From: Conexibacter woesei Iso977N
GTDB lineage: Bacteria; Actinomycetota; Thermoleophilia; Solirubrobacterales; Solirubrobacteraceae
DNA length: 64,000 nt
Assembly (NCBI RefSeq): GCF_000424625.1
Contig: NZ_AUKG01000001.1
Location: forward strand, 1,612,001 to 1,676,000
Direction of reading: 5' to 3'
A program made the position numbers and the translations under genes. Below are positions 1 through 64,000 of this stretch, one piece after another; the stretch's first letter is position 1, and each line of letters starts with the position of its first letter. The notes below the pieces were generated by a model. The model had not been told where the DNA came from. It did no database searches and saw nothing but the letters and a program-made list of their open reading frames with translations.

Positions 1-144
1 GAGGCGCTGTCGATCTTCCCGCTGACCGTCGTCGTCCAGCGGATCGCGCTGGAGCTGAGCGAGGCCCGCGGCGTCTCGCCGGACAGGTTCCGCTTCGAGG
101 AGAGCAGGGAGCGCGAGGTGGCGTTCGAGGGCGTCGGCTTCTAA
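1..144 (+). CDS. SIS-domain sugar isomerase-like protein (C-terminal fragment)
   Basis: This frame is open from the left edge to a TAA at 142-144, giving 47 residues of a protein that starts outside the window. The tail (ALSIFPLTVVVQRIALELSEARG followed by SPDRFRF in two parts of one helix-loop) resembles the last helix of SIS-domain phosphosugar isomerases, where a hydrophobic P-L/I-x-V-Q-R-A helix precedes an RG-x-x-P-D-x-x-R turn. The fragment is too short to name the substrate. The TAA also forms the first bases of a TAACCT box that may serve the next gene. Confidence 0.5.
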   Translation, partial: EALSIFPLTVVVQRIALELSEARGVSPDRFRFEESREREVAFEGVGF

Positions 145-154
145 CCTTCGCTTG

Positions 155-814
155 GTGAGCGACGTCGACCAGATCCCGGCCTCCGCAGCGCTGGTCCTGC
201 GCGACCGCACGAACGCGGATCCGCAGCAGGTCTTCGTCACCGCGCTCTACGACCTGATCGCGCTCGACGCCTGGACGCACCGCCGCGTCCGGCGCCTGCC
301 GGGCCTGCGCCTCACCGACGAGCTGACGCCGTCCGCCGACGCGCCCGACCTCCCCGAGCCGCTGCGCAGCACCGACGCGGTCCTGCGCCGCGCGGCCGCC
401 GAGCTCGGCGCGCCGCTCCGCATCGGGACGCTCGCGGCCTGGCTGGCGCGCCAGGCGGCCGGGACGCCGGCGACCGCCGCCAGGCGCACGCTCGAGACGC
501 TCGTCCAGGACGGCCTGCTGGAGCGCCGCGGAACCCACCTCGGCCCGACCGCGCGCGGGACCGCCGTGCTCGCCCAGCACCCGCAGCTACCCGCACGGGC
601 GCGGCTGGAGGCCCTCGACGACGGCGTCTGGGCACAGGCCATGAAGTCGCTCGGCCCGCTCGGCTCCCGCCTCATCAGCGCCATCGCCGACACCGCGACC
701 GGCCAGCGCGGCTTCGCCTGGGGCGCCATCGGCGCCGAGGTCGCCGGCTACGGCCACTCGCCCAACGGCGACAACCGCCAGGCCGCGATCTGGACCGGGT
801 CCGGGCTGCTCTAG
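155..814 (+). CDS. hypothetical protein with winged-helix-like segment
   Basis: A 219-residue protein that I do not recognise. The start is taken as GTG at 155; a TTG at 152 is in frame, but a TAACCT hexamer ends exactly 7 bases before the GTG, a spacing that recurs at leaderless starts in this window. There is no signal peptide or membrane segment. Residues about 105-145 (AARRTLETLVQDGLLERRG) read like the recognition helix and wing of a winged-helix fold. The N-terminal part (DPQQVFVTALYDLIALDAW) looks like a compact helical domain. It stands alone between the SIS gene and a convergent operon, so context gives no function. Confidence 0.55.
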   Translation: MSDVDQIPASAALVLRDRTNADPQQVFVTALYDLIALDAWTHRRVRRLPGLRLTDELTPSADAPDLPEPLRSTDAVLRRAAAELGAPLRIGTLAAWLARQAAGTPATAARRTLETLVQDGLLERRGTHLGPTARGTAVLAQHPQLPARARLEALDDGVWAQAMKSLGPLGSRLISAIADTATGQRGFAWGAIGAEVAGYGHSPNGDNRQAAIWTGSGLL

Positions 815-1212
815 CGCGGGTGGTCGCCGACCTCGTGGCCGGCGTAGCGCAGCGCGCCGACGGCGTCGGCGAGCCTCTCGCCCGGCACGAGGATCCAGTC
901 GGTCGCGTGCGTCGCGATCGGGAAGATCGGCACGCCCGCGTCCGCCAACGGCCTCGCGATCGACGCCATCACGCCGGTCAGCCCCAGGTCCATCGGCCCC
1001 GCGACCTCGAGGATCCGCCAGCCGCGCACCACCTCGCCGGCCGTGTCGTCCACGAGGTCCTCCAGGCAGACGAGCGAGCGCTCGTCGCCGACCTCGGTCA
1101 GCGACCAGAAGCCGGTCCCGGACGGCGGCACGACGACCTCGTCGACCGACGACGACAACCTGCAGACCGCGTAGTCGCCGTCGAGCACGCGGAGCCTCAG
1201 CGCGGTGCCCAC
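811..1212 (-). CDS. ACT-domain protein (CASTOR/POLR3B-type ACT)
   Basis: A 133-residue protein made of two ACT-like halves, matching the small CASTOR/POLR3B-type ACT family: LRVLDGDYAVCRL at the N-terminus, GFWSLTEVGDERSLVC in the middle, then GWRILEVAGPMDLGLTGVMAS and a final ADAVGALRYAGHEV helix. Such proteins bind small ligands, often amino acids, and usually have no catalytic activity. The start is GTG at 1212, overlapping the last 16 bases of the upstream cupin gene, so translation is probably coupled. It is the third gene of an SDR-cupin-ACT operon. Its stop overlaps that of the convergent upstream gene by a few bases. Ligand unknown. Confidence 0.75.
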   Translation of the reverse strand: MGTALRLRVLDGDYAVCRLSSSVDEVVVPPSGTGFWSLTEVGDERSLVCLEDLVDDTAGEVVRGWRILEVAGPMDLGLTGVMASIARPLADAGVPIFPIATHATDWILVPGERLADAVGALRYAGHEVGDHPR

Positions 1213-1574
1213 GGGACCTCGACGGCGTCCTCGGTCGGCGAGTTGCGCGCCACGACGTACTCGACGTCCTCGGTGTCGGAGACGTTCTCCAGCACGTGCG
1301 TCTCGTGCGGCGGCACCCAGAGCATGTCGCCCTGCTGCAGCTCGACCACGTTCTCCAGCCGCTCGCCCCACCGGATCCGCATCCCACCGCTGAGCATGTA
1401 GCACGCGCTCTCGCAGTCGGCGTGGTAGTGGGGGCGCGACCGCGCGCCCGCCGGCAGCCGGAAGATCCCCATGAACAGGGCCTCGCTGCCGGTGGTCGCG
1501 CGCGACACCTCGTGTCCGCCCACGACGCCGCGCGGTTCCTCATGCGGTGCGACGCCGGGGCGGATGACCTTCAT
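1197..1574 (-). CDS. cupin-domain protein
   Basis: A 125-residue single-domain cupin. Motif 1 is visible as RPHYHADCESACYMLSGG (two His and a Glu-type ligand set) and motif 2 as GDMLWVPPHETHVLEN with the terminal His. Small cupins of this form act as metal-dependent dioxygenases, isomerases or ligand sensors; the sequence does not settle which. The ATG directly abuts the TAG of the SDR gene with no gap, so the two are cotranscribed. The acidic C-terminus runs into the overlapping ACT gene. Confidence 0.8.
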   Translation of the reverse strand: MKVIRPGVAPHEEPRGVVGGHEVSRATTGSEALFMGIFRLPAGARSRPHYHADCESACYMLSGGMRIRWGERLENVVELQQGDMLWVPPHETHVLENVSDTEDVEYVVARNSPTEDAVEVPWAPR

Positions 1575-2402
1575 CTAGAACATCATGCCCGTCTGCTGGC
1601 CGCCCGTCACGTTCAGGACCTGCCCGTGGACGTAGTTGCTCCACGGCGAGCACAGGAAGAAGATCGCGCCCGCGGCCTCCTCCGGCGTGCCCGCGCGGCC
1701 CAGCGGGATCAGCATCTTGCCCATCGCGGCGAGCTGCTCGGGGATGCCGAGCTGGACCTTCTCGCCGTCGATCTCCATCTGGTTCTCGTCGTTCTTGGCC
1801 GACGTCAGGCGCGTCTCGATGAAGCCGAAGGCGACCGCGTTGGCGTTGACCTTGAACTGGCCCCACTCCTTGGCGATCGTCTTGATCAGGCCGACCGTGC
1901 CGAGCTTGCCGGCCGCGTAGTTGGCCTGCCCGGCGTTGCCGAACATGCCCGAGGTCGACGACACGTTGACGATCTTGCGGAAGACCTCGACGCCCTCCTC
2001 GCGCTCCCTCTTGGCGGGCTCGCGCAGGTGCGGCGCCGCGGCGCGCACGACCTTGAACGGCACCGTCAGGTGGATCGCCAGCATGCGCTCCCACCAGTCG
2101 TCGCTCATCTTGTGGATCGGCGCGTCCAGCGTGTAGCCCGCGTTGTTGACGATGATGTCGATCTTGCCCCACGCGTCGATCGCGGTCTGGACGAGCTTGT
2201 CCGGCGCGTCGCCCTTCGTGAGGTCGCCCGCGAACACCGCGGTCTCACCGCCGATCTCCGAAGCGGTCTGCTGCGCGACATCACCGTCGAGGTCGTTGAT
2301 CACGACCTTCGCGCCCTGGCTGCTGAGCAGCTCGGCGGTCGCCCGCCCGATGCCGCGGGCCGAACCGGTGACGATCGCGACCTTGTCGTCGAGAACTCCC
2401 AT
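1575..2402 (-). CDS. SDR-family oxidoreductase (FabG-like)
   Basis: A 275-residue classical short-chain dehydrogenase. The NAD(P)-binding glycine motif TGSARGIG is at residues 12-19, NNAG at about 90, the catalytic Ser in VNVSSTSG and the YAAGK Tyr-Lys pair at about 165-170. An Asp after the second beta strand (VINDLDGD) suggests NAD preference. The long insertion REPAKREREEGVEVFRK before the catalytic Ser is unusual for FabG and fits dehydrogenases of acyl-CoA or alcohol side chains. An SD-like AGAGGAG lies before the ATG. It heads an operon with a cupin and an ACT protein, divergent from a PucR regulator, a plausible controller. Confidence 0.85.
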   Translation of the reverse strand: MGVLDDKVAIVTGSARGIGRATAELLSSQGAKVVINDLDGDVAQQTASEIGGETAVFAGDLTKGDAPDKLVQTAIDAWGKIDIIVNNAGYTLDAPIHKMSDDWWERMLAIHLTVPFKVVRAAAPHLREPAKREREEGVEVFRKIVNVSSTSGMFGNAGQANYAAGKLGTVGLIKTIAKEWGQFKVNANAVAFGFIETRLTSAKNDENQMEIDGEKVQLGIPEQLAAMGKMLIPLGRAGTPEEAAGAIFFLCSPWSNYVHGQVLNVTGGQQTGMMF

Positions 2403-2502
2403 GTCAAACGTCTCCTCTTGCGAAAGATGAACCGAGCGTCAAGTTGCGCGGCGGATCCTAGCTGGGGTACGTTCGCGCCGGGTTGACGGAGGAGCTGGTG
2501 TC

Positions 2503-3684
2503 GTGGAGCCGGACGACGTCGGTGTCGCGGTCGTGGACGTGCTGCGTCCGACGATCGCCGCGCTGACCGACGAGGTGCTGAGCAGCGTGGTCGAAGCGGT
2601 GCCCCCGTTCACGGAATGGTGGGGCGGGACGCTCGACGTCCGCGACGGGGTCGACCACGGCATCCGCGGCTTCCTGGAGCTGCTCGAAGGCGGGGGCGCC
2701 GCCGACGCGAGCGGCGCGCGGCTGCCCAACCACGACGTCTTCTTCGCCTTCGGCCGCAGCGAGCTGCGCGCGGGCCGCTCGGTCGGCAGCGCGCTGGCCG
2801 CCTACCGCGTCGGCGCGCAGGCGGCGTGGCGCGCGATGGTCGCCCGCGGCCACGAGGCCGGGATCGCGCCCGAGGACCTCTACGCGGTCGCCGACGCGAT
2901 CTTCGCCTACATCGACCGCCTCTGCGCGGTGACCGTCGAGGGCTACGCCTACGAGCAGACCCAGGGCGCGGTGGAACGCGTGGACGCGCGGCGCCGGCTC
3001 GTGGAGCTGGCGATCCGCCGCCCGCCCCCGGCGCCCGCCGAGCTGGCCGGCGCGGCCGCTGACGCCGCGTGGCGCCTGCCCGCGCAGCTGGCGGTCGTCG
3101 CGTTCCGGGACGAGCGCAGCGCGCGCGTCGCCGCGCGCCTCGGCGCCGACGCGGTCGTCGCGCGCGTGGACGGGACCGGCTGGGCGCTGGTCCCGGACCC
3201 GGACGGCCCGGGCCGCCGCGCCGCGACGACGGGCGCGCTGGACGGCGTGCGCGCCGGCGTCGGGCCGACGGTCGCGCCGCACGAGGCGGCGCTGTCGGCG
3301 CGCCTGGCCGAGCGCGCGCTCGCGCTCGTCAGCGCCACGGACGCGACCGCGGTCCGGGCCGACGACCGCGGCGTCGACCTGCTGCTGCTCGGCGATCCCC
3401 AGCTCGCGGGCGGCCTCGTCGCGCGCGTCCTCGACGAGCCGCTGGCGGTCGTCCCGGAGGCCACGCGCGAGCGCCTCGTCGAGACGCTCGAGGTCTGGCT
3501 GGAGTGCCAGGGCGAGGTCCGGCCGACGGCCGAGCGCCTGCACGTCCACACCCAGACCGTCCGCTACCGCGTCGCGCAGCTGCGGGAGCTGCTCGGCGAG
3601 CCGCTCCAGACGGCCGAGGGCCGCCTGGAGCTGGAGCTCGCGGTGCGCGCGCGGCGCCTTCACCAGACGGTCACGCCGCAGTGA
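2503..3684 (+). CDS. PucR-family transcriptional regulator
   Basis: A 393-residue regulator. The C-terminus (about 330-390) carries the PucR/CdaR helix-turn-helix: LVETLEVWLECQGEV, then TAERLHVHTQTVRYRV. The central part is a degenerate GGDEF-like domain common in actinobacterial PucR proteins and the N-terminus is a helical sensor domain. The start is GTG at 2503, with a clear SD (GGAGGAG at 2488-2494) 8 bases upstream. It is divergent from the SDR operon across a 100-base gap, an arrangement typical of a local regulator. The inducer cannot be read from the sequence. Confidence 0.88.
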   Translation: MEPDDVGVAVVDVLRPTIAALTDEVLSSVVEAVPPFTEWWGGTLDVRDGVDHGIRGFLELLEGGGAADASGARLPNHDVFFAFGRSELRAGRSVGSALAAYRVGAQAAWRAMVARGHEAGIAPEDLYAVADAIFAYIDRLCAVTVEGYAYEQTQGAVERVDARRRLVELAIRRPPPAPAELAGAAADAAWRLPAQLAVVAFRDERSARVAARLGADAVVARVDGTGWALVPDPDGPGRRAATTGALDGVRAGVGPTVAPHEAALSARLAERALALVSATDATAVRADDRGVDLLLLGDPQLAGGLVARVLDEPLAVVPEATRERLVETLEVWLECQGEVRPTAERLHVHTQTVRYRVAQLRELLGEPLQTAEGRLELELAVRARRLHQTVTPQ

Positions 3685-3718
3685 CATCCTGAACACGGAC
3701 GTCCCGCTTCGGACATCG

Positions 3719-3724
3719 CATAGT
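3719..3724 (+). promoter_or_regulatory. candidate -10 box (CATAGT) before the phosphatase gene
   Basis: CATAGT ends 8 bases before the ATG at 3733 and no SD is present, which fits a leaderless transcript. No convincing -35 element is seen. Confidence 0.35.
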
Positions 3725-3732
3725 GGCGCGCG

Positions 3733-5259
3733 ATGTCCAGCGACTCCTCCAAGAACCTCACCCGCCGCGCGCTCGTCGCGCGCGCGATCCGCGGCGGCGC
3801 CGCCCTCACCGCCGGACCCGCGTTCCTCGGCGCCGCCGAGCGCGCCCGCGCCGCGGCGCCCGGACCCAGCGGCGTGCACCTCACGTTCGGCGCGCGCCCC
3901 GAGCGCGAGATGGTGGTGTCCTGGACGGCGCCGAGGGGCGCGAAGCGGCCCGGCGTGCGGGTCGGTCCCGCGCACGGCCACCTGTCCGAGGTCCGCAGGC
4001 CCGACAGCGTCGGGATCGTCGATCGCGACGCCCGCGTCACCGCGGCCGCGCAGCGCGACCAGCTCACCGTCCACCACGTGGCGCTCGACGACCTGCGCCC
4101 CGACACGGCCTACGTCTACGAGATCGTCGGCGACGGCACAGCGACCCGCCGTGGCACGTTCCGGACCGCGCCCGCCGGCCGCGCGCCGTTTCGCTTCACC
4201 GCCTTCGGCGACCAGGGCACGGGCGACAAGGACTACGTGATCTCCGCCGCCCAGGGGCGCTGGATCGTCGACCAGGTCGACGGCCGCGAGCCGCTGCTGA
4301 ACCTCCACCTCGGCGACCTCGCCTACGCCAACCTCCAGCCCGCGGGCAGGCGCGGCGTGGCGTGGGACACGTTCATGGACAACAACGCTCGCAGCGCGGC
4401 GAGCCGCCCGTGGATGCCGATCCTCGGCAACCACGAGATCGAGAAGGGCAACGGCCCGCTCGGCTACGACCAGTACCTCGGGCGCTTCCGCCTGCCGTCG
4501 AACGGGAGCAGGCACCACGACGGCCACTGGTACGCGTTCACCGTCGGGACCGTCCGGTTCGTCGCCGTCGACGCCGAGGACTGGGCGCTGCAGAAGGGCG
4601 GCGACATCTTCAACAAGGGCTACTCGGCGGGCGCGCAGCTGACCTGGCTGAAGCGCGAGCTCAGGAGCGCCCGCGCCGACAAGGCCCACGACTGGGTCGT
4701 CGTGCTCGTCCACCACCCGCTGGTCTCCAGCGCCGACCTCAACGGCCCGGACGTCGGCGTGCGCGAGGCGCTGCTGCCGCTGCTGCACGCCCACGGCGTC
4801 GACCTCGTCCTCTCCGGCCACGACCACGACTACGAGCGCTCCTACCTGCTCGGCGACGCCGAGGCCGGCTCGCCGACCCTGCGACCGCAGGTCCTCGGCA
4901 AGGAGCTGGAGCGGGTCGACACCACCAAGGGCTGGGTCCAGCTCGTCCTCGGCGGCGGCGGGACGTCGATCCCGACCGCGCAGTACGACAAGGACAACGA
5001 CAAGCCCGGCCAGCAGGCACCGGTGTTCGTCGAGCCCGGCCTGCTGCTGCCGACCGGCGAGGAGGACGTCACGTGGTCGGCCGTGCGCGACGAGGGCCAC
5101 CCGTACGGCTTCGCGCAGTTCGACGTGACGCCCGCGCCGCGTGGCGGGGGCGTCGCGAAGATGGAGGTGCAGGCCTACAGGTTGGCGACGCCGAGCGCCG
5201 CCAACCCGAGGCCCAAGCCGGTCCCGTCGGACCGGTTCACCTTGACGCGACGCGTCTAG
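3733..5259 (+). CDS. secreted purple acid phosphatase-like metallophosphoesterase
   Basis: A 508-residue exported enzyme. The N-terminus (NLTRRALVARAIRGG, then AAERARAA) is a Tat-type signal with an RR pair. Residues about 45-140 form the fibronectin-like N-domain of purple acid phosphatases (GVHLTFGARPEREMVVSW). The catalytic domain shows all five metal-ligand blocks: GDQG, GDLAYAN, GNHEIE, VVLVHHPL and GHDHDYER. It should hydrolyse phosphomonoesters outside the cytoplasm with a dinuclear metal centre, probably for phosphate scavenging; the substrate is not determined. Its TAG stop shares the bases CTAG with the stop of the convergent SGNH hydrolase gene. Confidence 0.88.
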   Translation: MSSDSSKNLTRRALVARAIRGGAALTAGPAFLGAAERARAAAPGPSGVHLTFGARPEREMVVSWTAPRGAKRPGVRVGPAHGHLSEVRRPDSVGIVDRDARVTAAAQRDQLTVHHVALDDLRPDTAYVYEIVGDGTATRRGTFRTAPAGRAPFRFTAFGDQGTGDKDYVISAAQGRWIVDQVDGREPLLNLHLGDLAYANLQPAGRRGVAWDTFMDNNARSAASRPWMPILGNHEIEKGNGPLGYDQYLGRFRLPSNGSRHHDGHWYAFTVGTVRFVAVDAEDWALQKGGDIFNKGYSAGAQLTWLKRELRSARADKAHDWVVVLVHHPLVSSADLNGPDVGVREALLPLLHAHGVDLVLSGHDHDYERSYLLGDAEAGSPTLRPQVLGKELERVDTTKGWVQLVLGGGGTSIPTAQYDKDNDKPGQQAPVFVEPGLLLPTGEEDVTWSAVRDEGHPYGFAQFDVTPAPRGGGVAKMEVQAYRLATPSAANPRPKPVPSDRFTLTRRV

Positions 5260-6044
5260 CCGATGATCGACCGGATCGCCGGCACGTCGCCGCTGGCGTA
5301 GCCGTTGCGCGTCGGGTGGTAGCTGTCGGCCGTGTGCAGCAGCGTCAGCCCGTTGGTGAACGGGTTGCTCGCGCAGACGTCGTGCCCGGCCCAGTACGGG
5401 TTGACGTCGGCGTAGGAGAACCCGTAGGCCAGCGCGCGGGTCTTGATGGTGTTGTCGAGCGAGTCGACGAGCGTGGTCAGCCTCGTCTCCTCGTCCGACG
5501 AGACGCCGGTCGCGCCCAGGCACGTCCTCGACGGGCTGGCGAACGGGCGCCCGTAGCCGAGGATGACGACCCTGGCGTTGGGCGCCTTGGCCCTGATCGC
5601 CGCGTAGGTCGAGTTCAGCTTCGCCGGCAGCTCGTTGTTGATCTTGGCCTGCGAGGACGCGATCTGCGACGCGCAGCCCAGCGTGGTGCAGGCGATGATC
5701 AGGTTCGTGAACCCGATGTCGTTGCCGCCGATCGTCATCGTCACGAGCCTCGTGCTCGTGCTCAGCGAGTTGGACTGCGAGTTGATGACGTCGCCGGTCA
5801 CCGCGCCGGCGCAGGCGACGAACGTCAGCGCGTAGCCCTTCTGCTGCGAGAGCAGGTACGGGTAGGCGTAGGTGTTGCGGTTGCAGCTGGAATCCAGGTT
5901 GGTGCTGTTGGCACCGTTGCCGGCCGAGTAGCTGTCGCCGAGGGCGACGTACGAGTCGGCGGCGAAGGCCGACCCGGCCGTGAGGGACAGGACGATGAGC
6001 AGCGCGCCGACGATCGGGGCGACGCTGCGCGCAAGGCGCTTCAT
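5256..6044 (-). CDS. secreted SGNH/GDSL-family lipase or esterase
   Basis: A 262-residue secreted hydrolase. The ATG at 6044 is chosen because an SD (GAGGAG) precedes it; an in-frame ATG 36 bases upstream has none. A signal peptide ends near GSAFAADS. The four SGNH blocks are present: ALGDSYSAG (Ser nucleophile), VACAGAVTGD (Gly), TIGGNDIGF (Asn) and DSYHPTRNGY (Asp-His). Paired Cys residues fit the extracellular actinobacterial GDSL lipases, which cleave acyl esters. It converges on the phosphatase gene with a 4-base overlap. A perfect 24-bp palindrome lies upstream at 6150-6173. Confidence 0.88.
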   Translation of the reverse strand: MKRLARSVAPIVGALLIVLSLTAGSAFAADSYVALGDSYSAGNGANSTNLDSSCNRNTYAYPYLLSQQKGYALTFVACAGAVTGDVINSQSNSLSTSTRLVTMTIGGNDIGFTNLIIACTTLGCASQIASSQAKINNELPAKLNSTYAAIRAKAPNARVVILGYGRPFASPSRTCLGATGVSSDEETRLTTLVDSLDNTIKTRALAYGFSYADVNPYWAGHDVCASNPFTNGLTLLHTADSYHPTRNGYASGDVPAIRSIIG

Positions 6045-6149
6045 GAGATGGACACTCCTCGAGGTGGTTTGACCCGGCACCCCCCGAGGACGACCGTAAC
6101 GTGGCTGCTAATGGTGAGACTTCGCACGCGGGCCACAGCCTGACGCCGT

Positions 6150-6173
6150 GCGGTTGTGCGATCGCACAACCGC
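6150..6173. repeat. perfect 24-bp palindrome (half-site GCGGTTGTGCGA)
   Basis: The half-site GCGGTTGTGCGA is followed immediately by its exact reverse complement, centred at 6161/6162 on a GCGATCGC core. It sits between the MFS stop (6186) and the SGNH gene start (6044), both on the minus strand. It could be an operator for the hydrolase gene or a terminator stem for the MFS gene; there is no T-run on either side, so an operator is slightly favoured. Confidence 0.6.
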
Positions 6174-6185
6174 GACCCCGCCCGT

Positions 6186-7427
6186 TCAGGCTTCGTCCCG
6201 CAACCTGCTGAGAAACGGGACAGACAGGAGGATGGCGGCCGCGCACACGCCCCAGACCGCCTGGTAGCCCTGGGTCCCGTCGAAGACGCCGTCCAGGACG
6301 CCGATCGCGACGCCCGCCAGCAGCGGGCCGAGCGCGGTCCCGACGCCGCGGCTGACGGAGTACAGCCCGGTCGTCAGGCCGTGGTCGTCGTCGCCCATCA
6401 GCGGGATCAGCAGCGCGTAGGGGAGGGTCATCACGACGCCGCCGCCGAACCCGACGAACGGCGCGGCGATCGCGATCGCGACCGTGCTGCCGATGAAGAA
6501 CGGGATCAGCATCCCGAGCCCGTAGATGACCAGCGACACCTGCATGACCGGGACCGTCCCGAAGCGGTCCGCGAGCTTGCCGCTGATCGGCGTCGCCGCC
6601 GCGATGAAGATCGCGCCGCCCGCGACCGCGACGCCCGCGAGCCCGGTCGAGACGCCGAGGCCGACGGTCAGGTACAGGATGATGAAGGTCTTGGTCGCGC
6701 CGAGCGAGGCCTCCCACAAGCCGTTGGCCACCATGAACGCGCGCAGGTCGCCACGCGTCCTGACCAGGCGCCGGAGCTTGCGGTAGTCCTCGCGCAGGCC
6801 GGACGACCTCCCCGCCTCGTGGTCGGCACGCTCGCGGGGCAGCCGCGTCAGGAAGATCACGATCGACACCGCGGTCACGACCGCGCCGGCGACGAACGGG
6901 ACCGCCTGGCCGAGCGTCAGCAGCGCGCCGCCGGAGGCGATCGCGACGATCGTCCCCACGCCGCGCCACAGCGCCTGCGTCGACTGGCCACGCCCCGCGA
7001 TCTCCTCGTCGACCATGTCGGGGTACAACGCGCGGTAGGGCTCGTAGGCCACGAAGTACGCGGCGTAGAACACCACGACGGCGATCAGCGCGAACGTCAG
7101 CGAGCTGGCCAGGCCCATCAGCGCGAGCGTGACGACCAGCACCGGCGAGCCCCAGATCACGAACGGCAGCCGCGAGGTCCGGCGGTCGCTGAGGGCGCCG
7201 GCCGGCACCGCGAGCAGCAGCGCCATGATCCCCTCGACGGCGATCAGCAGGCCGACGATCGTCGACGACGCGCCGAAGTCGCGCGCGAGCACCGGCAGGT
7301 AGGTCGAGACGATCGTCGTCGCCAGGGCGTAGGCGAACGTCGGCAGCCCGAGGACCGCCAGCAGCTTCAGCTCGCCCGGCTCGAGGTCGCGGTCCCTGTG
7401 CTGCTCCTGGGTGTCGGTCGAGGACAA
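6186..7427 (-). CDS. MFS transporter
   Basis: A 413-residue major facilitator protein with about 12 hydrophobic segments. The loop after TM2 carries the MFS signature (GALSDRRTSRLP), and a long cytosolic loop with charged residues (RLPRERADHEAGR) separates the halves. The sequence YEPYRALYPDMVDEE resembles transporters with a conserved acidic central segment, but the substrate is not evident. The start is TTG at 7427 with no SD. It stands alone between the SGNH gene and the acyl-CoA dehydrogenases and lies on the same strand as both. Confidence 0.82.
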   Translation of the reverse strand: MSSTDTQEQHRDRDLEPGELKLLAVLGLPTFAYALATTIVSTYLPVLARDFGASSTIVGLLIAVEGIMALLLAVPAGALSDRRTSRLPFVIWGSPVLVVTLALMGLASSLTFALIAVVVFYAAYFVAYEPYRALYPDMVDEEIAGRGQSTQALWRGVGTIVAIASGGALLTLGQAVPFVAGAVVTAVSIVIFLTRLPRERADHEAGRSSGLREDYRKLRRLVRTRGDLRAFMVANGLWEASLGATKTFIILYLTVGLGVSTGLAGVAVAGGAIFIAAATPISGKLADRFGTVPVMQVSLVIYGLGMLIPFFIGSTVAIAIAAPFVGFGGGVVMTLPYALLIPLMGDDDHGLTTGLYSVSRGVGTALGPLLAGVAIGVLDGVFDGTQGYQAVWGVCAAAILLSVPFLSRLRDEA

Positions 7428-7460
7428 GGTGTCGCTCGACCGTACCCACAGAACCGGCGT

Positions 7461-8597
7461 CTAGAGCGCCAACACCTTGGCCAGGATCTCCCGCATGATC
7501 TCGTCGGTGCCGCCGCCGATCGGGCCCAGGCGCGCGTCGCGGGCCATCCGCTCGATCTCGTACTCCTCCATGTAGCCCGCGCCGCCGTGGATCTGCAGGC
7601 ACGTGTCCATCACGTCGAAGCACGCGCGCTGGGTGGCGAGCTTGGCCATCGTGACCTCCTTGACCGCGTCGCCCTCGGTGCGCACGAAGCGCTCCAGCGC
7701 GTCGTAGGTCACGACGCGCGCGCAGTGCGCGGTCGTCGCGACGTCGGCGAGCTTGTGGCGCAGGGTCTGGAAGCCGGTCAGCGGGCGGCCGAACGCGTTG
7801 CGGGACTGGGCGAACGCGACGGTCCTGTCGTAGGCGACCTGCATCGCACCGACCGCGCCGAGCGCCATCGCCAGCCGCTCCCACTGGAAGTTGGCCATGA
7901 TCAGGTAGAAGCCCTCGTTCTCGCGCCCGAGCAGGTTCTCCTCGGGCACGAAGACGTCGTCGAAGCTCATCAGCGCCGTGTCGGACGCGTGCCAGCCGAG
8001 CTTCTCGATCGGCGACGTCGTGACGCCGTCCTGGCGGTCGATGATGAAGAACGAGATGCCGTGGTGGCCGCCCTCGGCGGTCGTCTTGACGGCCGTCACC
8101 CAGAAGTGCGCGCGGCATCCGTTGGTGATGAACATCTTCGAGCCGTTGATGACCCAGCCGCCGTCGACCCGCCTGGCGTGCGTTTTCAGCCCGGCGACGT
8201 CGGAGCCCGCGTCGGGCTCGGTGATCGCCAGCGCGCCGATCTTCTCGCCCGCGATCGCCGGCGCGAGGTAGCGCGCCTTCTGGTCGTCGGTGCCGAACTT
8301 CGCGATCGGCGGCGTGGCGATGTTGACGTGCGCGCCGATCCCGGCCGCGACGCCACCGCTGCCGCAGTGCGCCAGCTCCTCGATGAACACCGCGTCGTGC
8401 AGGTAGTCGCCGCCCTGCCCGCCGAGCGCCTCCGGGTACTTCAACCCCAGGAAGCCACGCTCGGCGAGCGCGGGGAAGACGCTGTCGGGGAACCCCCGCG
8501 CGTCCTCCCACTCGGTCGCGTGCGGCCGCAGCTCGGCGAGGATGTAGCGCCGGATCGACTCCCGCAGCGCCTCGTGCTCGTCGGTGAACAGGCTCAC
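7461..8597 (-). CDS. acyl-CoA dehydrogenase (second of pair)
   Basis: A 378-residue FAD-dependent acyl-CoA dehydrogenase that makes the alpha-beta double bond in acyl-CoA thioesters. Typical blocks are ALAITEPDAGSDVAG (FAD and substrate binding), INGSKMFITNG, the substrate-contact region RNAFGRPLTGFQ, and the C-terminal QIHGGAGYMEEYEIER and GGGTDEIMREI. The base position falls in IHGGAGYMEEY, where glutamate serves in short- and branched-chain members. The start is GTG at 8597, overlapping the TGA of the upstream gene in GTGA, so translation is coupled. It forms an operon with the following dehydrogenase. Confidence 0.9.
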   Translation of the reverse strand: MSLFTDEHEALRESIRRYILAELRPHATEWEDARGFPDSVFPALAERGFLGLKYPEALGGQGGDYLHDAVFIEELAHCGSGGVAAGIGAHVNIATPPIAKFGTDDQKARYLAPAIAGEKIGALAITEPDAGSDVAGLKTHARRVDGGWVINGSKMFITNGCRAHFWVTAVKTTAEGGHHGISFFIIDRQDGVTTSPIEKLGWHASDTALMSFDDVFVPEENLLGRENEGFYLIMANFQWERLAMALGAVGAMQVAYDRTVAFAQSRNAFGRPLTGFQTLRHKLADVATTAHCARVVTYDALERFVRTEGDAVKEVTMAKLATQRACFDVMDTCLQIHGGAGYMEEYEIERMARDARLGPIGGGTDEIMREILAKVLAL

Positions 8598-9784
8598 AGG
8601 CCGTAGGAGCGGCCGATGACCTCCAGCATGATCTCGTCGGTGCCCGCGCCGATGCGGTTGAGGCGCATGTCGCGCCAGACGCGCTCGACGCCGTACTCCT
8701 TCATGTAGCCCGCGCCGCCGTGGATCTGGATGCACTCGTCGGCGACCTCGACCGCGATGCGCGAGGCGTACAACTTGGCCATCGAGATCTCGCGGACGGG
8801 GTACTCGCCGTTGTTGAAGCGCCAGGCCGTCATGTACACCATCTGGCGGGCGGTCTCGATCTTGGTGGCCATCTCGGCGAACTTGTGGCGGATGACCTGG
8901 AACCTGCCGATCGAGCGGCCGAACGCCTGGCGCTCGAGCGCGTACTTCAGGGTCATGTCGAAGCAGTTCTGGGCGCCGGCGACGCAGCCCGCGGCGCCGA
9001 TCAGGCGCTCGCCCTGGAGCTCCCAGGAGATGTGGTAGAAGCCCTTGCCCTTCTCGCCGAGGATGGCGGAGCTCGGGACCCGGACGTCCTGGAAGGCCAG
9101 CAGCGCGGTGTCGGACGCGTGCATGCCGAGCTTCTTCAGGCGCTCCTCGCGGATGACGCCCGGCGCGTCCATCGGGACCAGGAACAGCGTGATGCCGCCG
9201 TGGCCGGCCTCGGGGTCGGTCTTGGTGACGAGCACGATCACGTCGGCGCGGTGGCCGTTGGTGATGTAGGTCTTGGAGCCGTTGATGACGTACTCGTCGT
9301 TGGCCTCGTCGTAGACCGCGCGGGTCTTGATGCCGGCGACGTCGGAGCCGGCGTCCGGCTCGGTGATGCCGAGGCAGAGGATCTTCTCGCCCTTGATCGC
9401 GGGCACGACCCACTCCTGCTTCTGCTCCTCGGTGCCGAACGCGAGGATCGGCGGCATCGCCATGTCGGTGTGGACCGCGACGCCCATCGCCACGCCGCCG
9501 GACTTCGCGTGCACGATCTCCTCGGCGAGGACCAGCGAGGTGTAGTAGTCGCCGCCCTGGCCGCCGTACTCCTCGGGCTTGTCGAGGCCCAGGAACCCGA
9601 GCTCGCCCATGCGCGGGAAGATCGAGTCCGGGAACGTCGTCTCCTCCCACTCCTCGGCGTGGGGCGCGAGCTCCTTGGTGGCGAAGTTGCGGATCGACTC
9701 CCGCAGCTGCTCGTGCTCGTCGGTGAAGATGAAGTGCTTGCGCGAAGCCCCGAAATCGGGCTTGAGGACGTCGGCGGTGGCCAT
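8594..9784 (-). CDS. acyl-CoA dehydrogenase (first of pair)
   Basis: A 396-residue acyl-CoA dehydrogenase with the same blocks as its downstream partner: CLGITEPDAGSDVAG, INGSKTYITNG, RQAFGRSIGRFQVI, QIHGGAGYMKEYGVERVWRD and GAGTDEIMLEV. The two are related but clearly diverged, so they probably handle different chain types or successive substrates. The ATG has no SD; a TACGGT box lies 7 bases upstream. An imperfect palindrome at 9812-9841, shared with two other acyl-CoA operons, lies just upstream. The TetR gene behind it is on the same strand. Confidence 0.9.
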   Translation of the reverse strand: MATADVLKPDFGASRKHFIFTDEHEQLRESIRNFATKELAPHAEEWEETTFPDSIFPRMGELGFLGLDKPEEYGGQGGDYYTSLVLAEEIVHAKSGGVAMGVAVHTDMAMPPILAFGTEEQKQEWVVPAIKGEKILCLGITEPDAGSDVAGIKTRAVYDEANDEYVINGSKTYITNGHRADVIVLVTKTDPEAGHGGITLFLVPMDAPGVIREERLKKLGMHASDTALLAFQDVRVPSSAILGEKGKGFYHISWELQGERLIGAAGCVAGAQNCFDMTLKYALERQAFGRSIGRFQVIRHKFAEMATKIETARQMVYMTAWRFNNGEYPVREISMAKLYASRIAVEVADECIQIHGGAGYMKEYGVERVWRDMRLNRIGAGTDEIMLEVIGRSYGL

Positions 9785-9791
9785 GGCGCGG

Positions 9792-9797
9792 ACCGTA
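9792..9797 (-). promoter_or_regulatory. candidate -10 box (TACGGT) of the acyl-CoA dehydrogenase operon
   Basis: TACGGT on the minus strand ends 7 bases before the ATG at 9784, with no SD between. The shared operator-like motif lies immediately upstream (9812-9841), where a -35 region would be. Confidence 0.35.
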
Positions 9798-9811
9798 CCG
9801 GCCGCGCCGCC

Positions 9812-9841
9812 GAAAGTAAACAGTGCTACGTCCTACTTTTC
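9812..9841. promoter_or_regulatory. shared operator-like palindrome, site A
   Basis: GAAAGTA (9812-9818) faces TACTTTTC (9834-9841), and the right part AGTGCTACGTCCTACTTT matches sites at 12798-12819 and 32559-32581 with consensus AGTRSNACKTCCYACTT. It lies 28 bases upstream of the acyl-CoA dehydrogenase operon. The likely binder is a TetR or MerR regulator encoded in the window. Confidence 0.55.
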
Positions 9842-9874
9842 GCTTCGGGCGGTGCCGCGCGAGCCGCTACCGCG

Positions 9875-10459
9875 TCAGCGCGCGGCGAACGCGGTGGCGC
9901 ACGTCTCGCCGGCGTGCTTGCCCGCCTCCTCGACGCTGAGCCGCCCCGCCGAGACCTCGACCATCGCGACCACGCCGAGCCCGCGCAGCGTCGTGAGCAT
10001 CCACGTGACCGGCATGTCGGCGCGGACCTCGCCGCGCTGCTGGGCCTGCGCGAGGTACTCCTCGAGCGGGTTCTCGGCGCCGTCCAGCGCGTTCTCGCCG
10101 GCCAGCGTGCGGTCCCTGACCTCGGGGTGGGCGTCGAGGAAGCGGTAGCGGTCGCCGATCGCGATGACGCGCGTGCCGAGGTCGCAGAGCAGCTCGCGGG
10201 CGGTGCCGGCGCTGGCGAGCGCCTCGTTGACGGTCTCGGCGGCCTCGCGCAGCACCTCCTCGAAGAGCGCGTCGATCAGGTCCTGGCGCCGCGGGAAATG
10301 CCGGTAGACCGTCGTCCGGCCCAAGCCGGATGCGTCGGCGACCTCCTGCATGGTGGCGTTGGGCCGCTGGGCCAGCAGCGTCACCGCGGCGTCCAGGACG
10401 GTGCGGCGGTTGCGGCGCGCATCGCTGCGCAGCCGGGCCTCGGAAGTGTCGTCGCTCAT
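9875..10459 (-). CDS. TetR-family transcriptional regulator
   Basis: A 194-residue TetR repressor, taking the ATG at 10459 (MSDDTSEARL); an ATG 69 bases further upstream adds an unlikely Arg/His-rich leader. The helix-turn-helix is clear at about 25-70: RRTVLDAAVTLLAQ, then TMQEVADASGLGRTTVYRHF, followed by RRQDLIDALFEEVL. The C-terminal ligand domain is helical and unassigned. It lies directly upstream of the acyl-CoA dehydrogenase operon on the same strand and is divergent from an enoyl-CoA hydratase gene, so it is a candidate controller of local acyl-CoA catabolism. Two TGGTGC direct repeats lie just before its start. Confidence 0.88.
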   Translation of the reverse strand: MSDDTSEARLRSDARRNRRTVLDAAVTLLAQRPNATMQEVADASGLGRTTVYRHFPRRQDLIDALFEEVLREAAETVNEALASAGTARELLCDLGTRVIAIGDRYRFLDAHPEVRDRTLAGENALDGAENPLEEYLAQAQQRGEVRADMPVTWMLTTLRGLGVVAMVEVSAGRLSVEEAGKHAGETCATAFAAR

Positions 10460-10646
10460 GGCTTGGTGCAAATGGTGCCGTAGTGGCCCATGTCGTGTGA
10501 AGGCCATGTTCCGTTTCCAGGGCCCCACCTCCTGCGCGCGGCCCGATCCTGAGAGATCGTGGCGCAGAAACGCTCACCGTTCATGAGGTGGAGCAGGGCG
10601 GTTCCGGATGGACGCCCGTGAAGCGGACGTGCTTTGCTCTGCGCCC

Positions 10647-11432
10647 ATGTCCTACGAGACCGTCCGCTACGAGGTCGCCGAGACCGGCGTGGCGACCATC
10701 GCCCTCGACCAGCCCGAGACGCGCAACGCGCTGTCGGACCAGGTGCTGGACGACCTGCTCGCGGCGTTCACCGCCGCCCGCGACGACGACGCGGTCCGCT
10801 GCGTGGTCCTGACGTCCACGCACGAGAGGGTGTTCTCGAGCGGCGGGAACCTCGCGGGGTTCGCCGAGGGCGTGCCGCTGGTCCACAAGCACTTCGGGAC
10901 CGACCGCTTCCCGCGGCTGTTCCGGCTGATCGGCGAGCTGGGCAAGCCGTCGATCTGCGCGGCCAACGGGCACGTGCTCGCGGGCGGGCTGGGGCTGGCG
11001 CTGGCCTGCGACCTGATCGTGGCGCGCGAGGGCGCGACGTTCGGGACGCCCGAGATCAACGTCGGGGTGTTCCCGTTCATGATCATGGCCTTGATCTACC
11101 GCAACGTCGGGCGCAAGAAGACCAACGAGCTGTTGCTGTTGGGCGAGCGGATCAGCGCCGAGGAGGCCGAGCGGATCGGGCTCGTCAACAGGGTCGTGGC
11201 GGCCGACGCGTTCGACGCCGCCGTCGGCGACTGGGCGGTCAAGCTGGCCGGGAAGTCGCCGGTCCTGATGCGGCTCGGCAAGGACGCGATGTACCGCCAG
11301 CAGGACCTGCCGTTCGTCGAGGCCCTCGAGCTGTTGCAGCACAACCTGACGCTGGCGTTCTCGACCGAGGACATCCAGGAGGGCGTGAGGGCGTTCTTCG
11401 AGAAGCGGGAGCCGGTGTGGACGGGGCGCTGA
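10647..11432 (+). CDS. enoyl-CoA hydratase/isomerase family protein
   Basis: A 261-residue crotonase-fold enzyme. The ATG at 10647 begins the family-typical ETVRYEVAETGVATIALDQP strand; a GTG-type extension upstream is not needed. Landmarks are the N-terminal RNALS loop, the oxyanion-hole segment SGGNLAGF, the core GHVLAGGLGLALACD, and FGTPEINVGVFP, which carries the catalytic glutamate. It should hydrate or isomerise an enoyl-CoA. It overlaps the following arginase-like gene by 16 bases and is divergent from TetR. Together with the neighbouring dehydrogenases and carboxylase it fits a fatty or branched-chain acyl-CoA pathway. Confidence 0.88.
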   Translation: MSYETVRYEVAETGVATIALDQPETRNALSDQVLDDLLAAFTAARDDDAVRCVVLTSTHERVFSSGGNLAGFAEGVPLVHKHFGTDRFPRLFRLIGELGKPSICAANGHVLAGGLGLALACDLIVAREGATFGTPEINVGVFPFMIMALIYRNVGRKKTNELLLLGERISAEEAERIGLVNRVVAADAFDAAVGDWAVKLAGKSPVLMRLGKDAMYRQQDLPFVEALELLQHNLTLAFSTEDIQEGVRAFFEKREPVWTGR

Positions 11433-12211
11433 ACCTCGTCGGGATGCTGTGCCGCTCCTCGGAGCGGGTCTCGGGCGCCGCGCGCGGGACGCTCGCGCTC
11501 GTCGAGGCGCTCGGCGAGCGGCACGGGGTGGAGGGGCGGCTGATCGGCTCGCCGCCGGCCGACGTCGCGATCCAGGACTGGCCGGACGACCTGCGCGAGT
11601 CGAGGGGCTGCCTGCTGGAGGCGGGCGGGCAGATCGACGACGCGCTGGCCGCCGGGAACCGCCCGGTGCTCGTGATCCCCGATTGCTCGCCGTCGCTGAC
11701 CACGCTGCCGGCGGTCGTGCGCCACCGGCCGGATGCCACCGTGCTGTGGCTCGACGCGCACGCGGACTTCAACACGCCGGAGACGACCGCCAGCAAGTAC
11801 CTCGGCGGCATGTGCCTGGCCGCGGCCTGCGGGCTGTGGGACTCCGGGCTCGTCGACGACGACGCGCCGCGGGTCGATCCGGCGCGCGTCGTGATGTGCG
11901 GCGTCCGCGACATCGACGGGCCGGAGGTCGTCCTGCTGGAGACCAAGGGCGTCGTCCGGTTGTCGCGGCCCGGACTGCTCGCCGACGCGCTCGACGGCGC
12001 CGAGGTCTTCGTCCACCTCGACCTCGACGTCCTCGACCCCTCGATCATGGCCTCGCCGTTCCCGGCACCGGGCGGCCTCTCCGACGGCGGCCTGCACACG
12101 CTGCTGACCGAGGTCGCGGCGAGCTGCAACCTCATCGGCTGCGAGATCGCCGGCTTCCACGACCCGTCACTCACCGAGCTGATCGCCACGGTCGTCGACC
12201 CCTTGCTCTGA
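11417..12211 (+). CDS. arginase/agmatinase-fold protein with altered metal site
   Basis: A 264-residue ureohydrolase-fold protein. The start is GTG at 11417, inside the end of the hydratase gene. The second and third metal motifs are recognisable: DAHADFN and HLDLDVLDPS, with the later Glu in GCEIAGFHDP. The first motif, normally GGDHS, reads IPDCSPSLTT, so the metal-binding His is replaced by Cys. The segment after DAHADFN reads KYLGGM, without the His of arginases. A full di-manganese centre is therefore doubtful, and arginine or agmatine hydrolysis cannot be assumed. Coupling to an enoyl-CoA hydratase is unusual. Confidence 0.8.
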   Translation: MDGALNLVGMLCRSSERVSGAARGTLALVEALGERHGVEGRLIGSPPADVAIQDWPDDLRESRGCLLEAGGQIDDALAAGNRPVLVIPDCSPSLTTLPAVVRHRPDATVLWLDAHADFNTPETTASKYLGGMCLAAACGLWDSGLVDDDAPRVDPARVVMCGVRDIDGPEVVLLETKGVVRLSRPGLLADALDGAEVFVHLDLDVLDPSIMASPFPAPGGLSDGGLHTLLTEVAASCNLIGCEIAGFHDPSLTELIATVVDPLL

Positions 12212-12235
12212 GCGGAAGGCTCCGCGCCCGGCGGG
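12212..12235 (+). terminator. weak hairpin after the hydratase/arginase pair
   Basis: GCGGA and TCCGC form a short stem with an AGGC loop just after the TGA, followed by a C-rich stretch and GTCTTT. The stem is only 5 bp, so the terminator role is tentative. Confidence 0.25.
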
Positions 12236-12284
12236 GTCTTTGGGGGTGAAGGTCGCTCCCCACCCCAAGCAGGAGGTAGGACTC

Positions 12285-12755
12285 ATGAAACGCGCGATGG
12301 CGCTGGTCGCCGTGCTCGCGATTGTTGGTGTCGTCGGTGTCGAGGCGGCGGGTGCCGCGTATGGCAGCGGCAGCAGGGCCGCCACGATCAAGACGCGGCA
12401 TACGTCGCTGGGTACGGTCCTGGTCGACTCCAGGGGCCGCACGATCTACCTGTTCGAGAGGGACAAGACCAAGAGGTCGACCTGCTCGGGCGCGTGTGCC
12501 AGGAACTGGCCGCCGGTCACGACGTCGGGCGCGCCGAGGGCCGCCGGTGGCGTCTCCTCCGGCAAGCTCGGCACGACCAAGCGCTCGGACGGCACGACGC
12601 AGGTGACCTACAACGGCCACCCGCTCTACCTGTTCGTGGCCGACCAGAACAGGCCCGGCTCGACGAAGGGCGAGGGCATCGACGCGTTCGGCGCCGAGTG
12701 GTACGTGATGGGCACCAACGGCAAGAAGATCGAGAAGCACGGCGACGACAGCTGA
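12285..12755 (+). CDS. secreted repeat protein (Lipoprotein_15 / PF03640 type)
   Basis: A 156-residue secreted protein. The ATG at 12285 follows a strong SD (AGGAGG at 12271). A signal peptide runs to about AAGAAYG. The mature part has two copies of the secreted repeat of unknown function: TSLGTVLVDSRGRTIYLFE with CSGACARNWPP, and TQVTYNGHPLYLFVADQ with AFGAEWYVM. Such proteins occur in actinobacterial envelopes, and the Cys pair in CSGAC may be a disulfide or haem/metal site; no biochemical role is established. It is flanked by acyl-CoA genes but has its own SD and probably its own promoter. Confidence 0.82.
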   Translation: MKRAMALVAVLAIVGVVGVEAAGAAYGSGSRAATIKTRHTSLGTVLVDSRGRTIYLFERDKTKRSTCSGACARNWPPVTTSGAPRAAGGVSSGKLGTTKRSDGTTQVTYNGHPLYLFVADQNRPGSTKGEGIDAFGAEWYVMGTNGKKIEKHGDDS

Positions 12756-12779
12756 GGCGACCGCGCGAGAGGTCGGGGC

Positions 12780-12808
12780 TTGACGTGGGCCGAAGTGGGA
12801 AGTAGGAC
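12780..12808 (+). promoter_or_regulatory. promoter of the acyl-CoA carboxyltransferase gene
   Basis: TTGACG (12780-12785) and TAGGAC (12803-12808) are separated by 17 bases. The expected transcription start is about 12815-12821, at or next to the ATG, so the mRNA is probably leaderless. The palindromic site B covers the -10 box. Confidence 0.5.
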
Positions 12809-12819
12809 TTCCTACTTCC
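12798..12819. promoter_or_regulatory. shared operator-like palindrome, site B
   Basis: Ten-base arms GGAAGTAGGA and TCCTACTTCC flank a CT centre, ending one base before the ATG of the carboxyltransferase gene and overlapping the -10 box. It is the most symmetric of the three related sites in the window. Binding here would block transcription. Confidence 0.65.
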
Positions 12820-12820
12820 A

Positions 12821-14401
12821 ATGACGGATCAGACCACGAACGCCCCGACCTCCCTGCTGCGCCCGCTCGTCGACGAGCTGCTGGAGCGCCGCGCCGCCGC
12901 CAAGCTCGGCGGTGGCGAGGAGAGGATCGCCAAGCAGCACGCCGCCGACAAGCTCACCGCCCGCGAGCGGATCGACCTCCTGGTCGACCCCGGGACGTTC
13001 AGCGAGCTCGGCCTGCACGCCGGCATCCACTACTCCGTCCGCGGCCTGGAGGACAAGCAGGCGCCGGCCGACGGCGTCGTCACCGGCTACGGCAAGGTCG
13101 ACGGCCGGCTCGTGGCCATCGCCGCCTACGACTTCACGGTCATGGCCGGCTCGATGGGCATGACCGGCGAGATCAAGGTCGCCCGCCTGCGCGAGCTGGC
13201 GCTGTCCAAGCGCATGCCGATGGTCTGGCTGCTGGACTCCGCGGGCGCCCGGATCCAGGAGGCGGTCGGCTCGCTCTTCGCCGGCTCCGGCCACCTGTTC
13301 CGCGAGGAGGTCGTCGCCTCCGGCGTCATCCCGCAGGTCGCGGCGCTGATGGGCCCGTGCGCGGCCGGCACCGCCTACATCCCGGGGCTGGCCGACTTCG
13401 TCCCGATGGTCAAGGGCCGCGGCTCGATGGCGCTGGCCGGCCCCCACCTCGTGCGCGCCGCGGTCGGCGAGGACGTCACGCAGGAGGAGCTCGGCGGCTC
13501 GCGCGTGCACTGCCGCAAGTCCGGGGTCGGCGACCTCGAGGTGGCCGACGACCAGGACTGCATCGCGCAGATCAAGGCCTACCTGTCGTTCATGCCCTCC
13601 CACAACGAGGCGGCGCCGCCGATCAGGCCGACGACCGACCCGATCGACCGCATGGACGAGGCCCTCCTGGACGTCCTGCCGGAGTCCAACCGCAAGCCCT
13701 ACAACATGTACGACGTCATCGAGAAGATCGTCGACGACGGCGAGTTCTTCGACATGAAGCCGCAGTGGGCCAAGACGATCATCACCGGCTTCGCGCGCTT
13801 CGGCGGGCGCCCCGCGGGCATCGTCGCCAACCAGCCCAAGCAGCTCGGCGGCATCCTCGACAACGACAGCGCCGACAAGGCCGCGCGCTTCGTCAACCTC
13901 TGCAACGCGTTCGGGATCCCGCTCGTCTTCCTGATGGACGTCCCCGGGTTCATGGTGGGGTCGAAGGTCGAGCAGGCCGGCATCATCCGCCACGGCGCGA
14001 AGATGTTGTACGCCGTGGCGAACGCCACCGTTCCGAAGATCACCGTGGTCCTGCGCAAGGGCTACGGCGCCGGCTACTACGTGATGAACGGCCGCGCCTA
14101 CGAGCCGGATCTGATCGTCGCGTGGCCGAGCGCCGAGATCAGCGTGATGGGCGCCGAGGGCGCGGTCGAGATCGTCTTCCGCAGGCAGGTCGAGGCCGCC
14201 GAGGACCCGGCCGCCAAGAAGGCCGAGCTGATCGCCGCCTACAAGCAGATCATCGACCCCTACATCCCGGCCAAGAACGCGATGATCGACGATGTCATCG
14301 ACCCGCGCGAGACCCGCCCGACGATCGCCCGCGCGCTGGAGATGGCCGAGGGCAAGCGCGTCGACCGGCCGTGGAAGCGCAACGGCGTCGTCCCGGTTTA
14401 G
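12821..14401 (+). CDS. acyl-CoA carboxylase, carboxyltransferase (beta) subunit
   Basis: A 526-residue biotin-dependent carboxyltransferase of the propionyl/methylcrotonyl/acetyl-CoA carboxylase type. The N-half has TARERIDLLVDPGTF, DFTVMAGSMG and LLDSAGARIQE; the C-half has VFLMDVPGFMVG, KITVVLRKGYGAGYYVM and the oxyanion-type SVMGAEGAVEIV. It transfers CO2 from carboxybiotin to an acyl-CoA. No biotin carboxylase alpha subunit is in the window, so the partner must be encoded elsewhere. The TSARERI and VLRKGYGAGYY style resembles propionyl or methylcrotonyl enzymes, but substrate choice cannot be read. There is no SD; the gene sits directly behind promoter and operator site B. Confidence 0.9.
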   Translation: MTDQTTNAPTSLLRPLVDELLERRAAAKLGGGEERIAKQHAADKLTARERIDLLVDPGTFSELGLHAGIHYSVRGLEDKQAPADGVVTGYGKVDGRLVAIAAYDFTVMAGSMGMTGEIKVARLRELALSKRMPMVWLLDSAGARIQEAVGSLFAGSGHLFREEVVASGVIPQVAALMGPCAAGTAYIPGLADFVPMVKGRGSMALAGPHLVRAAVGEDVTQEELGGSRVHCRKSGVGDLEVADDQDCIAQIKAYLSFMPSHNEAAPPIRPTTDPIDRMDEALLDVLPESNRKPYNMYDVIEKIVDDGEFFDMKPQWAKTIITGFARFGGRPAGIVANQPKQLGGILDNDSADKAARFVNLCNAFGIPLVFLMDVPGFMVGSKVEQAGIIRHGAKMLYAVANATVPKITVVLRKGYGAGYYVMNGRAYEPDLIVAWPSAEISVMGAEGAVEIVFRRQVEAAEDPAAKKAELIAAYKQIIDPYIPAKNAMIDDVIDPRETRPTIARALEMAEGKRVDRPWKRNGVVPV

Positions 14402-14407
14402 GCAGGC

Positions 14408-14455
14408 GACCTGAAGGCTTAGATTGCCGTAAGCGATCAGACCTACATTCAGGTC
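14408..14455. repeat. 8-bp inverted repeat GACCTGAA / TTCAGGTC
   Basis: GACCTGAA at 14408-14415 and TTCAGGTC at 14448-14455 are exact reverse complements 32 bases apart, flanking the promoter region between the carboxyltransferase stop and the metalloprotease ATG at 14457. This could be an operator with separated half-sites or a weak hairpin. Confidence 0.4.
14444..14449 (+). promoter_or_regulatory. candidate -10 box (TACATT) of the metalloprotease gene
   Basis: TACATT ends 7 bases before the ATG at 14457, with no SD, consistent with a leaderless start. Confidence 0.4.
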
Positions 14456-14456
14456 C

Positions 14457-15134
14457 ATGTCATCGCTCACCTACGTGTGGCTCCTCACGATGATCGTCCC
14501 GCTCGGTCTCGGCCTGTGGGCGCAGCGCAAGGTGAAGACCACCTTCGCGAAGTACAGCCAGGTCCCGGTCCGCAGCGGCATGACCGGGGCCCAGGCGGCC
14601 GCCGCCGTCGTCCGCTCCTCCGGCCTGCAGGGCGTCGAGATCCGCGAGGTCCCGGGCAGGCTGACCGACCACTACGACCCGCGCAACCGGACGCTCAACC
14701 TGAGCCCGGACGTGGGCCAGGCGTCGTCGGTCGCCGCGCTCGGCGTCGCCGCCCACGAGGCCGGCCACGCCGTCCAGGACGCGCGCAACTACCTGCCGAT
14801 GAGGGTCCGCCAGACGTTCGTCCCGGTCGCCTCGATCGGCTCGTCGTTCGCGATCCCGGTGATCTTCGTCGGGTTGATCCTCGGCGCGACGGGGCTGACG
14901 AACATCGGCCTCGCGCTGTTCACGGCGATCGTGCTGTTCCAGCTGATCACGCTGCCGGTCGAGTTCGACGCCTCCAGGCGCGCGCTCGTCGCGCTCAGCG
15001 ACGGCCGCCTGCTGGAGGCCGACGAGCTCGACGGCGCCAAGTCGGTGCTCAGCGCCGCCGCGTGGACCTACGTCGCCGCGTTCGTCGCGGCGCTCAGCCA
15101 GCTCATCTACTTCTTCGTGGCGAGCCGGCGGTAG
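14457..15134 (+). CDS. YugP-family zinc metallopeptidase
   Basis: A 225-residue integral membrane protease of the YugP/Zn_peptidase_2 family. The zinc motif HEAGH is at about residue 101 in GVAAHEAGHAVQDA, after the characteristic DHYDPRNRTLNLS segment. Hydrophobic helices flank it: one at the N-terminus (TYVWLLTMIVPLGLGLW), two in the middle and one at the end (LSQLIYFFVASRR). The natural substrate of this family is not established; a membrane-protein quality-control role is inferred. The stop codons of this gene and the convergent chemoreceptor gene are adjacent. Confidence 0.9.
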   Translation: MSSLTYVWLLTMIVPLGLGLWAQRKVKTTFAKYSQVPVRSGMTGAQAAAAVVRSSGLQGVEIREVPGRLTDHYDPRNRTLNLSPDVGQASSVAALGVAAHEAGHAVQDARNYLPMRVRQTFVPVASIGSSFAIPVIFVGLILGATGLTNIGLALFTAIVLFQLITLPVEFDASRRALVALSDGRLLEADELDGAKSVLSAAAWTYVAAFVAALSQLIYFFVASRR

Positions 15135-16943
15135 CTAGCCGACGGTCGCGAGCCTGAACCGCGCGACGAGCTGATCCAGCTCGCGCGCGGTGCTCGCGAG
15201 GTCGTTGGCGGAGGCGGCGATCTCCTCGGCCGACGCGCTCGTCTCCTGCGTCGAGGCGGAGACCTGCTCGGCCGCGGCGCTGGACTCCTCGGCCACCGAG
15301 GCGACCTCGACGACGCGCTCGCCGACGGTCGTCGCCGACGCGGCGATCTGCTGCACGGCCGCGGCGATCGCGCCGACCCGCGCGCTGACGTCCTCGACCG
15401 ACGCGCCGATCCGCTCGAAGGCCCCGCGCGCCTCGGCGACGACGCCCGCGCCGTCCTCCGTGCGCCGCGCGCCCTCCTCGACCACTTCAACCGCCTGGGC
15501 GGTCTCGGCCTGGATCTCGCCGATCAGGCCGCCGATCTCGCGCGCCGCGTGCGAGGACTCCTCGGCCAGCTTGCGCACCTCGTCGGCGACGACCGCGAAG
15601 CCCTTGCCCTGCTCGCCCGCGCGGGCGGCCTCGATCGCGGCGTTCAAGGCCAACAGGTTGGTCTGCTCGGCGATCGAGGAGATCGTGTCGACGATCGAGC
15701 CGATCGCCGACGACTTGGCCTCGAGCTGGCCGATGACCGACGCGGCCTGCGTGGACGCGTCGCGCACGGAGACCATCGCGGAGTCCGCGCCCTGGACGGC
15801 GTGCGCGCCGGCGGTGGCGACGGCCAGTGCGTCCTGCGCCACGCGCGCGGTGTCCGCGGCGTCCTGGGCCGAGCGCGTCGTGACGTCCTCGACCTCGCCG
15901 ACGATCCCGCGGACCTCCTCGATCGACATGACCTGGCGCGTCGTGCCGCTCGCGACCTCGGCGATCGCGGTGGCGATCTCCTCGACCGCGCGGCCCGCCT
16001 CGTCGGAGGTCGACGCCATCTGCTCCGACGCGGCCGAGACCGTGCCGGCGCTGCCCGCGACCTGGGCGATCAGCGCGCTCAGCTCGTGGCGCGAGCTGTT
16101 GTAGGCGTCGAGCGACGCCTCCGTGTTGGCGCGCACGTTCTCGACGGCGCGCGCGGCGTCGCCGAGCTCGTCGCCCGAGAAGCGCTCGATCGGCGCGGTC
16201 TGCGCGTGGGCGACGTGGGTGAGGTCGCCCTCGGCGAAGCGGTCCAGCCCGGCGCGCAGGTCGGTCGTGTCGTTCTCGCTCAGCGAGTCGAGGCGGTCGA
16301 CGATGACGCGCACGTTGGCGCGGATCGCGCGGGTGATCAGCGTGGCGACCACGGCGCCGATCAGCAGCGCGAGGCCGATCAGCAGCCACGTCGTCGTCAC
16401 CGCGCGATCGTGGGCCTCCTGCGCGTGCCTGGCCGCGACGTGGCCGTCGGCGCGGGCGTCGGTGCTCCAGGAGTCGAGGTCCTTCTCCAGCTTGGCGAAC
16501 GACGCCTCGGTCGTGTCCATCAGCGCGGTCGCCTCGGCGTCGCGGCCCGCGCTGCTCAGCGGCTGCAGCTGCGCGGTCGCGGCGCGGTAGGCCGACCATT
16601 GCTTGGTGACGTCGTCGAAGTTGGTGCGGTCGGCCGCGTCGGCGATGTGCGGGCGGTAGGCGCGGAACGCGGCGGCGGCGTTCTTGCGATCGGCGACGAG
16701 GTCGGCGTCGACCTGCGTGTCGTCGTCGACGGCGATGTGGCGGAACTGGTCCTGGCGGTAGACCTCGATCGCGCGCGTCGCGGAGTCGATGTTCTCGACC
16801 GACGGCACCGTCTCGCTGTTGATGTGCATCGCGTGGCGGGTGACCGTCTGGATCTCCTTCAGGCCGAGCAGGCCCAGGATCGCGGTGACGGCCAGCACGG
16901 CCCCGAAGGCGGCGGCGAGCTTGGCTCCGATGGAGAGGCGCAT
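15135..16943 (-). CDS. methyl-accepting chemotaxis protein
   Basis: A 602-residue chemoreceptor. TM1 (about 9-28), a periplasmic four-helix-bundle type sensor (about 30-185, [20 protein letters not shown]), TM2 (about 186-205), a HAMP-like linker and a long helical signalling domain are present. The hairpin tip is [16 protein letters not shown] followed by [18 protein letters not shown], the CheA/CheW contact. Methylation regions are Ala/Glu/Ser-rich. There are no other che genes in the window. The inverted stop codon directly abuts the metalloprotease stop. The ligand is unknown. Confidence 0.92.
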
Positions 16944-17040
16944 GTACCCGTCGATCGACCGCTGAGGGGTTCTGCACCATCCCTCGACCGAGGGAGGGTC
17001 TCACGCAGGACATCACAGCGCTCTGGAAGTGGACGGAGGG

Positions 17041-17075
17041 GGCGTGCGCCCGCTGCTGAGGGCGTGGCGCACGCC
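17041..17075. terminator. 10-bp stem-loop downstream of the polysaccharide operon
   Basis: GGCGTGCGCC (17041-17050) and GGCGCACGCC (17066-17075) form a perfect 10-bp stem with a 15-base loop, 98 bases past the end of the minus-strand GT4 gene. The rest of the gap 16944-17173 holds no gene, only a small CCCTC/GAGGG dyad at 16981-16997. The stem lacks a T-run, so its role as terminator is inferred from position. Confidence 0.45.
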
Positions 17076-17173
17076 GGGAACCCCGAGGCCGTTATCCGTC
17101 CGTCTCGGCCGTGCGCATAGCGAACACCATTCGCGCCGGTCCCTGCCAGTTGGCGGTCCGCAGCCTGACCTCG

Positions 17174-18358
17174 TCAGGAGCGGCGCGGTGCCACGGCGTG
17201 CTCGTAGAGCGCCTCGTAGGCGCGCGCGGTCGCCGCCCACGAGCGATGCTCGGTCACGTAGGCCAGCCCCGCGGCGCCCAGGCGCGCGCCCGCCCCGCCG
17301 GGGTCGAGCATCAGCTCGGCGATCGCCTCGGCCAGGGCGGCGGGCTCCTGCGCGATCCGGCCCTCGACGCCGTCGCGGACGTCGAGCCCGCCGTAGGCCA
17401 GCGGTGTGCCGACGACCGGCAGCCCGTTGGCCATCGCCTCCAGCACCTTGTTCTTGATCCCGGAGCCGGTGAGCATCGGGCACGCGTAGACGCCCGCGCG
17501 GTCCAGCTCGTCGCGGACGTCGTCGACCGCGCCGGTGACCGTCACGCCGTCCAGCGCGCCGAGCGCGAGGACGCGCGGCGTCGGCTCGCGGCCGACGAGC
17601 CGCAGCGTCGCCTCGGGGACGCGCGCCCGGACCAGCGGCAGCAGCTCGCGCGCGAGGTGCTCGGCGGCGACCTCGTTGGGCGGGTGGGCCATCGAGCCGT
17701 GGAAGGCCATCGCGGTCGGGATCCGCGGGACCGAGTCCGCGCGGCGCGCGAAGCGCTCGGCCTCGACGCCGTTGGGGATCACGTGCAGCGGCAACGGATG
17801 GGCCGGGTCGGTCAGCGCCTGCGCGTCGAGGTCGGAGACGACGACGACCGCCGAGTAGTGCGGGTAGTTGCTCAGCTCGTGCGCGCGGCGCCGGCGCGCC
17901 TCGACGCGCAGCAGCGACGCCTTCAGCCTGCTCGCGCCGAACGCGCGCGTCTCGGCGGCGACGTGCCAGGCGTCCAGCGGCGCGGCGATCGCCGGCCGGC
18001 CGCCCAGCCGGGCCTGCAGCGAGCAGAGGTCCCCGGGCGTGACGTGCACGACGTCGGGCGCGAACGTGCGCAGCTCCTCGTCGAGCGGGCCGGCCAGCGC
18101 GCCGGTCGCCGTGGCCGCGCGCAGCGGCGCCCCGCCGGCCGCCCAGCGCGCGAGCAGCAGCGCGTCCTGCGCGCGCGACGACGCGGGCGGGTGGACGAGC
18201 CGGATCGCCGGGTCGGCGGTCCGGTCCTCCGGCCGCGCGAGCGCGAGCACCCGGATGTCGTGACGGTCGCCGAGCTGCTCGCGCAGCGCCGCGACGACCA
18301 GGCCGGTGCCCTCCAACGGCGCCAGCGGCGCGCTGGCGGTGACGATCAAGACCTTCAT
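17174..18358 (-). CDS. family 4 glycosyltransferase
   Basis: A 394-residue GT-B glycosyltransferase. The N-half begins MKVLIVTASAPLAPLEGTG and the C-half carries the GT4 donor site: VIPNGVEAERF, AMAFHGSMAHPPNEVA, CPMLTGSGIKNKVLEAMANGLPVVGT. The expected E-x7-E-like motif is SGIKNKVLEAMANG, typical of GT4 enzymes related to the sugar-transferase PEP-CTERM/EpsH group. It is the last gene of the minus-strand operon GH39-like, Wzx, GT4, 10 bases behind Wzx, and probably adds a sugar to the lipid-linked repeat unit. Donor and acceptor are unknown. SD GAGGGG precedes the ATG. Confidence 0.85.
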   Translation of the reverse strand: MKVLIVTASAPLAPLEGTGLVVAALREQLGDRHDIRVLALARPEDRTADPAIRLVHPPASSRAQDALLLARWAAGGAPLRAATATGALAGPLDEELRTFAPDVVHVTPGDLCSLQARLGGRPAIAAPLDAWHVAAETRAFGASRLKASLLRVEARRRRAHELSNYPHYSAVVVVSDLDAQALTDPAHPLPLHVIPNGVEAERFARRADSVPRIPTAMAFHGSMAHPPNEVAAEHLARELLPLVRARVPEATLRLVGREPTPRVLALGALDGVTVTGAVDDVRDELDRAGVYACPMLTGSGIKNKVLEAMANGLPVVGTPLAYGGLDVRDGVEGRIAQEPAALAEAIAELMLDPGGAGARLGAAGLAYVTEHRSWAATARAYEALYEHAVAPRRS

Positions 18359-18368
18359 GTCGATCCCC

Positions 18369-19847
18369 TCACGGCTCCGTCGGCCCGATCACGACCGCCT
18401 GCTCGGCCGTGGCGTCGCGTCGCAGCCTCGGCAGCGTCCCGCCGAGCAGCCGCACCTCGATCCCGATCGACACGCCGAGGTAGAGCACCGCGCCGACCGG
18501 CAGCGCCAGCCACAGCCTCTCGCCCGCCGCGACCTCGCCGGCGGCCATCGCCGCGGCGCCGGTCAGCGGCGCGATCAGCAACCGGAACCACGGCAGCCCG
18601 CTGACGAGCGGCCGCGTCGCGATCACGCAGAACAGCGCCAGCAGCACCTCGGTCGCCAGCGTCACGGCCGCGGCGGCCTTGTAGGACCACTCCGGGATCA
18701 GGATCAGGTTCAACACCACGTTGAACACCAGCGCCACGGCGAAGGCGATCACGACCGGCCTGCCGTTGGTGCGCGTCAGGATCAGCGTCGCCGCCTGGTT
18801 GCTGACCGCGTAGAAGATGGGGGAGAACGCGAGCAGCTGCAGCGCCAGCACCGACGGCTCGAACTGGTCCAGGCCGTAGGCGAGGTCGATCAGCGGCCGT
18901 GCGCAGACGAACAGCGTCACGGAGATCGGGACGATCAGGGCCATCACGAGCCGCATCGAGTCGCCGTAGATGTCGCGCAGCGACGGCGTCGAGTCGTTGC
19001 TGAGGTAGGCGTACATCGGCGTCGCCGACACGACGACCGACCACGTGATGAACAGCGTCGCGTCGATCAGGCGGTAGCTCGCGCCGTACCAGCCGACCGC
19101 GGCGCTCGCGGCCAGCAGCGACAGCAGGATCGCGTCGACGCGCATCACCGCCTGCGCCAGGAGGTCCTGCGCGCCGAACATGCCCGAGCGCCTCATGAGC
19201 CCGAACCAGCGCCCGGGCCGGAGCCTGAGCAACGGCGGCGGGTAGTGGCGGTAGGCGAGCCAGAACGAGATCACCAGCGCGGCGGCCGACGACACCAGCG
19301 CCGCGACGCCGACGGCCACGATCCCGCCGCCGAGCAGCAGCACCGCGACGCCGATCAGCGCCTGCAGGTACTTGTTGGGGATCGCGGCGTAGGTGTAGTA
19401 CCGCATCTCCTCGCGGGCGATGAAGATCGTCAGCGGGACGGTCGCGACGAGGTCGCAGACCATGCTCGCGCCGACCAGCGCCAGCAGCCACGACGTGGCG
19501 CTGAAGCCGGAGATGCCGACCGAGATCGCGAACGCGAGCAGCGTCAGCCCGCCGGCGACGACGACCTTCAGCCCGACCGCGTCGAAGAACACGCCGCGGA
19601 TGAAGTCGTGGTCCTTCGCGGTCTCCTGCAGCAGGTAGCGGTTGGTCCCGAAGTCGCCCGCGACCCAGATGATCTGCGTCAGCGACAGCGCCAGGACGTA
19701 CTTGCCGAGGTCGACCTCGCCCAGCTTGCGCGCGATCACCGCGAACAGGACGATCGACGCGACCTTGCCGGCCACCTCCGTGAACGCCCGCAGCGCCGAG
19801 TTGACGATCAGCGTGCGACGCTTGGGAGCGGCGCCGGCGGTGCTCAT
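18369..19847 (-). CDS. Wzx-type polysaccharide flippase
   Basis: A 492-residue membrane protein with about 14 hydrophobic segments, typical of the MATE-like polysaccharide-flippase family (RfbX/Wzx). The N-terminal NSALRAFTEVAGKVASIVLFAVIARKLG and the following LGKYVLALSLTQIIW match the TM1-TM2 pattern of these transporters, which move undecaprenyl-linked repeat units across the membrane. It follows the glycosidase gene by 7 bases and precedes a GT4 gene by 10 bases in one operon. It completes, with Wzy and the Wzc-like kinase across the cluster, a Wzx/Wzy-dependent pathway. Confidence 0.88.
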   Translation of the reverse strand: MSTAGAAPKRRTLIVNSALRAFTEVAGKVASIVLFAVIARKLGEVDLGKYVLALSLTQIIWVAGDFGTNRYLLQETAKDHDFIRGVFFDAVGLKVVVAGGLTLLAFAISVGISGFSATSWLLALVGASMVCDLVATVPLTIFIAREEMRYYTYAAIPNKYLQALIGVAVLLLGGGIVAVGVAALVSSAAALVISFWLAYRHYPPPLLRLRPGRWFGLMRRSGMFGAQDLLAQAVMRVDAILLSLLAASAAVGWYGASYRLIDATLFITWSVVVSATPMYAYLSNDSTPSLRDIYGDSMRLVMALIVPISVTLFVCARPLIDLAYGLDQFEPSVLALQLLAFSPIFYAVSNQAATLILTRTNGRPVVIAFAVALVFNVVLNLILIPEWSYKAAAAVTLATEVLLALFCVIATRPLVSGLPWFRLLIAPLTGAAAMAAGEVAAGERLWLALPVGAVLYLGVSIGIEVRLLGGTLPRLRRDATAEQAVVIGPTEP

Positions 19848-19854
19848 GGGCGGG

Positions 19855-21108
19855 TCAGCGGTGCGCGCGTGCCGTCCGCGATGACCACGTCGACCGGAAC
19901 GTGGCCGTCACGCCCGAACGCGGGATCACCGTGGGCATGACGATGCGGAACTTGCCGAAGCGGTCGGTCCGGAGGGTGGCGCGGAAGCGGAGCTGCCCGT
20001 TGGCCTTGACCTGCAGGTTGTAGAAGTCGGTGATCGACGCCGTGCCCGAGGCGACGAGGTGGCCCTTGCGCACCGACAGCCGGATGTGCGGCGCCGGCAG
20101 CGAGCTGCGCACCGGCTTGGCGAGCAGCTTGGTGAGGCCCGTCAGCAGCGGCTTGGCCTTGCCCCTGCTGTCGAGCAGGCCGAAGCGGTAGGCGGTGCTC
20201 TCGTCGCGCATCGTGTAGACGACCGCGGCCTTGACCCAGCTGGTGCGCGAGACGGCCTTGATGACGTCGGTCGTCGCGTTGCGCTGCCCGGTCGTGGTCA
20301 GGCACGCGTGCTCGAGCAGGACCGACGGGCCGCCCCTGCGGTAGCAGGAGCTCCAGCCGAACTCGGTCAGCCACAGCGGCTTGCTGTCGCCGTTGTGCTG
20401 CTGGATCGTCCGCGTGTTCTTCAGCGCGTACAGCGGGACGTCGTAGAAGTGGACGGCGAGGCCATCGTAGAAGCCCTTGATCCCGACCGTGTACATCGCC
20501 TGCAGCCACGCGCCGTTGGAGCCGACGAACGAGCCGGCGAGGACGGGCAGCTTCGGCGCGACCTGCTTGACGGCCGGGTAGACGGCCTTGTCGAGCGCGA
20601 CGTACTTGGCGACCTTGTCGGGTCCGGCCCAGTACAGCTCGTTGGAGTGGTCGGGCTCGTTCCAGACCTCATAGGCGCCGAGCTTGGCGCCGTAGCGCTG
20701 GACGAGGAACTTCGAGAACGCCGCGAACGTCTGCGGGTCGCTCGGCGGGTAGCGGTAGACCGCGGAGGACGTCGAGCCGGAGCAGTTGCCCTTCCTCGGG
20801 GCCGAGGAGGCCCAGCACGGCGTGCCGTCGGCGAACAGGATGACCTTCAGCCCGGACCTGGCTGCGCGGTCGACCGTCTGGTCGAGCTGCGACAGCTCGC
20901 CCTGGTCGTAGCTGCCGGCGCCGTCGGGCTCGATCGCCGCCCAGAAGGCCTGGACGCGGATCGCGCCGAGGTGGGCCCTCTTGGCCGTGACGATGTCCGA
21001 GGACAGGTGCGCGGGGCCGATGCCCTGGATCCCGACGAGCGTCTTGGCGCTCGCGGAAGCCGTGCTCGACAGCAGGAGGAACACGAGGAGGGCCAGCGCC
21101 GCGTGCAC
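19855..21108 (-). CDS. secreted glycoside hydrolase-like protein (GH39/clan A type)
   Basis: A 417-residue exported TIM-barrel protein. The start is taken as GTG at 21108 (CGAGGCG upstream); a TTG 33 bases earlier is possible. A signal peptide ends near ASASA. The acid/base glutamate lies in YEVWNEPDH and the likely nucleophile glutamate in LWLTEFGWSS, the spacing expected for clan GH-A enzymes such as GH39. A beta-rich C-terminal domain (about 340-417) follows. As the first gene of the operon with Wzx and GT4 it may trim or remodel the polymer; the substrate is not known. Confidence 0.78.
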   Translation of the reverse strand: MHAALALLVFLLLSSTASASAKTLVGIQGIGPAHLSSDIVTAKRAHLGAIRVQAFWAAIEPDGAGSYDQGELSQLDQTVDRAARSGLKVILFADGTPCWASSAPRKGNCSGSTSSAVYRYPPSDPQTFAAFSKFLVQRYGAKLGAYEVWNEPDHSNELYWAGPDKVAKYVALDKAVYPAVKQVAPKLPVLAGSFVGSNGAWLQAMYTVGIKGFYDGLAVHFYDVPLYALKNTRTIQQHNGDSKPLWLTEFGWSSCYRRGGPSVLLEHACLTTTGQRNATTDVIKAVSRTSWVKAAVVYTMRDESTAYRFGLLDSRGKAKPLLTGLTKLLAKPVRSSLPAPHIRLSVRKGHLVASGTASITDFYNLQVKANGQLRFRATLRTDRFGKFRIVMPTVIPRSGVTATFRSTWSSRTARAHR

Positions 21109-21177
21109 TGGGCGCCTCGATGCAGCAACCGACGAAGGCAAGGAACGAGATGATACACCGGCGAAGAGGGCGTTCTG

Positions 21178-22167
21178 GTGATCAGCGACCTGCACTGCCA
21201 CATCCTGCCCGGCGTCGACGACGGGCCGCCGACGATGGACGAGTCCCTGCGCCTCGCGCTGGGACAGGTCCGCGACGGCGTCCGGCGGGTCGTCGCGACC
21301 CCGCACCACGGCCAGCGGATGCGCGTGGAGGCGGAGGTCATGCAGGCCGGCGTGGCCGCGCTGAACGCCGAGCTGGCGCGCCACGAGATCCCGCTGGAGG
21401 TGCTGCCGGGGGCTGAGGTCGCGATGGCGCGGCTGCCCGACCTGGACGCCGGCGACCTCGGCGCGCTGGCGCTCGGCGGCGGCCGCTGGATCCTGCTCGA
21501 GGCGCCGACCGCGGGCCAGTTCCCGGTCGAGGCCGCCGTCAGGCAGGTGCAGTCGATGGGCTTCGAGGTCCTGCTCGCCCACCCGGAGCGCTGCGCGGTG
21601 TTCTCGCGCGACTTCTCGCTGCTGGAGGCCTGCATCCGCGCCGGCGCGCGCGCGTCGCTGACCGCGTCGTCGCTGACCGGCGCGTTCGGGCGTCCGACGC
21701 GGAGGATCGCGCTGCAGATGGTCGAGGCGGGGCTGATCCACAACGTCGCCTCCGACGCCCACGACGCCGTCCGGCGCGCGCCGGACCTGTGCGCGTCGAC
21801 GCGCGACGCGGGCTACAGCTCCAAGCGCCGTCACGAGTGGTACGAGGCGTTTCCGGCGCTGGTGCTCGGCGGCGGCGCGGAGGCGCCGCCCGCCGCGCCC
21901 GTGGTCGCGCCCAGGGAGGCGCCCGCCCCGGCGGCCGAGAGGCCCGCCGCACCGCCGCCGCCCAGGCCGGAGATCCCGACCTACGAGCAGATCGCGGCGA
22001 CGATGGCTGCCAAGGGCTTCGCGCCCGAGCGCATCGAACGCGCCATCGCGGCGTTCGTACCCGTGCCGGTGGCGCGCCGGATCGCGCGACGCGCCATCCT
22101 GGCGGCCGGACGCGGTGGTGCGGAGGTATCGCCACCGACCCCACCGGCCGATAACTCGAACGGATGA
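21178..22167 (+). CDS. CpsB/CapC-family (PHP) tyrosine-protein phosphatase
   Basis: A 329-residue PHP-domain phosphatase. The metal-binding blocks are DLHCHILPGVDDG at the N-terminus, VATPHH at about 40, LLAHPERC at about 140 and NVASDAHD at about 190, as in YwqE/CpsB. These enzymes dephosphorylate the tyrosine tail of the BY-kinase that controls capsule polymerisation, here presumably the kinase at 23582-25177. Residues about 225-265 form an Ala/Pro-rich linker, followed by a helical tail (EQIAATMAAKGFAPERIERA) absent from the usual 250-residue family. Start GTG at 21178. The next gene overlaps in ATGA. Confidence 0.88.
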   Translation: MISDLHCHILPGVDDGPPTMDESLRLALGQVRDGVRRVVATPHHGQRMRVEAEVMQAGVAALNAELARHEIPLEVLPGAEVAMARLPDLDAGDLGALALGGGRWILLEAPTAGQFPVEAAVRQVQSMGFEVLLAHPERCAVFSRDFSLLEACIRAGARASLTASSLTGAFGRPTRRIALQMVEAGLIHNVASDAHDAVRRAPDLCASTRDAGYSSKRRHEWYEAFPALVLGGGAEAPPAAPVVAPREAPAPAAERPAAPPPPRPEIPTYEQIAATMAAKGFAPERIERAIAAFVPVPVARRIARRAILAAGRGGAEVSPPTPPADNSNG

Positions 22168-23561
22168 CCGCTCTGCCGAAGATCCCCGGGCTGCGCCGCG
22201 GGCCGACGCCCGGCCCCGCCGTGCTCGCGCTCCTGTTCGGCAGCGCCGGCCTCGTCGTGCTCGCCGCGGCGATGGTCGAAGGCCTGGACCAGAGCGCGCT
22301 CTCGGCCCCGAAGGTCTTCATCGCCGGGCTCGGCCTCGTCTGCTTCTGCGCGCTGGCGCTGGCGCGCTACGACACGGCGGTCGTCGTCTCGGTCGCGCTC
22401 ACCGCGGTCGTGGTCATCGAGCCCGCGCCGTGCGACGCCGCGTTCTCGGTCCTGATGGCGATCGCGGCGGTCACCGGGCGCTTCCGCCTCTCGCGCGCGC
22501 CGCGCAGCGCGATGCTGTTCGTCAGCGCGCTGCTGGCGATCAACGTCCTGTCGATCATGGACTCCGTCTCGATCAGCACGGCGTTCCGGTTCTTCTTCAT
22601 CACCGCCTACCTGATGGCGTTCTCGATCTGGATGTGCGGCTACCTGGACCGGCCCGAGCGCGTCCGGGCGGTCGTGATCGCCTACCTCGTGGTCGGCGTC
22701 GGCTCGGCGCTGCTGGGCGTCCTGGCGTTCAACCTGCCGATCCCGATGCGGGCGCAGTTCCTCGGCGACGGCGGCAGCCGCGCGCAGGCGCTGTTCAAGG
22801 ACCCCAACGTCTACGGCCCGTTCCTGGTGCCGATCGCGGTGATCCTGCTCGACCAGCAGGTGCGCCCGCGGCTGCTGAGGCTGCGCCCGATGGTCGGGAT
22901 GGCCCTGTTCGGGATCCTCGCGCTGGGGATCCTGTTCTCGTTCTCACGCGCCGCCTGGGCGAACCTCGCGATGGCGACGGCGATCATGCTCGTCGGCTCG
23001 GCGATCACGCGCCGCGGCGGCGGGCGCGCGATGCGCGTCCTGGTGGGGCTGGTCGTGATCGGCGCGGTCGTCGCCGCGATCCTCGGCGCGACCGGCTCGG
23101 TCGGCTTCCTGCAGCACCGCGCGCAGATCCAGAGCTACGACACGCAGCGCTTCGCCGCCCAGCACGCGGGCTACGAGCTCGGCTGGAGCCATCCGGTCGG
23201 CGTCGGGCCGGGGCAGTTCCAGTTCCACCACAACATCGAGAGCCACTCGACCTACGTGCGCGTCCTCGCCGAGCAGGGCTTCGGCGGGCTGCTGGCGTGG
23301 CTGGCGATCCTCTCGACCACGCTCGTGCTTGCGCTGCGCAACGTCGTCCGCGGCCGCGACACCTACGGGATCGGGCCCGCGGCGTTGCTCGGCTGCTGGT
23401 GCGGCCTGATCTTCAACAGCGCGGTCGTCGACACGCTGCACTGGCGCCACCTGTGGCTCGTCGCCGCCATGATCTGGGCGGGCGCGATGCGTGAGGCCCG
23501 GATCCCGGGCCTGACGACCGGCGCCGGCGCCGCCGCCCGGCGGCGCGACACCGTCCGCTAG
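22164..23561 (+). CDS. O-antigen ligase/Wzy-type polymerase
   Basis: A 465-residue polytopic protein with about 11-12 membrane helices. The signature of the O-antigen ligase/polymerase family is visible: LFKDPNVYGPFLV, FSFSRAAWANL, a large loop with HSTYVRVLAEQGFGGLLAWL and a Trp-rich last helix. It should polymerise or ligate lipid-linked oligosaccharide at the outer face of the membrane. It is coupled to the CpsB gene by a 4-base ATGA overlap and converges on the kinase gene with a 20-base gap. Confidence 0.88.
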   Translation: MTALPKIPGLRRGPTPGPAVLALLFGSAGLVVLAAAMVEGLDQSALSAPKVFIAGLGLVCFCALALARYDTAVVVSVALTAVVVIEPAPCDAAFSVLMAIAAVTGRFRLSRAPRSAMLFVSALLAINVLSIMDSVSISTAFRFFFITAYLMAFSIWMCGYLDRPERVRAVVIAYLVVGVGSALLGVLAFNLPIPMRAQFLGDGGSRAQALFKDPNVYGPFLVPIAVILLDQQVRPRLLRLRPMVGMALFGILALGILFSFSRAAWANLAMATAIMLVGSAITRRGGGRAMRVLVGLVVIGAVVAAILGATGSVGFLQHRAQIQSYDTQRFAAQHAGYELGWSHPVGVGPGQFQFHHNIESHSTYVRVLAEQGFGGLLAWLAILSTTLVLALRNVVRGRDTYGIGPAALLGCWCGLIFNSAVVDTLHWRHLWLVAAMIWAGAMREARIPGLTTGAGAAARRRDTVR

Positions 23562-23581
23562 CGGCGCCTGCGCCGGCCGCG

Positions 23582-25177
23582 CTAGCGGCCGGCGGTGATG
23601 CCCTCGCCGCGGGGCGAGGAGGAGCTGCTGTCGTCCGTGGGGATGTCCCCGTCGGCCGGGCGCTCGTGGTAGTAGGGCGAGGACGACACGGCGCCGCCGA
23701 TCGCCACGGTGCCGATCGGGCGGATCGGCAGGCGGTCGAGCGTCATGCGCAGGTCCATGATCGTGTCGAGCGTCTGGCCGCGCAGGCGGGTGACGACGAG
23801 CACCTCGTCGCAGTGGGCGGCCAGCAGCTGGGCGTCGGAGATGCCCAGCAGCGGCGGCGCGTCGACGAGCACGAAGTCGTAGCCGAGGTCGGTGACGACC
23901 GCGAAGACGGCGGCCAGGCGCTCGCCCGACAGGAGCCTCGCGCCCGCGTCGCCGAGGATCGTGCCCGCGGGCATGACGTCGGCCTCGCGGTTGGCACGCG
24001 CGACGACGTGGTCGGCCGCGACGTCGGCGTTCAGGACCTCGCCGCGCTCGGCGAGCGCCAGCAGGTCGCTCAGGCCCGGCCTGCCGGTCAGCGACAGCTC
24101 GGTGTCCAGCCGCGGCCAGCGCAGGTCGCCGGAGATCACCAGCGTGCGGCGGCCGGCCTCGGCGAGCTGGCGCGCCAGGCGCAGCGTCACCGACGTCTTG
24201 CCCTCGGAGTGCAGCGCCGAGGTCGTCAGCAGCACGTGGTCGTGGTCGGAGCGCAGCTCCATCCGGATCGACGCCGACAGCAGGCGGTAGGACTCCTGCT
24301 CGACGCGCGCGATCAGCGGCGCGCGGCGGCGGCCCATGCGGCCCGGCCGCTCCGGGATCGTCGCGAGCACGGGGATGCCGAGCACGTCGCCCAGCTCGCG
24401 CTGGTCGGTGATGCCGGGGCGCAGCTGGTCGCGCGCCAGCGCGGCGATCACCGCGATGAAGATCGCCACGAAGAACGCGAGGATCGTGTTGCGCAGCGGG
24501 CGCGGCGAGTCGGCGCCGTCGGGGCGGTCGGCGTCGCGCGCGATCTGCAGGTCGGTGCCCGCGTTGGTCGCCTGGACCGACAGCTCGGCGAGGCGGTCGC
24601 GCAGCGCGCGCTGCTGGGCCTGGCCGGACGCGGTGTTGGCGTCGGCGGAGTTGGAGATGGCGTCGATCTGGCTCTGCAACGCGTCCTGCGCGCGCCTCAG
24701 GGACGCCTTGTCGGCGTTCGCCTGGTCGGCCAGGAACGCCTTCGACACCGCGTTGGCGATGTCGGCCGCGGAGGCCGCGGTCGCGTCGGTCGCGGTGACC
24801 GTGATGATGTTCGCGTTCGGGTCCAGCGTCGAGGCGACCCTGCTCTGGAGCTCCTGGCGCGTGAGGCCCAGCGACCTGCCCGCGGCCTGGAGGACCGTCG
24901 GCGAGGTGATCAGCGTCTGGATCGTGGCCAGGTCGCGCTGCTCGGAGCTCGCGTCGGACGCGACGAGCGTCGAGGAGCTGTCCGGCGTGACGATGATCTG
25001 GCTCTCGGCCTTGTAGGTCTTCGGGAGCGCGACCGAGATCGCCGCCGCCGCGACCGTCAGCACGACCACGATCGTGATCATCAGCGGCAGGCTGCGGCGC
25101 AGCGCCGCGATGTAACGGCGCGAGTCGATGCCCTCGTCGCGGCTGCTGCTTCTGTTCAAAGGTTCTTGCGGCGCCAT
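23582..25177 (-). CDS. Wzc-type polysaccharide tyrosine autokinase
   Basis: A 531-residue fused chain-length regulator and BY-kinase. The ATG at 25177 has SD AGAGAG; longer in-frame starts are not needed. The order is: TM1 about 30-50, Wzz extracellular part about 55-215 with coiled-coil, TM2 about 225-245, kinase about 255-500. Walker A is SALHSEGKTSV, Walker A' is VISGDLRWPRL and Walker B is FVLVDAPPLL. The C-terminus has only SSPYYHERPADG as a short tyrosine cluster. In Walker A' the first Asp of the usual D-x-D-x-R is Ser. It should control polymer length with the CpsB-like phosphatase. Confidence 0.87.
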   Translation of the reverse strand: MAPQEPLNRSSSRDEGIDSRRYIAALRRSLPLMITIVVVLTVAAAAISVALPKTYKAESQIIVTPDSSSTLVASDASSEQRDLATIQTLITSPTVLQAAGRSLGLTRQELQSRVASTLDPNANIITVTATDATAASAADIANAVSKAFLADQANADKASLRRAQDALQSQIDAISNSADANTASGQAQQRALRDRLAELSVQATNAGTDLQIARDADRPDGADSPRPLRNTILAFFVAIFIAVIAALARDQLRPGITDQRELGDVLGIPVLATIPERPGRMGRRRAPLIARVEQESYRLLSASIRMELRSDHDHVLLTTSALHSEGKTSVTLRLARQLAEAGRRTLVISGDLRWPRLDTELSLTGRPGLSDLLALAERGEVLNADVAADHVVARANREADVMPAGTILGDAGARLLSGERLAAVFAVVTDLGYDFVLVDAPPLLGISDAQLLAAHCDEVLVVTRLRGQTLDTIMDLRMTLDRLPIRPIGTVAIGGAVSSSPYYHERPADGDIPTDDSSSSSPRGEGITAGR

Positions 25178-25312
25178 GGCTCTCTCTTCATCGGCTTCGA
25201 GCGTACCCCTCCTGAGTCCTGCGACTGACCGGTTGCCGGACAATCGTCCACGCCTCGGCCACTCGCGAAGGGTCATCGACCAAACCTGTCGAGACTTTCG
25301 CTGAGAACGGAT

Positions 25313-25396
25313 TCTCACGCTTTCCCGATAAACGCAAACCCGTCGCGAGGCGGGGACGCAAAGCCAGGGGCCTCACGTAGGCAGCCCAGCTTCCGA
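25313..25396 (+). ncRNA. cyclic-di-GMP-I riboswitch (GEMM-I)
   Basis: The 5' part has ATAAACGCAAACC (GCAAACC at 25334-25340), then the nearly invariant GGGACGCAAAGCC at 25353-25365, a GGGGCCTC segment and GGCAGCC at 25380-25386, closing into a helix ending before the SD of the next gene. This matches the c-di-GMP-I class: stem P1a with its tetraloop-receptor-type contacts, the conserved GGGACGCAAAGC of the ligand pocket, and the P1b arm. It lies directly upstream of a secreted glycosidase gene whose GAAGGAG SD starts at 25395, so control of translation or of premature termination by c-di-GMP is expected. The on/off direction cannot be read. Confidence 0.85.
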
Positions 25397-25404
25397 AGGA
25401 GCCT

Positions 25405-27198
25405 GTGTTGTCGCTTGTCAACCTCAGGGCGCTGGACTGCGCCCGCTTTCGCCTGCCCGTCGCGCTGCTTGCGGCGCTGGCGCTCTTCATCGCCGGATCG
25501 ACCATCCCCGCCGCTTCCGCCTCTGCAGCGGACGCGGGCGCTGTGCAGTTCGTGAAGCGCACCGGTCCGGAGTTCGACCAGTACATGAACAACCCCACCG
25601 CATCCTTCAGCAGTTGGATGCGCGCGAAGTTCTGGCGTTCTGAGGTGTTCACGCCGTACTTCGACAACAAGACCTCCTGGTACGGCAACGGCTGGGTCTA
25701 CGAGGACTCCTACTCGATCTACCCGTCGAGCCCGAACGTCACCGCCCACCCGGACTGGATCCTCAAGGACGGCGGCGGCAACAAGCTCTACATCCCGTGG
25801 GGCTGCTCGAACGGCACCTGCCCGCAGTACGCCGCCGACATCGGCAACCCGGCCTACCGCAGCTGGTGGATCTCCCAGGTCAAGGCCGCCGTCGCGCACG
25901 GCTACAAGGGCGTCTGGGTCGACGACGTCAACATGGACATGCAGGTCGGCAACGGACAGGGCGTCAACACCGCCCCGACCGACCCGCGCACCGGCGCCCC
26001 GATGACCGCCACCGCGTGGCGCAGCTACATGGCGACGTTCATGGAGGAGCTGCGCGCGGCCGTCCCGAACGCCGAGATCCTGCACAACTCGATCTGGTAC
26101 GCCGTGTGGGGCCCGCGTGACACCGACCCCTACGTCCAGCGCCAGATCAAGGCCGCCGACTACATCAACATCGAGCGCGGCGTCAACGACGACGGCCTGA
26201 CCGGCGGCACCGGCGAGTGGTCGCTGAACGCGCTGCTCGGCTACGTCGACCGCGTCCACGCGCTCGGCAAGGGCGTCGTCTTCGACGGCTTCGACGCCGG
26301 CACGCAGGGCCGCGAGTACAACCTCGCCGCCTACTACCTGATGTCGACCGGCAACGACGGCGTCGGCCTCGGCGACATGACACCGGACAACTGGTGGTCG
26401 ATGTACGACGTCGACCTCGGCAACGCCTGCGGCAACCGCGCGATCTACCAGGGCGTCGACCGCCGCGACTTCGCCGGGGGCATCGTCCTGCTCAACGAGC
26501 CGGGCGCGCCGACGCGCACCGTCACGCTGCCGCAGGCGATGACCAACTCGTCGGGCGCCAAGGTCACGCAGGTGACGCTGGGCGCCCGCGGCGGTGCGGT
26601 CCTGCGCGGCACGACGTCCTGCACGCCGGCCGCGACGACGCCGGCCCCGGTCGTCGTCCCGGTCGCCTCGGGCGGCACGACCGTGACCAACCCGCCGGCG
26701 AGCGCCACGACGCCGGCCCCGCCGACCACGACGACGACGCCGGTCGCGACCAGGCCGGTCACGACGACGACGACCACGACGACCAGGCCCGTCACGACGA
26801 CGACCACGACGACCACCACCAGGCCGGTCACGACGACGACCAGGACGACGGTCGGCCGCAGGCCGGTCCGCCACACGCGGATCACGTCGGTCAAGGTCAC
26901 GCCCGCCAAGGGCAGGGCCGCCAAGGTCAAGGCCACCAAGTCGACCAAGGCGCACTCCGCGTCGGCGACGTCCTCGGTCCTGGCCACCGGCCAGGTCGCC
27001 GAGTCGGGCGCCAGGACGGTCGTGACGCTGCAGGCCAAGCGCCACGGCAGGTACGTCACGGTCTCGTCGGCCAAGGTGTCGGTCAACGACGAGGGCAGCT
27101 GGGCGTTCGCCAGCGAGGTGCCGGGCGCCGGCAGCTACCGCGTGCTGATGACCGCGGGCCACACGAAGATCGCCAAGTCGTTCACGACCGCCGGCTAG
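25405..27198 (+). CDS. secreted putative glycosyl hydrolase with Thr-rich linker (c-di-GMP regulated)
   Basis: A 597-residue exported protein, GTG start at 25405 behind SD GAAGGAG. Signal peptide about 1-41 (ends ASASAADA). Residues about 45-405 form a TIM-barrel glycosidase-like domain: WGCSNGTCPQYAADIGN, GYKGVWVDDVNMDM (likely catalytic Asp pair), NAEILHNSIWY and YINIERGVNDDGLTGG, matching the hypothetical glycosyl hydrolase family 15 group. A linker of about 70 residues rich in Thr with three TTTRPVT units follows, then a C-terminal beta-sandwich (TRITSVKVTPAKG to the end). It has a paralogue at 28382-29593. Together with the upstream riboswitch it points to a c-di-GMP-controlled envelope glycan enzyme. 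Confidence 0.82.
   Translation: MLSLVNLRALDCARFRLPVALLAALALFIAGSTIPAASASAADAGAVQFVKRTGPEFDQYMNNPTASFSSWMRAKFWRSEVFTPYFDNKTSWYGNGWVYEDSYSIYPSSPNVTAHPDWILKDGGGNKLYIPWGCSNGTCPQYAADIGNPAYRSWWISQVKAAVAHGYKGVWVDDVNMDMQVGNGQGVNTAPTDPRTGAPMTATAWRSYMATFMEELRAAVPNAEILHNSIWYAVWGPRDTDPYVQRQIKAADYINIERGVNDDGLTGGTGEWSLNALLGYVDRVHALGKGVVFDGFDAGTQGREYNLAAYYLMSTGNDGVGLGDMTPDNWWSMYDVDLGNACGNRAIYQGVDRRDFAGGIVLLNEPGAPTRTVTLPQAMTNSSGAKVTQVTLGARGGAVLRGTTSCTPAATTPAPVVVPVASGGTTVTNPPASATTPAPPTTTTTPVATRPVTTTTTTTTRPVTTTTTTTTTRPVTTTTRTTVGRRPVRHTRITSVKVTPAKGRAAKVKATKSTKAHSASATSSVLATGQVAESGARTVVTLQAKRHGRYVTVSSAKVSVNDEGSWAFASEVPGAGSYRVLMTAGHTKIAKSFTTAG
26730..26850 (+). repeat. Thr-rich coding repeat (TTTRPVT units)
   Basis: Repeated ACGACGACGACC blocks separated by AGGCCGGTC encode runs of Thr broken by RPVT. 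The unit occurs three times and separates the glycosidase domain from the C-terminal domain, as flexible, possibly O-glycosylated, linkers do. Confidence 0.7.
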
Positions 27199-27201
27199 GC
27201 A

Positions 27202-27226
27202 GCGGCGGGGCACCGCGCCCCGCCGC
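27202..27226 (+). terminator. terminator hairpin after the riboswitch-controlled gene
   Basis: GCGGCGGGGC (27202-27211) and GCCCCGCCGC (27217-27226) form a perfect 10-bp stem with loop ACCGC, four bases after the stop codon. No T-run follows, but high-GC actinobacterial terminators often lack one. Confidence 0.6.
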
Positions 27227-27227
27227 C

Positions 27228-27233
27228 TAGGAT
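27228..27233 (+). promoter_or_regulatory. candidate -10 box (TAGGAT) of the GT4 gene
   Basis: TAGGAT ends 8 bases before the ATG at 27242, with no SD. It follows the terminator hairpin directly, so the GT4 gene probably has its own leaderless promoter. Confidence 0.45.
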
Positions 27234-27241
27234 CCAACGCG

Positions 27242-28372
27242 ATGCGTCGCGTCCTGCTGGCCTTCGAGCCGCCCGACGGCGGAGTCGCCGAGAACGTCGC
27301 CCAGCTGGCCGTGGGGCTCCAGGCCCACGGCTGGCAGCCCGTCCTCGCCGGCCCCGCCGAGTCGATCGCCTACGAGCGAGCCGCCGCCGCGGGCGTCGAG
27401 ATCCACCGCCTCGACTGGGCTCGCGGCTACGGCAGCCCGGGCCAGGACTGGCGCGCGCTGCGCCAGCTGCGCGCGCTGCTGACGTCCGGCGGCGGCTTCG
27501 ACCTCCTCCACAACCACAGCGCGAAGGCCGGCGTGATCGGGCGGCTCGCGGGGCGGACGCTGCGCGGCCTGCCGGTCGCCTACAGCCCGCACTGCCTGCC
27601 GTTCATCGGTGACTTCGGCGCGCCGCGGCGGATCTTCGCCACCGCGATCGAGACCGCGCTGGGCCCGGCGACCGACCGCATGATCTGCGTCTGCGAGGAC
27701 GAGCGCCGCCAGGCGCGCGGCGCGCACGTCGCCGACCGGCGGCTGCGCGTGGTCCACAACGGCTGCGCCGCGTGCCCGGACGGCGTCGTCGCCGACCCGG
27801 CGACCGCCGCGCTGCGCGAGGGCGGCGTGCTGATCGCCGCGGTCGCGGTCCTGCGCGAGCAGAAGCGCCTGGACGTCCTGATCGACGCGGCGCCCGCGAT
27901 CCTCGAGCGCGTCCCGGACGCGCGCGTGGCGGTCATCGGCGACGGCCCGCTGCGCGAGGAGTTGCACGCGCGCGCCGCCGCGCTGGGCCTGGACGCCGAC
28001 GAGCGCTTCGCGTTCCTGCCGTTCCGCGGCCCGTCGTGGCAGCACCTGACCGCGATGGACGTCTACGTGCTGTCGTCGTCGTGGGAGGGGCTGCCGATCG
28101 GCGTGCTGGAGGCGATGGCCTGCGGCGTCCCGATCGTCGCGACCGACGTCGGCGGGACCGGCGAGGCCGTCACGCCCGACGTCGGGACGCTGATCCCGCC
28201 GGCCGACCCGGCGGCGCTGGTCGAGGCCGTCGTCGCGCTGGCCGCCGACCCGGCCCGGCGCGCCGCGCTCGGCGCGGCCGCGCGCGCCCGCCACGACGCG
28301 GCGTTCGGGCTGGAGCGGATGGTCGCGCGGACCGTGGCGGTCTACGACGAGCTCGTGCCGCCGCGCGGCTGA
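27242..28372 (+). CDS. family 4 glycosyltransferase
   Basis: A 376-residue GT-B glycosyltransferase. The N-terminal GGVAENVAQLAVGLQAHG is the acceptor-side glycine loop, HNHSAKAGVIGRLAG is typical of the family, and the C-half shows VVHNGCA, VAVLREQKRLDVLIDA and the donor-binding E-x7-E: SSSWEGLPIGVLEAMACGVPIVATDVGG. It resembles EPS transferases such as EpsD or EpsF. It lies between the two paralogous glycosidase-like genes and converges on the second, in the polysaccharide region. Confidence 0.87.
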   Translation: MRRVLLAFEPPDGGVAENVAQLAVGLQAHGWQPVLAGPAESIAYERAAAAGVEIHRLDWARGYGSPGQDWRALRQLRALLTSGGGFDLLHNHSAKAGVIGRLAGRTLRGLPVAYSPHCLPFIGDFGAPRRIFATAIETALGPATDRMICVCEDERRQARGAHVADRRLRVVHNGCAACPDGVVADPATAALREGGVLIAAVAVLREQKRLDVLIDAAPAILERVPDARVAVIGDGPLREELHARAAALGLDADERFAFLPFRGPSWQHLTAMDVYVLSSSWEGLPIGVLEAMACGVPIVATDVGGTGEAVTPDVGTLIPPADPAALVEAVVALAADPARRAALGAAARARHDAAFGLERMVARTVAVYDELVPPRG

Positions 28373-28381
28373 CCGGCGGCG

Positions 28382-29593
28382 CTACCGCGCCCGGAGCACC
28401 GCGCCGCTGCCGGCAGCGAGGCGCACCGACGTGACCGGCCTGCCGGCCGTGTTGAGGTAGGTCCCGCCGAGCGACAGCGTCTGCGCCGGGCCGCCGGGCG
28501 GGTTGACGAGCACGAGGCCGCGGTCGAAGTCGCGGCGGATCACGCCGCTCCACTCGCTGCGCGCGCCGTGCGCCGCGCCGAGGTCGTAGTGCAGCGGGGC
28601 CCAGTCGCTGCCCGGCGCCGCGCTGCCCGCGCCGACCGCGTCGGTCCCCGAGGCGATCAGCAGGTAGGCGGCGAGGTTGTACTCGCGCCCGGCGGGCGCG
28701 TCGTCGCCGCCCTCCATGATCGCCGCGGTCCCGAGCTGGTGCAGGACGTCGACGTGGGCCAGGAACGCGCGCAGCGACCACTCGCCGTCGCCGCCGGTGA
28801 GGCCGGAGTCGTTGACGCCGCGCTCCAGGTTGACCCAGTCGGCGGCCTTGATCTCGGCGCGCACGGCCGGGTCCTGGTCGCGCGCGGAGCCGCCCGCGTA
28901 CCAGATCGCGTTGTGCACGATCTCGGCCTTCGGGAACGCGTTGCGGATCTGGACCGTGAACGCGGCGACCAGGCTGCGCCAGCGCTCGGCGGTCATCGAC
29001 GCGCCGCTCGCCGCGACCGCGTTCGCGGCATGGCCGCTGCCGTGGCTGATGCGCAGGTCGAGGTTGACGTCGTCGATCCAGAGGCCCCTGTAGCCGTGCC
29101 GCAGCTCGGCGGCGGCCTCGGCGATCCAGTGCCTGCGGAACGCCGCGTTGGAGACGTCGCCGGCGTACTGCGGGCAGGAGCCGTTGTCGCAGCCCCAGGC
29201 CAGGAACAGCCTCCTGCCGGAGCGGTCGTGGAGGATCCAGTCGGGGTGCTGCTTGGCGAGCTTCGATCCGACGCGGATCCCGTACAGGTTGCGGTAGTCC
29301 CAGACGCGCGTGTACCAGGCGGTCTTGTCGTCGAAGTACGGCGAGTAGACGACCGCGCGGAAGAGGTTCTGGTCCAGCCACTGGCCGACGCCGGTGGTGC
29401 TCTTGTAGGTGAACCGGTCGAAGCTCGAGTCGGTGCGCTTGACCGCCAGGACCTTGCCCTGGTCGACGCCCGTTGCCTGCGGCGTGCCGTCGTCGTGGAT
29501 CAGCGCGGCGACGCCGGCCGCGGCGCCGGACACGGCGAGCACCACGAACACGAGCAGCGTGAGGAGGGCGGAACGGGACACCAGGCGCGCCAT
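28382..29593 (-). CDS. secreted putative glycosyl hydrolase (paralogue)
   Basis: A 403-residue protein with an N-terminal membrane anchor or signal (SALLTLLVFVVLAVSGAAAGVAAL) and the same TIM-barrel core as the gene at 25405: WGCDNGSCPQYAGDVSN, GYRGLWIDDVNLDL, AEIVHNAIWY and WVNLERGVNDSGLTGG. It lacks the Thr-rich linker and C-terminal domain and may remain membrane-bound. The aligned acidic residues (DDVN) are conserved, so it is probably active. No riboswitch is seen upstream; it is the third gene of the operon hydrolase-GT-glycosidase on the minus strand. A 42-base gap separates it from GT. Confidence 0.82.
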   Translation of the reverse strand: MARLVSRSALLTLLVFVVLAVSGAAAGVAALIHDDGTPQATGVDQGKVLAVKRTDSSFDRFTYKSTTGVGQWLDQNLFRAVVYSPYFDDKTAWYTRVWDYRNLYGIRVGSKLAKQHPDWILHDRSGRRLFLAWGCDNGSCPQYAGDVSNAAFRRHWIAEAAAELRHGYRGLWIDDVNLDLRISHGSGHAANAVAASGASMTAERWRSLVAAFTVQIRNAFPKAEIVHNAIWYAGGSARDQDPAVRAEIKAADWVNLERGVNDSGLTGGDGEWSLRAFLAHVDVLHQLGTAAIMEGGDDAPAGREYNLAAYLLIASGTDAVGAGSAAPGSDWAPLHYDLGAAHGARSEWSGVIRRDFDRGLVLVNPPGGPAQTLSLGGTYLNTAGRPVTSVRLAAGSGAVLRAR

Positions 29594-29635
29594 GGTAGGT
29601 AGTTCGGCTGAGAGCGCCGCCGCCTTGAAACGGTG

Positions 29636-30652
29636 TCAGGACACGGGCGGGCGCGCCGCGGCGAACGCCGCGCGCAGCGTGACCTGGTCCTCGCCGTGCA
29701 GGCCCTGCTTGACCGAGTGCACCGCGAGCACGCCGCGCTCCAGGACGTCGGCCACGGCGAGCGGGACGCGCGCCTGGCCGGAGACGATGCCCGGCAGCGT
29801 CGCGACGCGCCGGCCCGCGCCCGCGACGCCCATCGAGAACCACAGGTCCTCGCCGACCAGCGTCCACCACGGCGGCTGGCGGTCCAGGTGGCCGGTCGCG
29901 CGCATGCCCTCCAGCGCGGCGCGCGTGAGCGCGTAGATCCCGCCGTGGTCCTCCTCGCCCTGCCAGCCGTTGGCGCGCGCGGCGGCGTCGGCGCGGCGGA
30001 CGGTGGGCGCGAAGCGCTTCTCGGAGGCGACGACCCAGCGGCCGAAGCTCGTGTCGCCGGGGATCGCGCCGTCGCGCATCGCGGGCGTGCCGAGCATGCC
30101 GATCGACGGGTCGGCGGCGACCGCCTCGCCCATCCGCTCGAAGAGGCCGGGCGCGGTCAGCAGCGCGTCGACGTCCATCTTCAGCAGCAGCGCGAAGTCC
30201 AGGTGGTCCAGGCACCAGCGGTAGCCCCACGCCAGCGAGGGGCTCAGCCGCGGCGGGCCGCCGGTGACCGCGGGCGTGCGCAGGAAGATCGTGCCCGGCA
30301 GCTCGCGCTCGGCGACCGCGCGCGGCAGGTCGTTGGCACCGTCGGCGAGCAGGACGACCGTCGCCTGCGGCGCGTAGGCCCGGACCGAGGCCAGCGTGTC
30401 CGGCAGCCAGCGCAGCTCGCCGGGGCCGGTCGGCATCAGGATCACCGGCGCGCCGGGCGCGTGCGCGGGCAGCGTCGCCGGCTCCGGTCCGCCCTCGGCG
30501 GCCAGCAGCGCGCGCGTGGCGCGGACCAGCTGCGGCTTGCGCCGCGAGCGCGCCAGCGCGAGCGCGATCTTGCCGGGCACGAGCTGCTTGACCCACGCGC
30601 GCCAGCCCGCGGGCATCTCGTGGTCGGAGGAGACGTCGCTGGGCTTGATCAC
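29636..30652 (-). CDS. GT-A type glycosyltransferase
   Basis: A 338-residue protein with a GT-A fold. The metal-binding DXD is in LLLKMDVDALL, preceded by LSPSLAWGYRWCLDHLDFA, the usual way the family presents the DXD strand; further blocks are SFGRWVVASEK and EEDHGGIYALTRAAL. It may act with a nucleotide sugar on a growing polymer. The start is GTG at 30652, overlapping the TGA of the upstream hydrolase gene in GTGA, so translation is coupled. It ends 42 bases before the next glycosidase-like gene in the same operon. Confidence 0.75.
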   Translation of the reverse strand: MIKPSDVSSDHEMPAGWRAWVKQLVPGKIALALARSRRKPQLVRATRALLAAEGGPEPATLPAHAPGAPVILMPTGPGELRWLPDTLASVRAYAPQATVVLLADGANDLPRAVAERELPGTIFLRTPAVTGGPPRLSPSLAWGYRWCLDHLDFALLLKMDVDALLTAPGLFERMGEAVAADPSIGMLGTPAMRDGAIPGDTSFGRWVVASEKRFAPTVRRADAAARANGWQGEEDHGGIYALTRAALEGMRATGHLDRQPPWWTLVGEDLWFSMGVAGAGRRVATLPGIVSGQARVPLAVADVLERGVLAVHSVKQGLHGEDQVTLRAAFAAARPPVS

Positions 30653-32478
30653 CGGTGCTGGAGCGTCGCGGGCGCGCCGGACGCCTCGGGCAGGCGCTTG
30701 ACCTCCGCCAGCACCGCCTCGTCGAGCATCGCGTTGACGTAGTGCTGCAACGGCAGCGGCTGCAGCGTGTGGGCGAAGCCCTCGCCCGGCAGCTCGCGGA
30801 TGTCGACGTTCGGCCAGCGGTCGAGGCGCTCGATGCGGCCCTCGCGGCGCATCTCCTCGTAGACCTGCTCGTGCGGGGTGAAGATCATCAACAACCTGGA
30901 GTCGCGCTCGCGCAGGCCGTCGAGCACCTTGTCCAGCGGGTCCTTGCCGAAGCGCCCGCGGAACCACATCAGCGGGAAGCGCGCGAGGGCCCCGAGCACT
31001 CGCAGGACCTCACGCGTGGGGATCTGCCGGCGGCGCAGGCGCGCCCAGATCCGGCCCTGCGTGAGCTTCTGCGCGCGGCGGGCCTGGCGCGTGGTCTCCA
31101 GCATCGGGGTGTAGAGCAGCGCGCTCGGGTTGACCAGGACGGCGGTCGCGACGCGCGTGTCGGTGAGCGCCGCCTGGAAGGCCCAGTAGGCGCCGGAGCA
31201 GACGCCGCCGAGGACGTAGCGGCCGTGGAAGCCGCGGGCGTCGGCGGCATCGAGCGCGGCGTTGACCTGGTCGACGAACTCCGGCGTGTAGACGGAGAAG
31301 TCGTCGCGCTCGGCCCAGTCGGCGCCGGCGATGTCGGCGTCGCCGAGGCCCGCGATGTCCAGGCGCAGCGTGACGACGCCGCGCGCGGCCCAGCGGCGGG
31401 CGGACTCCACCCACATGCGGTTGGGCCCGGTGCGGCGCTGGCCGCCGACGTTGAGCAGGACCGCGCAGACGCGCGGCGCGGTGGCGCCGGTCCCGGCCGT
31501 CGCGGCGGGCTCGGTGACGATCGCGCGCATGTCGCCGAAGTGGTGGGGGAGCGCGAGCGGGGACTCGACCAGCTCGGTGCCGTCGACCGTCAGGCGCAGG
31601 GCGTCGGAGGTGGGCGGCGGCGTCGGCGCGTCGACCCCGTTGCGCTCGGCCGGCGGGTGGTGGGCGACCGACGTCGCCAGCCAGCGGTCGACCTCGGCGA
31701 ACACCGCGGTCGGCGCCTGCGACAGGTGGGGCTCGAGCATCATCGCCGCGTAGCCCTCGCCGGGCAGCGACGTGACCGCGGCGCCCGCGTTGCCGAAGCC
31801 TGCGACCAGGCGCGCGTCGGCGGCCATCGCGTCGCGGCCGAGCAGGAGCGCGGGCAGGTCGTGCAGCTCGGGGAGGTCGTCGAGCCTGACGGCCTCGATC
31901 GCGGCGAGCGTCTCGGCGGTCAGCAGGTAGCCGGCGACGACCAGCGCGCCGTCCGGGACCGCCTCCAGCTCGGCCTCGCTCAGCTCGTAGCTGGCGGAGG
32001 CCTCCATCCGGCCGAAGGTCTTGAGCTCGCGCAGGTAGCGCCTGCCCTGCGCGTGCACGGCCCAGAGCGCGACGCCGTCGACCGTGACGCCGCGGCGCAA
32101 CGCCTCGCCGGCGACGAGGCCGCCGAGGCCGATCCCGACGATGACGACGCGCGTGCAGCCGCCGGTCGTGCGCAGCCAGGCGACCGCGTCGCGGACCGAG
32201 CCGACCCAGGCGCCGAGGCGGTCCGGGTCGCGCGGGTTGCCGGCGCTGTCGCCGGTGCCCGCGAAGTCGATGCGCAGGACGGCGTGCCCCTCGGCCGCGA
32301 GATGCCGGGCCCACGTGCGGCGCGGGCGGGTCGACATCTGGTCCTCGACCCCGAACGGCGGGCACAGGACGATCCCGACGCCGGACGCCTCCGCGCTCTC
32401 GGGCGCGTGGTACGTCGTGAACGTCGAGGTGTCGCCGGTGCCCAGGTAGAAGGGGCGATCGCTGGGGGCGGCGCTCAC
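30649..32478 (-). CDS. two-domain alpha/beta-hydrolase protein
   Basis: A 609-residue protein with two consecutive alpha/beta-hydrolase domains (about 10-270 and 310-600). Domain 1: VLCPPFGVED, LRIDFAGTGDSAG, then the nucleophile elbow reads VGIGLGGLVAG, where the Ser of G-x-S-x-G is replaced by Gly. Domain 2: LLNVGGQRRTGPNRM, LRLDIAGLGDAD, elbow GGVCSGAYWAF, so a Cys takes the nucleophile place, as in dienelactone hydrolases. A late HTLQPLPLQHY may carry the catalytic His. The start is GTG at 32478 with TATCCT 7 bases upstream. It heads the operon with GT-A and glycosidase genes; a role in deacylating or modifying glycan is inferred. Confidence 0.75.
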   Translation of the reverse strand: MSAAPSDRPFYLGTGDTSTFTTYHAPESAEASGVGIVLCPPFGVEDQMSTRPRRTWARHLAAEGHAVLRIDFAGTGDSAGNPRDPDRLGAWVGSVRDAVAWLRTTGGCTRVVIVGIGLGGLVAGEALRRGVTVDGVALWAVHAQGRRYLRELKTFGRMEASASYELSEAELEAVPDGALVVAGYLLTAETLAAIEAVRLDDLPELHDLPALLLGRDAMAADARLVAGFGNAGAAVTSLPGEGYAAMMLEPHLSQAPTAVFAEVDRWLATSVAHHPPAERNGVDAPTPPPTSDALRLTVDGTELVESPLALPHHFGDMRAIVTEPAATAGTGATAPRVCAVLLNVGGQRRTGPNRMWVESARRWAARGVVTLRLDIAGLGDADIAGADWAERDDFSVYTPEFVDQVNAALDAADARGFHGRYVLGGVCSGAYWAFQAALTDTRVATAVLVNPSALLYTPMLETTRQARRAQKLTQGRIWARLRRRQIPTREVLRVLGALARFPLMWFRGRFGKDPLDKVLDGLRERDSRLLMIFTPHEQVYEEMRREGRIERLDRWPNVDIRELPGEGFAHTLQPLPLQHYVNAMLDEAVLAEVKRLPEASGAPATLQHR

Positions 32479-32485
32479 CCCTTCG

Positions 32486-32491
32486 AGGATA
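32486..32491 (-). promoter_or_regulatory. candidate -10 box (TATCCT) of the hydrolase operon
   Basis: TATCCT on the minus strand ends 7 bases before the GTG at 32478, consistent with a leaderless transcript of the hydrolase-GT-glycosidase operon. Confidence 0.4.
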
Positions 32492-32558
32492 CTGGGAAGC
32501 TGTGCATCGGCTTGGACCGGCGGACAGGTTGCGGATCGGCGCGCGGTGCGACAGAGTA

Positions 32559-32581
32559 GGAAGTGGCACGTCCCACTTTCC
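32559..32581. promoter_or_regulatory. shared operator-like palindrome, site C
   Basis: GGAAGTGG and CCCACTTTCC flank a short CACGT centre; the core AGTGGCACGTCCCACTTT matches sites at 9812 and 12798. It lies 26 bases before the start of the BKACE operon, whose last gene encodes a MerR regulator. Confidence 0.55.
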
Positions 32582-32606
32582 ACCTTCTGCGGAGCGAGCA
32601 AGCGCC

Positions 32607-33497
32607 TTGAGCCTCGAGGATCCCGTCGTCATCACCTGCGCCATCTCCGGCGCGCTGGCCAACCGCGACCAGTGCCCGGCGATCCCGTACACGCCCGCGG
32701 AGTACGCCGCCGAGGCACGGCGGATCGTTGACGAGGGCGGCGTGCACATCCACATCCACGCGCGCAGGCCCGACGGCACGCCGTCCTACGAGCCGGAGGA
32801 CTTCACGGCGATCCACGACGCGATCCGGGCCGAGGTCGGTGACGCGGCGATCCTGAACTTCTCGACCGGCACGATCGGCGTCAGCGTCGAGAAGCGCGTC
32901 GAGTACCTGCGCGCGTGCCCGCCGGAGGTGGCGGCGCTCAACATGGGGTCCATGAACTACGCGAAGTACTCCAAGCGCCGCAGGGACTTCGTGTTCTCGA
33001 CGGTGTTCCCGAACCCGTTCGACGAGATCATCGCGTTGTTGAAGGCCATGAACGAGCTGGGGATCAAGCCCGAGCACGAGTGCTTCGACGTGGGCCACGT
33101 CGGCTCGCTGACGCCGCTGATCGACATGGGGGTGTTGAGGGCGCCGCTGCACGTGGACTTCGTGATGGGCGTCGTCGGCGGCATCCCGCCGACCGCGCGC
33201 AACCTCGCGGTGATGGCGGACAACTTGAACGACGTGCCCGGTGGTCCGCACCACTGGGGCGTGATCGGGATCTCGCGCGGGCAGTGGAGGCTGCTGAACG
33301 CCGCGCTGGCGCTGGGCGGGTCGATCCGCGTGGGCGTGGAGGACAACCTCTACCTCCCGGACGGGACGATGGCGACCTCCAACGGCGAGCTGATCGCCAA
33401 GGCGCGCGAGATGGTGGAGAACGCGGGGCGCCGGCCGGCGACGGTCGACGAGGCGCGCGCACTGCTCGGGGTCCAGCCGCGCGGGGTGGCGGCGTGA
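32607..33497 (+). CDS. 3-keto-5-aminohexanoate cleavage (BKACE/Kce) family protein
   Basis: A 296-residue BKACE enzyme, a zinc-dependent family that cleaves beta-keto acids with acetyl-CoA. The zinc ligands are in GVHIHIHARRPDG and the active-site Glu in IRVGVEDNLYLPDG, with FSTGTIGVSVEKR and LNMGSMNYAK as substrate loops. The start is TTG at 32607, weakly supported by GGAG 16 bases upstream. It overlaps the racemase-type CoA transferase gene in GTGA. The specific beta-keto acid is not predictable, but the neighbours suggest a fatty or branched-chain acyl-CoA route. Confidence 0.88.
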   Translation: MSLEDPVVITCAISGALANRDQCPAIPYTPAEYAAEARRIVDEGGVHIHIHARRPDGTPSYEPEDFTAIHDAIRAEVGDAAILNFSTGTIGVSVEKRVEYLRACPPEVAALNMGSMNYAKYSKRRRDFVFSTVFPNPFDEIIALLKAMNELGIKPEHECFDVGHVGSLTPLIDMGVLRAPLHVDFVMGVVGGIPPTARNLAVMADNLNDVPGGPHHWGVIGISRGQWRLLNAALALGGSIRVGVEDNLYLPDGTMATSNGELIAKAREMVENAGRRPATVDEARALLGVQPRGVAA

Positions 33498-34732
33498 GCT
33501 CCGGGCTGCCGTTCGAGGGGCTGAAGGTCCTCGACCTCAGCCGCCTGCTGCCCGGCGGGTTCTGCTCGCTGCTGCTCGCCGACTTCGGCGCGGACGTCAT
33601 CAAGGTCGAGGACACCGGGATGGGCGACTACATCCGCTGGTCGCCGCCGGCGTTCGAGGGCGCGGAGGAGACGGCGAAGAGCGCGTTGTTCCTGTCCTTG
33701 AACCGCGGCAAGCGGTCGATCCGCGTGGATTTGAAGAGCGCTGAGGGTCGCGACGTGCTCCTGCGCCTCGTACGCGACGCCGACGTGGTGCTGGAGTCGT
33801 TCCGGCCGGGCGTGCTCGATCGCCTCGGCGTCGGCTACGAGCGGCTGCGCGAGGAGAACCCGCGGATCGTCTACTGCGCGATCACGGGCTACGGGCTGAC
33901 CGGCCCGAACGTGCAGCGGTCCGGGCACGACATGAACTACTTGGGCTTGAACGGCGTGCTGGCGCTGGGCGGCGAGAGCGCCGACGGGCCGCCGGTCCAG
34001 GCGGGCGCGCAGATCGCCGACCTCGGCGGCGGCGCGCTGATGGGCGCGTTCGGGATCCTGGCGGCGCTGCGTGAGCGGGATCGCAGCGGCGAGGGTCAGC
34101 TCGTCGACGTCTCGATGTTCGACGGCGCGCTGTCGTGGCTGGCGATGGTCGCGGCGCGGGTCTTCGCGGCGGGCGAGGCGCCCCGGCGCGGGTCGGAGAT
34201 GTTGTCAGGGTCCTTGCTCTGCTACCGGCCGTACCGCTGCGCGGACGGGTGGGTGACGCTCGGCGCGCTGGAGCCGAAGTTCTTCGGCGCGTTCGCCGAC
34301 GGCGTGGGGCGGCCCGAGCTGAAGGAGCAGCAGTTCGAGGGCCCGGGCACGGCGGCGCACGCCGAGGTCGAGGCGATCTTCCTGACCAGGACGCGCGACG
34401 AGTGGGCGGCGTTCGCCGATGCGCACGACTGCTGCCTGGAGCCGGTGCTGGAGGTCGAGGAGGCGCTGGAGTCCGAGCTGGTCCGGGCGCGCGAGATGGT
34501 GATCGAGTTCGAGCAGCCGGGCGCGGGCAGGGTGAAGGGGTTGGGCATGCCGGTGAAGCTGTCGCGGACGCCGGGGCGCGTGCGCTCCGGCGGCCCGGCG
34601 CTCGGCGAGCACACCGAGGAGGTGCTGGGCGAGGCGGGCTTCTCGGCCGAGGAGATCGCGGCGCTGGTGGAGTCCGGAGCGGTCGCCACGGCGAAGACCG
34701 CCGAGGCAGGGGCTACGTTCCTCGGCTCGTGA
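33494..34732 (+). CDS. CaiB/BaiF CoA-transferase family, alpha-methylacyl-CoA racemase-like
   Basis: A 412-residue CaiB/BaiF protein. The N-terminal LKVLDLSRLLPGGFCS and FGADVIKVED are family blocks; YGLTGPNVQRSGHDMNYLGLNG carries the GHDxNY motif of alpha-methylacyl-CoA racemases, with the later Asp in AQIADLGGG as the second catalytic residue. It probably racemises 2-methylacyl-CoA, letting one stereoisomer enter beta-oxidation, rather than moving CoA. The start is GTG at 33494, sharing GTGA with the BKACE stop, and it overlaps the MerR gene likewise. Confidence 0.86.
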   Translation: MSSGLPFEGLKVLDLSRLLPGGFCSLLLADFGADVIKVEDTGMGDYIRWSPPAFEGAEETAKSALFLSLNRGKRSIRVDLKSAEGRDVLLRLVRDADVVLESFRPGVLDRLGVGYERLREENPRIVYCAITGYGLTGPNVQRSGHDMNYLGLNGVLALGGESADGPPVQAGAQIADLGGGALMGAFGILAALRERDRSGEGQLVDVSMFDGALSWLAMVAARVFAAGEAPRRGSEMLSGSLLCYRPYRCADGWVTLGALEPKFFGAFADGVGRPELKEQQFEGPGTAAHAEVEAIFLTRTRDEWAAFADAHDCCLEPVLEVEEALESELVRAREMVIEFEQPGAGRVKGLGMPVKLSRTPGRVRSGGPALGEHTEEVLGEAGFSAEEIAALVESGAVATAKTAEAGATFLGS

Positions 34733-35430
34733 ACGACGACGGCCTCCTCAAGATGAGCGAGCTCGCCCAGCGCTCCGGCGTCTCGGCGGGCACGATCAAG
34801 CACTACCTCCGCGAGGGGCTGCTCGGGGACGGCGAGGGCGTGGTCCGGACGTCGCGCAACATGGCGTACTACCCGCCCGCCTACGTCGAGCGGATCACGC
34901 TCATCAAGCGGTTGCAGGAGGACCGCTTCATGCCCCTGAAGGTCATCAAGGGGATGTTGGACGAGGACCCCGACCGCGCGCTGGCGCTGGTCGAGTTGGA
35001 GGACAAGATCATCGAGCGCGCGCTGGAGCAGCGCGACACCGCGCGCGTGGCGCGCAGGGAGATCCTGGCCAGGTACGCGCTGCCCGCGAACGTGCTGGCG
35101 CGGCTGGAGGAGATCGGCGTCCTGACCCCCGACCGCCGCGGCTTCGACGCCGACGACGTCGCGATCATCGAGGCGATGGTCCGCTTCCGCGCCGGCGGCT
35201 ACGACGAGTCGCTGGGCTTCACGGTCTACGACACGCTCCGCTACCGCGAGGCGCTGCAGCCGCTGGTCGAGGAGGAGATCGGGACCATGTTGGGGCGCTT
35301 GACCGAGCTCGACGTCGACCGCGCCGCCGACATCATCGCCTCCGGCGCCGAGCCGCTGCGCGAGCTGCTCGGCGCGATGCACTCCAAGCTCCTGCTCGCC
35401 GAGCTGGCCCGCCAAGCGGGCGAGGGCTGA
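34729..35430 (+). CDS. MerR-family transcriptional regulator
   Basis: A 233-residue MerR protein. The N-terminal winged helix is at about 8-75: LKMSELAQRSGVSAGTIKHYLREGLL, then AYYPPAYVERITLIKRLQE. The C-terminal part (about 110-233) is a larger helical ligand domain than in classic metal sensors. The start is GTG at 34729, sharing bases with the racemase stop. As the third gene of the BKACE operon it probably controls that operon and possibly the other genes with the AGTRSNACKTCC palindrome. Confidence 0.86.
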   Translation: MNDDGLLKMSELAQRSGVSAGTIKHYLREGLLGDGEGVVRTSRNMAYYPPAYVERITLIKRLQEDRFMPLKVIKGMLDEDPDRALALVELEDKIIERALEQRDTARVARREILARYALPANVLARLEEIGVLTPDRRGFDADDVAIIEAMVRFRAGGYDESLGFTVYDTLRYREALQPLVEEEIGTMLGRLTELDVDRAADIIASGAEPLRELLGAMHSKLLLAELARQAGEG

Positions 35431-35467
35431 CCTCACGCGGCGCCCGCCCGCGCCGTTGGGACCGACG

Positions 35468-36298
35468 GTGAGCGACGCGACCCACCTCCGCACCTCCGCG
35501 CCGTTCGACGGGGCGGCGCTGCTGCGGTTCCTGGCGGCGCGCGCGATCCCGGGCGTGGAGGTCGTCGCGGACGGCGCCTACTCGCGCACCGTCGCGTTGC
35601 CGAGCGGCCCCGCGGTGCTGACGGTCACGCCCGACGCCTCCGGCGTGACGCTGCACGCGCGGCTCGCCGACGCGGCGGACCAACCCAAGGCCATTGCCTT
35701 GGTCCGCCACCTCTTCGGCCTCGACCAGGACCCGGCGCCCGCGATCGCGACCCTTGGCGAGGACCCCGCCCTCGCTCCGCTGATCGCCCAGCGCCCCGGC
35801 CTCCGCGTCCCCGGCACGGTGAGCGGCTTCGAGCTGTCCCTCCGCGCGGTCCTCGGCCAGCAGATCTCCGTCGCCGCCGCCCGCACGCTCGCCGGCCGCA
35901 TCACGGCGCAGCTCGGCGCGGCGCTGCCACCGGAGCTGGCGAGCGGCGGCGCGCTGACGCACCTCCTCCCGACGCCCGCGGCCATCGCGGCCGCGCCGGC
36001 GGACGTCTTCCCGATGCCGAGGTCGCGGATCCGGACGATCCAGGGGCTCGCCGCCGCCGACCCGCGTCTCGACGCGCCGGCCGACGCCGATGCGCTCACC
36101 GAGCTCTGGGGCGTGGGGGCCTGGACGGCCGGCTACGTCCGGATGCGCCTCGGCGACCCCGACGTCTTCCTGCCGACCGACGTCGCGATCCTCAAGGCGC
36201 TCCGGAACCTCGGCCTGACGGAGGCCGACGCGCCACGTTGGGCCCCCGTGCGCAGCTTCGCGACGCTCCATCTCTGGGCATCCCTGGCCAACGCTTAG
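35468..36298 (+). CDS. AlkA-type DNA-3-methyladenine glycosylase
   Basis: A 276-residue base-excision repair glycosylase. The N-terminal AlkA domain (about 5-90) precedes the helix-hairpin-helix-GPD domain: VLGQQISVAAARTLAGRI, then the hairpin LWGVGAWTAGYVRMR and the catalytic Asp in FLPTDVAILKAL. It excises alkylated purines and pyrimidines. The start is taken as GTG at 35468; a TTG 12 bases upstream is possible. A second, shorter relative is at 57295. It stands alone between the BKACE operon and the GGDEF gene. Confidence 0.88.
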   Translation: MSDATHLRTSAPFDGAALLRFLAARAIPGVEVVADGAYSRTVALPSGPAVLTVTPDASGVTLHARLADAADQPKAIALVRHLFGLDQDPAPAIATLGEDPALAPLIAQRPGLRVPGTVSGFELSLRAVLGQQISVAAARTLAGRITAQLGAALPPELASGGALTHLLPTPAAIAAAPADVFPMPRSRIRTIQGLAAADPRLDAPADADALTELWGVGAWTAGYVRMRLGDPDVFLPTDVAILKALRNLGLTEADAPRWAPVRSFATLHLWASLANA

Positions 36299-36340
36299 CG
36301 TCGTCGGACCACCCGCGCAGGAGTCCGCGCGCGGACTGGG

Positions 36341-36346
36341 TAGGAC
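36341..36346 (+). promoter_or_regulatory. candidate -10 box (TAGGAC) of the GGDEF gene
   Basis: TAGGAC(T) ends 6 bases before the ATG at 36353 and no SD is seen, consistent with a leaderless transcript. Confidence 0.4.
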
Positions 36347-36352
36347 TCACCT

Positions 36353-37312
36353 ATGAGGCAGTCGCGACGGGTCGCCGCCGCACCCCCGGAGGTGCGCTTC
36401 CTCGCGCTGCTGACCCTCGGTGCGGCGGGCGCGTGCGCGGTCGCGGCGGCGGCACCGGTCGCGCCCGGGCGGCCGGTCGCGCTGCTGGTCGCCGCGGCGG
36501 TCGCCTCGGTCGTCCTGGCCGCGCTGCTGATCCTCTCCGGGCCGCGGATCACGCCGCTGGCGCTGGCGGCCGTCGTCGGCGTGATGATCGTCGCGACGTC
36601 GTGCCTGGTCGCCTCGGCGACGACCAGCGCGGGCGCGATGCTCGCGGGCTACGCCTACGTCTGGCTGACCGTCTACTCCGCGCTCTTCCTGCCGCCGCGC
36701 GCGACGCAGGTCCACGCGCTGATGATCACGATCGGCTTCGGTCTCGGCCTGCTGATCGACGACTTCAGCGCGACGTTCACCGCCTGGCTGCTCGTGTCCG
36801 GGACCGTCTGGGTCTCGGGCCTCACGCTCTCCGGCCTCTCGGCGCGCGTGCGCAGGCAGGCGGAGACCGACGACCTCACCGGCCTGCTCAACCGCCGCGC
36901 GTTCACCGCGGCCGCCGACCGCGAGCACGAGCTGGCCGCCCGCACCGGCGCCGACCTGACCGTCGTGCTGATCGACCTCGACGGCTTCAAGGCCGTCAAC
37001 GACCGGGAGGGCCACGCGGCCGGCGATCAGCTGCTCGCCGCCCTCGCCCACGACTGGCAGGCCGCGCTGCGCCCCGCCGACATCCTCGCCCGCCGCGGCG
37101 GCGACGAGTTCGCCCTGCTGCTGCCCGCGACCCCCGCCGACGGCGCCGACCACGTCGTCGAGCGCCTCCACGCCGCGCACCCGTTCGCCTGGAGCTCCGG
37201 CGTGGCCGCCTGGCCGATCGGCACCCCGCTCGACGTCGCCCTCGCCGAGGCCGACGCCAAGTTGTACATCAACAAGCGGGGCCGCTCCAACGGCGAGCCC
37301 GTGCCCGCCTAG
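36353..37312 (+). CDS. membrane GGDEF diguanylate cyclase
   Basis: A 319-residue membrane protein with five or six hydrophobic helices at about 15-165 and a C-terminal GGDEF domain. The active site is RRGGDEFALLLP; the metal Asp lies in VLIDLDGFKAVND and the inhibitory-site RxxD is not obvious. It should make c-di-GMP from two GTP, sensing through the membrane domain. The window also has a c-di-GMP-I riboswitch 11 kb away, linking the two in principle. Its TAG shares CTAG with the stop of the convergent PepT gene. Confidence 0.9.
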   Translation: MRQSRRVAAAPPEVRFLALLTLGAAGACAVAAAAPVAPGRPVALLVAAAVASVVLAALLILSGPRITPLALAAVVGVMIVATSCLVASATTSAGAMLAGYAYVWLTVYSALFLPPRATQVHALMITIGFGLGLLIDDFSATFTAWLLVSGTVWVSGLTLSGLSARVRRQAETDDLTGLLNRRAFTAAADREHELAARTGADLTVVLIDLDGFKAVNDREGHAAGDQLLAALAHDWQAALRPADILARRGGDEFALLLPATPADGADHVVERLHAAHPFAWSSGVAAWPIGTPLDVALAEADAKLYINKRGRSNGEPVPA

Positions 37313-38613
37313 GCCGCGGCGGCGCCTCCGCCCGCGGCGGCGGCCTTGAGGTCGTCGGCGGTCCAGGCCTCGGCGAGGTGGACGATCACCGCGGCGGCCG
37401 AGGCCATGTCGTGCAGCGACGCCCACTCGCGGACCGAATGGAACTCGTGGCCGCCGGTGAAGATGTTCGGCGTCGGCAGGCCCATGGCGCTGAGGCGCGA
37501 GCCGTCGGTGCCGCCGCGGATGACGGTCCGCTTCGCCTCCAGCCCCTCGGCGGAGATCGCGCGCTCGGCGGCGGTCACGACCTCCGGGTACGGCGCCAGG
37601 TGCGCCTTCATGTTGGGGTACTGGTGGTGGACGTCGACCTCGAGCTTCGCGCGCGGCTCGGCGCCGACGATCTCCTCGGCCGTCGTCCGGATCAGGTCGA
37701 TGTGCTGCTGCAGCAGGTCGTCGTCGAAGTCGCGGACGATCGCGACCACGGTGGACCTCTGCGCATCCCCGCCGATCTCGTACGGGTGGATGTAGCCCTC
37801 GCGCCCGTCGGTCGTCTCCGGCGTCAGCCGGTCGGACGGCAGCGCCGCCACGATCCGCGCGGCCAGCCGCGTCGCGTTGACCAGGATGTCCTTCGCGAAC
37901 CCCGGGTGGATGTCGACGCCGTGGATCGTCAGCGTCACCTCGGCGGCGGTGAACGTCTCCTCCTGCAGCTCGCCGGCCTCGGAGCCGTCCAGCGTGTACG
38001 CGCCGTAGGCGCCGAAGCGCTCGACGTCGAACAGCGTCGCGCCCTCGCCGATCTCCTCGTCGGGCGTGAAGCAGATCCGGAACGTCGGGCGCGGCAGCTC
38101 CGGGTGCGCGGCCAGGTGGGCGATCGCGGTCATGATCTCGGCGACGCCGGCCTTGTCGTCGGCGCCCAGCAGCGTGTCGCCCGACGACGTGATGATGTCG
38201 TGGCCGGCCTTCGACGCGAGCGCGCCGACGGTCGCCGGGTCGAGCACGGTCCCGCCGCGCGGCAGCTCGATGACGCCGCCGTCGTAGTCGCGGTGCACGA
38301 TCGGCTCGACGCCCGCGCCCGGCGCGTCCGGGGACGTGTCGACGTGGGCGATCAGCCCGACGACCGGCGCGCCCTCGACGTTGCCCGGCAGCGTCGCGAC
38401 GACGTAGCCGTTGTCATCCAAGAACGCGTCGTCGAGGCCGATGTCCTTCAACTCGCTGACCAGCAGCCGCCCCATCTCCAGCTGCCCGGGCGTCGACGGG
38501 CTCTGCCTCCGGTGCCGCCCGGCCGTGGACTCGATCCGGACGTAGCGGTCGAAGCGCTCGAGCAGGCCCGGGGCCAGCTCCTCAGCGAGGGGAGACGAGT
38601 AGGAGGACGCCAT
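37309..38613 (-). CDS. pepT: peptidase T (tripeptide aminopeptidase)
   Basis: A 434-residue M20-family exopeptidase. The metal ligands are in IAHVDTSPD, LLGADDKAG and TPDEEIGEG, with the final His in FTGGHEFHS; the dimerisation domain holds ITIHGVDIHPGF-like sequence. PepT cleaves N-terminal residues from tripeptides in the cytoplasm. A TAGGCT hexamer 6 bases before the ATG suggests a leaderless start. The final AAAAGGGAAAA stretch is a low-complexity tail not seen in E. coli PepT. The stop overlaps the GGDEF stop. Confidence 0.92.
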   Translation of the reverse strand: MASSYSSPLAEELAPGLLERFDRYVRIESTAGRHRRQSPSTPGQLEMGRLLVSELKDIGLDDAFLDDNGYVVATLPGNVEGAPVVGLIAHVDTSPDAPGAGVEPIVHRDYDGGVIELPRGGTVLDPATVGALASKAGHDIITSSGDTLLGADDKAGVAEIMTAIAHLAAHPELPRPTFRICFTPDEEIGEGATLFDVERFGAYGAYTLDGSEAGELQEETFTAAEVTLTIHGVDIHPGFAKDILVNATRLAARIVAALPSDRLTPETTDGREGYIHPYEIGGDAQRSTVVAIVRDFDDDLLQQHIDLIRTTAEEIVGAEPRAKLEVDVHHQYPNMKAHLAPYPEVVTAAERAISAEGLEAKRTVIRGGTDGSRLSAMGLPTPNIFTGGHEFHSVREWASLHDMASAAAVIVHLAEAWTADDLKAAAAGGGAAAA

Positions 38614-38619
38614 CGCTTC

Positions 38620-38625
38620 AGCCTA
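38620..38625 (-). promoter_or_regulatory. candidate -10 box (TAGGCT) of pepT
   Basis: TAGGCT on the minus strand ends 6 bases before the ATG at 38613, with no SD. The box overlaps the end of the MFS gene upstream. Confidence 0.4.
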
Positions 38626-39855
38626 GGCCACCGCCGTGGCCGTTGCCGCCGCAGCCGCGCGCCGCGCCTCGACCGCGCCGCTGAGCGCGAACATCGCCGC
38701 CGCCGAGGCCACCGCGACGCCGGCCGCGACCACCCACGGCACGGGCGAGGAGCCGTCGCCGAGCAGGACGCCGCCGACCAGCGGCGTCACGAAGAACGCC
38801 GCGCCGAACGTCAGCCCGAAGGCGCCCGCGTAGCGGCCGCGCAGCGCGGGCGGGGCGATCTCGGCGATCAGCCCGCCGCTGGCGGTCGCGTTGGCGATCT
38901 CGCCGAGCGTGACGACGAGGATCGCCACGACGTAGCCGCCGAGCGCGTCGCTGACCGCGATGATCCCCATCGCCAAGGCCATCAACAACGCCCCGCCGCC
39001 GACGTTGCCCGCGGGCGTCATCCGCAGCAGCCACGGCGTCAGCAGCGGCTGCAGGAGCACGATCGCCAGGCCGTTGACGGCGATCACCAGCCCGTACTGG
39101 TCGGCGCCGTGGCCGTGGGCGGCCATCGCCAGCGGGAGGATCGTGTAGATCGTCCCGTAGGCGAGCATCACCGCGAAGTTGATCCCGCAGAACGCGACCG
39201 CCAGCCGGTCCCGGAGCACGACGCGGTAGCCCGGGCCGCCACCGGCGCGGTGCTGCGCGGCCTCCGGCGGGCGCGTCTCCGGGATCGTGCGCCAGACGAC
39301 GAACGCGTAGCCGCAGCACGTGATCGCGTCCAGGGCGAACAGCAGGCCGTAGCCGTGCGCGGCCAGCAGCCCGCCGCCGAGCGCGGCGACCGAGAACCCC
39401 AGGTTGACCGCCCAGAACAGCAGGCCGCTCGCGCGCCGGCGGTCCTCGATCGCGACGACGTCGGCGATCGTCGCCTGCGACGCCGGGCGGTAGAGGTCGC
39501 CGACGATCCCGACGAGCAGCGTGCACAGCGCGATCGCCCACAGCGAGCGCGCGAACCCCAGCGCGGCGATCGCCAGCCCGGACGCGACCATCCCGCCGAC
39601 GAGCGTCGGCCGCCGCCCGACGCGGTCGGTCAGCGCGCCGCCGAGCGGCTGCGAGATCACCGAGCCGCCGCCGACGAGCGCGACGATCACGCCCGCGCGG
39701 CCCGCGCTGAGGTCGCGCGCCTGCGTCAGGTAGAGCGCCAGGAACGGCTCGACGAACGTCCCGATCCGGTTGACGAGCGTCCCGGCCCAGAGCGACCAGA
39801 ACGTCCTCGGCAGGCCGCCGGCCCACGCGTGCAGCGCACGCCGCACGGCCGTCAC
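38623..39855 (-). CDS. MFS transporter
   Basis: A 410-residue major facilitator with 12 predicted helices. The loop between TM2 and TM3 has the signature GGALTDRVGRRPT and the second half repeats it weakly. The charged ends and FALDAITCCGYAFVVWRTIPETRP segment resemble MdtH/YfcJ-like drug exporters, but the substrate is unknown. The start is GTG at 39855, sharing GTGA with the DUF2804 gene, so the two are cotranscribed. Confidence 0.85.
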   Translation of the reverse strand: MTAVRRALHAWAGGLPRTFWSLWAGTLVNRIGTFVEPFLALYLTQARDLSAGRAGVIVALVGGGSVISQPLGGALTDRVGRRPTLVGGMVASGLAIAALGFARSLWAIALCTLLVGIVGDLYRPASQATIADVVAIEDRRRASGLLFWAVNLGFSVAALGGGLLAAHGYGLLFALDAITCCGYAFVVWRTIPETRPPEAAQHRAGGGPGYRVVLRDRLAVAFCGINFAVMLAYGTIYTILPLAMAAHGHGADQYGLVIAVNGLAIVLLQPLLTPWLLRMTPAGNVGGGALLMALAMGIIAVSDALGGYVVAILVVTLGEIANATASGGLIAEIAPPALRGRYAGAFGLTFGAAFFVTPLVGGVLLGDGSSPVPWVVAAGVAVASAAAMFALSGAVEARRAAAAATATAVA

Positions 39856-40661
39856 CAGCGCACGGAGTGGCGCTCCATCACGCCCCAGCCGCGGGCGACG
39901 GCGACGCCGCCGGGCAGCGTGCCGGAGAAGGTCCCGAAGGGCTGGACGTAGTCGGAGGCCATGAGCTTGAAGTCGTCGCTGCGGGCCCGCCGCGCCTCCT
40001 CGGCGAACGCGAGGCGCGCGGCCGGATCCGCGGGGAACGTTACCGCTGAGAGGTCGTCTGCGAACGTCGCGGGCGGGAGCTCGGACGCGGCGCCGTCGAC
40101 CCAGATCGTGCGCTCGGATTCCTGGGGCGCGTCGTGGACGCCGTCGACGATGTTGAAGCACAACGCCGCGCCGTCGTTGCCGACCCCGACGCCCGCGCAC
40201 CACTGCCAGTCGGTGCGCCGCGCGTGGTAGCCCGCCGAGTCGTCGATCAACCCGTACAACTCGACCGCGCGACCCGCCACGGTGCCACGCGCCCGGACCG
40301 GCTGCTTGCGCGTCCAGATGTAGGACCTGCCGTGCTGCGAGGTGACGGCCATCGCGTCGCCCGCCGGCTCGAGCGTCAACCTGGCCGGCCCGAACCGCAC
40401 CGCGTCGTCGGCCAGCACGACCGCGCGGGGGAGGAAGACGGTCCTCTCGCGCAGGTCGGTCCGGTCCCACGTCGCCCAGAAGCCCTGCGGCAGCCCGGCG
40501 ATCCGGACATCCGCCGCGCAGAGCATCATGTCCTCGCCGTAGAGCCCGACGTAGCGCCAGCGCTTGAGCGGGCGGCCGTCGTGCCAGAGGCGCATCCGCC
40601 GGGGCGGGACGGCGAGCCCGGTCGGGCGGTCGCGGGCGGGGAGCGACTCCAGGGTGGGCAT
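39852..40661 (-). CDS. DUF2804-like protein
   Basis: A 269-residue protein that resembles the DUF2804 family: LKRWRYVGLYGEDMMLC, LPQGFWATWDR, SYIWTRKQP and DDSAGYHARRTDWQWCAG, then FNIVDGVHDAPQESERTIWVDG. It is expected to be a beta-sandwich related to the lipocalin-like or DUF2804 fold, function unknown. It is the first gene of a two-gene operon with an MFS exporter. The ATG lies 16 bases from the divergent nitrilase promoter region, where GCATAC/GTATGC may serve both directions. Confidence 0.7.
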   Translation of the reverse strand: MPTLESLPARDRPTGLAVPPRRMRLWHDGRPLKRWRYVGLYGEDMMLCAADVRIAGLPQGFWATWDRTDLRERTVFLPRAVVLADDAVRFGPARLTLEPAGDAMAVTSQHGRSYIWTRKQPVRARGTVAGRAVELYGLIDDSAGYHARRTDWQWCAGVGVGNDGAALCFNIVDGVHDAPQESERTIWVDGAASELPPATFADDLSAVTFPADPAARLAFAEEARRARSDDFKLMASDYVQPFGTFSGTLPGGVAVARGWGVMERHSVRW

Positions 40662-40686
40662 CCGCGGGGTATGCTCTCAGACGGCG

Positions 40687-40702
40687 TTGACTGACCAGTC
40701 AA
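40687..40702. promoter_or_regulatory. TetR-type operator before nitrilase-TetR operon
   Basis: TTGACTGACCAGTCAA has 7-bp arms TTGACTG/CAGTCAA around AC. It lies 22 bases before the nitrilase GTG and downstream of a TATGCT box at 40670, so binding would block the transcript. The TGACT(N)AGTCA form fits TetR operators such as those of FadR-like proteins; the TetR encoded at 41543 is the likely binder. Confidence 0.65.
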
Positions 40703-40724
40703 TCGCCACCCAGGAGACCCCACC

Positions 40725-41543
40725 GTGCGCGCCGCCGCTGTCCAACTCACCGCGACCGCCGACAAGGCCACGAACCTCGAGACGGCCGATCGGCTCGTGC
40801 GCGCCGCCGCCCGCGACGGCGCGTCGCTCGTCGTGCTGCCCGAGAAGTGGTCGGTCTACGGGCAGCCCGAGGACCAGCGCGCCGGCGCCGAGTCGCTCAC
40901 CGACGGTCCCGCGCTCGCATGGGCGCGCGCGGTCGCGCGCGAGCTGGAGATCGACCTCGTCGCCGGCTCGATCGCCGAGGCGCCGGATGGCAGCGACGAA
41001 CGCGGGCGCGGCCACAACACATCGGTCCACGTCGGCCCCGACGGGACCGACCGCGCGGTCTACCGCAAGCTCCACATGTTCGACGTCGTCGTCGGCGGCC
41101 GCGACTACCGCGAGTCCGACGGCGAGGCCCCGGGCGACGCGATCGTCTCGTCGACGCTCGCCGACGGCACCAGCCTCGGCCTGACCATCTGCTACGACCT
41201 CCGCTTCCCCGAGCTGTACCGGAAGCTGGCGGTCGACGGCGCGCGGATCCTCACCGTCCCGTCCGCCTTCACCGAGCCGACGACGCGCGACCACTGGGAG
41301 GTCCTCCTGCGCGCCCGCGCGATCGAGAACCAGGCCTTCGTGATCGCCGCCAACCAGACCGGCCGCCACGCGCCCGGGCTGAAGACCGGCGGGCGCAGCA
41401 TGATCGTCGACCCCTGGGGCCTGGTCCTGGCCCAGGCGCCGGACACCGAGACCTACGTGATCGCCGACCTCGACCTGCCCCGCCAGGACCGGATCCGCAC
41501 CGACCTGCCGTCCCTCGCCAACCGCCGCCCCGAGGTCTACTGA
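40725..41543 (+). CDS. nitrilase-superfamily carbon-nitrogen hydrolase
   Basis: A 272-residue nitrilase-fold hydrolase. The catalytic triad is visible: Glu in VLPEKW, Lys in VYRKLHMFDVVV, Cys in ICYDLRFPELY. The pattern is close to omega-amidase/NitFhit-like enzymes, which hydrolyse amides such as alpha-ketoglutaramate or deaminated glutathione. The start is GTG at 40725, with AGGAG upstream. It overlaps the TetR gene by one base (TGATG) and has a TetR-type operator in front, so it is probably under that repressor. Confidence 0.87.
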   Translation: MRAAAVQLTATADKATNLETADRLVRAAARDGASLVVLPEKWSVYGQPEDQRAGAESLTDGPALAWARAVARELEIDLVAGSIAEAPDGSDERGRGHNTSVHVGPDGTDRAVYRKLHMFDVVVGGRDYRESDGEAPGDAIVSSTLADGTSLGLTICYDLRFPELYRKLAVDGARILTVPSAFTEPTTRDHWEVLLRARAIENQAFVIAANQTGRHAPGLKTGGRSMIVDPWGLVLAQAPDTETYVIADLDLPRQDRIRTDLPSLANRRPEVY

Positions 41544-42151
41544 TGGCCACCGCCCGCAACGCCGCGGCCGCCGCCGAGAAGCGCCGCCTGATCCTCGACG
41601 CGGCCGTCCGCGTCTTCGCCCGCCAGGGCTTCCACACCTGCCGCGTCAGCGACATCGCCGACGAGGCCGGCGTCGCCTACGGCTTGGTGTACCACTACTT
41701 CAGGTCCAAGGACGAGGTGCTCGACACCCTGTTCCTGGAGCGCTGGAACGTCATGCTCGAGGCGATCCGCGAGGTCGACACGCAGGACATCACCGCCAAG
41801 CGCAAGCTCGAGGCGATCGCCGGGTTCATCGTCGACTCCTACCGTCACGACCCGGACCTGATGAAGGTCATCATCGTCGAGGTCACGCGGGCGGCGAACT
41901 CGTTCGGCCAGACCCATCTCGCGAAGATCACCGAGGCCTATGACTTGATCGGCGGCGTGGTCGAGAAGGCGCAAACGTCCGGCGAGTTCCGCAAGGACAT
42001 CCCGCCGCAGTTCGCCGCGATGGCCTTCTACGGCGCGATCGAGCAGGTCCTGACGGGCTGGATCTTCGACTCGCTGCCCCAGCTCGCGGGTGGGTTCGAC
42101 GACGCCAAGCGGTTGATCGTCGAGACGATCTGCAGCGGCCTGGACCAGTGA
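41543..42151 (+). CDS. TetR-family transcriptional regulator (FadR-like)
   Basis: A 202-residue TetR protein. The N-terminal DNA-binding region is EKRRLILDAAVRVFARQGFH, then VSDIADEAGVAYGLVYHYF and RSKDEVLDTLF. The C-terminal domain (EVTRAANSFGQTHLAKI, GVVEKAQTSGEFRKDIPPQFAAM) resembles fatty-acid-responsive FadR members. It shares one base with the nitrilase stop and probably autoregulates through the palindrome at 40687-40702. Confidence 0.87.
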   Translation: MATARNAAAAAEKRRLILDAAVRVFARQGFHTCRVSDIADEAGVAYGLVYHYFRSKDEVLDTLFLERWNVMLEAIREVDTQDITAKRKLEAIAGFIVDSYRHDPDLMKVIIVEVTRAANSFGQTHLAKITEAYDLIGGVVEKAQTSGEFRKDIPPQFAAMAFYGAIEQVLTGWIFDSLPQLAGGFDDAKRLIVETICSGLDQ

Positions 42152-42168
42152 ACGCCTGCCCGGCCGGG

Positions 42169-42174
42169 TAGGGT
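42169..42174 (+). promoter_or_regulatory. candidate -10 box (TAGGGT) of the small-membrane-protein cassette
   Basis: TAGGGT ends 9 bases before the ATG at 42184, with no SD, suggesting a leaderless start. Confidence 0.4.
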
Positions 42175-42183
42175 CTGCTGGCG

Positions 42184-42321
42184 ATGCAGCAGAACGACAT
42201 CGTCAAGCGCCTCGCCTGGTCGGGGCTGCTCGCCGCGTTCGGCGCGGCCGCCTCGGTCGTGGCCTCGCGCTTCGCGGCCCTCGCCTACCGCCGGATCTTC
42301 GACGAGGACCCGCCGGAGTGA
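42184..42321 (+). CDS. small single-span membrane protein (45 aa)
   Basis: A 45-residue ORF starting ATG at 42184 (MQQNDIVKRLAWSG) and ending TGA at 42319-42321. It has one hydrophobic helix (LLAAFGAAASVVASRFAALA) and an acidic tail (FDEDPPE). The stop overlaps the next ATG by one base, so it is translationally coupled to the following genes. It is the first of four small genes of the holin-X/DUF3618 cassette common in actinobacteria. Function unknown. Confidence 0.65.
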   Translation: MQQNDIVKRLAWSGLLAAFGAAASVVASRFAALAYRRIFDEDPPE

Positions 42322-42623
42322 TGAGCAGCGAGGCGGATCCCACCACCACCGGCCCCGAGCCGGCCGAGGCTGCGGCCCAGGCGCCCCAGGCGCCGGTCGA
42401 GCAGCCGCACGTCCCGGCTCCGGACCCCGCGCCCGAGCCGACGCCGACCGTCGGGACCGCCGACGCGTCGTTCGGCGCGCCCGCGGGCAGCGCCGCGTTC
42501 GGCGGCACGACCGCCGGCGACGCGGTCGACCCGCACCCCGAGAAGCTCGTCGGCGCCGCGTTCGCGGGCGGGCTCGTCGGCGCGGTGTTCCTGAAGGTGC
42601 TCGCCAAGCGGAGGCACCGATGA
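42321..42623 (+). CDS. Pro/Ala-rich protein with C-terminal membrane segment
   Basis: A 100-residue protein whose first 65 residues are rich in Pro, Ala and acidic residues (likely disordered). The C-terminus LVGAAFAGGLVGAVFLKVLAKRR is a Gly-rich membrane helix with a basic end. The start is the ATG at 42321. It overlaps both neighbours (TGATG and ATGA), in the four-gene cassette. Function unknown; possibly a membrane anchor for the next protein. Confidence 0.6.
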   Translation: MSSEADPTTTGPEPAEAAAQAPQAPVEQPHVPAPDPAPEPTPTVGTADASFGAPAGSAAFGGTTAGDAVDPHPEKLVGAAFAGGLVGAVFLKVLAKRRHR

Positions 42624-43054
42624 CGCCGCCGCCCAACGACCCGCAGCAGCCGGCGAGCATCGTCCAGGCGATCCAGGAGATCTCCGAGAAGGCCCAGATC
42701 CTGGTCCGCGAGGAGATCGAGCTCGCCAAGGTCGAGATCACCGAGAAGGTCACGAGGCTCGGCAAGGGCGCGGCGATCGCCGCGGCCGCCGGGATCTTCG
42801 TCGGCGCCGCGATGGTGATGATCCTGTTCGGGCTGGCGTGGCTCGCCTACTGGGCGATCCCGTTCCCGGACGGCCAGTACTTCTGGGGCTTCTTCACGGT
42901 CGCCGCGATCCTGCTGCTGCTCGCCGCCCTGGCGGGCTACATCGCTTACCGCGCGCTGCAGGCGGGTTCGCCGCCGGCGCCGAAGATGGCCATCGAGGAG
43001 GCCAAGCTGATCAAGGAGACGGTCCAGGCCGAACACCCGGAGACGACGCTCTAG
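42620..43054 (+). CDS. actinobacterial holin-X (phage holin superfamily III) family protein
   Basis: A 144-residue membrane protein matching the Holin-X/YqjE group: SIVQAIQEISEKAQILVREEIELAKVEITEKV, an amphipathic helix, followed by two transmembrane helices (about 53-80 and 88-115). Despite its name it is not phage-linked here; it occurs with DUF3618 proteins in actinobacterial chromosomes and may shape membranes under stress. The start ATG shares ATGA with the preceding stop. The C-terminal tail is acidic. Confidence 0.8.
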   Translation: MTPPPNDPQQPASIVQAIQEISEKAQILVREEIELAKVEITEKVTRLGKGAAIAAAAGIFVGAAMVMILFGLAWLAYWAIPFPDGQYFWGFFTVAAILLLLAALAGYIAYRALQAGSPPAPKMAIEEAKLIKETVQAEHPETTL

Positions 43055-43288
43055 ATGCCTCAGCGTTCCCCGGAGGAGATCCGCGCCTCCATCGAGTCCA
43101 ACCGCGCCGAGCTGGCCGTCTCGCTCGAGCGGCTGCGCGGCGAGGTCGCCGAGGTGACCGACTGGCGCAAGCAGATCCGGGACCACCAGCAGGAGGTCCT
43201 GATCGGCGCCGCCGTCGCCGGCTTCGTGATCGGCGGCGGAATCGCTGCCATCGGCGGGTTGCTCCGCCGCAAGAAGAAGCGCTGGTAG
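43055..43288 (+). CDS. DUF3618-family protein
   Basis: A 77-residue protein of the DUF3618 type: RSPEEIRASIESNRAELAVSLERL, then a membrane helix (VLIGAAVAGFVIGGGIAAIGGLL) and a basic tail RRKKKRW. It begins immediately after the holin-X stop and ends the cassette. The charged N-terminal helix is thought to lie on the membrane face; no activity is established. Confidence 0.82.
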   Translation: MPQRSPEEIRASIESNRAELAVSLERLRGEVAEVTDWRKQIRDHQQEVLIGAAVAGFVIGGGIAAIGGLLRRKKKRW

Positions 43289-43329
43289 TTGGTCTGACGC
43301 GCGCGGCCGGGGACGTCCGGTCGCGCGCC

Positions 43330-43335
43330 TAGGGT
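43330..43335 (+). promoter_or_regulatory. candidate -10 box (TAGGGT) of the AI-2E-type permease gene
   Basis: TAGGGT ends 9 bases before the ATG at 43345. No SD is present, suggesting a leaderless transcript separate from the small cassette. Confidence 0.4.
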
Positions 43336-43344
43336 CCGGCGGGA

Positions 43345-44520
43345 ATGCCCCCACCGCCGCTCCCGACCCGGCCCGACATCTCCGTCCGCACCGTCTGGCG
43401 TGTGGTGGTGATCGTCGTCCTGGCGGTGCTGATCCTCTACACGATCTACCTGCTGCGCAGGCCGATCGGCTGGGTCCTGGCGGCGACGTTCATCGCGGTC
43501 GCGCTGTCGGCGCCGGTCAACCGCCTCAACCAGCACATGAGGCGCGGGTTCGCGATCGCGATCGTCTACCTGATCCTGATCCTGGTCCCGGTCGGGCTGA
43601 CCGCGCTGGTCGTGCCGCCGCTGGTGACGCAGGGGACGAGCCTGGCCGAGCACCTGCCGGACTACGCCAACGACGTCCAGGACTACGTCAACAAGAACCA
43701 GAGGCTGAAGAAGCTCGACGACAAGTACGACCTGACCGGGCAGCTGCAGAAGCAGGCCAACCAGCTGCCGGGGAAGATCGGCGACGCGGCGAAGGTGCTC
43801 AGCGACATCGGGCTCGGGCTGGTCAACTCGATCTTCGCGCTGGTCAACATCTTCATCCTGTCGATCTTCATCGTCGCCCGGGGGCGGCAGTGGACCGACG
43901 CGGCGCTGAGGCTGAGACCCGAGGCCGAGCGCGAGCGGATGCGGCGGATCCTGGACTCGACGGCCTCCGCGGTCGGCGGCTACGTCCAGGGCGCGCTGAC
44001 GATCGCGCTGATCGCGGGCATCCAGTCGTTCGTGGTGATGGAGATCCTCGGCGTGCCGTTCGCGGGCCCGCTGGCGGTCCTGGCGGGGCTCGCGTCGCTG
44101 GTCCCGCTGGTCGGCGCGACGGTGGCGGCGATCGTCATCGGGCTCGTGACGTTGTTCAACGACTTCCCGACCGACACCATCATCTGGGCGATCTGGGCGG
44201 TCGTCTACCAGCAGATCGAGAACAACATCATCCAGCCGCAGGTGCAGCGGCGGACGGTGCAGGTGCAGCCGTTCATCGTGCTGGTGGCCGTGCTGTTCGG
44301 CTCGACGCTGCTGGGGATCGCGGGCGCGATCGTGGCGATCCCGCTGGCCGCGTCGATCCAGATCCTCGTCAGGGAGTACTGGGCCTGGAGGCAGGAGGCG
44401 AAGGCCGCCGCGATCGTCAACCCGGACGCGCCGCCGCCGGCCGGGCCTCCTGGCACCGGGCTGATCAGGCCGCCCGACGACGACCCGCCGGGCGGCGGGC
44501 TCATCATCCCGGCGTCGTAG
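43345..44520 (+). CDS. AI-2E family transporter
   Basis: A 391-residue polytopic protein of the AI-2E/UPF0118 family. It has about eight membrane helices, with a long soluble segment (about 90-160: TSLAEHLPDYANDVQDYVN) between TM3 and TM4 and the family motif in VGGYVQGALTIALIAGIQSF, VPLVGATVAAI and YQQIENNIIQPQVQ. Members are linked to autoinducer-2 export, Na+/H+ antiport or other small solutes, so the substrate is undecided. The C-terminal tail is Pro/Gly-rich. Confidence 0.87.
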   Translation: MPPPPLPTRPDISVRTVWRVVVIVVLAVLILYTIYLLRRPIGWVLAATFIAVALSAPVNRLNQHMRRGFAIAIVYLILILVPVGLTALVVPPLVTQGTSLAEHLPDYANDVQDYVNKNQRLKKLDDKYDLTGQLQKQANQLPGKIGDAAKVLSDIGLGLVNSIFALVNIFILSIFIVARGRQWTDAALRLRPEAERERMRRILDSTASAVGGYVQGALTIALIAGIQSFVVMEILGVPFAGPLAVLAGLASLVPLVGATVAAIVIGLVTLFNDFPTDTIIWAIWAVVYQQIENNIIQPQVQRRTVQVQPFIVLVAVLFGSTLLGIAGAIVAIPLAASIQILVREYWAWRQEAKAAAIVNPDAPPPAGPPGTGLIRPPDDDPPGGGLIIPAS

Positions 44521-44529
44521 CTCGGCGAG

Positions 44530-45405
44530 CTAGACGCCCAGCTCGGCCATGAGGCGGCGGGGGAGGCCCCCGGCGCCGATCAGGCCGGGGCCGACGTGCG
44601 TGCCGATGACCGGGCCGATCTCGGAGACGAAGACGGGCTCGGTGCCGAAGATCTCGCGGCCGCGCTCGACGAGCCGCTCGGCCTGCTCGGGGGCCTGGAT
44701 GTGCTGGACGACCCAGCCGTCGGCGCCGTCCTCGTGGCGGGCCTTGAGGTAGTCGACCATGCGCTCGAAGGCGCGGCCCGCCGTCCGGACGCGCTCGACC
44801 GGCGTGATCTCGCGGTCGATCGTGAGGATCGGCTTGATCTTCAGCGCGCCGCCGAGCCAGGCCTGCGCCGTGCCGATGCGGCCGCCGCGCTTGAGGAACT
44901 CCAGGGTGTCGACGGCGAACCAGATCTTCATGGTGTCCGCGGCCTCGTTGGTCCGGGCGACGACCGCGTCGAGGTCGGCGCCCGTCGAGGCGGACGCCGC
45001 CGCGGCGAGCGCGCAGAGGCCGATCCCGCCGCACGCCGTGCGCGAGTCGATGACCTCGACACGCCGGCCCGGGTACTTGGTGGCGATCTCGGTCGCCGCC
45101 TGCCGTGCGGTCTCCGGGGTCCCGGAGATGCCGCCGGCGATGTGGACCGACACGATGTCCCTGCCGGCCTCGGCCAGCGGCTCGTAGACCTCCAGGAAGT
45201 CCCCGATCGACGGCTGCGAGGTCGTCGGCAGCGCATCCAGCTCCCGCAACTGCTGGTAGAAGGCGTCGAAGTCCTTCATGTCGGACTCCCGCTCATGGCG
45301 GTCACCGAGGTTGACGTACAACGACACCTCACGGATGTCATTGGCCTGCAGAAGCGCACGCGGCGCGTAGTGCGTGGTGTCGGTGACGACCGCGACCTGG
45401 GACAT
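44530..45405 (-). CDS. DegV family fatty acid-binding protein
   Basis: A 291-residue DegV protein. The N-domain starts VAVVTDTTHYAPRALLQAN and holds TSQPSIGDFLEVYE; the C-domain holds DSRTACGGIGLCAL, FLKRGGRIGTAQAW and LKIKPILTIDREITPVERVR. These match FakB proteins, which deliver acyl chains to the FakA kinase. No fakA is in the window. The ATG at 45405 is preceded by TAGGCT 7 bases upstream, without SD. It is divergent from the epimerase gene. Confidence 0.88.
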   Translation of the reverse strand: MSQVAVVTDTTHYAPRALLQANDIREVSLYVNLGDRHERESDMKDFDAFYQQLRELDALPTTSQPSIGDFLEVYEPLAEAGRDIVSVHIAGGISGTPETARQAATEIATKYPGRRVEVIDSRTACGGIGLCALAAAASASTGADLDAVVARTNEAADTMKIWFAVDTLEFLKRGGRIGTAQAWLGGALKIKPILTIDREITPVERVRTAGRAFERMVDYLKARHEDGADGWVVQHIQAPEQAERLVERGREIFGTEPVFVSEIGPVIGTHVGPGLIGAGGLPRRLMAELGV

Positions 45406-45412
45406 GCCTGCC

Positions 45413-45418
45413 AGCCTA
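45413..45418 (-). promoter_or_regulatory. candidate -10 box (TAGGCT) of the DegV gene
   Basis: TAGGCT on the minus strand ends 7 bases before the ATG at 45405, without SD. It overlaps no coding sequence. Confidence 0.4.
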
Positions 45419-45481
45419 CGGGAGCGCGGCGCGCCGCCGCTGCGCGCGCGAGGGCGCGGCGCGTGGCAGGATGCGCGCGGG

Positions 45482-46543
45482 ATGTCCACCACGCTCGTCA
45501 CCGGCGCCTCTGGGTTGGTCGGCTCGCATGTCGCGGCGGCGTTGGTCGCGCGGGGGGATCGGGTGCGGGTGGTCGTGCCGGCGGGGGCGGCGGCCGGTGT
45601 GCTCGGTGAGCTCGATGTCGAGGTCGTCGTGGGCGATGTCACCGACCGCAGGGTGGTCCGGAAGGCGCTGAGGGATGTTGACCGGCTCTTCCACGTGCCG
45701 GACGCAACGACGCTCCGCGCGGGGTGGCGGGACCTCTACCGCGTCAACGTCGCCGGCACGCGCGTCGTGCTGGAGGAGGCGCTGGAGGCCGGCGTCGGGC
45801 GGGTCGTGCACACGAGCGCCGCCGCCGCGATCGGGCCGGCCGGGCCGCGGGCGAGCACGGTCGACGAGACGCACGTCTACAACGCCGCGCGGACCGGGTT
45901 GTCCTATGCCAACGCGAAGGCCGAGGCCGAGCGCGAGGCGCTCCGGATCTGCGCCCAGGGCCTCCCCGTCGTGATCGTCAACCCCGCGCACGTGCTCGGG
46001 CGCGGCGACACGTACCGCGGCTCGACCGAGCTGGTCCGGCGGTTCCTGCGCCGCGAGATCCCGGTCTACGTCGATGGGGCGCTGTGCATCGTCGGCGCCG
46101 AGGACGTCGCCCGCGGGCACCTGCTCGCCGAGGAGCACGGCGTGGTCGGCGAGCGCTACATCCTGGGCGGCCGGAACTTCACGAACGACCGCCTCTTCGC
46201 CGACCTCGCGCGGCTGTCCGGGGTCGACGGACCCGCCGTCAAGCTGCCGCTGCACGCCGCGCTGGCGCTGGCCCGGACCCTCGAGGTCGCACCCGGCCGC
46301 CCCGCGATCACCGTCGAGGAGATCCGCGCGCTCTCCCAGCGCTGGTCCTACCGCTCGACCAAGGCCAAGCGCGACCTCGGCTGGACCACCGGCCACCACG
46401 AGCAGCCGCTGATCGACACGATCGACTGGTACCGGACCCACGACCCGGACCCGTCGGTCTCGCCGCACCAACCGCTGGCCCTGCGCGCCGCGGGCTTCGG
46501 GATCGACCGCCTGACCTCGGTCACCCGCCTCTTCGGCGACTGA
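45482..46543 (+). CDS. NAD-dependent epimerase/dehydratase family protein
   Basis: A 353-residue extended SDR. The Rossmann motif TGASGLVG is at the N-terminus, and SYANAK is the catalytic Tyr-Lys pair, preceded by VVHTSAAAAIG with the Ser. The sequence resembles dihydroflavonol-4-reductase/3-beta-HSD-like enzymes (VNVAGTRVVLEEALEAGV) that reduce or isomerise ketones or sugars; the substrate is not evident. The ATG has CAGGAT 8 bases before. It lies between DegV and the GCS2-type ligase. Confidence 0.85.
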   Translation: MSTTLVTGASGLVGSHVAAALVARGDRVRVVVPAGAAAGVLGELDVEVVVGDVTDRRVVRKALRDVDRLFHVPDATTLRAGWRDLYRVNVAGTRVVLEEALEAGVGRVVHTSAAAAIGPAGPRASTVDETHVYNAARTGLSYANAKAEAEREALRICAQGLPVVIVNPAHVLGRGDTYRGSTELVRRFLRREIPVYVDGALCIVGAEDVARGHLLAEEHGVVGERYILGGRNFTNDRLFADLARLSGVDGPAVKLPLHAALALARTLEVAPGRPAITVEEIRALSQRWSYRSTKAKRDLGWTTGHHEQPLIDTIDWYRTHDPDPSVSPHQPLALRAAGFGIDRLTSVTRLFGD

Positions 46544-46598
46544 CGTTCAGCCTTTGGTCCAGCTGCGCGACGACCCGGGCGGGTACGTCGCCGGGGAC

Positions 46599-47711
46599 AT
46601 GGACCCAGCAGACCACGCCTTCGGCACCGGCAGCCCGTTCTCGCTCGGCGTCGAGGAGGAGCTGTTCCTCGTCGACCCGCTGACCGGCGAGCAGATCGAC
46701 GCCGGCCCGGCGGTGATCGAGCGCGTCGCGCCGGCGGTGCAGGGCGCGGTGGAGCGCGAGCTGCACGCCTGCCAGATCGAGCTGATCACCGACGTCCACG
46801 CCACCGCCAACGACGTCGCCGTCGCGCTGGCGGAGCTGCGGGCGGCGGTGACCGACACCGGCGCGGGTCTGCTCGGCGCGGGCGTCCACCCGCATGCGCC
46901 CGAGGGCCAGGCGCCGATCACCGACAAGGAGCGCTACGCCGCGATCCGCCACCTGCTCGGCGACGCGGTCGCCGACCCGACCGGCGGCCTGCACGTCCAC
47001 ATCGGGATGCCGGACCCCGAGACGGCGATCCGCGCCTTCAACGCGCTGCGCCGCCACCTGCCACTGCTGCAGGCGCTGGGCGCCAACTCGCCGTTCCGCC
47101 ACGGCCGCGACACCGGCCTGGCCTCGGCGCGCGAGGTCACGATGCGCGGCTGGCCGCGCTCCGGCGTGCCGCGCGCGATGCGCGACTTCGAGGACTTCTG
47201 CAGCTCCAGCGCGCTGCTGGCGCGCGCGGCGGACGTGCCGGACTACACGTGGTTCTGGTGGAAGCTGCGCCCGCACCCGCGCCTGGGGACCGTCGAGGTG
47301 CGCGCGCTCGACGCGCAGACCTCGCTCGACGACGTCGCGGCGCTCGTCGCGCTCGCTCATTGCCTCGCCCGCCACGGCGCGACCGCGCCGGCCGAGCCCG
47401 ACCCGCCGGCCGAGATCCTCGACGAGGGCGCCTTCCGGGCCGCGCGCTTCGGGACCGAGGCCGAGCTGCCCGACCGCGAAGGGCGGCTCGTCCCGGTGCG
47501 CGTCCTGCTCGAGGACGTGCTCGCGCAGGTCGCCGACGACGCGCGCGAGCTGGGCTGCGCCGACGAGCTGGACGGGACCCGCAGGCTCCTGGAGCACGGC
47601 GGCGGCGCCGGCCGCCAGCGCTCGGCGCACGCCATCGGTGGCCTCGGCGCGCTGCTGCGCGAGGCGACGCGCTGGACGGGATCCGGCGTCGCGCACGACG
47701 AGATGGTCTGA
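46599..47711 (+). CDS. carboxylate-amine ligase (YbdK/GCS2 type)
   Basis: A 370-residue protein of the glutamate-cysteine ligase type 2 group: SLGVEEELFLVDPLTG, TDVHATANDVAVAL and TGGLHVHIGMPDPE (GLHVHI is diagnostic), with the C-half WWKLRPHPRLGTVEVRALDAQTS. It forms an amide between a carboxylate and an amine at the cost of ATP; in actinobacteria members serve in glutathione-like or ergothioneine steps. The start is put at ATG 46599; a TTG at 46554 is also in frame. No second-step synthetase is near. Confidence 0.85.
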   Translation: MDPADHAFGTGSPFSLGVEEELFLVDPLTGEQIDAGPAVIERVAPAVQGAVERELHACQIELITDVHATANDVAVALAELRAAVTDTGAGLLGAGVHPHAPEGQAPITDKERYAAIRHLLGDAVADPTGGLHVHIGMPDPETAIRAFNALRRHLPLLQALGANSPFRHGRDTGLASAREVTMRGWPRSGVPRAMRDFEDFCSSSALLARAADVPDYTWFWWKLRPHPRLGTVEVRALDAQTSLDDVAALVALAHCLARHGATAPAEPDPPAEILDEGAFRAARFGTEAELPDREGRLVPVRVLLEDVLAQVADDARELGCADELDGTRRLLEHGGGAGRQRSAHAIGGLGALLREATRWTGSGVAHDEMV

Positions 47712-47758
47712 GCCCCGCACGCGGGCGCCGCGGCGAGGCCGCGGCGCCCGGGCGTCCC

Positions 47759-48676
47759 TCAGCAGGTGATGAGCAGCGACGTGACCGCGGTGCAGTTGGC
47801 CGTCGCGCTGTCGTTGGCGGCGTTGGGGTCGGTGGGTGCGCTGGCGGTCCGGGTGGCGGTGGCGTTCAGCGCGCCGAGGCTGAGCAGCCCGAAGTTGGCC
47901 GTGAACCTGGCGTGGGTCGTCGCGCCGTTGGCGAGCGCGCCGATCGGGCAGCTGGCCTGGTGCGTCGTCGCCGAGAACGTGCAGGTCGACGACGTGATCG
48001 ACGTCGCCTGCGACGACAGCTGCGTGGTGATCGTCGCCGACGTCGCCGCCGCCGGCCCGTTGTTGGTCACCGCGGCGTCGTAGTTGATGGTGCTGCCCAG
48101 CAGCGACCCGGTCGCCGTCAGCCCGACCCCGAGGTCGGCCCTGGGCCCGCCGATCGTCAGCGTCAGGCGCGAGGTCTGCGTGTCGCCCGTGCCGCTGTTG
48201 GCGTGGTGGCCGAACATCGAGATGTGCTCGCCGTCGGTCGCGCTGCTGGACACCGTGAACGCCGCGCCGCCGCTGATCACCGTGCCCGCCGCCGGGCTGC
48301 TCGCGTCCGACACGCCCTGGAACTTGGAGACGGTCCGCGTGAGGTCGTAGCCGCAGTCGACCAGGCCGCCGTCGCCGCAGGTGACGAAGCTCAGATCCTG
48401 GAGGTTCTCGGAGGCCTGGCCGCTGTCCTGGCCGTCGCCGAAGGCGAAGATGTTGATGTCGCCGACGTCGCCGGGCCGGACGGTGTAGGTGAACTCGAAG
48501 GTGATCCCCTCGCCCGGTGCCGGCGTGGTGTCCGACACCTCCAGCGACAGGCCGCTGGGGCCCGTCACCGTGCCGGGGGCCGCCTGCGCCGAGCCGGCGA
48601 AGGCCAGCAGGCCGACGGTGGTCGCGAGGACGGCGAGCGTCGTCCGGGGCGTGCGCGGGACGGCGGCGGTGCGCAT
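47759..48676 (-). CDS. secreted DUF11-type repeat protein
   Basis: A 305-residue exported protein. SD GAAGGAG precedes the ATG; the signal peptide ends near SAQAAPG. The mature part has two beta-sandwich units. The second (about 185-300) is DUF11-like: ADLGVGLTATGSLLGSTINYDAAVTNNGPAAATSATI ending in PNAANDSATANC, in two stretches. It is probably a surface or spore-coat-like structural protein; no catalytic motif is seen. It is divergent from another secreted protein across an AT-rich gap. Confidence 0.7.
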   Translation of the reverse strand: MRTAAVPRTPRTTLAVLATTVGLLAFAGSAQAAPGTVTGPSGLSLEVSDTTPAPGEGITFEFTYTVRPGDVGDINIFAFGDGQDSGQASENLQDLSFVTCGDGGLVDCGYDLTRTVSKFQGVSDASSPAAGTVISGGAAFTVSSSATDGEHISMFGHHANSGTGDTQTSRLTLTIGGPRADLGVGLTATGSLLGSTINYDAAVTNNGPAAATSATITTQLSSQATSITSSTCTFSATTHQASCPIGALANGATTHARFTANFGLLSLGALNATATRTASAPTDPNAANDSATANCTAVTSLLITC

Positions 48677-48934
48677 GGTGATGCTCCTTCGTCGGCGGGG
48701 TGGATCGCCTGCGCAGGTTGCGCTCGCCGGGCGAGTCTGTCAAGCGATGCTGTGCGATCAGTGATGTTAAACCATTTGCAAAGCAACGCATTTGTGATCA
48801 TGACCGCCGCGCGCCTCGGCGCCAACTGGCTTGGTCACGACGGGATGAGGGCGTACTGTCGATCACACCGGCTGCTCAGCGTCGCTGATCCATGCCGGTC
48901 TGAAAGCGGCTCATCCGTCACGGAGGGGAATGCC
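48677..48934. other. AT-rich divergent promoter region
   Basis: The 258 bases between two divergent secreted-protein genes contain the most AT-rich stretch in the window, about 48755-48800 (GATGTTAAACCATTTGC and CGCATTTGTGATCATG). The tetramer-rich GTGATCA/TGATCAC occurs in several copies (48757, 48794, 48860 area), a possible operator. No ORF is convincing here. Confidence 0.4.
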
Positions 48935-49468
48935 ATGTCTCGCGTCGCCCGCTCGCTGAGCCTGACCCTGCTCGCCGCCGCTGCGCTCGCCGCCGTCCCC
49001 GGCGCCGCGCAGGCGCAGGACGATCCGGTCGTGTGCACGGGATCGGTGACGGTGCACTACGCGCCGGCGCTGGGCCCGCTGCCGAGGGTGAGCAGCCAGC
49101 AGGTCGCCGAGCGGCTCGGCACCGGCGGCGGCGGCGCGTGCACCGGGCCGTTCAGCTCGGGTGCGGCCGACACCAGCTTCACGCAGCAGGTCGGTTGCCT
49201 GCTCCAGGGGCTGGGCGACACGCTCGTCACGAACGTCGTCACCTACCACTGGAACGGCGGCGCCTCCAGCACCATCACCTATCCGGTCACGACCGTCGTC
49301 CACGCCGCCAACCAGCTCGTCGTGACCTCCACCGGCACGGTCACCGCCGGCTACGGCCAAGGGGCCCTGTCCGAGCGGATCGCGGCCTACGCCGACCTGG
49401 ACCTGGTCAGCTGCCTGAGCTCCGGCGTCGCGCAGCAGACCGGCACGCTGACGGTCGCCATCGGCTGA
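48935..49468 (+). CDS. hypothetical secreted protein
   Basis: A 177-residue exported protein. SD GGAGGGG precedes the ATG at 48935; the signal peptide ends near GAAQAQDD. The mature part is beta-rich with four Cys (VVCTGSV, GACTGPF, GCLLQ, SCLSS), likely paired. TTVVHAANQLVVTSTGTVTAGYGQG is typical of a small beta-sandwich. I do not recognise the family. It is divergent from the DUF11 protein gene and may belong to the same secreted set. Confidence 0.55.
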   Translation: MSRVARSLSLTLLAAAALAAVPGAAQAQDDPVVCTGSVTVHYAPALGPLPRVSSQQVAERLGTGGGGACTGPFSSGAADTSFTQQVGCLLQGLGDTLVTNVVTYHWNGGASSTITYPVTTVVHAANQLVVTSTGTVTAGYGQGALSERIAAYADLDLVSCLSSGVAQQTGTLTVAIG

Positions 49469-49478
49469 GCGCGGCGCC

Positions 49479-50411
49479 TCAGCGCGTCGGGTCGACGACG
49501 AGCTTGCGGGCCTCGGCGCCCCAGGGCGGCGCAGCGAGCGCCGCGTGCAGGCCGTCGAGGCCGACCGCCGGCCCCGCGAACGCCAGGTGGTCGACCGCGC
49601 CGGTCGACAGCAACAACAACGCCTCGTCGACCTCGGCGGGGCGGTGGTGGAAGGCGCCGACCACATCAACTTCGTCGTAGTGGATGCGCCCGGCGGGGAG
49701 GGGGACGTCGCCGGAGGGACAGCCGCCGACCATCACGACGCGCCCGCCGGGCGATGCCAGCTGCAGCGCGTCGTGCCACGCACCGGGACGGCCGACGGCC
49801 TCGAAGATCAGCGGGCCCGAGGCGGGCGGGAGCGCCTCGGTCGCGGAGGCGCCGAGGGACTCCGCCTGCGCGCGGCGCTCCGGATGGCGGTCGACGACGG
49901 TGACGTCGCGGCCGTCGAGCACGAGCAGCCGCGCGAGCATCAGCCCGATCGTCCCGCCACCCAGGACCACCGCGACGCGCTCGCGGCCGCCGCGGCCGAC
50001 CGCGTGGACGCAGGCCGCCAGCGGCTCGGCCATCGCCGCGGCGGCGAACGGGAGGCCGTCCGGGATCGGGTGCAGCGCCGCCGCGGGCGCCGCGATCCGC
50101 TCCGCGAAGCCGCCCATCACCCAGGTCATCGCGCGGCAGAGGTGGGTCGCTCCGGCCGAGCAACACGTACAGGAACCGCAGGGCACCGAGTCGCCGACCA
50201 GGACGCGCTCGCCGGTGTCGAACCGCTCGCCCGCGGTCTCGTGGCCGAAGCGCGCTGGGTAGGCGCCGAGCGTCGGGTGGCCGTGCTTCAACATCTTCAG
50301 GTCGGTCCCGCAGGTCGTCGCCGCCCGCACGCTCACCACGACCTCACCGACCGGCTCCGGGACGTCCTCGATCCGCAGGTCGTCCGGCCCGTACAACAAC
50401 GCCGCGCGCAT
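49479..50411 (-). CDS. zinc-dependent medium-chain dehydrogenase
   Basis: A 310-residue MDR-family dehydrogenase. Catalytic zinc ligands are in TTCGTDLKM and RFGHETAGE; the structural zinc site is CGSCTCCSAGATHLC. The nucleotide-binding glycines are VLGGGTIGLML with Asp (VTVVDRHP) for NAD. It is shorter than sorbitol dehydrogenase (about 340). It is the third gene of the operon MtnA-like, dehydrogenase, dehydrogenase; the ATG overlaps the stop of the previous gene by one base. The substrate, probably a sugar alcohol or its phosphate, is unknown. Confidence 0.85.
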   Translation of the reverse strand: MRAALLYGPDDLRIEDVPEPVGEVVVSVRAATTCGTDLKMLKHGHPTLGAYPARFGHETAGERFDTGERVLVGDSVPCGSCTCCSAGATHLCRAMTWVMGGFAERIAAPAAALHPIPDGLPFAAAAMAEPLAACVHAVGRGGRERVAVVLGGGTIGLMLARLLVLDGRDVTVVDRHPERRAQAESLGASATEALPPASGPLIFEAVGRPGAWHDALQLASPGGRVVMVGGCPSGDVPLPAGRIHYDEVDVVGAFHHRPAEVDEALLLLSTGAVDHLAFAGPAVGLDGLHAALAAPPWGAEARKLVVDPTR

Positions 50412-51376
50412 CAGGGCAACACCAACACCTTGATCGCCTCGCCGGTCCGGACCATCTCCAGCGCGCGCCCCGTCTCCTCCAACCCGACGCGATGCGTCAC
50501 CCACGGCATCGGGTCGACGGCGCCGGACGCGAGCAGCTCATAGGCGTCGATCATGTCCCGCGCGCCCGCGGAGTACGACGCGATCACGTCGACCTCACGC
50601 CGGTACTGCGACACCGCGTCCAGCGACAAGGGCTTGCCCGGCGACGGCGTGGCGTACAACAACAGCACGCCGCCCGGGGCGACCGACGCGAACCCGTCGG
50701 TCACCGCCTCCGCCGCGCCGGAGGCCACGAACGCCACGTCGACCAGCTCGTTGCCGTGCCGCTCCGCGCCCGCGGCCAGCGCGTGCTCCATGCGGTCCGC
50801 GCGCGGCTCCCTGACCCACACCGCCTCGACCCCGCGCGCGTGCGCGGCGGCGATCGCCAGCAGCCCGGACGTCCCGGCGCCCAGCACCAGCAGCGAGTCG
50901 CCCGCCCGCAGCCCCGCGCGGTCCATCGCCCGCAGGACGCACGCCAGCGGCTCGACGAACGTCCCGCGCTCCTCGTCCAAGTCCTCCAACAACAGCAGCT
51001 CGCCGACCAGCTCGGCCGGGACCCGGACACGCTCCGCGAACCCGCCCGGCGCGATGTTGGTGGTCCTGAACGACTCGCACAGCGTCTCGTGCCCGCGCCG
51101 GCAGCGCCGGCACTCCCCGCACGGCGCGTGGTGATGGACGACAACGCGGTCGCCCACCGCAAGGCCTACAACTCCGGCGCCGACTTCCACAACTTCCCCG
51201 GTCAGCTCGTGCCCGAGGACCACCGGGACCTTCGGCGCCACCCACGCGTCGCTGATGTCCGACCCGCAGACGCCACAGGCCAGGACCCGGCAGACGACCT
51301 CGCCCGGCCCGGCGCTCGGCTCCGGATCGTCCTGCACGGCGACCTCCCGAACCCCGACCGAACGCGCGACCTTCAT
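50411..51376 (-). CDS. zinc-dependent medium-chain dehydrogenase
   Basis: A 321-residue MDR dehydrogenase distinct from its downstream neighbour. Zinc ligands are in CGVCGSDIS and VLGHELTGEV, the structural site is CGECRRCRRGHETLC, and the nucleotide motif is VLGAGTSGLLA. It resembles threonine/sorbitol dehydrogenases. The ATG overlaps the TGA of the MtnA-like gene in ATGA, and its own stop overlaps the next dehydrogenase. The pair of dehydrogenases with the isomerase suggests successive oxidation of a pentose-type intermediate. Confidence 0.86.
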   Translation of the reverse strand: MKVARSVGVREVAVQDDPEPSAGPGEVVCRVLACGVCGSDISDAWVAPKVPVVLGHELTGEVVEVGAGVVGLAVGDRVVVHHHAPCGECRRCRRGHETLCESFRTTNIAPGGFAERVRVPAELVGELLLLEDLDEERGTFVEPLACVLRAMDRAGLRAGDSLLVLGAGTSGLLAIAAAHARGVEAVWVREPRADRMEHALAAGAERHGNELVDVAFVASGAAEAVTDGFASVAPGGVLLLYATPSPGKPLSLDAVSQYRREVDVIASYSAGARDMIDAYELLASGAVDPMPWVTHRVGLEETGRALEMVRTGEAIKVLVLP

Positions 51377-52407
51377 GACGCCAGCAGCTCCGCGACGGAC
51401 TCGGCGCTCACCGGCGCGGCGATGCCGCGTTCGGTGACCAGGGCGGTGATCAGCGATGCGGGCGTCACGTCGAAGGCGGGGTTGATGACCGGCGTGCCGG
51501 GTGGCGCCACGCCGACACCCGCGAGGGTCAGGACCTCGTCGGCCGCGCGCTCCTCGATGACGATCGCGGCGCCGTCGGGGGTCGAGGCGTCGATCGTCGA
51601 GGTCGGCCCCGCGACCAGGAACGGCACCGACGCGGCCGCCGCCGCCAGCGCGTGCGAGTAGGTCCCGACCTTGTTGGCCGTGTCGCCGTTGGCGGCGACC
51701 CGGTCGCAGCCGACGATCACGGCGTCCGCAGCGCCGCGCGCCAGGAGCCCCGCCGCCGCCCCGTCCACGATCAGCGCGTGCGGGATCCCGAGGCGGTCCA
51801 GCTCCCATGCCGTCAACCGCGCGCCCTGCAGCAGCGGGCGCGTCTCGCACGCGATCACGCGGACGCCCTCGACCCGCTCGGCCAGCGTGATCGCCACGCC
51901 CAGCGCGCTCCCGCGCCCGCCGGTCGCCAGCGCGCCCGTGTTGCAGTGCGTCAGCAACGTCCGGACGCCTCGCTCCACCAGCCAGTCGGCGCCCAGCGCG
52001 CCCATCGCCAGCGACGCCGCGTCCTCCGCCGCGTGGATCTTCTGTGCCTCGCCCCGCGCGGCGCTCGCCAGCGTCGAGGGCCCGGCGCCCAGGCACGCCG
52101 CGCGCACGCGCTCGACGGCCCACGCCAGGTTCACCGCCGTCGGCCGCGACGCGATCAGCACGTCGCACGCCTCCTCCAGCGCGCCCAGCGACGGCCGCGC
52201 CGAAAGCTCCAAAGCGACCCCGTACGCCGCCGCGATCCCGATGTTCGGCGCACCCCGCACGGCCAGTCGCCCGATCGCCTCCGCGACGTCCGCCGCACCC
52301 GCCGGCGTCAGCCACACCTCGCTGCCCGGCAGCAGCGTCTGATCGAGCAGCGACAACCGCCGCCCGTCCCACCGGATCGCCTGGATCCCACCAACACCAA
52401 TGGCCAC
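51373..52407 (-). CDS. mtnA: MtnA-type methylthioribose-1-phosphate isomerase
   Basis: A 344-residue isomerase of the MtnA/eIF2B-alpha fold. The active-site Cys is in LLTHCNTGALAT and Asp in VGCDRVAANGDTANKVGTY, with IRWDGRRLSLLDQTLLP at the N-terminus. MtnA turns methylthioribose-1-phosphate into the ribulose form in methionine salvage; relatives act on 5-deoxyribose-1-phosphate. No mtnK, mtnP or aldolase is present here, and two zinc dehydrogenases follow, so the substrate may differ. The start is GTG at 52407; TAGTGT lies 7 bases upstream. Confidence 0.87.
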   Translation of the reverse strand: MAIGVGGIQAIRWDGRRLSLLDQTLLPGSEVWLTPAGAADVAEAIGRLAVRGAPNIGIAAAYGVALELSARPSLGALEEACDVLIASRPTAVNLAWAVERVRAACLGAGPSTLASAARGEAQKIHAAEDAASLAMGALGADWLVERGVRTLLTHCNTGALATGGRGSALGVAITLAERVEGVRVIACETRPLLQGARLTAWELDRLGIPHALIVDGAAAGLLARGAADAVIVGCDRVAANGDTANKVGTYSHALAAAAASVPFLVAGPTSTIDASTPDGAAIVIEERAADEVLTLAGVGVAPPGTPVINPAFDVTPASLITALVTERGIAAPVSAESVAELLAS

Positions 52408-52414
52408 GCCGCAG

Positions 52415-52420
52415 ACACTA
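52415..52420 (-). promoter_or_regulatory. candidate -10 box (TAGTGT) of the mtnA operon
   Basis: TAGTGT on the minus strand ends 7 bases before the GTG at 52407. No SD is seen. Confidence 0.4.
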
Positions 52421-52474
52421 GCTCGCCCCGAGCGCCGCGCCCCGCCGCAACGATCCGTAGTGTTCAGGCGACCC

Positions 52475-54253
52475 GTGCTCAAGTCCCGCTTCGCGGCCGT
52501 CCTGGCCGCAACACTCCCCGTCCTCGCCGCCTCCGCCACCCAGGCGCAGGCCGCCGGCGATCCGATCCTGCCGCTCAACCAGGTCACCGCCGGGATGCAC
52601 TGCACCGGCTACACGGTGATCCGCGGCCTGACCATCACGTCCTTCGACGTGGACGTCATCGACGTCATCGGCGGCTCCGACCCGTCGGTCCTCGTCCGCG
52701 CGTCCGGCCCCGCGGTCGACGACACCGGGATCGCGGAGGGCTTCAGCGGCTCGCCCGTCAAGTGCCCGGACCCCAAGGACAACAACATCCCGAAGACGAT
52801 CGGCGCGATCGCCCAGGGCACGGGCGACTACGGCAACAGGGTCGTCCTCGTGACGCCGATCGAGACGATGCTCGGCGAGCCGGTCGTCCCGCCGTCGAGC
52901 GCCGCGTCCGCGAACAGCGCGACCGCCGCCGCGGTCAGGCGCTCCAAGCGCGCGCTCGCCGCGCCGCTCTCGTTCGCCGGCGTCTCCGGTCCGGTCGCGC
53001 AAGCCCTACAACAAGCCGGCAGGAAGCTCGGCCGCGCCCTCTACGCCGCGCCCGACCCGGTCCCGACCTCGGGCACCGCGCCCGGGATCACGTGGGCGCC
53101 GCAGGTCCTGCAGCCGGGTTCCAGCGTCGCCGTCGGCCTCGCGGGCGGCGACGTCGCCGCGGGCGCCGTCGGCACCGTCACCTACGTGGACGGCAACAAC
53201 GTGTACGCCTTCGGCCACCCGCTCGACGGCGCCGGCCGCCGCAGCCTCCTGCTCCAGGACGCCTACGTCTACACGGTCATCAACAACCCGCTGGACACCG
53301 AGAACGACACGTCCTACAAGCTGGCCGCGCCCGGCCACGACCTCGGGACGCTCTCCGACGACGCGCCGTCCGCCGTCGTCGGGACGCTCGGCGCGCTGCC
53401 GGACCACTTCCCGCTCAACATCTCCGCGACCGACCTGGACTCCAGGCGCACGATCCACCTCAAGTCCGAGATCGCCGACGAGACCGCGATCGGCCAGCCG
53501 ACCGGCAGCTCGTCGCTGACCCAGGTCGGCCCGGTCGCCGTCGCCCAGGCCGCCTACGACATCCTGCGCGGCTCGCCCGCGCGCCAGTCCGGCTCGATGT
53601 GCGTCCGGATCACCGTGCGCGAGCGCAGGGCGCCGCTGCGGTTCTGCAACACCTACGTCGGCGGCTCGCCGACGTCGCCGGCCGGCCCGCTCGTCGCGGA
53701 CTTCGCGTCGGCCAGCGGCCTGCTCGACACCTACAACTTCGGCGTCCTGCACGTCACGAAGGCCGACGTCAACCTCAAGCTGCGCCGCGACCTCCGCCAG
53801 GCCTACATCTTGAACGCGACCGGGCCGTCGACCGTCAGGCCCGGCCACGACATCACCGTCAAGATGTACGCCCAGCGCGTCCGCGGGGCCAAGTTCACCA
53901 AGAACGTGAGGGTCCACGTCCCGCGCGGGCTGCCGAAGGGCCAGCTGATCCTGCAGCTGACCGGCTCGCCCGCCGACACCGTCGCGGGCGGCAGCGACTC
54001 GCAGGACCTGTCGTCGATCTTCGAGGTCGCGCTCGGTGGCGACGACTCGTCGTCGGCCGACGATCCCGGCCCGCGCGACCTCACGCAGCTCGGCGACGCG
54101 TTCACCGGCCTGGAGCGCGAGGACGGCGTGACCGCCTCGTTCCACCGCCCGGGCGACGACGACCCCAACGACGCGACCCCGGAGTACGAGGTCTACCGCG
54201 ACCCCGAGCTCCGCGTCAGCGGCGACGCGAAGCTGCGGGTCACGGTGAAGTGA
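52475..54253 (+). CDS. secreted SpoIVB/S55-like peptidase domain protein
   Basis: A 592-residue exported protein. The start is GTG at 52475 (TAGTGT 11 bases upstream); the signal peptide ends near QAQAAGD. The S55 hallmarks are EGFSGSPVKC (Ser nucleophile) and VYAFGHPLDG (His), as in the SpoIVB peptidase domain, with a possible Asp in TDLDSRRT. The rest (about 250-590) is beta-rich, with ARQSGSMCVRITVRERRAPLRFCN. SpoIVB is a sporulation signal protease; this organism group is not known to form endospores, so the role is probably an envelope protease. No PDZ domain is obvious. Convergent to the Grx gene. Confidence 0.75.
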   Translation: MLKSRFAAVLAATLPVLAASATQAQAAGDPILPLNQVTAGMHCTGYTVIRGLTITSFDVDVIDVIGGSDPSVLVRASGPAVDDTGIAEGFSGSPVKCPDPKDNNIPKTIGAIAQGTGDYGNRVVLVTPIETMLGEPVVPPSSAASANSATAAAVRRSKRALAAPLSFAGVSGPVAQALQQAGRKLGRALYAAPDPVPTSGTAPGITWAPQVLQPGSSVAVGLAGGDVAAGAVGTVTYVDGNNVYAFGHPLDGAGRRSLLLQDAYVYTVINNPLDTENDTSYKLAAPGHDLGTLSDDAPSAVVGTLGALPDHFPLNISATDLDSRRTIHLKSEIADETAIGQPTGSSSLTQVGPVAVAQAAYDILRGSPARQSGSMCVRITVRERRAPLRFCNTYVGGSPTSPAGPLVADFASASGLLDTYNFGVLHVTKADVNLKLRRDLRQAYILNATGPSTVRPGHDITVKMYAQRVRGAKFTKNVRVHVPRGLPKGQLILQLTGSPADTVAGGSDSQDLSSIFEVALGGDDSSSADDPGPRDLTQLGDAFTGLEREDGVTASFHRPGDDDPNDATPEYEVYRDPELRVSGDAKLRVTVK

Positions 54254-54283
54254 CGCGCGCGGCGTGACGCCGCGCGCGCCGCG

Positions 54284-54685
54284 CTAGGACAGGCGGTTCT
54301 CGATGCCCAGCGGCGCCGGCGCGGCCGGCGCGGTCTGGGCCTCGGGCTCGACGTCGTCGGGCTGCTCGACGCCCAGCGCCTGGGCCAGCTCGCCGGTCTC
54401 GAACATCTCGGTGACGATGTCCGCGCCGCCGACGAGCTCGCCGTCGACGAACAGCTGCGGGATCGTCGGCCAGTTCGAGAGGGCCGACAGCTCCTGGCGG
54501 ATCCGGGGATCCGGCAGGATGTCGACCGCCGCGAACGGTGCGTCGAGCGCCTGCAGGGCGCCAACGGTCCGGGCGGAGAACCCGCACGCGGGGGCGTCGG
54601 GGGTGCCCTTCATGAAGAGGATCGTCTTGTTATCGCGGATCGCCTCGGCGATCGCGTCACGGATGGGGTTCGTGTCGCTGCTCAT
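54284..54685 (-). CDS. monothiol glutaredoxin (Grx4 type)
   Basis: A 133-residue protein of the Grx4/Grx5 class. The CGFS active-site motif is at APACGFSARTV, after ILFMKGTPD, and the glutathione-binding NWPTIPQLFVDGELVGG and DIVTEM are present. These proteins carry a [2Fe-2S] cluster with BolA and hand it on. It shares ATGA with the upstream bolA gene, so both are made together. The C-terminus has about 20 extra Pro/Ala/Glu residues. The operon faces an A-type carrier gene. Confidence 0.92.
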   Translation of the reverse strand: MSSDTNPIRDAIAEAIRDNKTILFMKGTPDAPACGFSARTVGALQALDAPFAAVDILPDPRIRQELSALSNWPTIPQLFVDGELVGGADIVTEMFETGELAQALGVEQPDDVEPEAQTAPAAPAPLGIENRLS

Positions 54686-54918
54686 GCCTGCTCCGGGACT
54701 CGGGTGGTGAGGGAAAGGGCGTGGATGGCGCCGCCGATCTCCGTGCCGAAGACGTCGTAGACCAACCGGTGCTGTGCGATCCTGGTGAGACCGTCGAAGG
54801 CGGGGGAGACGACCGTGGCGCGGAAGTGGTCCCCGCCGCCCGTCCAATCCTCGACTTCTGCGGTGCTCTCAGGGAGGGCAGCCTCGATGCGGCGCTTGAT
54901 CTCGTCGGTCGTCGGCAT
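54682..54918 (-). CDS. BolA-family protein
   Basis: A 78-residue BolA protein: IKRRIEAALPESTAEVEDWTGGGDHFRATVVSPAFDGLTRIAQHRLVYDVFG, read in parts, with the conserved His in IAQHRLVY and the HALSLTTR end. BolA partners Grx4 in Fe-S cluster trafficking. It is the first gene of a BolA-Grx operon divergent from the A-type carrier gene; an inverted repeat sits in the 35-base gap between them. Confidence 0.92.
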   Translation of the reverse strand: MPTTDEIKRRIEAALPESTAEVEDWTGGGDHFRATVVSPAFDGLTRIAQHRLVYDVFGTEIGGAIHALSLTTRVPEQA

Positions 54919-54932
54919 TGGCGCTTGAGGGT

Positions 54933-54955
54933 ATCGCTATCCTTTGTATAGCGAT
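54933..54955. promoter_or_regulatory. inverted repeat between bolA-grx and the A-type carrier gene
   Basis: ATCGCTAT (54933-54940) and ATAGCGAT (54948-54955) are exact reverse complements with a 7-base spacer CCTTTGT. It covers the start codon of the A-type carrier gene and the promoter side of bolA, so one regulator, perhaps an Rrf2/IscR-like or other iron-sulfur sensor, could act on both genes. Confidence 0.6.
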
Positions 54956-55340
54956 GACCGGAACCACCGTTACGTACAAGGCCCAGGGCGTCCACTTCAC
55001 CGAGAAGGGCGCCACCAAGGTCCGCGAGTTCCTCGAGTCCCAGGGCGCGGACATCACGTCCGCCGGCCTCCGCGTCGGTGTGCGCGGCGGCGGCTGCTCG
55101 GGCTTCCAGTACCAGCTCGCGTTCGACGACCAGCACGACGGCGACGCGATCTTCGAGGACCAGGGCCTCCGCATCCTCGTCGACGCCCAGAGCCTCCCGT
55201 ACGTGGACGGCTCGGAGATCGACTACGTCGACTCGCTCCAGGGCGCGGGCTTCCAGGTCAACAACCCCAACGTGGTCGCCGCGTGCGGCTGCGGCTCGTC
55301 CTTCCGGGTGGAGGACGAGGAGCAGGTCAGCGCCGTCTAG
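54954..55340 (+). CDS. HesB/IscA-type iron-sulfur cluster carrier (ErpA/SufA-like)
   Basis: A 128-residue A-type Fe-S carrier. The three conserved Cys are in RGGGCSGFQY and AACGCGSSF; the order GLRVGVRGGGCSG to CGCGSSFRVE is typical. The ATG at 54954 is preceded by a TATCCT box. It probably receives clusters and delivers them to targets, divergent from BolA-Grx, an unusual but functional grouping. The following lipoprotein gene lies in the same frame behind the TAG. Confidence 0.9.
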   Translation: MTGTTVTYKAQGVHFTEKGATKVREFLESQGADITSAGLRVGVRGGGCSGFQYQLAFDDQHDGDAIFEDQGLRILVDAQSLPYVDGSEIDYVDSLQGAGFQVNNPNVVAACGCGSSFRVEDEEQVSAV

Positions 55341-55361
55341 CCTGACGGCATCGGCCTCCCT

Positions 55362-56810
55362 CTGGGAACCACCCGCCTTCGCGCGGCGGCGCTGCTGCTT
55401 GCGGCCGCCGCGCTCCTGACCGCCGCTGCCCTCGCGGGCTGCGGCGACGACGACCAGCGCGCCGCCGCGCCGCCGCCGCAGACCGCGCCCGCCAAGCGGC
55501 CTGCGCCGCCCGCCAGGCCGACGGTCCTCGCCACCGGCCTCACCGAGGCCAACGCCCAGCTGCTGTTCGACGCCGGTTCGCATCCGGACGTCGCGCCCGG
55601 GTTCGCGCCGTGGCGCGATCGCGTCGCCGCGCTGCACCCGCGCTACTGGCGGCTGATGATCTACTGGTCCCAGCTCCAGCCGGACCCGTCCAGGCCCGCC
55701 GACCTCGGCATCGCGACCGACGGCTGCGCGCGCGGGGCGCAGCCGTGCGGCCCGTTCGGCGGGATCCGCGACGAGCTGGCGGCGATCGCCTCCGAGCAGA
55801 AGGCGGGCTTCGGTGTGCCGCGCGTCGAGGTCGTCATCGCGGGCGTCCCGGCCTGGGCCGCCCAGCCCGCGTCCGGGTGCGAGCGCTCCGATGCCGGACC
55901 GTCGTCGCGGCCGATCACCGCGCAGGGCCTCGACGCCTACAAGGCGCTGATCGCCCAGGTCGCCGGCCTCGCGGGGCAGGAGGGCGCGGCGCTGAACTAC
56001 TGGTCGCCGTGGAACGAGCCCAACCACCCGGCGTTCATCAGCCCGCAGCGCGCGAAGTGCGACAGGAGCTCGCCGACGCTCGCCGCCGGCGTCTACGCCC
56101 AGCTGGTCCGGGCCGCGCGCGACGCGCTCGCCACGATCCCCGGCCCGCACCAGCTCGTGCTCGGCGAGATGGCCGGGACGACCGTCCCGTCGCCGCGGCG
56201 CTCGACCGTCCAGGAGATGGTCGCCGCGCTGCCCGACGACGTCGCCTGCGCGTCGCGCCTGTGGACCCAGCACGACTACGCGCAGGTCACGCCGGACCCC
56301 GCGAAGCCCGATCCGGTGCTCGCGCTGGAGCAGGCGCTCGACGCGCGGCCGTGCACGCAGGGCGCGCACATCTGGGTCACCGAGACCGGCGTCGGCGGCG
56401 GCGACCCGGGCGCGCCGCGGGCGACCGACGACGCGTCGCTGCGCGCCCAGTGCCGCGCGCAGGACGCCAAGCTGCGCCAGTGGGCGGCCGACCCGCGCGT
56501 GGACGCGGCGTTCCAGTACACGTTCCGGGAGGACAGCGCCTACCCCGTCGGCCTCGCCGACGCAGGGCTGACGCGGACGTACCCGACCTACGACCTCTGG
56601 GCCGCCTGGGGCGCGCGCAGGCCGAACGACGGACCACCGCCGCTGCCGGCGTCGTGCGCCGAGCCGGGTGCGGCGAGCACCGCGGCGCCGCCGCCGTCCG
56701 GGACCGTGTCGCCGCCCGCGCCGACGAGCGCACCGCCGTCGAACGCGACGCCGCCGACGGAGTCGACGACCGCCGTCCCGGCGGCGACGACCGCGGTGCC
56801 GGCGGGCTGA
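55362..56810 (+). CDS. glycoside hydrolase-like lipoprotein with non-standard start
   Basis: The reading frame codes for TTRLRAAALLLAAAALLTAAALAGC, in parts a classic lipoprotein signal with lipobox LAGC, before the first ATG (55656). No ATG, GTG or TTG is in frame from the previous stop (55338-55340) to 55655, so a CTG at 55362 or ATC at 55350 is the likely start. TAGCCT at 55338-55343 lies 6 bases before the ATC, the spacing of other leaderless boxes here. The mature protein (about 450 residues) is a clan-A-type glycosidase: the acid/base Glu is in WSPWNEPNHPAF and the nucleophile in IWVTETGVGGG. The C-terminal 60 residues are a Pro/Thr/Ala-rich tail. Confidence 0.72.
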   Translation: MGTTRLRAAALLLAAAALLTAAALAGCGDDDQRAAAPPPQTAPAKRPAPPARPTVLATGLTEANAQLLFDAGSHPDVAPGFAPWRDRVAALHPRYWRLMIYWSQLQPDPSRPADLGIATDGCARGAQPCGPFGGIRDELAAIASEQKAGFGVPRVEVVIAGVPAWAAQPASGCERSDAGPSSRPITAQGLDAYKALIAQVAGLAGQEGAALNYWSPWNEPNHPAFISPQRAKCDRSSPTLAAGVYAQLVRAARDALATIPGPHQLVLGEMAGTTVPSPRRSTVQEMVAALPDDVACASRLWTQHDYAQVTPDPAKPDPVLALEQALDARPCTQGAHIWVTETGVGGGDPGAPRATDDASLRAQCRAQDAKLRQWAADPRVDAAFQYTFREDSAYPVGLADAGLTRTYPTYDLWAAWGARRPNDGPPPLPASCAEPGAASTAAPPPSGTVSPPAPTSAPPSNATPPTESTTAVPAATTAVPAG

Positions 56811-56826
56811 GGCGCGGGCGTTGTGG

Positions 56827-57293
56827 TGGTGCGGCGCGGCGGTGGGTGGTGTTCGGCGCGGCCGTGTTGCTGGCGGCTTGGAGCGTTGGTTGGGAGGGCA
56901 TCGATGGCGAGCAGCGCTGGAGGGGGCGCTGCCGTTGGTGGTGTGGCTGGGCTGCTCGCCGGGTCCGGGGGCGGGGTTCGGGGCCGAACGGGTTGGTCGG
57001 CGGCAGTTTGGTGTTCACATGGGACCCCAGACTGCCGTTGAGGGGGTCAACGGTGCATTTGGGCTCTATACGAACCACTATGCACCGTTGACGCTTGGGT
57101 TCGGGCCCGAACGGTGCCCGGAGCCCTACGCGAGGCCCAAGGAGACCCGCCCGCACCGCCACCACGCCGAGCCACACCGCCAGCGGCGGCGCAACCGCCA
57201 ACGCCTTCTCCCATCGATGCCCTCCACGCCACGCCCCGCACTCCCAGCGACACGGCCGCGCTGAACGCCACTCACCGCCGCGCCGCAGCACCG
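56827..57293. repeat. imperfect long inverted repeat (about 230-base arms)
   Basis: The 484 bases between the lipoprotein and AlkA genes hold no convincing gene. The right half is a clearly related reverse copy of the left: GGCGCGGCGGTG(G/A)GTGG and GCGCGGCCGTGT recur at the ends, GGAGGGCATCGATGG in the middle. The centre has perfect 12-bp arms GTCAACGGTGCA (57046-57057) and TGCACCGTTGAC (57081-57092) with a 23-base loop. Palindromic GTTCGGGGCCGAAC (about 56976-56989) and TTCGGGCCCGAA (57100-57111) sit on either side. It looks like a non-autonomous hairpin element or duplicated inverted repeat. Confidence 0.65.
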
Positions 57294-57294
57294 C

Positions 57295-57921
57295 CTACGC
57301 CGTCGGCCCACCCACACGCGCCCACGCCCACAACACCGCGCACGCCGTCGACCGGTGCGGCCGCCACGCCTCCCCCAACGCGTACAGCTCCGCGCGCTCC
57401 GGCAGGTGGTCCAGCCCCCACCCGCGCCGGACCGCCTGGCGAATCACGAGATCCCCCGCCACCAGGACGTCCTCCCGCGCCAACCCGACGACCAGGAACA
57501 CCTGCGCCGTCCACTCGCCGATGCCCTTGACCGCGGTCAGCTGGGCGATCAGCTCGTCGTCGCTCAGCGTCCGCAGGGCCCCGAGCTCCAGCTCGCCGTC
57601 CTCGAGGTGCTCGGCCAGCGAGCGCAGCGAGACGACCTTCGCCCTCGACAAGCCCACCGACTTCAGCTCGTCCGGGTCGTCGGCCAGGACCTCGGCCGGC
57701 GTCGGGTTCCTGCCGCCGAAGCGGTCCTGCAGGCGGCCGAGGATCGCGCGGGCGGCGATCGTCGACAGCTGCTGCGAGACGATCGCCCGGATGATCGCGC
57801 CGTAGGGGTCGGCGTCCGGCGTCCAGCGCGGGACGTCGCCGCCGAGGTCGTCGATCATCGACGCGAGCACCGGGTCGGCGGCGCGCAGGTGCGCGACCGC
57901 GCGGCGCTCGCGCTGGGACAT
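57295..57921 (-). CDS. HhH-GPD DNA-3-methyladenine glycosylase
   Basis: A 208-residue glycosylase without the AlkA N-domain, as in MAG-type proteins: IIRAIVSQQLSTIAARAILGRL, the hairpin LTAVKGIGEWTAQVFLV and the catalytic Asp in VLVAGDLVIRQAV. It removes alkylated bases from DNA. It lies 4 bases behind hemQ in one operon, an unusual partner, and its stop abuts the long inverted repeat. A larger relative is at 35468. Confidence 0.86.
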   Translation of the reverse strand: MSQRERRAVAHLRAADPVLASMIDDLGGDVPRWTPDADPYGAIIRAIVSQQLSTIAARAILGRLQDRFGGRNPTPAEVLADDPDELKSVGLSRAKVVSLRSLAEHLEDGELELGALRTLSDDELIAQLTAVKGIGEWTAQVFLVVGLAREDVLVAGDLVIRQAVRRGWGLDHLPERAELYALGEAWRPHRSTACAVLWAWARVGGPTA

Positions 57922-57925
57922 CCGT

Positions 57926-58612
57926 CTAGACGATCGCGCCGATCGCCTCGCCGTCGAGCGCGATCAGCGCCCGCTCGAGGCCGGTGTTGACGCACGTGTA
58001 GGACGGCGTGTCGCGCTCGGTCCAGGCGCTGGCCTCGGTCGTCCGGAGGCGCTGCACGAGGTCCAGGAACGCGGCGGCGTCGTCGGTGTCGAACGCGACC
58101 ACGAACTCCTGGTCGTCGAGGCCGAACGAGTAGGTCGTGTGGTTGTCGACCGTCGGGTACTGGCGGCCGACCTCGATGTGCTCCTGCATGATCCGCCAGC
58201 GCTCCTTCGGATCCAGGCCGTACCACTGGCGCGTCTTCACGAACGGGTAGACGAACAGGTACTTGCCCCTGAAACGACGGGGGATCGCGCGCTCGTCCTC
58301 GCTGTACTCGGACGTCTTGCGCATGCCCAGGAACGACTCCGGCTGGCTCATCCAGGACCACAGGCCGGACTGGCCGAGCACGACGTGGAACTCGTGGATG
58401 CGGTCGAGGTTCTCGGCCTCCATCACGAGCATCAGGTCGGCGTCGCCACGGGTCCCGACGAGGCTGAAGCCCTGGATCAGGTGGTCGGTCCCGAAGTCCT
58501 CGCAGGCGGCCAGGAACTCGGCCTTGTGCTGCGCGCGCTCGGACTCCGGAAGGCGGCGCCAAGCAGGATCGAGCTTGAGGAACGTGTACTTCACGAAGTG
58601 ACGATCGGCCAT
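57926..58612 (-). CDS. hemQ: coproheme decarboxylase HemQ (chlorite dismutase family)
   Basis: A 228-residue protein. The HemQ signature is YLFVYPFVKTRQWYGLD, whose first Tyr is the reactive tyrosine, and the axial His lies in VDNHTTYSFGLDDQEFVVAFDTDD. It converts coproheme III to heme b with peroxide, the last step of the coproporphyrin-dependent route used by actinobacteria. It lacks the distal Arg of true chlorite dismutases, as far as visible. A TACACT box 11 bases before the ATG is possible. It leads an operon with a DNA glycosylase and is divergent from the GT fusion. Confidence 0.93.
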   Translation of the reverse strand: MADRHFVKYTFLKLDPAWRRLPESERAQHKAEFLAACEDFGTDHLIQGFSLVGTRGDADLMLVMEAENLDRIHEFHVVLGQSGLWSWMSQPESFLGMRKTSEYSEDERAIPRRFRGKYLFVYPFVKTRQWYGLDPKERWRIMQEHIEVGRQYPTVDNHTTYSFGLDDQEFVVAFDTDDAAAFLDLVQRLRTTEASAWTERDTPSYTCVNTGLERALIALDGEAIGAIV

Positions 58613-58678
58613 GAGCGGCGTCCAGTGTATGTGAAGGGGAGTTATCCCCCGGGCGGTTCCGGGGCACGGGTGGATACG

Positions 58679-61039
58679 ATGCTGGAGATGCGCATCGCGC
58701 TCGTCTCCCCGTATTCCTGGACGTACCCCGGGGGTGTGACGCGGCACATCGAGGCGCTGCGGTCCGAGTTGGCTGCGTTGGGTCACGATGTGCGGGTCCT
58801 CGCCCCAGTCGATCCGCCGGACAAGACGTCCGCGCGGAGACATCGTGGTGCCGTGCCCCAGGAGCGCGAGATCCCGGACTGGGTGGTCCCGCTCGGGCGC
58901 ACGATGGGCTTCCCGGCCAACGGCGCGGTGTCCAACCTGACGATGCCGTACGCCCCGAACGTGAGCGCGCTGCGGCGCGAGCTCCGTGAGGGCGGCTACG
59001 ACGTCGTGCACCTGCACGAGCCGGTCGTGCCGTGCGTCGGGTGGGACACGCTGATGTCGTGCGAGGTGCCGATGGTCGGCACGTTCCACTGCTACTCCGA
59101 GAACAACCTCTCGAACGGGATCGCCGTGGCGATCGGCGCGCGGCGGCGGCTGAACCGGCTGAAGGTCCGGATCGCGGTCTCCGAGGCGGCGGCGTGGACG
59201 GGCAAGCGCTACTACGGCGGCTACTACCGCGTGGTCCCGAACGGCGTGGTGCTGGATGAGCAGGCGGTCGCGGCGCCGGTCGAGGCGGTCTCTGCCGAGC
59301 GCCCGCTGCGGATCGCGTTCGTCGGGCAGGCGGTCGAGCGCAAGGGGCTGCCGGTGCTGCTGCGCGCCTTCGAGGCGCTGCGCGAGCACGTCCCGGCCGA
59401 GCTGCAGATCGTCGGCGCGACGCCCGAGGAGGTCGAGCCGCTGCTGCTCGACGGCGACTCGGGCGTGACCGTGCTCGGCAAGGTGGACGACGCGACCAAG
59501 GAGCGCGTGCTGCGCGAGGCGGACGTCCTCGCCGCGCCGTCGCTCGGGGGCGAGTCGTTCGGGATGGTCTTGACGGAGGCGTTCGCGGCGGGCACGCCGG
59601 TCGTCGCCTCCGATATCGCGGGCTACCGCGATGTGGTCCGGGACGGCGTCGATGGTCTTCTGGTGCCGCGCGGGGACGCCGCTGCGCTGGGCGAGACGCT
59701 GCGCGCCCTGGCGCTGGACGCCGAGCAGCGCGCGCGCTTGAGCGCTGCCGCGCTGGAGCGCGCGGAGCGGTTCGCGTGGCCGGTCGTCGCGCGCGAGGTC
59801 GTGAAGGCCTACGAGGACGCGATCGCCGTCGGCGAGCCCGAGGGCTCCCGCGCGCAGCGGGTCGCGGTTCGCTCGGGGATGCTGTCGGCCGACCTGAAGC
59901 CGCGCAACCCGGCGCGGCGGATGCCGTCGATGGAGCCGCCGGCGCCGCGCTCGCGCGCGCGCCGCCCGGTGATCGCGTTCGCGCGCCGCGCCGTGATGGC
60001 GCTGGTCGCGCTGGCGATCCTGGTGGGGTCGGTCGTCGCCTTGGAGCGGATCGGCTTCGACCGGATCGGTCACTCGCTCGTGCACGCGACGCCGCCGTGG
60101 GTGGTCGTCGCGCTGGGCCTGATGTGCGCGTCGATGGCGGTGCGTGCGGTCGCCTGGACGGCGATCCTGCGCGCGGCGATGCCGACGGCGCCGAGGCCGC
60201 GGCTGAGCGATGCGCTGCAGGGGACGATGATCGGCGTGCTGATGAGCGCGACGCTGCCGGCGCGCCTGGGTGAGCCGGCGCGCGCGATGATCGTCGCGCG
60301 GCGCATCGGGCGCCCGCGCGACGGCGTCCCGGTGGTGCTGGGGACGATCGTCTCGCAGACGTTGTTGAACATCTTGGCCCTGGTGATCCTGGGCATGGTC
60401 ATGTTCCGCTCGGTTCCGGTGTTCCATCACCACGAGAGCGGGCTGATCGCCTTCGCGGCGCTGCCGATCGTGATCCTGGCTGCCGTGCTGGGTGCTCCGG
60501 CGCTGCTGCGCGAGGGCGGCGCGGCACGCAGCGCCCGGGTGCGCGCGTGGTCGATGCAGGCGCGCCGTGCGACCGCGCAGGTGCGGGCGGGGCTCGAGGT
60601 CTTCCGCCAGCCGAAGCTGGGGTCCGTCGCGGTGGGCGCGCAGCTGTTCGCGTGGGTCATCCAGTGGATGTCCTGCTACGTGCTGTTGGTGGCCTTCGGG
60701 CTGGACGACCGCGCGGGGATCGGCGCTGCGGCGGCGGTGCTGTTCGCGGTGAACGTCTCCGCGGTCCTGCCCGCGACGCCGTCGAACCTGGGCGTGTTCC
60801 AGGCCGCCTGCGTCTTCGTGCTGCACAAGGGCTACGGGATCGGCGTCGACGACGCGCTCGGCTACGGGATCATCCTGCAGGCCGTGGAGATCGCGACCGC
60901 GTTCGTCATGGGCGCGCCCGCGCTGTTGAAGGAAGGCGTGTCCTGGAAGGACGTCCGCCTGCGCGCGATGCACGCCGCGCCCGTCGAGCTTCCGCCGCTG
61001 CCCCGCCGCGGCGAGTCCGCGATCGAGGTCGACGCTTGA
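58679..61039 (+). CDS. fusion of GT4 (PimA-like) and LPG-synthase-type flippase domain
   Basis: A 786-residue two-part protein. Residues 1-385 are a family 4 glycosyltransferase (IALVSPYSWTYPGGVTRHIEAL, VVHLHEPVVP, FVGQAVERKGLPVLL, GESFGMVLTEAFAAGTPVVASD), close to PimA-type mannosyltransferases. A basic/Pro-rich linker follows to about 435. The rest (435-760) has about 7 membrane helices of the LPG synthase/UPF0104 type (LSDALQGTMIGVLMSATLPARLGEPARA, LPATPSNLGVFQAACV). It may add a sugar to phosphatidylinositol or polyprenol and help move it across the membrane. The ATG at 58679 is chosen. The end overlaps the DUF4333 gene. Confidence 0.85.
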   Translation: MLEMRIALVSPYSWTYPGGVTRHIEALRSELAALGHDVRVLAPVDPPDKTSARRHRGAVPQEREIPDWVVPLGRTMGFPANGAVSNLTMPYAPNVSALRRELREGGYDVVHLHEPVVPCVGWDTLMSCEVPMVGTFHCYSENNLSNGIAVAIGARRRLNRLKVRIAVSEAAAWTGKRYYGGYYRVVPNGVVLDEQAVAAPVEAVSAERPLRIAFVGQAVERKGLPVLLRAFEALREHVPAELQIVGATPEEVEPLLLDGDSGVTVLGKVDDATKERVLREADVLAAPSLGGESFGMVLTEAFAAGTPVVASDIAGYRDVVRDGVDGLLVPRGDAAALGETLRALALDAEQRARLSAAALERAERFAWPVVAREVVKAYEDAIAVGEPEGSRAQRVAVRSGMLSADLKPRNPARRMPSMEPPAPRSRARRPVIAFARRAVMALVALAILVGSVVALERIGFDRIGHSLVHATPPWVVVALGLMCASMAVRAVAWTAILRAAMPTAPRPRLSDALQGTMIGVLMSATLPARLGEPARAMIVARRIGRPRDGVPVVLGTIVSQTLLNILALVILGMVMFRSVPVFHHHESGLIAFAALPIVILAAVLGAPALLREGGAARSARVRAWSMQARRATAQVRAGLEVFRQPKLGSVAVGAQLFAWVIQWMSCYVLLVAFGLDDRAGIGAAAAVLFAVNVSAVLPATPSNLGVFQAACVFVLHKGYGIGVDDALGYGIILQAVEIATAFVMGAPALLKEGVSWKDVRLRAMHAAPVELPPLPRRGESAIEVDA

Positions 61040-61329
61040 CCGGCCGGACGACGGCGCTCCTAGCGCTGTCGTCCGCTTCCGTTGTGCTCGCGTCGGGCTG
61101 CGGCGGCGACCGCGTCGACCGCAGGGACCTGGAGTCGAAGGTGAGCGACTTCATCCTCCGCCAGACCGGCACGACGGCCACGGTCCACTGCCCCAAGGAC
61201 GTGGACCCCGACAAAGGCCACAAGACGACCTGCATCGCCGACCTCTCCGGCACCCCGACGAACCTCCAGATCGTCTTCACGTCGAAGGGCCGCTTCCAGG
61301 TCCACGTCGACACGTCGCACCTCGGCTAA
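61036..61329 (+). CDS. DUF4333-family lipoprotein
   Basis: A 97-residue lipoprotein with a TTG start sharing TTGA with the stop of the fusion gene. Signal and lipobox VVLASGC, then the DUF4333 pattern: LESKVSDFILRQTGTTATVHCPKDVDPDKGHKTTCIADLSG, in parts, with the two paired Cys. Its tail forms part of a 22-bp tandem repeat that carries on into the intergenic region. It is probably anchored outside and may assist the glycolipid made by the fusion enzyme. Confidence 0.8.
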   Translation: MTGRTTALLALSSASVVLASGCGGDRVDRRDLESKVSDFILRQTGTTATVHCPKDVDPDKGHKTTCIADLSGTPTNLQIVFTSKGRFQVHVDTSHLG

Positions 61330-61376
61330 CGCCGCGCCGCACCTCGGCTAACGCCGCGCCGCGCCTCGATTGACGC
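61317..61376 (+). repeat. 22-bp tandem repeat overlapping the DUF4333 stop
   Basis: The unit starting GCACCTCGGCTAACGCCG is present twice perfectly (61317-61338, 61339-61360) and a third time in degenerate form (GCGCCTCGATTGACGC). It includes the last codons and TAA of the DUF4333 gene, so it is a recent duplication across the stop. Confidence 0.7.
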
Positions 61377-61505
61377 ATCTCGGCGCCACTGGTCCCGCCA
61401 CCGCTGCTGGGCGGTCGGCGTCGGTGTCCTGCCGGCGGCCCGCAACCAATGCGCGGTCGCGTCTGGCGCCGCCACCCGTCCCGCTCTCCGCCGGCTGAGC
61501 GAGTG

Positions 61506-61553
61506 GAGGGCTCGGCGCTGGATCCGTTCCCGCGGCTGCCGCACCGAGCCCTC
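61506..61553. repeat. 10-bp inverted repeat with 28-base loop
   Basis: GAGGGCTCGG (61506-61515) and CCGAGCCCTC (61544-61553) are exact reverse complements, in the non-coding stretch 61330-61717. No gene is seen there; this stem is one of several structured elements. Confidence 0.5.
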
Positions 61554-61658
61554 CTGCTCTCCTCCCTGCGCGAGTGGCGAAGGGTCCGGTAACGGTGGAG
61601 GTTCGCGTCCGGTGGGTCCAGAGCCAGGCGGCTCAGGGAGGTGTTCGGGTCATGACGG

Positions 61659-61714
61659 TGTCCGGATATCCGGACAACGACCTCCCGGGAGCGCGTTGTC
61701 CGGATATCCGGACA
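61659..61714. repeat. 56-bp nested palindrome with two 18-bp copies
   Basis: TGTCCGGATATCCGGACA (itself an 18-bp palindrome) occurs at 61659-61676 and again at 61697-61714. A third palindrome CTCCCGGGAG (61682-61691) sits exactly in the middle, so the whole 56 bases are a near-perfect palindrome centred at 61686/61687. It lies 4 bases past the end of the minus-strand cupin gene. It may be a bidirectional terminator, a protein-binding array or a recombination site. Confidence 0.75.
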
Positions 61715-61717
61715 GGC

Positions 61718-62188
61718 TCAGCTCCTCCAGAGCGCGATGCCTTCGCCGCCTACCGGGTCGGTCGGTGGTGGTGGGAGGTGGGTGATGCGAGATAGCGCGG
61801 TGGGGTTGGCTGCGCGGAGGATGTCGTAGATCTCTTGGCCCGGTGGGTAGGCGCCGGCCACGGTGAAGCCGTCGCGTGAAGAGGCTCGGCGGTGGCCGGT
61901 GCCTGCGGGGAGGATCAGGACGTCGCCGGCTGAGACCTCGAAGGCCTGGCCCTGGGGGCCGCCGAGCTCGAGCGTTGCCGAGCCGGCGATCACCGCCAGT
62001 GCCTCGTGGGAGGTCGAGTGGAAGTGGTGGTAGTCGAAGACGCCGTCGGTCCAGGTGCCACCCCAGCCGTTGTTGATGAACAACGACTCGCCGTCCCCGA
62101 CGTCGACGCCGTGGTAGATCAGCACCGGCCAGCGGGGGTGGTTCGGGATCGGCTCGCCGGGCGGGGCGGTCCAGGTCTGAAGCTCCAT
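61718..62188 (-). CDS. cupin-domain protein
   Basis: A 156-residue cupin, larger than the one at 1197. The metal motif is in FDYHHFHSTSHEALAVIAG and the second in DVLILPAGTGHRR. The domain is of the DUF861/AraC-like-binding or auxin-binding shape; it may act as an isomerase or sugar-binding protein. It lies next to an aldose 1-epimerase and arabinose isomerase genes on the same strand, suggesting sugar metabolism. The stop lies 4 bases from the nested palindrome. Confidence 0.8.
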   Translation of the reverse strand: MELQTWTAPPGEPIPNHPRWPVLIYHGVDVGDGESLFINNGWGGTWTDGVFDYHHFHSTSHEALAVIAGSATLELGGPQGQAFEVSAGDVLILPAGTGHRRASSRDGFTVAGAYPPGQEIYDILRAANPTALSRITHLPPPPTDPVGGEGIALWRS

Positions 62189-62228
62189 GACCTGGACCGG
62201 GCTACCCGGCGAGCGTCCCGAGGCGACC

Positions 62229-63509
62229 TCAGCCGTGGTGCTTCTTGACCTTCGCCTCCATCACGTGCCCGTGGTTGCCGTCGGAGCCGAAGTCGTACAC
62301 CGTCGAGGTGGCGTACGTCTGGCCCGGGCGGAGGACAGTCGACGGGAACGACGGCTGGTTCGGCGAGTCCGGGAAGTGCTGGGTCTCCAGCGCCAGCCCG
62401 TCGCCCTGCCGGTACTGGTGGCCGCTCGTCCCGTAGAGCGTCCCGTCCAGGAAGTTCCCGGAGTAGAACTGCAGGCCGGGCTGGTCGGTCCACACCGTCA
62501 GCTGCCGGCCGGAGCCGGGATCCTTCAACCGTGCCGCGACCTGCAGCCCGTTGCCCGGCCGCCGGTCCAGGACCCAGTTGTGGTCGTAGCCCTGCCCGAT
62601 CACCAGCTGCGGGTCGTTGTCGCGAACGCGCTCGCCGACCGCATGGAACTGCGTGAAGTCGAACGGCGTCCCGGCAACCGGCGCGATCACGCCCGTCGGG
62701 ATCTGCGTCGTGTCGACCGGCGTGTAGTGCGAGGCGTTGATCTGCAGCTGCTGGCCGTCGATCGACCCCGAGCCCTCACCCGCCAGGTTCCAGTACGAGT
62801 GGTTGGTGAGGTTGATCACCGTCGGCTTCGACGTGGTCGCGTGGTAGTCGATCCGGATCTGGTCGTCGTTGTTCAACGAGTACGTCACCGTCACCGGCAG
62901 CTCACCGGGATACCCCTCCTCGCCGTCGGCCGAGGTGTAGGAGAACCGGACGCCCGCGCTCCCGTCGCGCCCCGACGCCGGGACCGGCACTGCCGTCCAG
63001 ACGTGCTTGTCGAACCCCTGGATCCCGCCGTGCAGCGAGTTCACCCCGTTGTTGATCGGTAGCTGGTACGTCGTGCCGTCGAGCGTGAACTGACCCCTGG
63101 CGATGCGGTTGCCGTAGCGCCCGATCGTCGCCCCGAAGTACGGGTTGCTCCTCAGGTACGCGGGCGACGTGTAGCCGGAGACGTCGCCGAAGCCGAGGGC
63201 GACGTCCTTCGCCTGCCCGCGCCGATCGGGGACGTTGACCGCCTGCAGCGTCGCGCCGTAGGTGATCACCGAGATCGACATCCCGCGCGCGTTGGTCAAC
63301 GTGTAGCGGTCGATCGCCGTGCCATCGCTGAGCGTTCCGAACCCGCTCTTGGTGATGCTCACGGAGTGACCACCTCCGCCACCACCGCCGCCACCGCCGC
63401 CACCGCCCCCGTGCGCCATCGCGCTCGCCGGGAGCACGGCCGCGCACAGCGCAGCCCCTACCGCGGCGACTCCTGCGAGTCGCCGGAAACCGGACATGTT
63501 GGACGACAT
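62229..63509 (-). CDS. secreted aldose 1-epimerase (galactose mutarotase)
   Basis: A 426-residue exported epimerase. SD GGAGG precedes the ATG at 63509; the signal ends near SAMAHGG and is followed by a run of 14 Gly. The catalytic His is in [12 protein letters not shown], Glu in [11 protein letters not shown], with NRIARGQF and GYDHNWVLD as further family blocks. It interconverts alpha and beta aldose anomers, here outside the cytoplasm, possibly before uptake. It follows the arabinose isomerase gene on the same strand. Confidence 0.9.
63363..63408 (-). repeat. poly-Gly coding tract in the epimerase
   Basis: A (GGC/GGT)-type run coding for about 14 consecutive Gly lies between the signal peptide and mature domain, a flexible linker prone to slippage. 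Confidence 0.7.
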
Positions 63510-63552
63510 GCGTCCTCCTATGTTCTGGACCTTGCTTGTGGACTTGGCGGCG

Positions 63553-64000
63553 CTACACGAGCGCCAGCTCGATCCCCGCCGCCGCGCAGAACGCCCGCCA
63601 GGCGTCCGCGTGCCGCCCCGGATTGAGCACCTGGTGGTGCGGGCCGCCGAGGCGCAGCCATGCGTCCATGCAGTTCCGCACGCCCGAGTCCGGACGGAAC
63701 AGCCCGTACGGCATCTCGAGCGCCGGCAGCTCGTCGCTCTCCAAGATCTCACCCTCGGAGACCACGAGCCGGAACCGCGTTCCCTCCAGCGCGACCAGCG
63801 TGGCCAGCGTGCACGGCCCCGGCGCGTACTGGAACAGGAACGTCGGCGGATCTCCCAGCCCGCCGATACCCAACGGGCGCTTGATGAGCCGGACCGGTCG
63901 GTCGGCTCGGGCCAGCGCCCAGTTGCCCTCGCCCATGTGGGACATCAGGATCGCGTCCCTGGGGAAGTCCATGGCGTACATCTCGGTGAACTGCGTCGCG
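63553..64000 (-). CDS. L-arabinose isomerase-like protein (C-terminal fragment)
   Basis: The C-terminal 149 residues of an isomerase whose start lies beyond the right edge; the frame is open to 64000. [25 protein letters not shown] matches the AraA sequence preceding the catalytic His, in parts, and [35 protein letters not shown] are AraA-type. It should interconvert L-arabinose and L-ribulose, in the cytoplasm. It is the upstream gene to the secreted aldose epimerase. The N-terminal half cannot be seen, so related isomerases (fucose-type) are not excluded. Confidence 0.78.

What the first reader, a model, noticed from the sequence alone, without database searches (positions are those of the whole stretch)
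25313..27198. c-di-GMP-I riboswitch controlling a secreted glycosidase inside a polysaccharide locus
The conserved GCAAACC, GGGACGCAAAGCC and GGCAGCC blocks lie in the leader of a secreted TIM-barrel protein gene with a strong SD. The gene is in a Wzx/Wzy/Wzc-type cluster (17174-32478), and a membrane GGDEF cyclase is at 36353. This suggests c-di-GMP links envelope polysaccharide turnover to a dedicated glycosidase.
Basis: partly seen in the sequence, partly recalled or inferred. Interest (0 to 1): 0.75.

Follow-up and report, generated by a model that had tools for sequence, protein, structure and literature searches.

The report
Variant signal-sensing RNA controls a glycosidase
A bacterium carries a real RNA switch of the cyclic-di-GMP family fused to the ribosome-binding site of a secreted, probably sugar-cutting protein in its capsule-type gene locus, but the base that normally grips the signal molecule is changed, so what it senses is an open and testable question.

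Summary
The riboswitch is real: 25324-25398 (+) scores 63.6 bits against RF03167 (cut-off 59) and 60.8 against RF01051 (cut-off 35), the genome's only match to either. It precedes a GHL15 TIM-barrel gene (25405-27198) inside a Wzx/Wzy/Wzc locus. Ten of 32 GHL15 genes found in 111 family genomes have this RNA directly upstream. In all ten the aptamer end (GAAG/GAAA) runs into the Shine-Dalgarno sequence and a start codon follows within 6-12 nt. The likely mechanism is translational, ligand-OFF (inferred). C20 recurs: 37 of 54 pattern hits in other bacteria overlap GEMM-I matches, and an Actinoplanes locus has G, C or A at position 20. Whether C20 RNAs still bind c-di-GMP is unknown. New variant of a known kind.

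The parts
25324..25398 (+). GEMM-I / c-di-GMP-I-type riboswitch aptamer (P1, P2, P3)
   Evidence: RF03167 63.6 bits (GA 59); RF01051 60.8 bits (GA 35), (placed one base to the left); covariation
25333..25333 (+). Vc2-position 20: C here; in the 80 other aligned class members G in 74, A in 5, gap in 1 (that one reads A)
   Evidence: G20 named a key ligand contact in PMC3764141 (passages)
25360..25360 (+). Vc2-position 47: A (canonical; the RF03167 consensus has G)
   Evidence: A in 81 of 81
25392..25393 (+). Vc2-positions 91 (U here; a purine in the other 80) and 92 (C, canonical)
25396..25401 (+). Shine-Dalgarno AAGGAG overlapping the aptamer's P1 3' strand
25320..25325 (+). 5' flank CUUUCC that can extend P1 by pairing with the Shine-Dalgarno GGAG
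   Evidence: duplex -6.0 kcal/mol in the window, weaker than in most of the 34 loci of that layout
25389..25402 (+). alternative hairpin GCUUC-CGAA-GGAGC that would also hide the Shine-Dalgarno sequence; helped by U91
   Evidence: probability of the CUUC:GGAG pairing 0.63 native, 0.29 with A and 0.00 with G at 91
25302..25317 (.). inverted repeat TGAGAA-CGGA-TTCTCA just upstream of the aptamer (operator or hairpin; not tested)
   Evidence: sequence; folds as a hairpin
25405..27198 (+). GHL15 TIM-barrel protein, putative secreted glycosidase, with a Thr/Pro-rich C-terminal part (start GTG 25405 or TTG 25408)
   Evidence: PF14885 56.4 bits; nearest solved sequences 9nhf (GHL15) and 9jom (GH114)
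28382..29593 (-). second GHL15 paralogue (46-47% identical), no riboswitch match found
19855..21108 (-). GH5-like / glycosyl hydrolase catalytic core protein; a homologue sits directly downstream of the riboswitch in G157, and one gene further on in G298
23582..25177 (-). Wzc-like (Wzz + AAA) protein, divergent from the riboswitch gene
   Evidence: scanned with a longer frame to 25318; start 25177 re-read from the sequence
22164..23561 (+). Wzy_C / O-antigen-ligase-type protein
21178..22167 (+). CpsB_CapC-type protein
18369..19847 (-). Wzx-like polysaccharide exporter
17174..18358 (-). glycosyltransferase
27242..28372 (+). glycosyltransferase downstream of the GHL15 gene
36353..37312 (+). GGDEF protein with RRGGDEF and GHAAGD motifs (canonical by recall)

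Best explanation
A translational riboswitch of the GEMM-I (c-di-GMP-I) fold controls a GHL15 glycosidase-like protein that belongs to a Wzx/Wzy-type polysaccharide locus. The last bases of the aptamer (GAAG) are the first bases of the Shine-Dalgarno sequence and the start codon follows 6-9 nt after the aptamer, so there is hardly room for a separate expression platform. Ligand binding would lock the aptamer and its short P1, whose 3' strand and 5' flank cover the Shine-Dalgarno sequence, and reduce translation (OFF). Without ligand the region refolds and, in 23 of 32 leaders folded, the site is more open. The ligand is most likely a guanine-containing cyclic dinucleotide, probably still c-di-GMP. 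Shown: the RNA fold, the Shine-Dalgarno overlap, its recurrence in relatives, the locus context. Inferred: ligand, direction of control, enzyme activity, secretion.
For: Covariance hits and covariation. The riboswitch is directly upstream of 10 of 32 GHL15 genes found in 111 family genomes, in 5 genera. In 10 of 10 the aptamer end GAAG/GAAA continues into the Shine-Dalgarno sequence, with the start 6-12 nt after the aptamer. Of 80 distinct class riboswitches 34 were classed by my script as having this layout, two without a recognised Shine-Dalgarno word; one GHL15 leader that has it (L096) was put in the other group by a wrong start choice. In the 34 the 5' flank pairs better with its own 3' side than with swapped partners: mean -9.61 against -8.17 kcal/mol, 6 of 5000 permutations as good; the other 46 gave -5.97 against -5.43, 249 of 5000. 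Forcing the aptamer fold lowers median Shine-Dalgarno accessibility from 0.59 to 0.38 in 32 loci. Of 70 downstream proteins scanned (of 77 called), Pfam finds 11 GHL15, 9 subtilases, 7 CAP, 4 pilin-type; the set was partly collected through GHL15. In 5 of 5 further riboswitch-GHL15 loci examined there are homologues of one or more of the window's polysaccharide genes.
Against: Position 20, a key ligand contact, is C instead of G, and position 91 is U, so this copy may have lost or changed ligand binding. In the window the computed Shine-Dalgarno accessibility does not change between the free and aptamer-forced folds (0.36 and 0.35), and in 9 of the 32 loci the aptamer fold raised it, 3 of the 9 GHL15 leaders folded among them (L040, L068, L093). 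The window leader does not fold more stably than shuffles (z 0.27 and 0.20). No ligand-binding or expression data exist.
Confidence: 0.6

Rival explanations
1. C20 RNAs are a specificity variant of GEMM-I: position 20 recognises the alpha base of the ligand, and C there selects a different cyclic dinucleotide, or reads Galpha in another geometry. The window RNA senses that ligand.
For: C20 with an otherwise intact core occurs in 37 of 54 pattern hits, from many phyla by their record titles. In Actinoplanes a locus defined by a shared downstream signal peptidase gene has C20 in 4, G20 in 4 and A20 in 1 of 9 genomes checked by context; 27 of 27 other GEMM loci read in the genus are G20 (whether those 27 are one locus was not tested). 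G20A is a known route to cGAMP binding (PMC6274999, PMC7288161; passages).
Against: A47 is unchanged in all, and C92 in nearly all, C20 RNAs aligned. Within its own class the window is the only C20 copy that the strict core pattern finds in 399 sampled genomes. The nearby GGDEF has the c-di-GMP-type motif (meaning recalled). The pattern was chosen to find C20, so recurrence does not by itself show function.
Confidence: 0.25
2. The window copy is a decaying or dead riboswitch: C20 and U91 abolish ligand binding, and the GHL15 gene is expressed at a fixed level.
For: Two positions of the ligand junction changed together, each unique in the 81-member alignment. No predicted accessibility change between folds. 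No CCGAT motif within 80 nt upstream, although 44 of 79 class leaders have one.
Against: The other positions that are invariant in the 26-member alignment are kept, and the score with model R1 is among the best of the set (88.5 bits), although the model included this sequence. The Shine-Dalgarno overlap and the locus are preserved.
Confidence: 0.25
3. Ligand-ON variant: in the window the hairpin GCUUC-CGAA-GGAGC (25389-25402) hides the Shine-Dalgarno sequence in the free RNA, and ligand binding breaks it by engaging C92 and P3.
For: The pairing has probability 0.63 in the free fold and less with a purine at position 91; the scan also lists the hairpin.
Against: Changing base 91 in silico hardly alters overall Shine-Dalgarno accessibility (0.36 native, 0.38 with G, 0.41 with A). 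The aptamer fold also covers the site.
Confidence: 0.12
4. C20 is a sequencing or assembly error in this genome and the RNA is an ordinary G20 c-di-GMP riboswitch.
For: One assembly; no reads were available and I did not find a second genome of the species.
Against: A second unusual base (U91) in the same RNA and the recurrence of C20 elsewhere make a true change more likely.
Confidence: 0.08

Closest known systems
c-di-GMP-I (GEMM-I) riboswitch, RF01051
   Same: Three-helix fold, GCAAACC / GGGACGCAAAGCC core, A47 and C92; 25.8 bits over the cut-off
   Different: Position 20 is C, not the G listed as highly conserved (PMC3764141, passages); short P1 that overlaps the Shine-Dalgarno sequence
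c-di-GMP-I-GGC, RF03167
   Same: Best-scoring Rfam family, over its cut-off; short P1 ending in CCGAAG
   Different: The model consensus has G at 47; the window and all 80 other aligned class members have A. Position 20 is C. That 'GGC' names the bases at 20/47/92 is my inference; the papers that I believe describe it were not held
cGAMP (c-AMP-GMP) riboswitches, GEMM-I with A20
   Same: Same fold, with position 20 as a specificity point
   Different: C rather than A at position 20; ligand unknown
Translational riboswitches with the Shine-Dalgarno sequence inside or beside the aptamer (SAM-II, preQ1; recalled)
   Same: No separate long expression platform
   Different: Different fold and ligand
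GHL15 (PF14885) / GH114-type TIM barrels
   Same: Pfam match over the cut-off; nearest solved sequences 9nhf (GHL15) and 9jom (GH114)
   Different: The match to solved chains is partial (E 1.3e-06 over 86 profile positions); substrate unknown; extra Thr/Pro-rich C-terminal part

Membership tests
RF01051 c-di-GMP-I | covariance score over the curated cut-off | tested here: met
   60.8 bits against 35
RF01051 c-di-GMP-I | G at ligand-contact position 20 | tested here: not met
   C at 25333
RF01051 c-di-GMP-I | A47 and C92 | tested here: met
RF01051 c-di-GMP-I | binds c-di-GMP | not testable with these tools
   needs in-line probing or ITC
RF03167 c-di-GMP-I-GGC | covariance score over the curated cut-off | tested here: met
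   63.6 bits against 59
RF03167 c-di-GMP-I-GGC | G at position 47 (consensus base of the model; that it defines the family is my inference) | tested here: not met
   A at 25360; A in 81 of 81 aligned class members
cGAMP riboswitch (A20 GEMM-I) | A at position 20 | tested here: not met
   C
GHL15 (PF14885) | Pfam score over the gathering cut-off | tested here: met
   56.4 bits against 27
GHL15 (PF14885) | glycoside hydrolase activity | not testable with these tools
   D173, D174 and E257 invariant in 10 aligned sequences are compatible only
Wzx/Wzy polysaccharide locus | flippase, polymerase, Wzz/Wzc-type and glycosyltransferase genes together | tested here: met

The most novel reading that the evidence does not exclude
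C20 GEMM-I RNAs, found here and in 37 other loci from many phyla, form a natural specificity or binding-mode variant, with position 20 switching between G, A and C at one locus within the genus Actinoplanes. The window RNA is a member that controls translation of a capsule-locus glycosidase in response to a ligand that may not be c-di-GMP.
Probability: 0.25. Interest if true: 0.75.

Novelty: new variant of a known kind. Interest (0 to 1): 0.5.

Why it matters
If C20 RNAs bind a different ligand, or read c-di-GMP in a new way, they add a specificity state to a widespread riboswitch fold, and the Actinoplanes locus offers natural G, C and A versions for direct comparison. Independently, the class-wide data suggest a regulon of secreted-looking hydrolases, pilin-type proteins and capsule-locus glycosidases, many controlled by aptamers fused to the Shine-Dalgarno sequence. 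My two searches that touched this area listed no study of such switches in this kind of bacterium; the class itself was not named to me.

Tried and rejected
Chance match: rejected by E 1.1e-12 and the covariation counts. A second riboswitch for the GHL15 paralogue or elsewhere in the genome: none found; a 15.8-bit R1 match at 26886-26992 inside the coding region was taken as noise. Transcription terminator control in the window: the scan lists only a 5-pair hairpin on the + strand with a poor T-run. Sigma-70 promoter: none found in 25100-27400. Sigma-28-type promoter: CCGAT lies in the 80 nt upstream of 44 of 79 class riboswitches against 6 of 78 control stretches, and the genome has two FliA/WhiG matches over the cut-off, but the window leader lacks the motif. 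RsiG-like c-di-GMP anti-sigma beside those two sigma genes: a motif recalled from memory was not found within about 5 kb on either side; weak evidence. U91 hairpin as the decisive switch: not supported by accessibility. The genome-contig scan with the GHL15 protein confirmed no relative. Comparison with solved structures was by sequence only; no structure was predicted.

Limits of the counts. The 80 distinct riboswitches are the 81 matches less one repeat, from high-scoring and hand-picked loci, not a random sample. Gene starts came from my own scoring; some frames are doubtful, and L096 was given a wrong start. For Pfam I passed 70 of the 77 frames (L010, L014, L026, L039, L042, L054 and L130 left out). 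Ten of the 11 GHL15 matches are the known loci; the eleventh I did not identify. The count of 32 GHL15 genes is my union; contig ends may hide some upstream switches. Genome sets were samples of larger groups. Actinoplanes counts by context cover 9 genomes; further rows with the same P2 type (1 C20, 5 A20, 5 G20) were not checked, and one A20-like row (G443:C3) was dropped as chance. In one search the alpha/beta-hydrolase query was partly out of frame and is not used.

Full report
Observation. A covariance scan of the whole window gives one match over a family cut-off: RF03167 (c-di-GMP-I-GGC) at 25324-25398 (+), 63.6 bits, E 1.1e-12. RF01051 (c-di-GMP-I) also matches there with 60.8 bits against a cut-off of 35, and neither family has another match at E 0.001 in the 5.7-Mb genome. 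In 81 aligned members of the class, window included, the structure pairs in 94.1% of cells, with 184 double changes against a shuffled mean of 49.9, and no slid version comes near. The alignment was fitted to the structure, which favours it, but the margin is wide.

Gene and locus. The aptamer is followed by a 597-aa frame with a signal-peptide-like start (by eye) and a GHL15 domain (PF14885, 56.4 bits, cut-off 27). The nearest solved sequences are a GHL15 protein (9nhf) and GH114-type TIM barrels. Ten aligned sequences share D173, D174 and E257, which fits but does not prove a glycosidase. The flanks hold Wzx-type, Wzy_C, Wzz+AAA, CpsB_CapC and glycosyltransferase genes, a second GHL15 paralogue, and a GH5-like protein at 19855-21108. 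The GGDEF gene at 36353 has the canonical motifs as I recall them.

Conservation of the arrangement. In 111 sampled genomes of the family I found 32 distinct GHL15 genes (union). Ten carry the riboswitch directly upstream: G000, G236, G415, G409, G407, G111, G413, G216, G370 and G389, from five genera. The other 22, including the window's second copy, show none in the stretch fetched. Five of the ten other than the window were examined for neighbours; all five (G409, G216, G236, G413, G111) have homologues of one or more of the window's polysaccharide genes within the stretch, though in G236 only the Wzc-like gene was seen and in G111 the matches are distant. In G236 and in the window the Wzc-like gene lies divergently beside the switch. 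In G157 the switch precedes a homologue of the window's GH5-like protein, in a region that also holds Wzc, Wzx, CpsB and GHL15 homologues. In G298, of the window's own genus, it precedes a different 413-aa protein, followed by that GH5-like homologue and CpsB. GHL15 was not found in the six other genomes of the genus searched, of which three are 65-81% complete. So the switch tends to belong to the polysaccharide locus and to control a glycosidase-like gene there, not always the same one.

Mechanism. In all ten GHL15 leaders the aptamer's final GAAG or GAAA continues into the Shine-Dalgarno sequence, and a start codon lies 6-12 nt after the aptamer. In the window the Shine-Dalgarno sequence is 25396-25401 and the start is GTG 25405 or TTG 25408. 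Of 80 distinct class riboswitches my script classed 34 as having this layout, two without a recognised Shine-Dalgarno word; it misplaced one GHL15 leader (L096) in the other group. In the 34, the 5' flank pairs with its own Shine-Dalgarno side better than with those of other members (mean -9.61 against -8.17 kcal/mol; 6 of 5000 permutations as good). In the 46 others the effect is marginal (-5.97 against -5.43; 249 of 5000). Enforcing the aptamer fold lowers median Shine-Dalgarno accessibility from 0.59 to 0.38 in 32 loci; 9 go the other way, 3 of the 9 GHL15 leaders among them; the window itself is flat, 0.36 and 0.35. The best reading is translational repression on ligand binding. It is inferred, and weaker for this copy than for most relatives.

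The ligand problem. Mapping to the Vibrio Vc2 numbering (recalled; consistent with passages of PMC3764141 and PMC6274999) puts C at position 20, A at 47, U at 91 and C at 92. PMC3764141 names G20, C92, A47 and A48 as key for ligand recognition. In the 81-member alignment position 20 is G in 74, A in 5, C in 1 (the window) and a gap in 1 that reads A; position 91 is G or A in 80 and U in the window; position 47 is A in 81. A strict core pattern in 399 sampled class genomes gives about 117 rows with G20 (hand count), 5 with A20 and 1 with C20. The RF03167 consensus has G47, so by that base neither the window nor its aligned class relatives are literally 'GGC' RNAs.

C20 elsewhere. A scan of the one-per-species genome collection for the core with C20 returned 54 stretches; 37 of them overlap matches of the riboswitch model R1 with C20. 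The record titles include Actinoplanes, Cellulomonas, Fermentibacteria, Chloroflexi, Gemmataceae, Elusimicrobia and others. In 67 genomes of the Actinoplanes genus, nine genomes whose locus was checked by a shared downstream signal peptidase gene have C20 (4), G20 (4) or A20 (1), while 27 of 27 other GEMM loci read there have G20. C20 is thus a natural state that is shared between species, at the position where G-to-A gives cGAMP binding (PMC6274999 and PMC7288161, passages). Whether C20 changes the ligand, changes the binding geometry or abolishes binding cannot be told from sequence.

Class-wide context. RF03167 matches 119 of 299 sampled class genomes at E 0.001, 94 of them over the cut-off. 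Of 70 downstream proteins scanned (of 77 called), Pfam finds 11 GHL15, 9 subtilases, 7 CAP, 4 pilin-type and several other carbohydrate-active families; the set was enriched for GHL15 by how it was collected. CCGAT, resembling the sigma-28 -10 element (recalled consensus), lies upstream of 44 of 79 against 6 of 78 control stretches, and the genome has two FliA/WhiG matches over the cut-off. In Streptomyces, WhiG is held inactive by RsiG with c-di-GMP (PMC9530166, passages), which makes two-layer c-di-GMP control an attractive idea. I found no RsiG motif beside the two sigma genes, and the window leader lacks the promoter motif.

Literature. c-di-GMP-I-GGC occurs once each in three held papers, as a model or template name. 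The papers that I believe described these variants were not held, so I cannot say that C20 variants are undescribed. The listings of my ten searches showed no title on C20, or on this switch in this class; beyond that I read only passages.

Verdict. The c-di-GMP assignment is likely but unproven because a specificity base is changed. That change, and its recurrence, is the part worth testing.

Noticed in passing
L212-L215, L228, L237, L238, L240, L244, L246 (genus of L163, Actinoplanes): A GEMM-I locus upstream of a small protein gene and a signal peptidase gene has G, C or A at position 20 in different species, while 27 of 27 other GEMM loci read in the genus are G20.
   Followed up: partly
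80 nt upstream of class riboswitches (loci): A sigma-28-like CCGAT motif is enriched (44 of 79 against 6 of 78 control stretches), suggesting FliA/WhiG-type promoters for many of these leaders.
   Followed up: partly
L045, L053, L054, L055, L056, L058: Six class members have A at position 20 (L053), the base that gives cGAMP binding in known GEMM-I variants.
   Followed up: no
window 28382-29593 (-): A second GHL15 paralogue lies in the same locus without any riboswitch match.
   Followed up: partly
window 25302-25317: A perfect 6-bp inverted repeat (TGAGAA-CGGA-TTCTCA) ends six bases before the aptamer; possible operator or 5' hairpin.
   Followed up: no
L035:3001-3075 and 4175-4249 (G230): Two riboswitches 1.2 kb apart, each followed within 8-9 nt by its own start codon: looks like a tandem duplication of the switch-gene unit.
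   Followed up: no
L179, L180, L181, L195; less clearly L185 and L188: Neighbouring GEMM-I copies outside the class in which one has C20 and the other G20; in L185 and L188 the second copy aligns poorly.
   Followed up: no
window 15135-16943 (-): A methyl-accepting chemotaxis protein (MCPsignal, 155.4 bits) lies just outside the polysaccharide locus.
   Followed up: no
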